A stretch of DNA of 27,025 bases, taken from positions 1-27,025 of IMG/VR virus record IMGVR_UViG_3300025030_000926, one strand, 5' to 3'. Positions 1-27,025 of this stretch are shown here, piece after piece (the first letter of the stretch is position 1; every line of letters starts with the position of its first letter). A program made the translations under genes and the position numbers. A model generated the notes under the pieces. It was not told the origin of the DNA and did no database searches. It saw only the letters and a program-made list of their open reading frames with translations. This DNA comes from a virus.

Positions 1-1
1 A

Positions 2-100
2 GTTGAAAAAGGTAGGGATAATCATATTGGTCGGCTTATGACTTACATAATCTGGGGAGAAACAGGCGACTGGATTGACCCTTCTTTCCGAAAATGGTAA
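2..100 (+). CDS. 3' end of an unidentified gene, cut by the window start
   Basis: An open frame enters from the left edge and gives 32 residues ending in GETGDWIDPSFRKW before TAA at 98-100. The stop overlaps the ATG of the next gene at 94, the tight packing seen throughout the window, which supports it as a real gene end. The residues are rich in aromatic and charged amino acids but match no motif I can name. Position before an SSB-like protein and a RusA resolvase suggests DNA metabolism, but that is only inference from context. Confidence 0.5.
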   Translation, partial: VEKGRDNHIGRLMTYIIWGETGDWIDPSFRKW

Positions 101-306
101 TAAATATCAAAATTGAAGTATGGGAGGAAGTAAATCCTTTTAACTCTGCCGAAAAATACTACAACACCGAACATCCAAATGACTTTAATAAAGAAGTTAA
201 AAAATTATTAGAAAAAATAAAAACTTATGAAACCAACATCAATGAAACAATGGGAGAAAATGAAAATACAAATGGCGGTCAAAAACAAGCAAGACGAACT
301 CATTAA
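94..306 (+). CDS. small hypothetical protein, 70 aa
   Basis: The start ATG overlaps the stop of the upstream gene, suggesting translational coupling. The protein has a short beta-like N-terminus (MVINIKIEVWEE), a helical lysine/glutamate-rich middle (residues 30-48) and a polar, Asn/Gly-rich tail ending in QARRTH. No cysteine pairs, membrane segment or catalytic motif is visible. The family is not recognised. Its 3' end overlaps a possible 35-residue membrane peptide in another frame. Confidence 0.55.
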   Translation: MVINIKIEVWEEVNPFNSAEKYYNTEHPNDFNKEVKKLLEKIKTYETNINETMGENENTNGGQKQARRTH

Positions 307-367
307 GTATTCAGTTATATTCATCGGGTCGTATCTTCTTTTCAAGATTATTATTAGTTTAATTTAA
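260..367 (+). CDS. possible 35-aa single-pass membrane peptide
   Basis: A short frame starting at ATG 260 (or ATG 272) reads through the end of the upstream gene and stops at TAA 365-367. After a charged N-terminus containing KNKQDELIKYS it has one hydrophobic stretch, VIFIGSYLLFKIIISLI, long enough for one membrane span with a short cytoplasmic head. It fills most of the gap before the SSB-like gene. Tiny membrane proteins are common in phage early regions. No homologue is recognised and no clear ribosome-binding site is present, so it may be a chance frame. Confidence 0.4.
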   Translation: MKIQMAVKNKQDELIKYSVIFIGSYLLFKIIISLI

Positions 368-379
368 TAATTTAATAAA

Positions 380-883
380 ATGTTTCAATCAATAAAAGTT
401 TTAAGTTCAATAGACAAAGTGGCTTCAAATAGCAAGCCCTATAAAGCCCTAGAAGTCCAAGACGAAGCAGGGGCAGTTTTCAAGGTAAATATCTTCAATG
501 ACTTTCCTGATTTTGCTAATGTGAGAGAGGGAAGTGTTGTAAGGGGTCAATTAGTGCAAAAAGGGCAATACACGAACCTCTTATCGGAAACTCAAAATAA
601 ACCCCGTGCCGAGGGTGGTGGGGCTTATAAAGAGAAGATAATAGGCGAGGCGATGGAGCGAAAAGAGAAAAGTATCGGGAACTTTCAAGATAACAAGGAG
701 TTCTCCATTAAGGTGGCTTCTACTATGTCTGGTGCGGTTGCTCTAGCGGTTGCCGAATACAAGGACAAAACGATATTAGATGGCCTAGATAGGGCAGTAT
801 TACAATGGCGCGAGTTTTTGTGGAATAACTGGAATATAAATCCTGAAGATATAGACCCGATAACAGGTAAAATGTTAGAATAA
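380..883 (+). CDS. OB-fold protein, probable single-stranded DNA-binding protein
   Basis: 167 residues. The first 70 alternate in a beta-strand pattern (QSIKVLSSID, YKALEVQDE, AVFKVNIF, GSVVRGQLVQKGQYTNLL) typical of an OB fold that contacts single-stranded nucleic acid. The remainder is helical, with an Ala/Val-rich segment around residues 112-128 and a C-terminus ending DPITGKMLE. It lacks the acidic DDDIPF-like tail of cellular SSB. Neighbouring RusA and HNH genes fit a replication/recombination role, probably protecting ssDNA during phage replication. The fold call comes from strand pattern and context, not a diagnostic motif. It could instead be another OB-fold or recombination-mediator protein. 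Confidence 0.5.
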   Translation: MFQSIKVLSSIDKVASNSKPYKALEVQDEAGAVFKVNIFNDFPDFANVREGSVVRGQLVQKGQYTNLLSETQNKPRAEGGGAYKEKIIGEAMERKEKSIGNFQDNKEFSIKVASTMSGAVALAVAEYKDKTILDGLDRAVLQWREFLWNNWNINPEDIDPITGKMLE

Positions 884-884
884 A

Positions 885-1184
885 ATGAAAACCTCATTAT
901 CAAAAAATCCTCATGAGTTGGCGGAAGACAGAATGATAATGGCAGAGGAATACAGTCGATATTCTGGTGAGTTCGCCGAACAGATAAAAAAACAAGCAAA
1001 GTTCTTTGTAGAAAATAGAGGAAACCATAAATCAGACACTGCTTGTCAGCGAAGTTTTGAATTAACAGAAGACGGAATACGAATGACAATTCTAAAACTT
1101 AAACTGAAAGCCATTGAAAAGCAAATGTCCGCAAGCAACACAATGTTAAGGTTGATGGAAAATGAGGCAAAAAATCTTTACTGA
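885..1184 (+). CDS. helical hypothetical protein, 99 aa
   Basis: Begins one base after the stop of the SSB-like gene. The sequence is almost wholly alpha-helical: an acidic first half containing HELAEDRMIMAEEYSRYS and a long lysine/leucine/methionine-rich C-terminal helix (residues 67-99) that could form a coiled coil. One Cys is present (residue 54) and no metal site is visible. Proteins of this shape occur beside SSB-like genes in many phages without a known function. The name is left open; a role with the ssDNA-binding neighbour is only inferred. Confidence 0.6.
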   Translation: MKTSLSKNPHELAEDRMIMAEEYSRYSGEFAEQIKKQAKFFVENRGNHKSDTACQRSFELTEDGIRMTILKLKLKAIEKQMSASNTMLRLMENEAKNLY

Positions 1185-1404
1185 CATGAGAGAAATATCA
1201 CTTAAAAACCGCATAGAGAATTACCTGAAAAAGAGAGATTACTTTGTGGCTTCGGGAGATATACAACGGCTCGCCCAAGAAAATGGCTACTATTCTCCCC
1301 AAAATTCCGGCAGAAGATTAAGAGAATTACACGAAGAAGGAATATTGGATGTAGAATACAGGAAAGGTCATGCTTATTATAAGTTTAAGGTCGGCATAAG
1401 TTAG
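1162..1404 (+). CDS. winged-helix-like small DNA-binding protein
   Basis: 80 residues. The segment LKNRIENYLKKRDYFVASGDIQRLAQ, then SPQNSGRRLRELHEEGILDVEYRKGHAYYKFK, matches the winged-helix plan: helix 1, helix-turn-helix with a recognition helix beginning at SGRRLRELHEEG, then a two-strand wing. Such proteins usually bind DNA as regulators. The first ATG (1162) overlaps the upstream gene by 23 bases; ATG 1186, just after that gene's TGA, would give MREISLKNRIENYL and is equally plausible. Neither has a convincing ribosome site. The operator it might bind cannot be identified here. Confidence 0.6.
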   Translation: MRQKIFTDMREISLKNRIENYLKKRDYFVASGDIQRLAQENGYYSPQNSGRRLRELHEEGILDVEYRKGHAYYKFKVGIS

Positions 1405-1444
1405 AAGTGAAATTATAAATTAACTTGGCATACTGCCGAATTTT

Positions 1445-1609
1445 ATGGAAAAACAATACGAAAAGATACCAGCGTTTAGTAATTGTCCTTCAACTTGCAA
1501 AGGACACGCAAACTTTATGCTAGACCACGAATATGAGGATAAGGCAAGTCGGGATTTATTGGTTAAATGTCTTGATAATTACATTGAGAAAAATATCGCC
1601 CCAAGTTAA
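1445..1609 (+). CDS. small hypothetical protein, 54 aa
   Basis: A short frame from ATG 1445 to TAA 1609 fills an otherwise empty gap. It contains SNCPSTCKGHANFMLDHEYE and later LVKCLDNYIEKN. Cys14, Cys18 and His21, with Cys42 further on, hint at a small metal site but do not form a standard zinc ribbon. The composition is protein-like and the frame ends inside the 5' part of the following HNH gene, in keeping with the dense packing. No family is recognised. Confidence 0.45.
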   Translation: MEKQYEKIPAFSNCPSTCKGHANFMLDHEYEDKASRDLLVKCLDNYIEKNIAPS

Positions 1610-1943
1610 AGCAGAACTAGAAAAAGAACCGCAAGTATGCGCTAGGGCTGTATGGTGTGGAGAATATGATAAATGTAGAGGGCGGATAACTTGGGAACAT
1701 ACTTTGATTTACGCAGGCAAGCAGATAGACGAAGTGTGGAGTATAATAAAGTTATGTGAGTATCATCATGATGTGAATACACAACAAGGAAACGGAGATT
1801 TAAACAAGGAAAAAAATGTGTGGATTGCGTTAAATAGGGCTTCAGACCAAGAATTAGAAAAATACTCCAAAGCAATAAATTACAAAAGAGAACGGGAGAG
1901 ATTAAATAAAAAGTATGATGAATATAGAACACAAGCAAATTAA
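1533..1943 (+). CDS. HNH-family endonuclease
   Basis: The core CxxAVWCGEYDKCRGRITWEHTLIYAG, then IIKLCEYHHDVN, has the features of an HNH (beta-beta-alpha metal) nuclease: paired Cys residues, the catalytic-type EH dyad and a terminal HH. A long basic helix follows (KYSKAINYKRERERLNKKY). Position just before rusA suggests a DNA-processing role in recombination or packaging rather than homing. The ATG at 1533 lies deep in the upstream gene. Residues 1-17 read like an out-of-frame version of it, so TTG 1584 (LRKISPQVKAELEKEP) may be the true start, giving 119 residues. Confidence 0.65.
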   Translation: MRIRQVGIYWLNVLIITLRKISPQVKAELEKEPQVCARAVWCGEYDKCRGRITWEHTLIYAGKQIDEVWSIIKLCEYHHDVNTQQGNGDLNKEKNVWIALNRASDQELEKYSKAINYKRERERLNKKYDEYRTQAN

Positions 1944-2271
1944 CTTTAATATACAGGCAAAACCTTTAACGGTAAATAAGGCGTGGGTGGGTGGTAGAAG
2001 ATTTAGAAGTCCTGAATATAAAAGTTTTGAAAAAGAAATAGCATATTTTTTACCAAAAATTACTGTTAAAGGAGAAGTAGAAATACGCTACAAGTTTTAT
2101 ATTAAGAATTATAACCGAACTGATGTAAGTAATTTGATAAAGATTTTAGAGGATATTTTAGTAGCCAATGGAATAATTGAAGACGATAGGTTTGTTAAAA
2201 AGTTTTCGGCAGAGAAGTTTAAAAATGACAACGAATCAATACAAATTTTAATAAAGCAATATGAAAGGTAA
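1915..2271 (+). CDS. rusA: RusA-type Holliday junction resolvase
   Basis: 118 residues, the usual length for RusA, a dimeric nuclease that resolves four-way junctions formed in phage recombination or replication. The diagnostic motif is present: RTDVSNLIKILEDIL followed by GIIEDDRFV, with Asp70, Lys76, Asp80 and Asp90/91. The N-terminal KPLTVNKAWVGGRRF fits the family's DNA-binding strand region. The position often occupied by a second Asp two residues after Asp70 is Ser72 here, a variant also seen in phage RusA-like proteins. The start overlaps the HNH gene by 29 bases; ATG 1918 is an alternative one codon later. The next gene overlaps its 3' end. Confidence 0.88.
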   Translation: MMNIEHKQINFNIQAKPLTVNKAWVGGRRFRSPEYKSFEKEIAYFLPKITVKGEVEIRYKFYIKNYNRTDVSNLIKILEDILVANGIIEDDRFVKKFSAEKFKNDNESIQILIKQYER

Positions 2272-2458
2272 AATAATAATCCCCAAAATGAAATATCCGC
2301 CTTTGCCTCCTTTTAAGTTAAGAAGTGAAAAACAAATGGAAGAACTCTTACACCGGGCACGAGTAGTTGCTCGCAAAAATCAGATTTCTATGCTAAAATT
2401 AGAACAAGATATACCCTCTTTTTTGACAAGCATTAGGAAAAACAGAAAAATGAAATGA
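2261..2458 (+). CDS. small basic hypothetical protein, 65 aa
   Basis: Overlaps the end of rusA by 11 bases. After a proline-rich N-terminus (MKYPPLPPFKLR) it has a basic helix, EKQMEELLHRARVVARKNQ, and ends with RKNRKMK. The charge is strongly positive, so nucleic-acid binding is possible, but there is no recognised domain. Overlap with rusA suggests the two are translated together. Confidence 0.5.
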   Translation: MKGKIIIPKMKYPPLPPFKLRSEKQMEELLHRARVVARKNQISMLKLEQDIPSFLTSIRKNRKMK

Positions 2459-2570
2459 AGAAATAATACACCCCAAGGGTTCAGAATGGAGAATAAATTA
2501 GCACTCTTTCATAGACCACCTAACCGAGGGAAAGGACATTAACAGCTTCTTTAAGGAATTATTAGAATGA
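2457..2570 (+). pseudogene. possible decayed or recoded small gene with an in-frame TAG
   Basis: This frame reads EEIIHPKGSEWRIN, then TAG at 2499-2501, then HSFIDHLTEGKDINSFFKELLE and TGA. Both halves look like real protein, and the final TGA overlaps the ATG of the next small gene (ATGA at 2567-2570), the coupling seen between genuine genes here. There is no ATG, GTG or TTG in frame. It may be a remnant of a longer gene, a sequencing error, or chance. TAG ends other genes in this window, so general stop reassignment is not supported. Confidence 0.25.
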
Positions 2571-2698
2571 AAACAATACTTTTAATTATAATACTGCTCT
2601 TATTGTTTACTATCTCTAATGAAATGCACAAAATTCAACAACAAAATGTACTTCTATGCCAATTAGTAAATACATCATCTAATATAATTTGTAAATAA
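2567..2698 (+). CDS. small membrane-anchored or secreted protein, 43 aa
   Basis: The frame opens with MKTILLIIILLLLFTISNEM, a short positive head and a long leucine/isoleucine stretch: a signal anchor or uncleaved membrane segment. About 25 polar residues containing two Cys (31 and 42) follow. No lipobox is visible. Tiny anchored proteins of this kind include phage spanin or superinfection-exclusion components, but nothing in the sequence decides the role. The start overlaps the TGA of a possible upstream remnant and the stop lies 4 bases before the next gene. Confidence 0.5.
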   Translation: MKTILLIIILLLLFTISNEMHKIQQQNVLLCQLVNTSSNIICK

Positions 2699-2702
2699 TT
2701 TT

Positions 2703-3173
2703 ATGTCTCTCTCAAACGAACAAAAGAATAAGATAAAAGAAAAGTTTGAAAAAACATTTGAAGAGTGCAATGGGGGATTTTTAATAAATTCTTGGGCAAC
2801 AAGAGATAATTTTCTTGACTTCTTCCTCTCCCAGTTTGACTCTCTCCAAGCAGAAGCAAAAGAAGAATATAAATCCTGTGGAAAAGAAAGAAGTCCTTTA
2901 TGGGATACATTCGTAGATATAATTGACGAGCAATTTCCTAAAGGTCAATGTAAAGAAAGAGGCAAAGCACTGGTAATGTTAGCATATATAGATATGGCAG
3001 TTTCTTCTTTAATAAAAAAAGCAAGAGAAGAATTGAGGAAAGAGATAGAGAAGATGTATAAACAATCCACCATAAATCAACATCACAAATATATAGAAGA
3101 TAACACACAATATAATTCTGCCCTAGACGATATATTACAAATCTTAAATAAATATGAAAAAGATTTTACATAA
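2703..3173 (+). CDS. helical hypothetical protein, 156 aa
   Basis: Predominantly alpha-helical and charged. The N-terminal part (NEQKNKIKEKFEKTFEEC) and a late helix (KKAREELRKEIEKMYKQ, about residues 105-121) could form coiled coils. The C-terminus has NTQYNSALDDILQILNKYE, a YNxALDDIL pattern that recurs at the ends of phage coiled-coil proteins of unknown function. Three cysteines are not spaced as a metal site. It opens a run of very small genes and overlaps the next one. No function can be assigned. Confidence 0.65.
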   Translation: MSLSNEQKNKIKEKFEKTFEECNGGFLINSWATRDNFLDFFLSQFDSLQAEAKEEYKSCGKERSPLWDTFVDIIDEQFPKGQCKERGKALVMLAYIDMAVSSLIKKAREELRKEIEKMYKQSTINQHHKYIEDNTQYNSALDDILQILNKYEKDFT

Positions 3174-3300
3174 AATTGCCCACTGGCTACACTTAAATTC
3201 CACAGAAGAAGTGATTGTATTCAATCAAAGTAAGGGTATGCAAATGAGTTATAGAAATGAATGTTTAGAGTATGGTAGATGCTTATTAACTAACAAATAA
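3154..3300 (+). CDS. small hypothetical protein, 48 aa
   Basis: Starts inside the last codons of the upstream gene. It has an amphipathic N-terminus (MKKILHKIAHWLHLNSTEE), an EVIVFNQSKG strand-like segment and a C-terminal part with two cysteines (NECLEYGRC, a CxxxxxC spacing). It is the first of three consecutive 48-residue frames with almost no gaps. No family is recognised. Confidence 0.45.
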   Translation: MKKILHKIAHWLHLNSTEEVIVFNQSKGMQMSYRNECLEYGRCLLTNK

Positions 3301-3302
3301 TT

Positions 3303-3449
3303 ATGGAAATAAAAAATCTAAGAGAATGGTATATTAGAAAAGAGGGTCAAGTTTCAACAGCTATAAACAGAGAAGCAACTATTGGAGAATTGATGGATGT
3401 AGTAGCTATTCTTATTAAAGAAATAGAATTATTAAAAATTAAGAAGTAA
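3303..3449 (+). CDS. small helical hypothetical protein, 48 aa
   Basis: Two bases separate it from the preceding stop (context AATTATGG). The sequence MEIKNLREWYIRKEGQVST, then REATIGELMDVVAILIKEIELLKIKK, is helical, with a heptad-like C-terminal segment of Ile, Leu and Val that could mediate oligomerisation. No motif is recognised. The adjoining genes share its size and spacing, which supports an expressed cluster. Confidence 0.5.
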   Translation: MEIKNLREWYIRKEGQVSTAINREATIGELMDVVAILIKEIELLKIKK

Positions 3450-3450
3450 A

Positions 3451-3597
3451 ATGATAACCTTAAAGCTAAATTGTAGCCGATGCGGAGAAAGTGTAATCCG
3501 GCACAGCAATATACCTAGGCCAATGTGTAGAAAGTGCGTTTTAAAAAGAAGATGGGAAAGAAGGGTTGCAATTAGAAAGGAGAAGAGAATAATATAA
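3451..3597 (+). CDS. small zinc-ribbon-like basic protein, 48 aa
   Basis: Two CxxC pairs (Cys8-x2-Cys11 and Cys26-x2-Cys29, as NCSRCGES and MCRKCVLK) form a compact zinc ribbon. A very basic tail follows, RRWERRVAIRKEKRII. That combination is common in small phage proteins that bind nucleic acid or RNA polymerase. It begins one base after the preceding stop and is the last of the small-gene run before the glycan block. Fold confidence is fair; function is unknown. Confidence 0.6.
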   Translation: MITLKLNCSRCGESVIRHSNIPRPMCRKCVLKRRWERRVAIRKEKRII

Positions 3598-3612
3598 TAA
3601 TAATTATTATGA

Positions 3613-3632
3613 TATATTCAACCAAGAATATA
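3613..3632 (+). promoter_or_regulatory. AT-rich inverted repeat before the glycan block
   Basis: TATATTC, loop AACCAA, GAATATA form a perfect 7-bp inverted repeat inside a 45-base AT-only-like gap. Two TATAAT hexamers (3629-3634 and 3635-3640) follow directly, ending 3 bases before the GT6 start codon. It could be an operator or a promoter giving a leaderless message for the sugar genes. AT-rich palindromes also arise by chance. Confidence 0.3.
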
Positions 3633-3642
3633 ATTATAATAC

Positions 3643-4671
3643 ATGAATCCTAGTGATTTTACAAGATTAGCAAATAACTTCTACATATCCAAAGGAATGG
3701 AGTCCAATATTGAACGTATCAGTATAGACGCTGATTTTGTAAATTATTATGTTGAAAATCAAAAAGGTTTTCCTAGTTCTAAGGTGGCTTTAGTGTTTAT
3801 TTGCCTTAATCCTTTATATTGGCAGTATGCTCCTGAAATGGTGGCTGGAGCCAAAAGATTTTTTCTTCCCGGTCATGAAACTGATTTTTTCTTTTGGACA
3901 GATATACCGACAGAGGGAGTAAAAGATAAAATAACACAGGCCTGGAAAGAACGAGGAAAGGATGTGGAAAATCCTGATGTTATAAAAACTATAAACGATA
4001 TAAGTAGCGCAATTATAGATTTACGAAATAAAAAAGATATAACTCTATTCCCCACCGAAGCGGTTGATTGGCCTTACCCTACTTTATTACGCTATAATCT
4101 TTTTTTACAGCAAGAGGAAAAACTAAAAGAATACGACTATATTTTTTATTGTGATGTAGATATGAAGTTTGTAAATGTGGTAGGGGATGAAATTTTACCC
4201 AAAGAGGGGATTATGGCCGCCCAGCACCCAATGTATGCTCTCAAAAAAGAATATTGGCCACCCTATGAACCCAACGAGCTTTCAGCTTCATATATCAAAC
4301 GCCCCGGCAAATTGATAGAAGAAAATGGCAAGCCTAGATTTATGCCTCTTTACTTCGCTGGAGGATTTCAAGGAGGTAAATCAGATAAATACCTAGAAGC
4401 TATGAAAACTACCAAAAAGATTATTGAAATTGATTTAACTCAATCATATATTCCTATTTGGAACGATGAATCTGCCTGGAATAAGTATTTATCAGAAAAT
4501 TCGCCAGATGTAATTCTTACACCTTCCTATGTTTACCCTGATAGTTTAATAGAGCAATTTTATATTCCACTGTGGGGCTGTAATTACCAACCAAAACTTA
4601 TGACATTAACAAAATGGTTTTCTACTTCTAAAGAGGGTGGGGAAGCCGTAGCCAAGATGCTTAAAAAATGA
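3643..4671 (+). CDS. family GT6 (ABO-type) glycosyltransferase
   Basis: 342 residues. GT6 enzymes are retaining GT-A transferases that add alpha-1,3-Gal or GalNAc; the family includes the human ABO transferases. Visible motifs in order: DFFFWTDIP (about 81-89), WPYPTLLRYNLF (143-154), the metal/nucleotide DxD motif in YCDVDMKF (DVD 171-173), YFAGGFQGG (237-245, acceptor/donor loop) and WNDESAWNKYL (273-283, catalytic Glu region). There is no signal or membrane anchor, so it acts in the cytoplasm. An extra segment around 95-135 is charged and unlike the core family. It is the first gene of the sugar block, after an AT-rich gap, and has its own short leader. Confidence 0.85.
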   Translation: MNPSDFTRLANNFYISKGMESNIERISIDADFVNYYVENQKGFPSSKVALVFICLNPLYWQYAPEMVAGAKRFFLPGHETDFFFWTDIPTEGVKDKITQAWKERGKDVENPDVIKTINDISSAIIDLRNKKDITLFPTEAVDWPYPTLLRYNLFLQQEEKLKEYDYIFYCDVDMKFVNVVGDEILPKEGIMAAQHPMYALKKEYWPPYEPNELSASYIKRPGKLIEENGKPRFMPLYFAGGFQGGKSDKYLEAMKTTKKIIEIDLTQSYIPIWNDESAWNKYLSENSPDVILTPSYVYPDSLIEQFYIPLWGCNYQPKLMTLTKWFSTSKEGGEAVAKMLKK

Positions 4672-4702
4672 TTATAATTAGAAATAAGCGGGAAAAATTA
4701 AA

Positions 4703-5368
4703 ATGTTGACCATCAGCATAAGTTCATATAACCAGGCAGGATATTTACCAGATGCTATTGAAAGTGCGTTAACTCAGACTACGCCGTGCCAAGTTATTGT
4801 GGTAGATGATGGGAGCACGGATAATTCTTTAAAAATTGCCCAAAGTTATGAACCTCAAATTAAAGTCGTTTCGCAAGTGAATAAAGGTCTTCCATCTGCT
4901 CGCAATACTGGTATTATGTGGGCAACAGGAGATTTTGTGTTGCCACTTGATGCAGACGATATACTTTTACCTGATTGTGTTGAAAAGATTTTAGAAGTCA
5001 TAAAACAAAATCCCAACGCTGATATAATTGCCCCCTCTTTCAAGTGTTTTGGTAAAGGAGAAGATACGATTATTTTAAAAGAAAATATCATTTTAAAAGA
5101 TTTTGAGACAGGTAATTATTTACCATATTTTTGCGCTATCAAAAGGGAAAAACTTTTAGAGATAGGTGGATATAGTCCTAAAATGATATGGGGATGGGAG
5201 GATTTGCATTTGTGGATAAACTTGTTGTCTAGGGGTGCGATAGTAAAAACTATACCTAAAGTTTTGGTTTTATACCGCACGAAAGAAAAATCAATGTGGA
5301 CCGACAGCAAAGACCATGCTGAAGAATTACAAGCTCAGATAAATAAAGATTTTCCAACTATTTTTTAA
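4703..5368 (+). CDS. family GT2 glycosyltransferase
   Basis: 221 residues with a complete GT-A fold of family 2. The start ISISSYNQAGYLPDAIESAL leads to VIVVDDGSTDNS (32-42), binding the nucleotide; NKGLPSARNTGI (60-71) follows; the metal-binding DADD is at 83-86, and MIWGWEDLHLW (161-171) carries the ED catalytic-base motif. No membrane segment follows, so it is a soluble transferase. The donor and acceptor sugars cannot be read from sequence. It follows the GT6 gene after 31 bases and precedes an HNH gene, so it probably works on the same glycan. Confidence 0.9.
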   Translation: MLTISISSYNQAGYLPDAIESALTQTTPCQVIVVDDGSTDNSLKIAQSYEPQIKVVSQVNKGLPSARNTGIMWATGDFVLPLDADDILLPDCVEKILEVIKQNPNADIIAPSFKCFGKGEDTIILKENIILKDFETGNYLPYFCAIKREKLLEIGGYSPKMIWGWEDLHLWINLLSRGAIVKTIPKVLVLYRTKEKSMWTDSKDHAEELQAQINKDFPTIF

Positions 5369-5374
5369 TACCAA

Positions 5375-6013
5375 ATGCCAAAAGGGATACCTAAAAATGG
5401 AATAAATAGAGGATGGTTTACCAATAGTCCTAGACCCTACAAGAAAACAGGTATTTTAAAAGTATGTAAGTGTGGTAAGGAATTCTATTGTGAAAAAAAT
5501 GTGATTGAGAGAAAAAAATATTGTTCAACTGTGTGTTTTTATAATTATAAAAGCTATGGTTATATTCATAGCGAAGAAACAAACAAGAAAATAAGTTTAA
5601 GTAATAAAGGAAAAAAACTTTCAGAAGAAATTAGAAAAAAAATAAGTCTTGCCCGAATTGGCAAATCTTCTCCTAAAAAAGGTAAAGAATATCCTCACTT
5701 ACAAGGAGAAAATAGTTCTAGGTGGATTGAGGATAGAAGTAGGATAAAGAAAAGTGATAAAAAACATTTAGATTGTGGTTACATATCTTGGATGTTGAAA
5801 GTCAAAAGGAGAGATAATTGGAAATGTAAAATAGAAAACTTAGACTGTAAAGGTCGTTTAGAAGCTCACCACATACTTCCATGGAGGGATTATCCTGAAC
5901 TTAGGTATGAGGCTAACAATGGCATCACTTTGTGCCACTTCCATCATCCTCGCAAGAGAACTGAAGAAGAAAGATTATCTCCTTACTTTAGAGAAATAAT
6001 CAGTCAGAACTAA
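5375..6013 (+). CDS. HNH homing endonuclease with NUMOD3 motifs
   Basis: Three parts: an N-terminal Cys-rich zinc module (Cys31, Cys33, Cys39, Cys50, Cys54), then two NUMOD3 DNA-binding repeats (HSEETNKKISLSNKGKKLSEE and KKISLARIGKSSPKKGKEYP, about 65-107), then an HNH nuclease with LEAHHILPW (163-170) and NNGITLCHFHH (181-191). This is the architecture of free-standing homing endonucleases that copy themselves into intron-less or uninterrupted alleles. It lies between two glycosyltransferase genes with no functional link to sugars. It is very lysine- and AT-rich compared with neighbours, suggesting recent arrival. The flanking genes look intact. Confidence 0.88.
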   Translation: MPKGIPKNGINRGWFTNSPRPYKKTGILKVCKCGKEFYCEKNVIERKKYCSTVCFYNYKSYGYIHSEETNKKISLSNKGKKLSEEIRKKISLARIGKSSPKKGKEYPHLQGENSSRWIEDRSRIKKSDKKHLDCGYISWMLKVKRRDNWKCKIENLDCKGRLEAHHILPWRDYPELRYEANNGITLCHFHHPRKRTEEERLSPYFREIISQN

Positions 6014-6015
6014 TT

Positions 6016-6594
6016 TTGAAACCGATAAGAAATTATATGGGTGGGTTAGGTAATAGACTTTTTCAATATGCCTATTTATATTCGCAAGTCAGAGAAGGTA
6101 AACTACCTGATATATATTTACAAGACCATAAATACTTTGACAAGTATAAACAGGAGTTGGTAGATATTTTAAGTGTAGATATAATAAAAAGCGATTATGT
6201 TTCTTTACATATTAGAAGGGGCGATTACAAAAATAATTCTTTCTATGTGGATTTAACACAGACAGATTATTACGATAGAGCGATAGCAGAATTTCCCAAT
6301 GATAAATTTTTGGTATTTTGTGCCGATAGGCAAAGTGGGAGTGATGATACATTAGACCAAGAATGGGTAATGAATTGGTTAGAAGCGAAATATGGCGATA
6401 AAGTCAAGTTATTCAAGGGTTTTGACGACATAGAGGATTTTAATAATCAAGCGGGTTGTAAAGCCCACATTATAGCCAACTCCAGTTTTTCCTATTGGTG
6501 TGCTTATGTTGGTGGAGGAAAGGTTATAGCACCAAAAGAATGGTTCGTCGCAGGTAAAGAAATGACATTACCAAATAATTTTATCCGAATATGA
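6016..6594 (+). CDS. compact GT11 fucosyltransferase-like enzyme
   Basis: Motifs of family GT11 (alpha-1,2-fucosyltransferases, GDP-fucose donor) are clear: MGGLGNRLFQYA (8-19), LHIRRGDY (64-71, donor phosphate binding) and ANSSFSYWCAY (154-164). At 192 residues it is about 100 shorter than typical bacterial FutC-like enzymes, with the loss between motifs 1 and 2, so the acceptor-binding half is reduced. The TTG start at 6016 gives the beta strand before the first motif; ATG 6037 would remove it. The ATG of the next gene overlaps its stop. Donor specificity is inferred from the family. Confidence 0.75.
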   Translation: MKPIRNYMGGLGNRLFQYAYLYSQVREGKLPDIYLQDHKYFDKYKQELVDILSVDIIKSDYVSLHIRRGDYKNNSFYVDLTQTDYYDRAIAEFPNDKFLVFCADRQSGSDDTLDQEWVMNWLEAKYGDKVKLFKGFDDIEDFNNQAGCKAHIIANSSFSYWCAYVGGGKVIAPKEWFVAGKEMTLPNNFIRI

Positions 6595-7616
6595 AAACTA
6601 TTTTAGTAACGGGGGCTAATGGATTAGTCGGGGGAGAGGCAATGAGTTTTTTCTTAGAGAAAGGCTGGCAGACTATTGGCATAGATAATAACACAAGAGA
6701 GAAACTTTTTAGTGTGCAACAAGGTTGGAATGTGGGAGTAAGTGATATTGATATACGAGATGAAAGGTTGATAAATAACTTCTTTAAAGACCATAAATTT
6801 GATGCAATTATACACACCGCCGCTCAACCCTCTCACGATTACTCTAAAGACCATGCCCTAGAAGATTTTGATATAAATGCTCGTGGAACTTTAATTTTAC
6901 TAGAAGCAACCCGCAAGTATTGTCCTGAAGCTGTGTTTGTTCACATTTCAACCGATAAAGTTTATGGGGAGAATATGGTGCGAATTAATGATACACTCTT
7001 CGACGAGGAACACAGGCCAGACTTTCTTTTGACAGAAAAAAAGACTCGTTATCATTGTGATTTACCATTTGATGAAGAATTGGGATTAGATTTTACAGGT
7101 CAGCGTTCTCTTTTTGGTTGTTCTAAAACCGCCGCAGATATTTATGTTCAAGAATATGGAAACTACTTTGGCATGAAAACTGTCTGTTTTAGGTGTGGCT
7201 GTATTACTGGCAGAAATCACAAAGGGGCGGAATTACATGGTTTTATGTCTTACCTAGTGAAGTGTATTAAAGAGGGAATTACATATAAAATTTTTGGCTA
7301 TAAAGGTAAACAAGTGAGAGACCAAATTCATGCTTACGATTTAATTTCGGCTTGTTGGGAGTTTATTCAAAATCCTAAAAGTGGAGCAGTTTATAACATA
7401 GGAGGAGGTAAAGAAAGAAGCGTATCTATTTTAGAAGCTATTGATTTAATAGAACACGAAACTGGCAAGAAGGCAATAGTAAATTACATTGACGAAAACC
7501 GAAAAGGTGATAGAATATGGGATATACATAATATCTCTAAATTTATGAAAGATTACCCAAATTGGAAATATAAATATAGTTTAAAAGATATTATCTCTGA
7601 TTTATGTCAATTTTAA
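6591..7616 (+). CDS. extended SDR sugar-nucleotide enzyme, CDP-paratose/tyvelose 2-epimerase-like
   Basis: 341 residues. The NAD-binding GANGLVG is at 8-14 and the active-site strand HISTDKVYG at 118-126. A long stretch with RCGCITGRNHKGAELHGF, FGYKGKQVRDQIHAYDL and YNIGGGKE matches the CDP-tyvelose (RfbE-like) epimerase group, which acts on CDP-sugars. In the catalytic YxxxK position the sequence is LFGCSK (174-179), with Phe replacing Tyr; as I recall, related epimerases of this subgroup can also have Phe, so it may be a subgroup trait. It overlaps both neighbours by a few bases. The fine substrate is inferred. Confidence 0.75.
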   Translation: MKTILVTGANGLVGGEAMSFFLEKGWQTIGIDNNTREKLFSVQQGWNVGVSDIDIRDERLINNFFKDHKFDAIIHTAAQPSHDYSKDHALEDFDINARGTLILLEATRKYCPEAVFVHISTDKVYGENMVRINDTLFDEEHRPDFLLTEKKTRYHCDLPFDEELGLDFTGQRSLFGCSKTAADIYVQEYGNYFGMKTVCFRCGCITGRNHKGAELHGFMSYLVKCIKEGITYKIFGYKGKQVRDQIHAYDLISACWEFIQNPKSGAVYNIGGGKERSVSILEAIDLIEHETGKKAIVNYIDENRKGDRIWDIHNISKFMKDYPNWKYKYSLKDIISDLCQF

Positions 7617-8287
7617 TTACTGGAAATTTCGGCAATATAGGAAGTAGACTTGCTAAATTTTTTGATGGTTACATTGGTATAGACACAAAAGATGGAAAAG
7701 ACCTTTTAACTTGTGAACTTCCTAATGATGTAGATGTAATTTATCATTTAGCGGCTCATGCTCCGGTGGAAAACTCTTGGAAAGACCCTGTGAGGACAAT
7801 AGAAAATCTAGCTACCACTATCCGGCTTGTGCATAAATATCCCAATGCTAAGATAATTTTTGCTTCCACTGGTGCTTCAATAGACCCTGTGTCTCCTTAT
7901 GGATTTTCTAAGTGGGCTTGTAACGAATACTTAAAAAGATTCCATAAAAATTCAGTGATACTTTATTTTCCTAACATTTTTGGTATTCCCAGAAGTGTAG
8001 TTGATATTTTTAAAGGAAAAGATGAAGTAGTAATTTACGGAGATGGTCTTCAGATAAGAGACTATGTTCATGTGAATGACATAGTTTCTGCACTTTGCAA
8101 AGCCCAAAAATGGCAAGCAGGAGAGTATTTTTGTGGCAGTGGAATAAAAACCAATCTATTTCAATTAACTAAAGGGAAAAAAGTAATTTTTAAGGAATCT
8201 CGGAAAGAGCAACGAGAATCAGTGCTTCCAAATACCACTCCAAATTGGGAACCAATTATTAATGTAATGGATTATATTAATGAGTAA
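7604..8287 (+). CDS. small NAD(P)-dependent epimerase/dehydratase (SDR)
   Basis: 227 residues, shorter than the usual 300-340. The cofactor loop GNFGNIG is at 7-13, VDVIYHLAAHAPVENSW (43-59) is the conserved second-strand region, and the catalytic YGFSK is intact at 99-103. The later motif GDGLQIRDYVHVNDI is typical of UDP- or dTDP-hexose epimerases and dehydratases. The loss is mainly in the substrate-binding C-terminal domain, so the substrate is not predictable. It overlaps the preceding SDR by 13 bases and the next HAD gene by 8, so all three are likely co-translated. Confidence 0.78.
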   Translation: MSILITGNFGNIGSRLAKFFDGYIGIDTKDGKDLLTCELPNDVDVIYHLAAHAPVENSWKDPVRTIENLATTIRLVHKYPNAKIIFASTGASIDPVSPYGFSKWACNEYLKRFHKNSVILYFPNIFGIPRSVVDIFKGKDEVVIYGDGLQIRDYVHVNDIVSALCKAQKWQAGEYFCGSGIKTNLFQLTKGKKVIFKESRKEQRESVLPNTTPNWEPIINVMDYINE

Positions 8288-8612
8288 AAAAGACTTACAA
8301 GTATATTGTTTTGACCTTGACGGAACTCTTTGTGAAATAAAAAAAGGGCCAAAAGGTTTAAAAGAGTATGGCAAGGCACTTCCCATGTGGGATAGAATTA
8401 AAAAAGTAAATCAACTCTACGATGAGGGACATTTAATCAAAATTGAAACAGCCAGAGGGCGCCAAACTGACCAGGAATGGGAGGAGTTTACCAAAAATCA
8501 ATTAGCAGAGTGGGGATTAAAGTATCATGTTTTACGGGTCGGTGTAAAAATGCACGCTAATCTTTACATTGATGATAAAGGGATAAATGATAGAGACTTC
8601 TTTAAAGATTAA
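8280..8612 (+). CDS. small HAD-family phosphatase
   Basis: 110 residues with all the core HAD motifs and no cap domain: FDLDGTL (11-17, nucleophile and acid Asp), IKIETARG (53-60, motif II Thr) and LYIDDKGI (95-102, acidic motif IV). The QLAEWGLKYHVLRVGVKMHA stretch is typical of the small sugar-phosphate phosphatases found beside cytidylyltransferases in capsule and LPS clusters. The likely role is dephosphorylating a sugar phosphate or recycling an intermediate. It is followed at once by a cytidylyltransferase gene with a 26-base overlap, which supports a shared pathway. Confidence 0.8.
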   Translation: MSKKDLQVYCFDLDGTLCEIKKGPKGLKEYGKALPMWDRIKKVNQLYDEGHLIKIETARGRQTDQEWEEFTKNQLAEWGLKYHVLRVGVKMHANLYIDDKGINDRDFFKD

Positions 8613-9006
8613 AGGTTATACCTGTGGAAGTTTTGACCTTCTTCATGCCGGGCATCTTTTGATGTTGAAAGAATGTAAAGCTCAGTGTGATTATTTGATT
8701 GTAGGACTGCATACTAATCCAACTATAGATAGACCCTTGAAGAATAAACCTGTGGAAACTGTGGAAGAAAGAATCATACGCCTGCAAGGTTGTAAGTATG
8801 TGGATAAAATTTTAACTTATGATACTGAGAAAGATTTAGTAAATCTCTTAAAAGAATTAAAACCTGATGTAAGATTTTTAGGAGAAGATTGGAAAGGCAA
8901 GCGTTTTACAGGAGATGAATTAGATATTAAAATAATATATAATAGTAGAGAACATGATTTTAGTAGTTCAAATCTAAGGGAACGAATACGCAATGCAAAA
9001 AAATAA
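8587..9006 (+). CDS. cytidylyltransferase-like nucleotidyltransferase (TagD/GCT type)
   Basis: 139 residues. The HxGH motif is in GSFDLLHAGHLLMLKE (14-29) and the C-terminal nucleotide-binding SSSNLRER at 126-133, replacing the classical RTEGISTT. The family transfers CMP (or AMP) from CTP/ATP to a phosphorylated sugar or alcohol; TagD makes CDP-glycerol, and phage and marine-bacterial versions sit in sugar clusters. Here it could activate the sugar for the CDP-linked enzymes next door, but the substrate is not determined by sequence. It starts inside the HAD gene, suggesting coupled synthesis, and the next gene overlaps its end. Confidence 0.82.
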   Translation: MIETSLKIKGYTCGSFDLLHAGHLLMLKECKAQCDYLIVGLHTNPTIDRPLKNKPVETVEERIIRLQGCKYVDKILTYDTEKDLVNLLKELKPDVRFLGEDWKGKRFTGDELDIKIIYNSREHDFSSSNLRERIRNAKK

Positions 9007-9580
9007 CCCAAAAATTTCAATAGTTCTCCCGATTCATGATATGAAAAACGGTGCCTTCTTTTTATGGAGAACCATCAATTCTATCATGGAACAGACCTTT
9101 AAAGATTACGAGATTATTATTACCAAAGAAGGCAAAATGGCGGAAAACACCAATGCTGGAATTAAGAAAGCGAAGGGTGAATTGATTAAAATACTATATT
9201 TAGATGACTGGTTTGCTCACCCAAACGCACTTAAGGATATTGTGGAAAATTTTGATGATAGAATAAATTGGCTTATAACTGGATGTGATACAAACCCTCA
9301 TCCTGAATGGACAGATGATATTGAGACAGGAAATAATAAACTCGGTTCGCCTTCTTGTCTGACTATAAGAAACTGGAATAATATGCCTTTATTTGATGAA
9401 CGCATGAGTTGGTTGCTTGATTGTGATTTATATAAAAGACTCCATAATAGTTCGGGGAAGCCAAAAATTTTAGATGGTGTAAATGTGAATATGGGTATCG
9501 GAGACCATCAAATGACTCATATCTTAACAGACGAAGAAAAATTAACAGAACATAATTTGATGCAAGAAAAATATGCCTAA
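8993..9580 (+). CDS. GT2-like glycosyltransferase, short
   Basis: 195 residues. KISIVLPIHDMKNGAFFLWR (7-26) and the following strands match the start of GT2 GT-A folds. KAKGELIKILYLDDWFAHP (60-77) holds the metal-binding DD (71-72). After it come CLTIRNW and MSWLLDCDLYKRL, a plausible acceptor-side region. The usual DDGSTD is altered to IIITKEGKMAENTNAG, as in divergent members. It overlaps both neighbours and has no membrane segment. Donor and acceptor unknown. Confidence 0.75.
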   Translation: MQKNNPKISIVLPIHDMKNGAFFLWRTINSIMEQTFKDYEIIITKEGKMAENTNAGIKKAKGELIKILYLDDWFAHPNALKDIVENFDDRINWLITGCDTNPHPEWTDDIETGNNKLGSPSCLTIRNWNNMPLFDERMSWLLDCDLYKRLHNSSGKPKILDGVNVNMGIGDHQMTHILTDEEKLTEHNLMQEKYA

Positions 9581-10601
9581 AAAGTGTTTAATAACAGGGC
9601 TAGCGGGAAGTATAGGAATTCATGTTTTTGCTCATATTATGCACAACACTAACTGGGAAGTAGTGGGAATATGTAGTTTCCGTCATAAGGGGCTAGTGGA
9701 TAGAATAGTGGAAATAACTGAAGACCATCCAGAATGGTTAAAGCGATTAAATATGATAACTCATGACCTTTCTGCTCCCATATCGTTCCTTACTAGAGAA
9801 AAAATCGGCAAGATAGATTACATAATAAACTTGGCTTCTCTTTCCGATGTAGAAGCAAGTATCCAACAACCAACAGAGTTTATTCAAAACAATGTGGCTC
9901 TGATGGTTAATATGCTGGAATATGCTAGAGAGGCAAAGCCAGAAGTATTTATTCAATTTTCAACTGATGAAGTTTATGGGCCAACCCAGAATAAAACAGA
10001 TGGCTATAAAGAATGGTCGCCACAAGTTCCCTCAAATCCCTATGCGGCTTCAAAAGCCTGCCAAGAGATGATTTCTGTTGCTTATTGGCGAACCTTTAAT
10101 GTGCCAGTAGTCATTACTAATACGATGAATAACTTTGGAGAAATGCAACAGCCTTTTAAGTTTCCGGTGATGATACAAAAAGCCATAGAGGCAGGAGAAG
10201 AAATAACTATACATGGGAATGAAAATGGAGACATTGGTTCTCGTTCTTATATTCATTCAAGAAATGCGGCAGACGCTTTGTTATTCATTCTCAAACAACC
10301 AGTCTATATGCACCAACCGGCGCAAGCAGACAAGCCCGATAGATATAATATAGTGGGAGATAAACAACTTGATAATTTAGAATTAGCTCAAATTATTGCT
10401 CGTCTTATGGGCAAGGAATTAAAATATAAACTTGTCAACTTCCATAAAACCAGAATGGGGCATGACCCTCATTATGGGCTTGATGACTCAAAATTAAAAG
10501 AGATGGGCTGGAGGTCGCCAGTTTCATTTGAAGATAGTTTGAAGTCCACGATTGAGTGGCAACAGAACCACCCAAATTGGATTTCTAAAAATCATATATG
10601 A
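9573..10601 (+). CDS. extended SDR, sugar-nucleotide 4,6-dehydratase-like
   Basis: 342 residues, the normal family length. Motifs: GLAGSIG (9-15, NAD), QFSTDEVYG (128-136, where the TDE triad is characteristic of 4,6-dehydratases such as RmlB) and PYAASKACQEM (156-166, catalytic YxxxK). GSRSYIHSRNAADALL and YNIVGDKQLDNLELAQ are typical of the C-terminal half. The reaction would give a 4-keto-6-deoxyhexose nucleotide, the entry to deoxysugars. The nucleotide (dTDP, CDP or GDP) is not certain. It overlaps the next gene, a probable 3-dehydratase, by 4 bases, which matches the order of a 3,6-dideoxysugar pathway. Confidence 0.82.
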   Translation: MPKKCLITGLAGSIGIHVFAHIMHNTNWEVVGICSFRHKGLVDRIVEITEDHPEWLKRLNMITHDLSAPISFLTREKIGKIDYIINLASLSDVEASIQQPTEFIQNNVALMVNMLEYAREAKPEVFIQFSTDEVYGPTQNKTDGYKEWSPQVPSNPYAASKACQEMISVAYWRTFNVPVVITNTMNNFGEMQQPFKFPVMIQKAIEAGEEITIHGNENGDIGSRSYIHSRNAADALLFILKQPVYMHQPAQADKPDRYNIVGDKQLDNLELAQIIARLMGKELKYKLVNFHKTRMGHDPHYGLDDSKLKEMGWRSPVSFEDSLKSTIEWQQNHPNWISKNHI

Positions 10602-11770
10602 AACGTGACCTTCGCTATGGAGGGACTCTGATAGATAGTCGTGAAATCAGAGCAATTATAAAATCAATTAACAAAAGCCGTAAAACAGGAAATTGGCAGA
10701 CTGCTTCCGAAGCCCAAAAAATGGAACAGGAAGCCGCTAAATTCCTCGGTGTAAAATATGGAATACTTACTACTAGTGGTAGCTGTGCTGGGCTTTTGGC
10801 TCTTAGTGCTTTGGAGTTGCCTAAAGGTTCCGAAGTTATCATCTCGGCCGTTACTTTCCCTACTATATACAATATCATTCTTCAGTGTTCTCTCGTTCCT
10901 GTTGTGGTGGACGCAAAAGTAGGCACATATAACTTTGATGTAGATGAAGTAGAACAAGCAATTATTAAAAGCAAAGGCAAAGTAAAAGCCGTGATAGCTG
11001 TTCATGCAGTGGGCAATCCTTGCGATATGCCAAGACTAATGAAAGTGGCTAGGAAATATAATGTCAAAGTCATCGAAGATAACTGTGATGGTTGGGGTTC
11101 TACTATACAAGGCAAAAAGGTGGGTTCTTTTGGTGATGTATCAATTACTTCGTTTCATGCAGCACATATTGTTAGCATGGGAGTCGGTGGAGGAATCTAC
11201 ACTAATGATAAAGAAATTGCAGGACGAGTTAGACAATACCGAGATTGGGGGCGACAAGCAAATACAATAGAACCCCATAAAGTAAAAGAACTTCCGAAAG
11301 ATTACAACCCTCGTTTTGTCTACGACAAAATAGGCTACAACTTCCAAATCCTAGAACTTCAAGCGGCTATGGGGAGGGTGCAGTTAAGAAAAACCAATAA
11401 GATAAAAAAATTAAGGAAAAAGAACTTTGACTATTTATATAATGGTTTAATGTGGTTAGAAGATTTATTAATGCCTGATTGGTTGCCGGATACCGATGTA
11501 TGCTGGTTTTCTTTTCCAATTACCTGTTATGGAGATAGAGGTAAACTTGTAGATTATCTTGAAAAACACGGCACAGAAACTCGCAGTATGTTTGCTGGCA
11601 ATATAACACTTCATCCTGCTTACCGTCATTCAAAGTTTAGGATAAGCGGAAAACTTACCGAAGCTAATTACATACTAAAACATTCATTTTGGATATCCAC
11701 ACACCCACGCCTAAAGAAAAGTGATTTGGATTATATTATAAAAGTTTTTAAGGATTATTACAAATGCTAG
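10598..11770 (+). CDS. DegT-fold sugar 3-dehydratase, PLP lysine replaced by His (RfbH/ColD-like)
   Basis: 390 residues with the DegT/DnrJ/EryC1/StrS aminotransferase fold: TTSGSCAGLLAL (58-69), AVHAVGNPCDMPRL (134-147), VIEDNCDGWGST (158-169, Asp161 for the PLP ring) and SITSFHAAHIVSMGVGGG (182-199). Aminotransferases have Lys at the position of His190. Histidine there marks PMP/PLP-dependent 3-dehydratases (RfbH, also called E1; and ColD), which remove the C-3 hydroxyl of a 4-keto-6-deoxysugar. The cysteine cluster that holds the [2Fe-2S] centre of RfbH is absent after RQYRDWGR (residues 212-219), so it resembles the Fe-S-free ColD type. It follows a 4,6-dehydratase-like gene with a 4-base overlap. 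Confidence 0.85.
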   Translation: MKRDLRYGGTLIDSREIRAIIKSINKSRKTGNWQTASEAQKMEQEAAKFLGVKYGILTTSGSCAGLLALSALELPKGSEVIISAVTFPTIYNIILQCSLVPVVVDAKVGTYNFDVDEVEQAIIKSKGKVKAVIAVHAVGNPCDMPRLMKVARKYNVKVIEDNCDGWGSTIQGKKVGSFGDVSITSFHAAHIVSMGVGGGIYTNDKEIAGRVRQYRDWGRQANTIEPHKVKELPKDYNPRFVYDKIGYNFQILELQAAMGRVQLRKTNKIKKLRKKNFDYLYNGLMWLEDLLMPDWLPDTDVCWFSFPITCYGDRGKLVDYLEKHGTETRSMFAGNITLHPAYRHSKFRISGKLTEANYILKHSFWISTHPRLKKSDLDYIIKVFKDYYKC

Positions 11771-12396
11771 AATTACCGCAAGTTACGCTCATTGCACTTG
11801 GGACAAAAAATGTAGAAGGCATGTATAACGCTCTTCAACAAAGTCAAAAAGGTATAAAATGGGGAGCAGTTAAACTTATTACCGAGATACAATGCAATAC
11901 CATAGACGAATGGAATCACGCTATTGTGTTTGAATTACGACATTTCGTAGATACACAGTTTTGTATGTTAGTGCATCCTGATGGTTTTGTGGTTAATCCT
12001 GAAAGTTGGGAGCCGGAATTTTTGAATTATGATTATATTGGCGCGCCGTGGCCACTACCAAGTGATGATTATTCTTACCAGACACCTGACGGTGAAATAG
12101 TTAGAGTTGGAAATAGTGTAAGTATAAGGAGTAAAGATTTACTAGAATTACCTTACGCCTTAGAAGTAGTATGGCGACCTTACTACGGAAATACAAACGA
12201 AGATGGATTTTTAACTTGCCATAACCGCAGACTTTTTCAACATTTTGGGGCTAGATACGCGCCGATTGAAGTAGCCAAATGGTTTGGCAGAGAATTAGAT
12301 ATACCAGAGAATGTAGATGTGGAAAGTCCTTTCGCTTTTCACTTGCATGATACAATGCCAGGTCGCAATGAGAAATATAGAAGTTTAATGATATGA
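11764..12396 (+). CDS. DUF5672 glycosyltransferase-like protein
   Basis: 210 residues. QVTLIALGTKNVEGMYNALQQSQKGI (6-31), CMLVHPDGFVVNPESW (67-82), FLNYDYIGAPWPLPS (86-100) and VRVGNSVSIRSKDLLEL (113-129) reproduce the DUF5672 signature, a GT-A-like family found in glycan clusters. HPDGF is at the place of the nucleotide/metal motif. No biochemistry is known to me for the family, so it is a predicted transferase only. The gene overlaps the 3-dehydratase gene by 7 bases and the next gene by 4. Confidence 0.82.
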   Translation: MLELPQVTLIALGTKNVEGMYNALQQSQKGIKWGAVKLITEIQCNTIDEWNHAIVFELRHFVDTQFCMLVHPDGFVVNPESWEPEFLNYDYIGAPWPLPSDDYSYQTPDGEIVRVGNSVSIRSKDLLELPYALEVVWRPYYGNTNEDGFLTCHNRRLFQHFGARYAPIEVAKWFGRELDIPENVDVESPFAFHLHDTMPGRNEKYRSLMI

Positions 12397-13136
12397 TTTG
12401 TGGTATTTTTCACGAAGGAAGTGGATTAGGCAATCAGTTGCACCGTTATGTAGCGACTAGAGTTTTGGCCTTGGATAAAGGAGTAGGATACAGCATGAAA
12501 AACTTCTCTTTATTTAAAGGAGAACATTTTATAAAAAATGTAAGGTCTATTGCTTGGAGCGAAGGAGAAAAATGGCCGACAAAAGAATGGCTGGAAAAAA
12601 AAGTGGTAGAAAACGGTGTAGACATACGAAGCTATGACCCAGAATTTAATTTTATAGAAGACGGAACTGTCATCGATGGTGAATTTCAGGACGAACGCTA
12701 CTTTGGACACCGAATGAAAGAAATAGACGAATGGTTAAAAGTAGAACCTTTAAATATACCTGATGATGTTTGTGTAATAGGATTTAGAGGGGGAGAATTT
12801 AGTGTATTTCCTGATTTATTTCTCACTAAAGAATATTGGGAAGAAGCGAAAGTTTTAATGTTGCGGAAGAATATAAATATGAAGTTTGAGGTTCATACTG
12901 ATGATGAAATTCTAGCAAAACAGTTCTTTCCTGATTATAAAATAATCCACGATATAGGTATAAACTGGCGAAGTATTCGTTTTGCTAAATACGCTATTAT
13001 CGCCAATTCTTCTTTTTATATTTTACCTAGATTATTGAATAGCGGATACACAATTGCCCCACATTTTTGGGCTAGAAGAAATACTGGCATATGGTGTCTT
13101 CCACAAAATTATTATAAGCAATTTACTTATATATGA
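12393..13136 (+). CDS. GT11-like (fucosyltransferase-fold) protein
   Basis: 247 residues. GSGLGNQLHRYVATRVLA (9-26) resembles the GGLGNQLFQYA entry motif of GT11. CVIGFRGGEF (127-136) matches the HxRRGDY position but lacks the His and the second Arg. KYAIIANSSFYILPRLL (199-215) is the third family signature. It is thus a divergent relative of the compact GT11 protein upstream, probably another transferase. The loss of the Arg-pair may mean a different donor or no activity. It overlaps neighbours by 4 bases each. Confidence 0.7.
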   Translation: MICGIFHEGSGLGNQLHRYVATRVLALDKGVGYSMKNFSLFKGEHFIKNVRSIAWSEGEKWPTKEWLEKKVVENGVDIRSYDPEFNFIEDGTVIDGEFQDERYFGHRMKEIDEWLKVEPLNIPDDVCVIGFRGGEFSVFPDLFLTKEYWEEAKVLMLRKNINMKFEVHTDDEILAKQFFPDYKIIHDIGINWRSIRFAKYAIIANSSFYILPRLLNSGYTIAPHFWARRNTGIWCLPQNYYKQFTYI

Positions 13137-13336
13137 GATGTAAATTATGTAAAATGTTGGAAGATGAAGAATTGATTGTGCACAAGTATGAAACTCATGG
13201 GATTCGACTAAAAGACTCAATGGGGGATGATTACTATTCTGAAGAGAAAATAAAAGAGTTAATCAACAAACATCGGAGAACAGGACAAGCTAGTGTAGAG
13301 AAGAAGTTTGGCAAGAAACCTAGTAGAATTATATAA
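13133..13336 (+). CDS. small hypothetical protein with CxxC, 67 aa
   Basis: Starts MRCKLCKMLEDEELIVHKYETHGIRLKD, with one CxxC (Cys3, Cys6) plus His17 and His22 that could complete a single metal site, then a basic, Lys-rich C-terminus (NKHRRTGQASVEKKFGKKPS). This looks like a small zinc-binding, possibly nucleic-acid-binding protein. It overlaps the GT11-like gene by 4 bases but has no sugar-enzyme feature. No family is recognised. Confidence 0.5.
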   Translation: MRCKLCKMLEDEELIVHKYETHGIRLKDSMGDDYYSEEKIKELINKHRRTGQASVEKKFGKKPSRII

Positions 13337-13355
13337 AATATATTTTAATAAGAAA

Positions 13356-13385
13356 ATGGATACTTATGGTAGAAAATTAAAATAA
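13356..13385 (+). promoter_or_regulatory. 9-codon mini-ORF ending on the next start codon
   Basis: ATG 13356 reads MDTYGRKLK and stops at TAA 13383-13385, where the TAATG shares its A with the start of the DUF3431-like gene. The rest of the 48-base gap is AT-rich. A leader peptide that couples translation is possible; the small size makes chance a real alternative. Confidence 0.25.
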
Positions 13386-13990
13386 TGCTCTTCGTATTAT
13401 CAAGATACAATCATGATATAAGCTGGGTAAAGGACTATACTGATGATGTGGTTCTTTATGATAGAAGCGAAGAGAAAATTTCTAACTCCATTCCCACACC
13501 GAATATAGGAAGTGATTTGTATGATAAATTCACCTACATAATAGATAACTATGACAACCTGCCTGATGTTGCTTTATACAGCAAGGCGAACTTATTTAAA
13601 TACATTACCAAGGAAGAGTTTGACAAAGTAAAAGACAACACAACCTTTACGCCCTTACTAACGCAGAACCATAAAACATATTTACCAATATGCTGGTATG
13701 AAAATGGTCTTTACGCAGAAATTAACGATTATTGGTATCTTGGTTCACATCCAGCGAAACACACTAAGGAGATAATGGATATATTTAAAATGAACGAAAG
13801 ATATTATAATTTATTTGCTCCTGGCTCAAATTACATAATACCCAAAGAAAACATACTTAAACATCCAAAAGAATTCTATGAAAAATTAAGGTCGTTTTTA
13901 GAGTGGGATGTATATCCGGGAGACGCCCAAATTTTGGAACGCAATTTATTTTATTTATGGAACAATCCTCTATCCCCCCAGAAGAATTAG
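13385..13990 (+). CDS. DUF3431-like protein, putative glycosyltransferase-related
   Basis: 201 residues. RYNHDISWVKDYTDDVVLYDR (7-27), IGSDLYDKFTYIIDNYDNLPDVALYSKAN (about 42-70) and the later KHPKEFYEKLRSFLEW follow the layout of DUF3431 proteins, which have RYxEDLxW and IxxNYDNLPD signatures and occur in glycan clusters. The activity of the family is not established as far as I know. The NDYWYLGSHPAKHTKEIM block has no known motif. It follows the basic CxxC protein and overlaps the FkbM gene by 34 bases. Confidence 0.65.
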   Translation: MLFVLSRYNHDISWVKDYTDDVVLYDRSEEKISNSIPTPNIGSDLYDKFTYIIDNYDNLPDVALYSKANLFKYITKEEFDKVKDNTTFTPLLTQNHKTYLPICWYENGLYAEINDYWYLGSHPAKHTKEIMDIFKMNERYYNLFAPGSNYIIPKENILKHPKEFYEKLRSFLEWDVYPGDAQILERNLFYLWNNPLSPQKN

Positions 13991-14487
13991 AGATATTTAA
14001 ATCCCTTAAAGATATTAAGGTTGTTTTTGATGTGGGGGCAAGAACAGACATAGACTACTTTAACATTCTTCCTGAGGCGACTTATCACTTGTTTGAGCCG
14101 AACCCCTTGTTCTTTGCGGACTTAAAAGCAAAGGTAGGCGACAGAAAAAATGTTTACCTAAATAATTATGGTTTGGGAGATAAATTTGAAGAGTTGCCTT
14201 ATGACCCCACTACACAGTCATTTCTTTTACCTGTTACCAATCCTACACTTGCAATTAAAACATTAGACTGGTATATTCAAGAAAATAATATCAAGCGTAT
14301 AGACTTTCTCAAGATAGATACTGAGGGATGGGATTACAAGGTTTTGCTGGGGGGGAAAGAAGCTATTAAAATATGTCGCTATATTCAATATGAACATTGG
14401 AATGATAGGTGGTGTTTTCACGAATTATTAAATAACGATTTCTGGATGAAGTATATAGGATATAGAAATGTTTTATGCCAAAGATAA
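13957..14487 (+). CDS. FkbM-family methyltransferase
   Basis: 176 residues from ATG 13957, chosen because the ATG at 13903 lies 88 bases into the upstream gene and adds residues with no methyltransferase character. The SAM-binding strand VVFDVGA is at 22-28, YHLFEPNP at 43-50 (acidic ribose-binding position) and the FkbM signature AIKTLDWYI (99-107) with FLKIDTEGWDYKVLLGG (117-133). FkbM enzymes O-methylate hydroxyl groups, often of sugars, so a methylated glycan end is a reasonable inference. It overlaps the GT17-like gene by 13 bases. Confidence 0.85.
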   Translation: MEQSSIPPEELEIFKSLKDIKVVFDVGARTDIDYFNILPEATYHLFEPNPLFFADLKAKVGDRKNVYLNNYGLGDKFEELPYDPTTQSFLLPVTNPTLAIKTLDWYIQENNIKRIDFLKIDTEGWDYKVLLGGKEAIKICRYIQYEHWNDRWCFHELLNNDFWMKYIGYRNVLCQR

Positions 14488-15242
14488 TTGATGTTTGTAT
14501 ATACAACGGGGAGAAAGATTTATTTGAAATAAGATACAATATCTTAAAGGATTATGTTGATGAATTTATTGTGGTGGAGTTTGATAAGACATTTAGCGGG
14601 CAACCAAAACCGTGGCGATTTATAGAATATAACTTTAAGAATGTTTATTATCACGGGCTAGAAGAAAAAGACTATTTGAAATACAAAGAACTAGCCGAAA
14701 ATTCTCCTAATACAAAGGGAGCAGAACATTGGAAACGAGAGTTTATGCAAAAGGAGAGTATAAAAGATTGCCTAACTCACTTGAAAGACGATGATATAGT
14801 TTTTATTGGGGACACAGACGAAATAGTTGAGCCGTTATTTTATACCACATCAATATACAAGATTATTAAATTCAAATTGAGGGTTTATACTTATTGGCTG
14901 AATAATCGCTCTAACGAAGTGTTCTGGGGAACAATTAAAGCGAGGTATGGAGATATTAAAGGTGAATGCTTGAATCACTTACGGAATAACGATGAAAGAA
15001 AAAATACCATTTTTGAGGCTGGTTGGCATTTTACCTCTCTTAAAGATGGACTTGCTAAAAAACTAACAGATAGTTATACTGAAGAAGATTATGCCCATCC
15101 TAGAGTGCTGAATGAGTTAAAAGAAAATATAGAGAATAATCGGGACTTTCTTGGTCGGGACTTTACATATAAAGTGGACGAAAGTCAATGGCCAGATTAT
15201 CTCAAAGAAAATAGGTCAAAATACTTGCATTTATTAAAATAA
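14475..15242 (+). CDS. family GT17 glycosyltransferase
   Basis: 255 residues. IIDVCIYNGEKDLFEIRYNIL (4-24), YVDEFIVVEFDKTFSGQPKP (27-46), DDIVFIGDTDEIVEP (106-120, with the DxDE nucleotide/metal motif) and FEAGWHFTSLK (180-190) match GT17, the family of the eukaryotic bisecting N-acetylglucosaminyltransferase III. Bacterial and viral members share the core but not the known specificity, so an N-acetylglucosamine donor is a weak inference. No signal peptide is present. It is the last gene of the sugar block and is followed by a short AT-only gap and the chaperonin genes. Confidence 0.8.
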   Translation: MPKIIDVCIYNGEKDLFEIRYNILKDYVDEFIVVEFDKTFSGQPKPWRFIEYNFKNVYYHGLEEKDYLKYKELAENSPNTKGAEHWKREFMQKESIKDCLTHLKDDDIVFIGDTDEIVEPLFYTTSIYKIIKFKLRVYTYWLNNRSNEVFWGTIKARYGDIKGECLNHLRNNDERKNTIFEAGWHFTSLKDGLAKKLTDSYTEEDYAHPRVLNELKENIENNRDFLGRDFTYKVDESQWPDYLKENRSKYLHLLK

Positions 15243-15258
15243 TATATATAATTAAATT

Positions 15259-15495
15259 ATGAAATGTTTTAAACTCTTACTAAAAGAAATTCCCCAAGAA
15301 AATGCTTGGGGCTATCAAGATAAAGATGCTATCAAGCTCGGTAAAATAGCATTCCCCTTCAAAGGAAAGACAGACGATTATGACTTTGACTTAAAGAAGG
15401 GCGATGAAGTTTATTTTCAATATGGAACAAATGTTAAACTAGACGGGGAGGACTATATATTAGTATCTTTAACAAGCCTAGTATGTCAAAAATAA
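15259..15495 (+). CDS. groES: GroES-type co-chaperonin, short
   Basis: 78 residues against about 97 in bacterial GroES. The C-terminal half is clearly GroES: KLGKIAFPF (26-34), DLKKGDEVYFQYG (44-56) and VKLDGEDYILVSLTSLV (59-75), the strands that form the dome. The N-terminal MKCFKLLLKEIPQ fits the first strand. Between them only about 15 residues (NAWGYQDKDAIKLGKI region) replace the longer mobile loop, and no clear IVL-like tripeptide that docks GroEL is visible. It overlaps groEL by 13 bases, which supports a functional pair. The protein would cap the phage chaperonin ring in the cytoplasm. Confidence 0.78.
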   Translation: MKCFKLLLKEIPQENAWGYQDKDAIKLGKIAFPFKGKTDDYDFDLKKGDEVYFQYGTNVKLDGEDYILVSLTSLVCQK

Positions 15496-17045
15496 TATCA
15501 TTTTCAAAACAAAAACAAATAGATGGAATAAACAAGGTGGTGGATTTAATGAAAATTACTATTGGTCCAAGAGGTAAAAATGTGTCTCTAACCAATGGGA
15601 ATACAGTCAATGATGGTAGACGAATAGCTGAAGACATAATACTTAAAGACCCAACAGAAAACAAAGGGGCAGAAAGGGTAAAACGATTAGTGCGTAAAGT
15701 ATCCAGTGATGTGGGTGGTGGGAGAACTGCAACAGCAATACTTTATCAGGAACTTATCAAAGTAGGTATGGATTTACTTAATCGGGGCTTTAATTTTAAT
15801 GAACTTAAAAAAGGTATGCAGTTAGCGGTCAAAGATATACACGAACAATTAGATAAAATGTCTATACTGGTTAAAGGCAAACTCAAAGAAATAGCTACTA
15901 TCTCAACCGAAAGTGAAAAACTAGGTAAAGTTATTGCTGAAGTAATGGAAAAGATAGGTAGGGATGGCATAGCCACAGTTGAGGAATCTAATTCATTTGA
16001 TATTACAAGTGAAATAACCGAGGGATTGAAGTTTGATAAGGGATTTATCTCGCCCTATATGATAACCAATAACCGGCAAGAGGCGGAATACAAAGATATA
16101 CCTGTTTTAATTACAGATAAAAAACTATCTTTTTTTAGAGATTTGCAACCAATTTATGATTCACTAATTAAGGAATCTGAACTTAAAAAGAGTAAAAAAG
16201 ATTTGATGATTATTGCTGAAGATTTAGAAGGAGAAGCGTTGAGTGTATGTGTGTTTGCTAAACTAAAGGGACAATTCAACACCCTAGCTATTAAAACACC
16301 CGGTATTGGAGATAACAAGAAGTTCTGCCTTGAGGACTTATGCGCACTTACAGGGGCAGAATTGTGGACTGAATACTTACAAGAACCAAAACTCGGCAAG
16401 ATTAAAAAAGTGGTATCAACAAAGGATTCAACTATTATTCTAGGTGGAGATGTAAAAACTTGGATAACTACATTACGAGTCAGAGAAGAAATGACTCCAA
16501 ATAAATGGGAAAAAGACCAATTCCAAGAAAGAATAGCTAAATTACAGAATGGTATAGCGGTAATTAAAGTGGGTGCGTCTAGTGAAGATGAAGTAAAATA
16601 CTTAAAATTAAAGATAGAAGATGGTGTAAATGAAACCAAGAGAGCTTTAGAAAGTGGTATTGTAATGGGGGGGAATACAGCGTTTATTCACGCTTCAAAA
16701 AATATAATTGATTGGTCAAAACAAATACAACCCATCCAAACACATTCACAAGACGAAAAATTGGGCTATAATATAGTATTTGGAGCAATTGAGGCGCCAC
16801 TAAGACAAATTGTGGAAAATTCTAGGGGTAAGCCAGATATAGTGATTGATAAAATAAGAAAGTCTAAAGATTTGACAACAGGATACAATTCATTAGATAA
16901 TACAGTGGTAGATGATATGTATAAATTAGGTATTATAGATGCAACTAAAGTAGTTAAAACTGTGCTAGAATATGCGGTAAATGAAGCTATATTATTTCTA
17001 AGTATCGGAGGTGATGTCTCCGAAGAATTAGAAGAAAATGATTAG
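15483..17045 (+). CDS. groEL: GroEL-type chaperonin, phage-encoded, altered ATPase motif
   Basis: 520 residues, near the bacterial 548. All three domains are present: equatorial (TIGPRGKNV 26-34; NDG at 43-45), intermediate, apical (LMIIAEDLEGEALSVCVFAKLKGQFNTLAIKTPG, about 241-274), and equatorial again (KLKIEDGVNETKRALESG 375-392, with Asp380 matching E. coli Asp398; MYKLGIIDATKVV 479-491). The GDGTTTAT nucleotide/Mg motif of GroEL, where Asp87 is catalytic, reads GGGRTATA (78-85): Asp is Gly79. ATP hydrolysis is therefore likely altered. No GGM tail is present. It follows GroES directly, and phage GroELs are usually thought to fold capsid or other phage proteins. Confidence 0.92.
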   Translation: MSKIISFSKQKQIDGINKVVDLMKITIGPRGKNVSLTNGNTVNDGRRIAEDIILKDPTENKGAERVKRLVRKVSSDVGGGRTATAILYQELIKVGMDLLNRGFNFNELKKGMQLAVKDIHEQLDKMSILVKGKLKEIATISTESEKLGKVIAEVMEKIGRDGIATVEESNSFDITSEITEGLKFDKGFISPYMITNNRQEAEYKDIPVLITDKKLSFFRDLQPIYDSLIKESELKKSKKDLMIIAEDLEGEALSVCVFAKLKGQFNTLAIKTPGIGDNKKFCLEDLCALTGAELWTEYLQEPKLGKIKKVVSTKDSTIILGGDVKTWITTLRVREEMTPNKWEKDQFQERIAKLQNGIAVIKVGASSEDEVKYLKLKIEDGVNETKRALESGIVMGGNTAFIHASKNIIDWSKQIQPIQTHSQDEKLGYNIVFGAIEAPLRQIVENSRGKPDIVIDKIRKSKDLTTGYNSLDNTVVDDMYKLGIIDATKVVKTVLEYAVNEAILFLSIGGDVSEELEEND

Positions 17046-17211
17046 AATAATAAGTAGAGCACCAAGAAGTAGAGCGGAAGCGCAAAAGAATATCGATGCT
17101 TTTAAGGGTGTAGTAAAAGGAGTAAAAAACTATGGTAAAAATGTTGTAGGTGGTGCTAAAATAGTGAGTAGTGCAATTAAAAGGAAAGTATTAAAAGCTT
17201 TTAAGAAGTAG
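17038..17211 (+). CDS. very basic 57-aa peptide
   Basis: The start overlaps the groEL stop by 8 bases. The sequence includes MIRIISRAPRSRAEAQKNID and then an amphipathic Lys/Val/Gly-rich stretch ending KRKVLKAFKK. About 16 Lys/Arg against 2 acidic residues give strong positive charge. It could bind DNA, as many small phage proteins do, or act on membranes as amphipathic cationic peptides do. The sequence alone cannot decide. It lies between chaperonin and terminase genes. The family is not recognised. Confidence 0.5.
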   Translation: MIRIISRAPRSRAEAQKNIDAFKGVVKGVKNYGKNVVGGAKIVSSAIKRKVLKAFKK

Positions 17212-17218
17212 AAAGACA

Positions 17219-17503
17219 ATGGATGAAGAAAATACGATAAAACCGCATAAGAAATCGTATGATTGGTTAAAACAATATCAATTTCAAGCTGGGAACAATG
17301 CTAATCCAAACGGAAGACCAAAAGGTAAAAGTCTTAAAACATTTGTTAAAGAGATGCTTGAAAAAATGTCAGATGAGGATAAGGCAAAATACTTAAAGGA
17401 GTTGGACCCAGATTTTACTTGGCGAATGGCTGAAGGAAATCCTGCTAATAATGTAGAAGTATCCGGCGAACTTAAAAGTAAAATAATCAGATTAAATGGA
17501 TGA
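17219..17503 (+). CDS. terminase small-subunit-like protein (DUF5681 motif)
   Basis: 94 residues. FQAGNNANPNGRPKGKSLKT (32-51) is the DUF5681 signature (GNxxNPxGRPKG), common in phage proteins encoded directly before the large terminase. EMLEKMSDEDKAKYLKELDPDFTWRMAEGNPANN follows the usual layout. In packaging this type of protein is believed to recognise DNA and direct the large subunit. The overlap with the large-subunit start (8 bases) agrees with that. Whether this protein itself binds the packaging site is inferred from position. Confidence 0.7.
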   Translation: MDEENTIKPHKKSYDWLKQYQFQAGNNANPNGRPKGKSLKTFVKEMLEKMSDEDKAKYLKELDPDFTWRMAEGNPANNVEVSGELKSKIIRLNG

Positions 17504-18881
17504 GGAAATTAAGTGGTCAGAACTTTGCCGTTTTTTTCCTAAACAAACAGAGGCACTAGAAGCCTCTAAAAGATTTAAGTTTGTATTGTTTGGTGGGAGT
17601 GTAGGTTCAGGTAAGTCATATTGGATTCGTTGGAGTGTTATATGGTGGTTAATGGAATATTACGCTAAATATAATATTAAAGGAATACGAGCAGGAGTAT
17701 TTTGCGAAGATTATCCCTCACTTAACGATAGGCATTTGAGTAAAATCAAATTTGAATTTCCTACATGGTTAGGCAAGTTTAATGAGGCAAAGCACGAATT
17801 TGTTTTAGCTCCTGAATATGGGAGTGGACTAATAGCTTTCAGAAATCTTGATGACCCGGCAAAATACCTTTCAGTAGAATTTGCGGTTATTGCTATTGAT
17901 GAAATAAATAGAAATCCAAAAACAACATTTGATATGTTGCGTTCCCGTCATCGCTGGCCTGGTATTAAAGATGTAAAATTTATAGCAGGCTGTAATCCTT
18001 TAGGCGAAGCGTGGGTAAAAAATATGTGGGTCAAAAGATTATTTTCTCCTGATGAGAAAGAACAATATGAATTTGTGTTTGTGCCAGCCTTACCTACAGA
18101 TAATCCACACTTACCAAAAGAGTATTATAAATCACTTGAGAGCTTACCGGAAAATCAGCGTAAAGCATACCTTGAAGGCAACTGGGATGCTTTTGACGAG
18201 GGAATGGATGGGAAAGGATATATACGATTAATCAGTGACAGAGAATTACAATCTGTTTTAACAACTCAGGCAGAACATACTGGTTATGTGATAATGGGTG
18301 TAGACCCTGCGGCGGGGGGGGATAATACAGCCATAGTAATTAAGAGTGCCAACCTGCAAGAAATAGTATTCAATCAGAAATTGCAAAACACAATGGACTT
18401 GGTTGGTGTTATAATGGAGAATTATAGAAAATATAAATGTGATTATATTGTGGTTGATAAGACAGGTGTTGGGCAGGGAATTTGGGATAAACTTAAAGAT
18501 ATGGACTATCCCGTGAGAGGTGTAGCTTTTAATGAAAAGAGTGAGGATGAACAATATCCTAACTTGAAAGCGGAATGGCATTTTAGAGAACGCAAATGGT
18601 TGTTGAGTGGTGGAAGACTTTTACAAAACTATGGTTGGAATGAATTTGAATTAGTAAAGTATAAGAACAAGGATGGCAAAATAGTTATCCAGCCCAAAGA
18701 AGATTTATTTAGTGAAGGTATAGCAAGTCCTAATTGTGTTGATGCCGCAGTATTAACTATGTGTATAGCAGATAAAAATATCAAATCACAACGTATTATA
18801 AAAGCTAATCGTGGTAAGGCTTTTTATGACGAAATGGATAGTGTTTGGAAAGACGAAAGGTCAATAGATAAATATTTATAG
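17496..18881 (+). CDS. terL: terminase large subunit
   Basis: 461 residues, normal length. The ATPase half has Walker A GGSVGSGKS (33-41), Walker B VIAIDE (131-136) and the motif III region IAGCNP (163-168). The nuclease half is RNase H-like: MGVDPAAGGDNTAIV (267-281, Asp270), CDYIVVDKTGVGQGI (315-329, Asp321) and PNCVDAAVLTM (412-422, Asp416), three acidic residues for metal-dependent cutting. The protein drives ATP-powered packaging into the procapsid and cuts concatemers. It overlaps the small-subunit gene and is followed by a 49-base gap with a DnaA-box-like sequence. Confidence 0.95.
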   Translation: MDEEIKWSELCRFFPKQTEALEASKRFKFVLFGGSVGSGKSYWIRWSVIWWLMEYYAKYNIKGIRAGVFCEDYPSLNDRHLSKIKFEFPTWLGKFNEAKHEFVLAPEYGSGLIAFRNLDDPAKYLSVEFAVIAIDEINRNPKTTFDMLRSRHRWPGIKDVKFIAGCNPLGEAWVKNMWVKRLFSPDEKEQYEFVFVPALPTDNPHLPKEYYKSLESLPENQRKAYLEGNWDAFDEGMDGKGYIRLISDRELQSVLTTQAEHTGYVIMGVDPAAGGDNTAIVIKSANLQEIVFNQKLQNTMDLVGVIMENYRKYKCDYIVVDKTGVGQGIWDKLKDMDYPVRGVAFNEKSEDEQYPNLKAEWHFRERKWLLSGGRLLQNYGWNEFELVKYKNKDGKIVIQPKEDLFSEGIASPNCVDAAVLTMCIADKNIKSQRIIKANRGKAFYDEMDSVWKDERSIDKYL

Positions 18882-18891
18882 CGATTGTGAG

Positions 18892-18900
18892 TTATCCACA
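18892..18900 (+). promoter_or_regulatory. perfect TTATCCACA 9-mer (DnaA-box consensus)
   Basis: TTATCCACA in the 49-base gap after terL matches the high-affinity DnaA box. Only one copy is seen in the gap, so it is not an origin by itself. It could be a host DnaA-binding site or chance. Confidence 0.3.
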
Positions 18901-18930
18901 TAGACATTCATACTTGACAACAAGTAGAAT

Positions 18931-19314
18931 ATGTTTATGGATAAAACTAATTTTGAATTGGTAGAAGAAAATGCCATTGACTCTCCAGTCAAAGATATTA
19001 AATGGTATGGCAAAGAAGATATCACAGAACAAAAATCTATACATGATAAAGGTAAAGGCGAACCTGTTTTAATAAGATTATTTGAATTTAGACTTGCACC
19101 TAATTTAGAAACATTACCAACTAAGGAACAGATTTTAACTCTTGAATATATTAAACACTTAAAAGTTCAATTATGGGCTGATGGTTTGCGTTTGATTATG
19201 GAGCCGAGAGTGATGATAGACAAAGAGAGCATTAAGATATTTGCTCCCTGCCAGGCAACAATGGGTAATAACTTTTTAGAAGAGCCTAAATTATTACAAG
19301 AATGGATAAAGTAA
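18931..19314 (+). CDS. hypothetical protein between terminase and portal, 127 aa
   Basis: Start ATG 18931 or ATG 18937 (MDKTNFELVEENA). The protein is mixed alpha/beta, with VLIRLFEFRLAPN and a central TLPTKEQILTLEYIKHLKVQLWADGLRLIMEPRVM. It has no cysteine clusters or membrane segment and one Cys (residue 108). Genes at this place often encode packaging or head-assembly helpers, but no motif is recognised. Its TAA overlaps the portal gene, so the two are probably translated together. Confidence 0.7.
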   Translation: MFMDKTNFELVEENAIDSPVKDIKWYGKEDITEQKSIHDKGKGEPVLIRLFEFRLAPNLETLPTKEQILTLEYIKHLKVQLWADGLRLIMEPRVMIDKESIKIFAPCQATMGNNFLEEPKLLQEWIK

Positions 19315-21203
19315 TGGATAAAAATAGTTTAGTGGGAGATATCCAAACAAAATACAATGAAAGTTTTGAGTTTCTTCAAGCTCGTAAGAAAAGGCAAGCA
19401 CAGCAACTTAGACTTTTAATTAACTTACAGAAGGGTGACCAGACTATTTCTTCAACACTTTTGCTTACTTTATTTAATCGTGTGATGTCATCTCTTTATG
19501 ATGATAAATTGCAGATTAAATTCTTACCTTCACAGGGAATAAATCAAGACCAAATCAATGCTTATAACACTCTGGCTCAATCCGATTATCTTGAAATGGG
19601 TAAAGCTAAATTAGACTATGATTGGTGTTGGGATACTCTATTCTATGGGCGAGGCTATATGGAAACATATAATTTTGATAAAAAGCGGAAGATAATGTGT
19701 CCTCATGTTATTAATCCACTAGTGTTTGGCTACGACCCGATTGTTAGTGAAGTGCAGGAGTGGAGATATTACTGGAAGTGGATTACTAAAAATAAATGGG
19801 AATTAGAGAAATTGATTAAGAAAGGTAAAATAACAGGTATTAAGAAAGTTAATGAAATAGCGTCTGGTGTGGAAAATTATTTATGGGAATACAAAACTAT
19901 TGTAGACCAAGCTAGAGCCGGTATTGAACCTAGTCCCGACCCAAGCACATTAGACGTGTTTCAGATACTTGAGTTCTATTCATACAACGATAAAGGTATG
20001 AAATGTTGTTATTGGGTAGATAAAAGCTTCTCTAAAATTTTAATGGAAGAAGAGTTAGATTTAGGAGATGGGGAAGATGGGGATTCAAAGTGGCCTATTG
20101 TAGTGAAAGAAAGTTATCGTCAGCCGCATAGTTCACTTCCTTTCTCAGTTGCCGATTTACTAGATGATAAGCACCGAGCAAAATCTGTGTTGCTTAATCT
20201 TGCATATATCTCTGCTAAAGATGAAGCTAATCCTATATATCTCTATAACTCAGATAAAGTAGATGATATAGCCCAATTCTTATCAAGACAGGTTAATCAA
20301 CATATTCCTGTTAGTGATGTGAATGATGCTGTCGCTCCTTTAAATAAGGCACGCGCAATGTCGCCTGAACTCATTAACTTTATTCGTGTTTTAGAAAGTG
20401 AAGCGGAAGACCCTGTTGGGGCAGGCAGACCGATGCAACCTGAGGGGGGAGGAGGCAAGCAAACAGCGACCCAAGCGGCTTTAGACCAACAATTAAACGA
20501 TATGTCTCAGTCTCTCTTATCTAAAGTTTTACAATTTGGCGAATCGGAGTTTTGGTCTCATTGGTTTCATAGATACGCTAAATATGGCTCTGAATTAGGC
20601 TCTAAAATGGCTAATATTGTGGGAGTTAAGGGTGTAGATACCAAAGAAATTGAATTGTCAGTTTTCCACACTGACTTTCCGCCCGGTATCATGGTATATT
20701 CCGCAAAAGGGGCAGAATATAAGGAGTTAGTGCTTCGCAGAGATTTAATGCAACTCTATCCTGCTCTAGTGACAACATTAGATATGGATGGGTTGCGAAA
20801 TTTCAATAAGCATGTGTTCTTTCCAAAATTCCTGCAAGACCCTTCACTTATTGATGTAATGTTGCCTAAAACTATTGATGAAATTAAAGCTGAAGGGGAG
20901 AATGAGATGCTACAACGAGACCAAATGCCGAATGTATTACCGACAGACAACCATACTACGCACATTTATACACACATGATGGTTCAACCGAAAACTTGGT
21001 CGTTATGGCTACATTTAGAATGGCATCAAGAATTATTAGCTCAACAGAAAGCCCAAGAACAAATGATGTTGAAAATGCAAGGACAAGAAATACAACAAAA
21101 AGAATTAGGGAAAGAATTAGGGGGTAAGGGAAAGGTCGGCCCGGAAAAGCAAAGCCCTATGGCTATGGCAACCCCATTAAAAAATGAGATGAAAAATGTA
21201 TGA
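19302..21203 (+). CDS. portal protein
   Basis: About 633 residues. The order small terminase, large terminase, small gene, portal, scaffold, capsid is standard. LLTLFNRVMSSLYDDKLQIKFLPS is followed by the clip/stem-like region ISAKDEANPIYLYNSDKVDDIAQF, and the C-terminal part has the Gln/Met-rich helical tail LLAQQKAQEQMMLKMQGQEI (about 583-602). Portals form the dodecameric ring through which DNA enters and leaves the head. The true start may be ATG 19314, where TAATG couples it to the previous stop, losing four residues. Fold assignment rests on size, order and general portal layout. Confidence 0.82.
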   Translation: MDKVMDKNSLVGDIQTKYNESFEFLQARKKRQAQQLRLLINLQKGDQTISSTLLLTLFNRVMSSLYDDKLQIKFLPSQGINQDQINAYNTLAQSDYLEMGKAKLDYDWCWDTLFYGRGYMETYNFDKKRKIMCPHVINPLVFGYDPIVSEVQEWRYYWKWITKNKWELEKLIKKGKITGIKKVNEIASGVENYLWEYKTIVDQARAGIEPSPDPSTLDVFQILEFYSYNDKGMKCCYWVDKSFSKILMEEELDLGDGEDGDSKWPIVVKESYRQPHSSLPFSVADLLDDKHRAKSVLLNLAYISAKDEANPIYLYNSDKVDDIAQFLSRQVNQHIPVSDVNDAVAPLNKARAMSPELINFIRVLESEAEDPVGAGRPMQPEGGGGKQTATQAALDQQLNDMSQSLLSKVLQFGESEFWSHWFHRYAKYGSELGSKMANIVGVKGVDTKEIELSVFHTDFPPGIMVYSAKGAEYKELVLRRDLMQLYPALVTTLDMDGLRNFNKHVFFPKFLQDPSLIDVMLPKTIDEIKAEGENEMLQRDQMPNVLPTDNHTTHIYTHMMVQPKTWSLWLHLEWHQELLAQQKAQEQMMLKMQGQEIQQKELGKELGGKGKVGPEKQSPMAMATPLKNEMKNV

Positions 21204-21394
21204 TTAAAAAGAAAAAAAAAGTAAATGAAGAAAATAAAAAACAGAAAACGATACAAGTTAAAGTTGAAACCACAGAAACCAAGTCTGTGGTGGAAATTAA
21301 AAAAATTGATAAATTAAGTGTGGGATTTCCAAATGATGATATGAATCAAGTAGTCGCAAAATTAAATGAACTAATAGATAAATTCAATGATTAA
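21200..21394 (+). CDS. small Lys-rich hypothetical protein, 64 aa
   Basis: Start overlaps the portal stop by 4 bases. It begins MIKKKKKVNEENKKQKTIQVK and contains a helical C-terminus, DDMNQVVAKLNELIDKFND, which could be a short coiled coil. The middle (VETTETKSVVEIKKIDKLSV) is beta-like. The composition is very AT-rich. Function is unknown, and it may be a small virion component between portal and head proteins. Confidence 0.55.
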   Translation: MIKKKKKVNEENKKQKTIQVKVETTETKSVVEIKKIDKLSVGFPNDDMNQVVAKLNELIDKFND

Positions 21395-21806
21395 TCCATA
21401 TCCAGTTCTACCTCATGATAAAGGTAATAATGTAATGCAGGAATTTCCTGCAGCCACTTCGGTTTTAGCCATGTATGCTAGTGAAAACTCTTCTACCTCT
21501 TCGGTTATTAGCGTAACGCACGATACAACTACTATAGAAATTGCAGCTGTGGGAGGTCCGGCAGTTATGCGATGGGTAAGTTCTGTTGTAGCTTTTGGAG
21601 CTGCTTCTTCAGTTATTAGTGCCGCAGGCACAGCGAATTTTAACCATGTTATTCCAACCGGGACAGTTCGCAGATTTGCTATTCCAATAGAGAGACAAGA
21701 TACAAATCCGCAAAGTGTGCAAGGAGTAAATAGGCTGAATGGTCTTTATAATCGGGTCGCAATTAAATCAATAGGAGTAGCAAGTGTTCTCCTAACGGAA
21801 TACTAA
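21387..21806 (+). CDS. putative virion protein, beta-rich, 139 aa
   Basis: Alternating Ser/Thr/Val/Ala stretches (ENSSTSSVISVTHDTTTIEIAAVGGPAVMRW; AAGTANFNHVIPTGTVRRFAIPIERQ) indicate a beta-sandwich of the kind seen in capsid decoration proteins and fibre domains. The C-terminus GLYNRVAIKSIGVASVLLTEY is also strand-like. No catalytic residues are apparent. The gene is between portal and scaffold, and its stop codon sits in a perfect 10-bp tandem repeat. A decoration or head-vertex role is inferred from composition and position. Confidence 0.6.
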   Translation: MINPYPVLPHDKGNNVMQEFPAATSVLAMYASENSSTSSVISVTHDTTTIEIAAVGGPAVMRWVSSVVAFGAASSVISAAGTANFNHVIPTGTVRRFAIPIERQDTNPQSVQGVNRLNGLYNRVAIKSIGVASVLLTEY

Positions 21807-21816
21807 GGAATACTAA
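21797..21816 (+). repeat. tandem 10-bp duplication across a stop codon
   Basis: GGAATACTAA occurs twice in perfect tandem (21797-21806, 21807-21816). The first copy carries the last Tyr codon and the TAA stop of the virion-protein gene. The second lies in the short leader of the next small gene. Confidence 0.85.
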
Positions 21817-21817
21817 A

Positions 21818-21928
21818 ATGAAAAAGGAAATGATGATGAAGCATTTTAGGAAAGAGACGGGTGTGCCAAAGGGTATGTCAAGAAAGATGGCTAAGATAGA
21901 TAAAGCCGTAAAAAAAAGTGGATTTTAA
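21818..21928 (+). CDS. very small basic peptide, 36 aa
   Basis: Reads MKKEMMMKHFRKETGVPKGM and SRKMAKIDKAVKKSGF, with high Lys/Arg and Met. The ATG follows the second copy of the 10-bp repeat with A-rich spacing (AATACTAAAATG) and the frame stops before the next gene. Such tiny basic proteins occur in phage head modules, but there is no motif to name. Confidence 0.4.
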   Translation: MKKEMMMKHFRKETGVPKGMSRKMAKIDKAVKKSGF

Positions 21929-21963
21929 GGTCGAGTAATTATTAAAACAATCAAAACAAATAT

Positions 21964-22494
21964 ATGGGTATAAGATTTCCTTTAAAGACAGTTCTAGATG
22001 TATTCAACGACGCTCCTGGACATGGAGGTCCAGCTTCAGTATCTGGCGGAGTAGCACATACATTTAATCTTCCACAAGATACAGATAATATTGTTGTTAA
22101 GTTAATAGCGTCTGTTGTTGGTGGAGGGGTAAGTGCAGTTTTGCAAACTACTGATGATGGAGGAACAACTTGGTATGATGTTGCTAGAACGAGTATTGTA
22201 TCAAACGCTGTTTCAGAAAATGCTCAGTGGCTCTCTGCTCCGGTAATAGGGAGTGGTATGAGAACAGGTGTGGTTGTTCCCAGCGTGGTAGCTGCGGGTA
22301 GTGTGGTTAGTTTTGGAAGTATCGCAGGTGCGATTGGCTCGGCCGCCGCATCAACACTTGGACAAAGAGAAGTTTCTGGTCTTCCAATTCTTAGTTCACT
22401 TGGTCGTATATTTTTGCAATATACGGCTGCTGTATCAAGTATTCAATCTGAGCGAGTGCAAGTTAAAGTTAATAGTGAGTCAGGAACAGCCTAA
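21964..22494 (+). CDS. putative head decoration or fibre-type protein, 176 aa
   Basis: Rich in Gly, Ser, Val and Ala with strand-turn spacing: VSGGVAHTFNLPQDTDNIVVKL, VSAVLQTTDDGGTTWYDVART and GLPILSSLGRIFLQYTAAVSS. QTTDDGGTTWYDVA recalls beta-rich surface domains (BNR-like turn motifs). A Gly/Ala/Ser-rich stretch (about residues 118-135) separates two halves and could be a flexible linker. No enzymatic motif. Its start has the A-rich leader ACAAATATATGGG. Expected to be a virion protein by context. Confidence 0.6.
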   Translation: MGIRFPLKTVLDVFNDAPGHGGPASVSGGVAHTFNLPQDTDNIVVKLIASVVGGGVSAVLQTTDDGGTTWYDVARTSIVSNAVSENAQWLSAPVIGSGMRTGVVVPSVVAAGSVVSFGSIAGAIGSAAASTLGQREVSGLPILSSLGRIFLQYTAAVSSIQSERVQVKVNSESGTA

Positions 22495-22805
22495 TGAATA
22501 ACGGCTCAATTATAATGGAAGATGTGCCTAATCCAAAGGAAGTTATTTCCAGAGAGAAAGAAACACAACTTACAGAAGTAATTGATGCATTACAAAACAT
22601 AGCAGGTTCAAGTTATTGGAAAGTTCTTCAACAAAATGTATTTGAAGTGGACTTATTTAAAGCGAAGAGTCGACTCGCTAAGGAGAAGGACACAACAGAG
22701 ATATTCCGATTACAAGGAGAAATTCGCTGGGGAGAAAAATTTAACCTAGAGAAACTCCTAGAAAAGTATCGGAATGAATTATCAGCTATAAGGAAAAATA
22801 TATGA
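22494..22805 (+). CDS. helical hypothetical protein, 103 aa
   Basis: Starts on the last base of the preceding stop (TAATG). Mostly helical: KEVISREKETQLTEVIDALQNI, then KVLQQNVFEVDLFKAKSRLAKEKD, EIFRLQGEIRWGEKFNLEKLLEKYRNEL. The acidic/basic heptads suggest oligomerisation. At this position (between virion proteins and scaffold) a head-completion or chaperone-like role is possible. The family is not recognised. Confidence 0.6.
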   Translation: MNNGSIIMEDVPNPKEVISREKETQLTEVIDALQNIAGSSYWKVLQQNVFEVDLFKAKSRLAKEKDTTEIFRLQGEIRWGEKFNLEKLLEKYRNELSAIRKNI

Positions 22806-23176
22806 ATCCAACTACTGTGAGTTCAAATGTTCAGCCACCGAGGGAGACCGAACGCCGAGGAGGAAAGACAGTTCCTTATACGAGAATGTATCCTTTGATT
22901 AAAGGAGGACAATGCGATTGGTGTGGAACTTTGGATAAAAACCAACCCGCCACTATGCAATATAAACTTTGTCCGCATTTCAGGGATATGGGAAATATTG
23001 AATGTTCTTACTGCGACCCTACTAAAGACCCTAATGAGGTCATTAGGTATTCGGTAATGAAGATTCATGACCACCCTTACGACAAAGATAGCCAAGGGAG
23101 ACCAAAGCTAGTAGTCGTATGCGACTCGTATGACTGTTCAACCAAACACCGAGCACGTTTTGAAATAGCAGGTTAA
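22802..23176 (+). CDS. zinc-binding hypothetical protein, 124 aa
   Basis: Cys38-x2-Cys41 (QCDWCGT), Cys57-x-His59 (LCPHF), Cys68-x2-Cys71 (ECSYCDP) and late Cys107/Cys112 with His residues make two probable zinc sites. The arrangement is like treble-clef or ribbon proteins that bind nucleic acids, although in head modules such proteins can be structural. The start overlaps the previous stop by 4 bases, with an AGGAAAAATATATG leader, one of the few purine-rich start regions. Function not assigned. Confidence 0.6.
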   Translation: MNPTTVSSNVQPPRETERRGGKTVPYTRMYPLIKGGQCDWCGTLDKNQPATMQYKLCPHFRDMGNIECSYCDPTKDPNEVIRYSVMKIHDHPYDKDSQGRPKLVVVCDSYDCSTKHRARFEIAG

Positions 23177-23271
23177 TCTCGCTTATCGCTTAGTCCGCAA
23201 TAAGTTTGATGTATTAAAAGACTAATCTCACTTGGAAGTCGCTGAACCAAGTTGATGTAAAAAGCTGGTTT
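23177..23271 (+). other. 95-base gap before scaffold with a short hairpin
   Basis: No gene with a normal start is visible. ACTTGG at 23230-23235 and CCAAGT at 23247-23252 can pair around an 11-base loop. The scaffold frame stays open upstream (SLNQVDVKSWF before its ATG) back to the TAA at 23215-23217, but has no ATG, GTG or TTG in that stretch, only CTG at 23242. Confidence 0.35.
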
Positions 23272-23739
23272 ATGGTAGAGGAAGATTTAGATTTAGATTT
23301 AGAAGACGAAAACATTACTAGAGAAAAAGATAGGAATAAAAAACTCGCTGATAAGGTTAAAATAGCTTCTGAAGAGCGAGATGCTCTAGCTAAAGCCAAA
23401 GAAGAAGAGGTTAAGGCTAGAACTAATGCAGAGAAGGAGAGAGATTTCTTTAAAAACTTCAATCAAGTTGCTATAAAGTATCACGGTGCAAATGAATACC
23501 AGGATAAAATCTGGGAAAAGGTGCAAGGAGGATATGATATAGAAGACGCTATGATTTCAATTTTAGCTAAGGAGGGTAAGTATAATCCCACCCAACCTAA
23601 AGTAGAAGAAAAAGCAGCAGGAGGTTCTGCCGCCACTGCCATAAAAGGCAATGATGACAAAACACCGGAAAAAATGTCGCAAGACGAAAGACGAGCCGCA
23701 TTACTTGATTATGAAAACAAAGGAGAACTCACACTTTAA
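23272..23739 (+). CDS. probable capsid scaffold protein
   Basis: 155 residues directly before the capsid gene, the usual scaffold location. The acidic start has a DLDLDLEDEN repeat. About residues 15-62 form a long charged coiled coil (EERDALAKAKEEEVKARTNAEKERDFF). The centre (KYHGANEYQDKIWEKVQGGYDIEDAM) is helical, then a Gly/Ala/Lys linker leads to an end with SQDERRAALLDYENKGEL. Scaffolds are commonly acidic, helical and flexible, and help assemble capsid protein before being removed. No diagnostic motif exists, so the call is by shape and position. Confidence 0.65.
   Translation: MVEEDLDLDLEDENITREKDRNKKLADKVKIASEERDALAKAKEEEVKARTNAEKERDFFKNFNQVAIKYHGANEYQDKIWEKVQGGYDIEDAMISILAKEGKYNPTQPKVEEKAAGGSAATAIKGNDDKTPEKMSQDERRAALLDYENKGELTL
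23284..23301 (+). repeat. GATTTA triplicate repeat in scaffold coding region
   Basis: GATTTA occurs three times in tandem and encodes DLDLDL near the scaffold N-terminus. Perfect hexamer copies suggest slippage or replication-driven expansion rather than selection for the exact codons. Confidence 0.7.
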
Positions 23740-23750
23740 ATTTATCAGGG

Positions 23751-23768
23751 ATTCCGTAAAGTCGGAAT
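23751..23768 (+). promoter_or_regulatory. hairpin in the capsid gene leader
   Basis: ATTCCG, loop TAAAGT, CGGAAT forms a perfect 6-bp stem ending four bases before the capsid ATG (a G-U pair could extend it). It covers the place of a ribosome-binding site, so it could restrain or stabilise capsid translation. Confidence 0.4.
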
Positions 23769-23772
23769 TATA

Positions 23773-24861
23773 ATGCCAGTAACAGTTAGAGGGTCAGGGT
23801 GGGGTGGGGCAAACACAGATGTTTCGCAACTCCTTCGTTCTTACATTAATGGGAAAATTGATGTATTGGAACCTGACCTTAAATATGCCCAGTTGGGTAT
23901 GAGACGAGATGTCCCTCAAGGATATGACCGTATCTTATTCCCTCAAACTAACCAGTTGCCTGTCAGAATCAACATTCGTGGTTCTACCCTTGGTGGAACT
24001 ATGTATGATTCTGTATTAGGTGGTTCGGTTTGGGGAGCAGGAGCGTCTATTCAAGGCGGACAGGCATCAGATGCCAGAGGATACCCAGTATCTTCTACAC
24101 AAGGTGTCGCAGGAATAGTGGAAGGAACAAACCCAACATCCATTACTTGGGGTGCAGCTGCTTATGTAGCAGGCCCAGCTCAGTATGGTATTCTAGTCCA
24201 GATTAGCGACCTGTTGGTTAGAAACTCAGCAATTGAAACGATTGATGATGCTTCTATGCAAGTTCGCAACGCATTGGCAAGGTTGGTAGATGGAGTTCTG
24301 CAAACTATCGCTAACGCTGGGACAAATGGAGTTATCTATGCAGGTGGAAAAACTGCTAGAGCCGATTTGGCCGCAGGTGATACTGCTGCCCAGTCAGACC
24401 TTATAAGAGGAGTAACCTACCTACGAGCTTCAAATGCCGCAGGTTTAAATCCTTTTGAAGGGTCTTACTATGTCGGAGTCATTCACCCTAATACAATGGG
24501 GGATTTGATGAGCAACACAGCTTCCGGCTCTTGGGTAGATATGGCTAGATACTCGTCTGTGGAAGATATAAAGAAAGGAACTGTTGGAACATTCCGAGGG
24601 ATTCGTTTCTTGGAATATCCTTATCAGAACTACTTTAACTCCACAGTTGATGTCTTACCGGTTACCCTTCTAGGGGAAAGGTCATTTGGTTGGGGATATT
24701 TCCAGCAACCACAGGCTATTCTGACGACTACCGCAGATTCAAATAACCCACTTAATCTTTACAAGTCAATCGCTGGTAAAGTAACTTTGGGGGCTACGAG
24801 ATTTGAAGATGCAGTCGGATACATCAGAATAATCCGTTATGAAGCCGCATTTACAGGATAA
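23773..24861 (+). CDS. major capsid protein, N4-gp56 family
   Basis: 362 residues. The protein has the usual layout of N4-gp56 capsid proteins: an N-terminal helical arm (DVSQLLRSYINGKIDVLEPDLKYAQ, about 16-40), long Gly/Ser/Ala-rich strands, then QISDLLVRNSAIETIDDAS and ARLVDGVLQTIANAG, and the conserved end region YYVGVIHPNTMGDLM, then KKGTVGTFRGIRFLEYPYQ. It forms the HK97-like shell. Base composition is less A-rich and codon use more even than neighbours, as expected for highly expressed protein. It follows the scaffold after 33 bases with a hairpin. A strong inverted repeat follows its stop. Confidence 0.88.
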   Translation: MPVTVRGSGWGGANTDVSQLLRSYINGKIDVLEPDLKYAQLGMRRDVPQGYDRILFPQTNQLPVRINIRGSTLGGTMYDSVLGGSVWGAGASIQGGQASDARGYPVSSTQGVAGIVEGTNPTSITWGAAAYVAGPAQYGILVQISDLLVRNSAIETIDDASMQVRNALARLVDGVLQTIANAGTNGVIYAGGKTARADLAAGDTAAQSDLIRGVTYLRASNAAGLNPFEGSYYVGVIHPNTMGDLMSNTASGSWVDMARYSSVEDIKKGTVGTFRGIRFLEYPYQNYFNSTVDVLPVTLLGERSFGWGYFQQPQAILTTTADSNNPLNLYKSIAGKVTLGATRFEDAVGYIRIIRYEAAFTG

Positions 24862-24871
24862 CGCTTTGTCT

Positions 24872-24896
24872 TTGCCCACCAATAAAAGGTGGGCAA
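24872..24896 (+). terminator. hairpin after the capsid gene, possible terminator
   Basis: TTGCCCACC, loop AATAAAA, GGTGGGCAA gives a perfect 9-bp, GC-rich stem 10 bases after the capsid stop. There is no T-run after it, so it is not a classic intrinsic terminator; it may stop transcription partly or protect the capsid message end. Confidence 0.5.
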
Positions 24897-24898
24897 GA

Positions 24899-24917
24899 TA
24901 CAGGGTATTAACCTGTA
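24899..24917 (+). promoter_or_regulatory. second small hairpin before the HNH gene
   Basis: TACAGG and CCTGTA (24899-24904 and 24912-24917) pair around a 7-base loop, immediately before the HNH start and just after the capsid hairpin. It would reduce HNH translation if folded. Confidence 0.3.
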
Positions 24918-24920
24918 ATT

Positions 24921-25280
24921 ATGAAAGAATCAAGATATAAAAGATTTTATAGAAAGCATAAAGAAAAGAGAAAAAAAGCTCAATTAGACTACACAAAGAA
25001 AACGAAAGGTGAAAGTCAAAAAGCCTATAATCTTAAATTTAAAAATGCCGTTTATGAAATTTTAGGTAAAAAATGTGTTAAATGTAGGTATAGTGATATA
25101 AGGGCTTTACAAGTTGACCATATAAATGGTGGTGGAACTAAGGAACGAAAGACCATTAAAGGTAATTATTATAGTTATATCTTGAAAGAGATAGCAAATA
25201 ATCCAAACAAGTATCAAATTTTATGTGCAAATTGCAACTGGGTTAAGAAATATGAAAACAAAGAAGATTATATAAAATAA
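24921..25280 (+). CDS. HNH endonuclease, probably a homing type
   Basis: 119 residues. Very basic N-terminal half (RYKRFYRKHKEKRKKAQ), zinc pair CVKC (52-55), catalytic region LQVDHINGGG (63-72) and ILCANCNWVKK (100-110) with the second Cys pair (102, 105) and Asn106: a compact HNH fold. It sits between capsid and adaptor genes, where genes for structure normally follow on, and is more AT- and Lys-rich than both, which suggests insertion. No group I intron core is apparent. Flanking genes appear intact, so it is probably a free-standing mobile nuclease. Confidence 0.85.
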   Translation: MKESRYKRFYRKHKEKRKKAQLDYTKKTKGESQKAYNLKFKNAVYEILGKKCVKCRYSDIRALQVDHINGGGTKERKTIKGNYYSYILKEIANNPNKYQILCANCNWVKKYENKEDYIK

Positions 25281-25282
25281 TT

Positions 25283-25972
25283 ATGGCAACTTTAGAGAAT
25301 GTAGGGTCATTCGCGAGAGCGCAAGCTCAAACCGACAGTAATGGATTAACTGATACTAATCTTATTATCTTCGCTAATGAAGGGTTATTGGACTTCCATA
25401 GGCAACTTATTAGTCATGGAGTGGATGCTTCCCAACTTCAAGAAGCATACCGAGACGGCACAATAAACATTGGAACTTATCTTTATCCAACAGATATGTT
25501 TTTCTTGAAAGCGATTGAACTAAATTATGAAGATACCGATGCTAATAATTACATTACAGCCACTCAATTAGATGTGTCTAACCTATCGGGAGGAAACTCT
25601 TTTTCTTGGCTAAGGCTTAATCAAAATAAAAATACGCCAATGTTTGATGATAGAGGAGACTGGTATGAGATATTTCCTACCCCTGTCTCTGGCGATAATG
25701 TAACCAGTTTAATTCGTATATTTTATTTCCTAAGACCAACTGAATATACCGCTACCTCAGACACGATTTCTTATCCAATGTCGTTAGATTACCGAGCTTT
25801 AGGTTGGCGTGTTGCCTCCTCTTACTATTACTCTTTAAATAAAATGGAGGAAGGAAAAATGTTTAACGATAAATACGAAGAAAGAGTCAATCAACTTATT
25901 AAAACCCTTAGTCGGGGGATTCAGTCGCCTATGGTCGCGACAACAATACAAGATAACGGTTGGTCATATTAA
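25283..25972 (+). CDS. head-tail adaptor / neck protein
   Basis: 229 residues. After ATG (context AATAATTATGG) ENVGSFARAQAQTDSNGLTDTNLIIFANEGLLDFHRQL is helical, PTDMFFLKAIELNYEDTDANNYI is a beta region, and the C-terminal helical pair DYRALGWRVASSYYYSLNKM, then NDKYEERVNQLIKTLSR, follows the usual layout of adaptor proteins encoded just after capsid genes. They attach to the portal ring and seat tail components. The assignment is from position and helix-beta-helix layout, not a motif with a known residue code. The capsid-adaptor order is interrupted only by the HNH gene. Confidence 0.65.
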   Translation: MATLENVGSFARAQAQTDSNGLTDTNLIIFANEGLLDFHRQLISHGVDASQLQEAYRDGTINIGTYLYPTDMFFLKAIELNYEDTDANNYITATQLDVSNLSGGNSFSWLRLNQNKNTPMFDDRGDWYEIFPTPVSGDNVTSLIRIFYFLRPTEYTATSDTISYPMSLDYRALGWRVASSYYYSLNKMEEGKMFNDKYEERVNQLIKTLSRGIQSPMVATTIQDNGWSY

Positions 25973-25976
25973 ATTT

Positions 25977-26246
25977 ATGCCTTATGTTAATGTAGCAAAA
26001 CCAACAGGAGCAAGTTACATAAAGGTAAATTCCTATGTGGATACTTATGATGATAGTGATGTCGCTTACGATAGTTCTTCTTTTTATGAGGGATACAATC
26101 CAAGTGCTTACACAAATATCGCCAAACCTGTAGGTGGGTTAAGAATTTTCCCCGGTATGATAACTGGATTGATGATTCCTTTAACTTATTCAAGGTCGTA
26201 TGATGCAAGTCCGTGGTTTAAAATACCAAAACCCTTAGTAACTTAA
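25977..26246 (+). CDS. KP-repeat structural protein, 89 aa
   Basis: Three imperfect repeats: YVNVAKPTG, YTNIAKPVG and WFKIPKPLV, with intervening Tyr/Asp/Ser-rich strands (VDTYDDSDVAYDSSSFYEGYNP). Aromatic-x-Asn/Lys-Ile-x-Lys-Pro units of this type recur in small virion proteins near adaptors and tail genes. No signal peptide or cysteine is present. The gene lies 4 bases after the adaptor stop. Function unknown; likely virion. Confidence 0.6.
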   Translation: MPYVNVAKPTGASYIKVNSYVDTYDDSDVAYDSSSFYEGYNPSAYTNIAKPVGGLRIFPGMITGLMIPLTYSRSYDASPWFKIPKPLVT

Positions 26247-26255
26247 AATATATTT

Positions 26256-27025
26256 ATGCCATATAATTTCATTGACGGCTATGGGAGTGTATTAACAGCA
26301 GATTCCAGCGTTGTTGGAAGTGCTATACGCCCAATAGTTCATATTGGGTCTGTTCTTTCTGTTTTACCTGTTTTCTTTAGTGGTTCGCCTTCTATTTCTG
26401 GACAAGTAGGGGCTTCTATAATCGGAGCGGTAAATGTAAATCCAAGTTCAGTTTATGTATTAAATCCTGTATCCGTGCTAGCCGTAAATCCAAATCCCGC
26501 TTCGGTTCAAGTTTTAAATCCTGTGTCCGTATTAGCAGTTACCCAAGGCACTCCCGAATGGATTGTTAAAAGTTCAATCGCAGGAGGTATATTCCCAATA
26601 TCAGGTTCAGTGGCGGCAGAAATCATTAATACCAACCTAAATATAAGTGGCTCGGTTGCTTCCTTTCATATGGGTAATGCTTCAGTCATTGCTATTATTC
26701 AAGGCTCGGTCGCGACTGTGGGGACGGCAGCTGCTAATCAGTCAGTTTCGGGACAAGTGGGGGCATCAATCATCGGCACTGTGCCAGTAATTCAATCGGG
26801 AACAGTCATATCTTCTGTTTCAGGAGCGATTGCACCCACAGGAACAGTTACTTCAGTTGCTACTCAAGCCTCAACCTTAAATCTTTTAGCATCAAATTCA
26901 GGTCGTAGAGGAGCGACAATAATGAATACAGCTGGAACTTCAGTTTTAGTTAAATTAGGTCTGATGGCAGGAGTAACTGACCATACAGTTGTTATGCAAG
27001 ACACCGATTACTATGAAGTTCCCTT
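26256..27025 (+). CDS. repetitive beta-rich structural protein, cut by the window end
   Basis: The frame opens at ATG 26256 (context TATTTATGCC) and stays open to the right edge, giving at least 256 residues. It is rich in Ser, Val, Gly and Ala, with repeats ISGQVGASIIG (47-57) and VSGQVGASIIG (164-174), and twice LNPVSVLAV (69-77, 87-95). The last part has SNSGRRGATIMNTAGTSVLVKLG and YYEVP, a pattern seen in beta-structured virion modules. It is probably a tail, fibre or head-surface component. No receptor-binding or enzyme motif is visible in this part, and the end is missing. Confidence 0.65.
   Translation, partial: MPYNFIDGYGSVLTADSSVVGSAIRPIVHIGSVLSVLPVFFSGSPSISGQVGASIIGAVNVNPSSVYVLNPVSVLAVNPNPASVQVLNPVSVLAVTQGTPEWIVKSSIAGGIFPISGSVAAEIINTNLNISGSVASFHMGNASVIAIIQGSVATVGTAAANQSVSGQVGASIIGTVPVIQSGTVISSVSGAIAPTGTVTSVATQASTLNLLASNSGRRGATIMNTAGTSVLVKLGLMAGVTDHTVVMQDTDYYEVP
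26394..26777 (+). repeat. spaced repeat encoding SGQVGASIIG
   Basis: Copies at 26394-26426 and 26745-26777 encode the same ten residues (SGQVGASIIG) after a variable Ile/Val, about 350 bases apart, with silent differences. They frame the central Ser/Val-rich part of the protein. Confidence 0.75.
26460..26540 (+). repeat. internal direct repeat encoding LNPVSVLAV
   Basis: 26460-26486 and 26514-26540 encode the same nine residues with several silent differences. The codon differences argue that the protein repeat is kept by selection rather than by a recent duplication. Confidence 0.8.

Follow-up and report, generated by a model that had tools for sequence, protein, structure and literature searches.

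Organization of the glycan-synthesis block

The window, i.e. the whole stretch of 27,025 nucleotides analyzed (IMG/VR record IMGVR_UViG_3300025030_000926), carries a glycan-synthesis block at positions 3643-15242, which corresponds to about one quarter of a 43.5-kb phage genome. All block genes are encoded on the same strand (+), as are the downstream neighbors described below, and 11 of the 16 internal junctions overlap. The block is flanked by RusA upstream and by the terminase downstream. The preliminary description had considered that the block might be a chromosomal segment joined to phage DNA by misassembly, and these families do occur together at a bacterial locus. However, a complete genome of 43,534 bp from another metagenome contained the block (99.98% identity over 25.1 kb), dozens of contigs carried it within phage flanks, and GC and GC3 of the block matched in a composition comparison. 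Because this independent complete genome carries the block at such identity, misassembly is excluded and the locus is a true phage locus. Catalytic motifs were invariant or nearly so across relatives in most block families; the genes are therefore not decaying. An Rfam search of the window gave no match. In a scan of positions 2900-18000, terminator-like sites occurred at chance level and promoter-like sites were uninformative.

Profile searches confirmed the families named in the preliminary description: GT6, two GT2, GT11, GT17, three SDRs, the sugar 3-dehydratase, the cytidylyltransferase, FkbM, DUF5672 and DUF3431. Its gene list had overlooked an HNH/NUMOD3 endonuclease, a 67-aa ORF and the Cpn10/Cpn60 genes.

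Glycosyltransferases

The first gene (3643..4671) encodes a GT6 glycosyltransferase with a DxD motif (Pfam PF03414, 67 bits; cut-off 25). The DxD was kept in 21 of 21 relatives, and GT6 belongs to the core of the window's clade. The best PDB matches were BoGT6a and the human ABO transferases. Most bacterial GT6 enzymes carry an NxN motif (PMC3961637). It is followed by the glycosyltransferase GT2a (4703..5368; PF00535, 115 bits; cut-off 23.3), in which DDG and DxDD are kept across relatives, and by the alpha-1,2-fucosyltransferase-like GT11a (6016..6594; PF01531, 51.5 bits; cut-off 23.9), where H-x-R..Y was kept in 24/24. Between these two genes lies a free-standing HNH/NUMOD3 homing-type endonuclease (5375..6013), for which PF07460 scored above the cut-off (34 bits) and HNH below. 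Few relatives carry this gene, which is a passenger outside the pathway.

Four further glycosyltransferases belong to a core shared across lineages, for which 63 unrelated viral loci were counted. GT2b (8993..9580; PF00535, 29 bits; cut-off 23.3) was present in 47 of these loci. The DUF5672 protein (11764..12396; PF18922) is a GT-A fold glycosyltransferase. Its AF2 model (pLDDT 92.5) found a PBCV-1 major-capsid glycosyltransferase as nearest PDB fold (TM 0.59, 14% identity), and an STIV protein was also among the fold matches. GT11b (12393..13136) had been called a second GT11-like protein. It does cluster with GT11a by BLASTP and has a weak PHROG glycosyltransferase match (21 bits), but neither Pfam nor NCBIfam gave a match. 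FRGGE and NSxF are kept and the gene occurred in 57 of the 63 loci. GT17 (14475..15242; PF04724, 70 bits; cut-off 26), with conserved DxDE and GxHF, was found in 55. The 67-aa ORF (13133..13336) is known as an ORF only and has no Pfam match. The DUF3431 protein (13385..13990; PF11913) is probably also a GT-A fold glycosyltransferase, judging from its AF2 model (pLDDT 91.5). Among PDB folds this model weakly matched BoGT6a (TM 0.41-0.45), and in BFVD it matched a GT-A-type phage protein (TM 0.72).

Donor-sugar and accessory enzymes

Three SDR proteins are encoded within the block. SDR3 (9573..10601; Pfam SDR/Epimerase) resembles RmlB-type NDP-glucose 4,6-dehydratases. STDEV and PYxASK were present in 19/19, and the best PDB match was dTDP-glucose 4,6-dehydratase 6bi4. 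The NCBIfam model TIGR01181 reached 193 bits and thus missed the equivalog cut-off of 365, which leaves the substrate nucleotide unproven. SDR1 (6591..7616; Pfam SDR/Epimerase) resembles CDP-tyvelose 2-epimerase (RfbE) but can only be called RfbE-like: the best solved structures were the CDP-tyvelose 2-epimerases 9rl0 (126 bits) and 1orr (116 bits), with the next at 72 bits, and TDKVYG is kept, but the catalytic Tyr of YxxxK is replaced by Phe in 13/13. SDR2 (7604..8287; Pfam Epimerase, 65 bits) is a short SDR, putatively a 4-ketoreductase or epimerase, with SPYGFSK in 9/9.

The gene at 10598..11770 encodes a PLP-dependent sugar 3-dehydratase (Pfam DegT, 271 bits). The RfbH profile was the best match (335 bits; cut-off 423), and the best PDB match was CDP-4-keto-6-deoxyglucose 3-dehydrase 3bcx. 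His190 replaces the PLP-binding Lys in all core clade members, and a His-type site was also present in 31/31 3-dehydratases of other viral lineages. In two relatives (G005 and G008) the DegT protein has Lys, not His, at this site. The 2Fe-2S cysteines of E1 are absent from the 3-dehydratase of the window and its clade, and the enzyme was therefore classified as RfbH/ColD-type rather than E1. Among the other viral lineages, 28 of 31 3-dehydratases have four Cys in the aligned region. A product containing a 3,6-dideoxyhexose is well supported, but the exact sugar is uncertain owing to the missing E1 Fe-S cysteines and the missing catalytic Tyr of SDR1. Donor-sugar enzymes are swapped between relatives, some of which have a true GMD or a Lys-type aminotransferase instead. 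A search for a PF00483-family NDP-hexose pyrophosphorylase gave no match. Overall, the earlier assignment of the block to sugar activation, modification and transfer, including a deoxysugar route, is supported.

The remaining genes are accessory. For the small HAD phosphatase-like protein (8280..8612) the earlier assignment is upheld by conserved motifs (FDLDGTL, TARG, YIDD) and by PHROG 1238 (79 bits), while Pfam stayed below its cut-off. The cytidylyltransferase-like protein (8587..9006; PF01467, CTP_transf_like, 68 bits) resembles RfaE-II/TagD; TIGR02199 and TIGR01518 each scored ~70 bits, below their equivalog cut-offs. The FkbM-family methyltransferase (13903..14487; PF05050, 54 bits; TIGR01444, 62 bits, above cut-off) probably starts at the ATG at 13957. 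Its presence agrees with the methylated glycan proposed before, but methylation is only an accessory trait, with FkbM in 7 of 26 contigs. Cpn10 and Cpn60 chaperonins (15259..17045; Pfam Cpn60, 160 bits) separate the block from the terminase. Cpn60 was found in 10 of 31 related records, and the chaperonins are frequent neighbors outside the pathway. A putative small terminase, the large terminase and the portal follow (17219..21203; Pfam Terminase_3/6N, SU10_portal).

The cassette is universal in testable members of the window's clade

Clade loci were collected with the portal gene alone as query. GT17 was located ahead of the terminase in all 27 usable loci, and the ordered cassette was present in all 16 testable ones. 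Hence, the cassette is universal wherever the sequence allows a test. Clade genomes measure ~40-44 kb, so that a quarter of a compact genome is retained for glycan synthesis. The correlation of cassette genes with portal distance ranged from 0.06 to 0.64. On these grounds we reject strictly vertical co-inheritance of the whole cassette; genes were probably exchanged one by one while their order stayed fixed. These observations bear on generic auxiliary metabolism, by which the genes would serve nucleotide-sugar metabolism of host or phage with no defined glycan product. The donor pathway does rely on host NDP-hexose and similar genes are often labeled AMGs. However, an ordered multi-gene cassette with many glycosyltransferases, conserved in every testable clade member, and a five-glycosyltransferase core kept across lineages make this reading improbable.

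No cultured member of the clade is known. DNA megablast of the window against phage records gave no match, and neither did a portal search of phage records, GTDB contigs and 380 genomes of the Zambryskibacteria phylum; structural genes therefore point to no host. A patescibacterial host was considered because one Zambryskibacteria contig carries an RfbH nested in the phage clade (100/100 support), with an adjoining SDR3 homologue. This link is weak and no more than a lead, because the nesting would be explained by a chimeric MAG or by the transfer of a single gene. Two 'Coxiella' MAG contigs (L150, L151) were rejected as cassette hosts; they hold cassette fragments and are probably misbinned phage.

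The core recurs in unrelated phages

The GT11-GT2-DUF5672-GT11-GT17 set, usually with the 3-dehydratase, was also found in a second head lineage, in unrelated viral contigs of up to 476 kb, in a 642-kb megaphage and in five cultured T4-like Synechococcus phages. Each of three core enzymes matched 6-8 of 50,697 public phage records, mostly the same ones. Such a set had been called unusual, which holds against the public phage records but not in IMG/VR, where at least 563 DUF5672 relatives show the core to be common, nor in the clade, where it is universal.

The Kyanoviridae S-H68, S-B05, S-B43, RB11-B and RN05-S resemble the window in having one block, here beside tail genes, and share with it GT17, GT11b, the His-type RfbH, DUF5672, GT2, GT11, the cytidylyltransferase, SDRs and FkbM. 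They differ in their ~210-kb myovirus genomes, another gene order and an E1-like SFYPAHH site, and GT6 and DUF3431 were not found. In the literature searched, no functional role was described for these blocks.

We noticed a recurrent late-gene context. Glycosyltransferase genes are encoded together with terminase and portal in the window, the cassette adjoins head genes in the second lineage, and the block lies next to tail fibre/gp9 in S-H68 and beside an S74 tail-spike-like protein in contig L195. Proximity to structural genes does not by itself mean action on structural proteins. A 356-aa gene ahead of SDR3 in the second lineage was tried as a capsid gene and rejected; it is GT-like instead, with weak Pfam support.

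A bacterial counterpart has the membrane half that the phages lack

In one bacterial chromosome (G570), genes for RfbH, SDRs, DUF5672, GT17, DUF3431, GT11-like and GT2 proteins lie together, as shared with the phage, in an apparent O-antigen locus. RfbF, RfbG, a reductase, a WbaP-like initiator and multi-spanning membrane proteins resembling Wzx/Wzy, i.e. an apparent flippase and polymerase, are present in the bacterial locus only. Of this enzyme set, the phages have retained just the soluble members: no membrane-spanning protein, flippase or polymerase was predicted in the cassettes, and a lipid initiator of the Bac_transf type (PF02397) had no match in 17 contigs.

The main rival to a virion glycan is remodelling of the host surface via the host's own lipid carrier. 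Phage enzymes would extend undecaprenyl-linked intermediates, and host flippase, polymerase and ligase would export the altered glycan, which would block superinfection or free progeny from receptor debris. Since the bacterial homologues make lipid-linked surface polysaccharide, together with an initiator and export/polymerase-like genes, the phage enzymes could feed this carrier, and phage O-antigen nucleotide-sugar genes were already interpreted as host-surface AMGs (PMC12911398). However, the cassettes are devoid of the membrane part. Serotype conversion is typical of lysogens, and no match to the Phage_integrase family (PF00589) was obtained. Temperate gtr systems, in contrast, combine an integrase with the membrane proteins GtrA/GtrB/GtrC. 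Moreover, the phages that share the core presumably infect very different hosts, which makes a single host acceptor common to all of them unlikely. We consider host-surface remodelling possible but rather unlikely.

Attachment of the sugars to hypermodified DNA bases was also weighed. DNA-methylase genes are present in some relatives. However, a thymidylate-synthase-type hydroxymethylase for hydroxymethyl-pyrimidine synthesis (PF00303) had no match in 17 long contigs. To our knowledge, up to eight glycosyltransferases plus a dideoxysugar route exceed known DNA glycosylation. Phage glycosyltransferases can act on DNA, according to literature as cited in PMC12619734. The core-bearing phage S-B43 carboxymethylates cytosine, which is a handle for amides, and the paper reports no sugar (PMC12783734). 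DNA glycosylation by the block is thus very unlikely.

A proposed role in virion glycosylation

The families, their conserved catalytic residues, order, co-inheritance and the missing membrane half can be read from the sequences. From these we infer the sugar identity, order of transfer, acceptor and benefit. The lack of a lipid-linked initiator (PF02397), membrane protein or integrase (PF00589), together with the late-gene context, favors the virion over the host surface. We give an even chance to a module with which the phage itself synthesizes a glycan in the cytosol of its host, with a virion protein as the most likely acceptor. NDP-hexose would be taken from the host and converted by SDR3 and the RfbH-type 3-dehydratase to NDP-4-keto-3,6-dideoxyhexose, which SDR2 and SDR1 may reduce or epimerize to a paratose/tyvelose/colitose-like donor, a rare deoxysugar. 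A branched oligosaccharide would then be assembled by six to eight soluble glycosyltransferases (GT6, two GT2, two GT11-like, GT17, DUF5672 and probably DUF3431), and FkbM may cap it by methylation. The virion protein would receive its glycan in the cytosol, as virions assemble or beforehand, and swapped donor-sugar genes may give related phages different 'serotypes'.

More broadly, and somewhat more tentatively, about five soluble glycosyltransferases and a swappable deoxysugar donor cassette could form a portable module by which unrelated phages of ~40 to >600 kb coat their virions with a serotype-like glycan made independently of the host. The module would stem from the soluble half of a bacterial O-antigen locus and be a phage counterpart of autonomous glycosylation in chloroviruses. 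If many environmental virions carried a self-made complex glycan, genome-based views of adsorption, decay, predation and immune recognition would change, and many 'LPS AMG' annotations would better be taken as virion genes. Cultured Synechococcus phages carry the core, so that the virion question is directly testable.

Comparison with known systems

The donor route resembles the CDP-3,6-dideoxyhexose pathway (RfbG/RfbH/RfbI/RfbS/RfbE) in its 4,6-dehydratase, His-type 3-dehydratase and tyvelose-epimerase-like SDR. In contrast to this pathway, the first phage step is RmlB-type, not RfbG-type, the clade is devoid of the Fe-S cysteines, and neither RfbI nor RfbF was recognized in the phage block. 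Mycobacteriophages (Freeman et al. 2023, in the account given by PMC12619734) likewise encode glycosyltransferases acting on virion proteins, which is the role we propose here. As far as that account goes, they are described with few glycosyltransferases, whereas up to eight and a dideoxysugar pathway are encoded here. Chloroviruses and other NCLDV (PMC4691112) are eukaryotic viruses of ~300 kb or more, and the likeness to the PBCV-1 capsid glycosyltransferase is at fold level only. As in the phages described here, however, the virus itself encodes both donor-sugar synthesis and the glycosyltransferases.

A phage-borne and conserved glycan-synthesis cassette

The window, a viral database record of 27,025 bp, aligns with an independent record of 43,534 bp at 99.976% over 25,122 bp, including the glycan-synthesis block (3643-15242). 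The longer record carries a 42-bp terminal direct repeat and is therefore probably complete; the block, 11.6 kb in size, makes up 27% of this genome. GC and GC3 of the block match those of the head genes. Terminase and portal genes were recognised together with a capsid profile hit, and an Amidase_2 lysis gene is present elsewhere in the complete genome. No portal relatives were found among 50,697 phage records. DNA methylase genes were also observed: relative G008 (L141 6423-7559) has a ParB_N plus N6/N4 DNA methylase, and the complete genome (L131 2194-2907) a DNA methyltransferase recognised by PHROG.

All ORFs of the block lie on one strand and overlap at 11 of 16 internal junctions. The protein families named in the preliminary description were borne out by Pfam and NCBIfam profile searches. 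Two calls are weaker: the HAD protein falls under the Pfam cut-off, yet keeps the HAD motifs, and the second GT11-like protein (GT11b) has no Pfam hit and clusters with the first (GT11a). The predicted fold of DUF5672 is GT-A-like, with the PBCV-1 major-capsid glycosyltransferase as nearest solved structure; DUF3431 is probably GT-A as well, on weaker evidence than DUF5672. Pfam further identified an HNH/NUMOD3 homing-type endonuclease gene between GT genes (5375-6013) and Cpn10/Cpn60 chaperonin genes between block and terminase (15259-17045). Such endonuclease genes are scattered from cassette to head genes in the window, G003, G006, G020, G021, G027 and G030. Of 31 related records, 10 encode Cpn60; in L073 and L151 its gene directly adjoins that of the sugar 3-dehydratase RfbH.

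The 26 compared contigs of the clade, the window among them, share the order GT6-GT2a-(GT2b)-GT11a/SDRs-RfbH-DUF5672-GT11b-DUF3431-GT17-(chaperonin)-terminase-portal apart from local rearrangements; in G030 the entire cassette is inverted and sited elsewhere. To avoid bias, cassette presence was counted in loci retrieved with the portal alone. GT17 was present in all 27 such loci that extend 3.4 kb or more upstream, and all 16 that extend 8.3 kb or more contain DUF5672-GT11b-DUF3431-GT17 (two of these loci come from near-identical phages). At 60-63%, conservation of the SDR and RfbH proteins is close to that of the portal (62%), and the cassette proteins have invariant or nearly invariant catalytic motifs. 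Genes were probably exchanged one by one inside the fixed order, possibly driven by the HNH/NUMOD3 endonucleases.

Donor-sugar enzymes vary around a constant glycosyltransferase core

In the RfbH protein (10598-11770), a member of the DegT family, His takes the place of the PLP-lysine; the protein's best match is CDP-4-keto-6-deoxyglucose 3-dehydrase. The Fe-S cysteines of E1, kept in 28 of 31 homologues of other viral lineages, are missing, and the enzyme may therefore act in the manner of ColD. SDR3 resembles RmlB and retains the dehydratase motif, and SDR1 (6591-7616) is nearest to CDP-tyvelose 2-epimerase, although all 13 members have Phe where the catalytic Tyr would stand. In relatives G006 and G008, a GDP-mannose 4,6-dehydratase (scores of 419 and 405 bits against a cut-off of 415) is paired with a His-type or Lys-type (aminotransferase) partner, and other relatives add a sugar C-methyltransferase, radical-SAM/B12 or GT47-like gene. 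Thus, the donor part is variable and the GT core constant. At the cassette end of G021 (L098 14387-16894), and also in G022 and G029, a radical-SAM/B12-binding protein accompanies an exostosin GT47-like protein. The RfbH gene of G028 (L112-L114) spans contig ends, the end-of-contig part reading EDC-CLAEGTLVKTSKGNLAIQDIKVGDEV and the other starting VHN-CDSF; by its sequence, it looks interrupted by an intein just ahead of the invariant Cys163.

The cassette recurs in other phage lineages

A second head lineage carries SDR3-RfbH-GT11a-GT2b-DUF5672-GT11b-GT17 behind its head genes; its portal and capsid gave no match to those of the window's clade at HMM level. IMG/VR holds at least 563 DUF5672 relatives. 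Among the best 79 of these loci, 63 lie outside the clade and contain GT11b (57), GT17 (55), GT11a (53), GT2b (47) and the 3-dehydratase profile (32). All five core GTs occur in 38 outside loci (under a slightly wider grouping), within a median of 7.4 kb and on contigs of up to 476 kb. The 50,697 phage records yielded 8 matches for DUF5672, 7 for GT17 and 6 for GT11b, largely in the same records, which belong to five Synechococcus phages, an uncultured phage of 642 kb and a single-cell fragment. The order in the 642-kb phage, GT6-RfbH-GT2b-DUF5672-DUF3431-GT11b-GT17, is close to that in the window. In the T4-like Synechococcus phage S-H68, tail fibre and gp9 genes precede the block, and in L195 a gene behind the block encodes a protein of 1513 aa with an S74 chaperone. 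Virion glycosylation by phages, autonomous glycosylation by viruses and nucleotide-sugar genes of phages are each already known; no description of a conserved module of this kind shared across lineages was found in the open-access literature searched.

Cellular counterparts and proposed function

DUF5672 of the window's kind is rare in the cellular genomes sampled (2 of 380 in the Zambryskibacteria phylum; 4 of 399 in that of a Coxiella MAG, one of the four a probable phage fragment). Zambryskibacteria contig MHWN01000005 (L149/L160) encodes an RfbH that branches within the clade of the phages, plus an SDR3 homologue, an apparent phage-bacterium transfer and a weak hint of a patescibacterial host. 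The small Coxiella-MAG contigs L150 and L151 carry cassette fragments of the window's phage type and are probably misbinned.

The features of the cassette fit a role in which its soluble GTs glycosylate, within the cytosol, proteins that the phage itself makes; these proteins are the inferred acceptor. This reading draws on the soluble GTs, the absence of a lipid initiator and integrase, the late-gene context, and a core common to phages of presumably very different hosts. A Phage_integrase profile search of the contigs found none, and predicted membrane proteins, Bac_transf and NTP_transferase were likewise not found in the phage cassettes and contigs searched. The main rival is host-surface remodelling, which would proceed via the host's own carrier; glycosylation of DNA by the block is disfavoured.

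One locus of the 3.9-Mb bacterial genome G570 (L308-L309) combines RfbF-like, RfbG, RfbH, SDRs, DUF5672, GT17, DUF3431, a second GT17 and GT11b with further GTs, a WbaP-like initiator and two multi-spanning membrane proteins resembling Wzx and Wzy. It is apparently a bacterial O-antigen locus holding the same GT set. The phages carry only the cytosolic half of such a locus.
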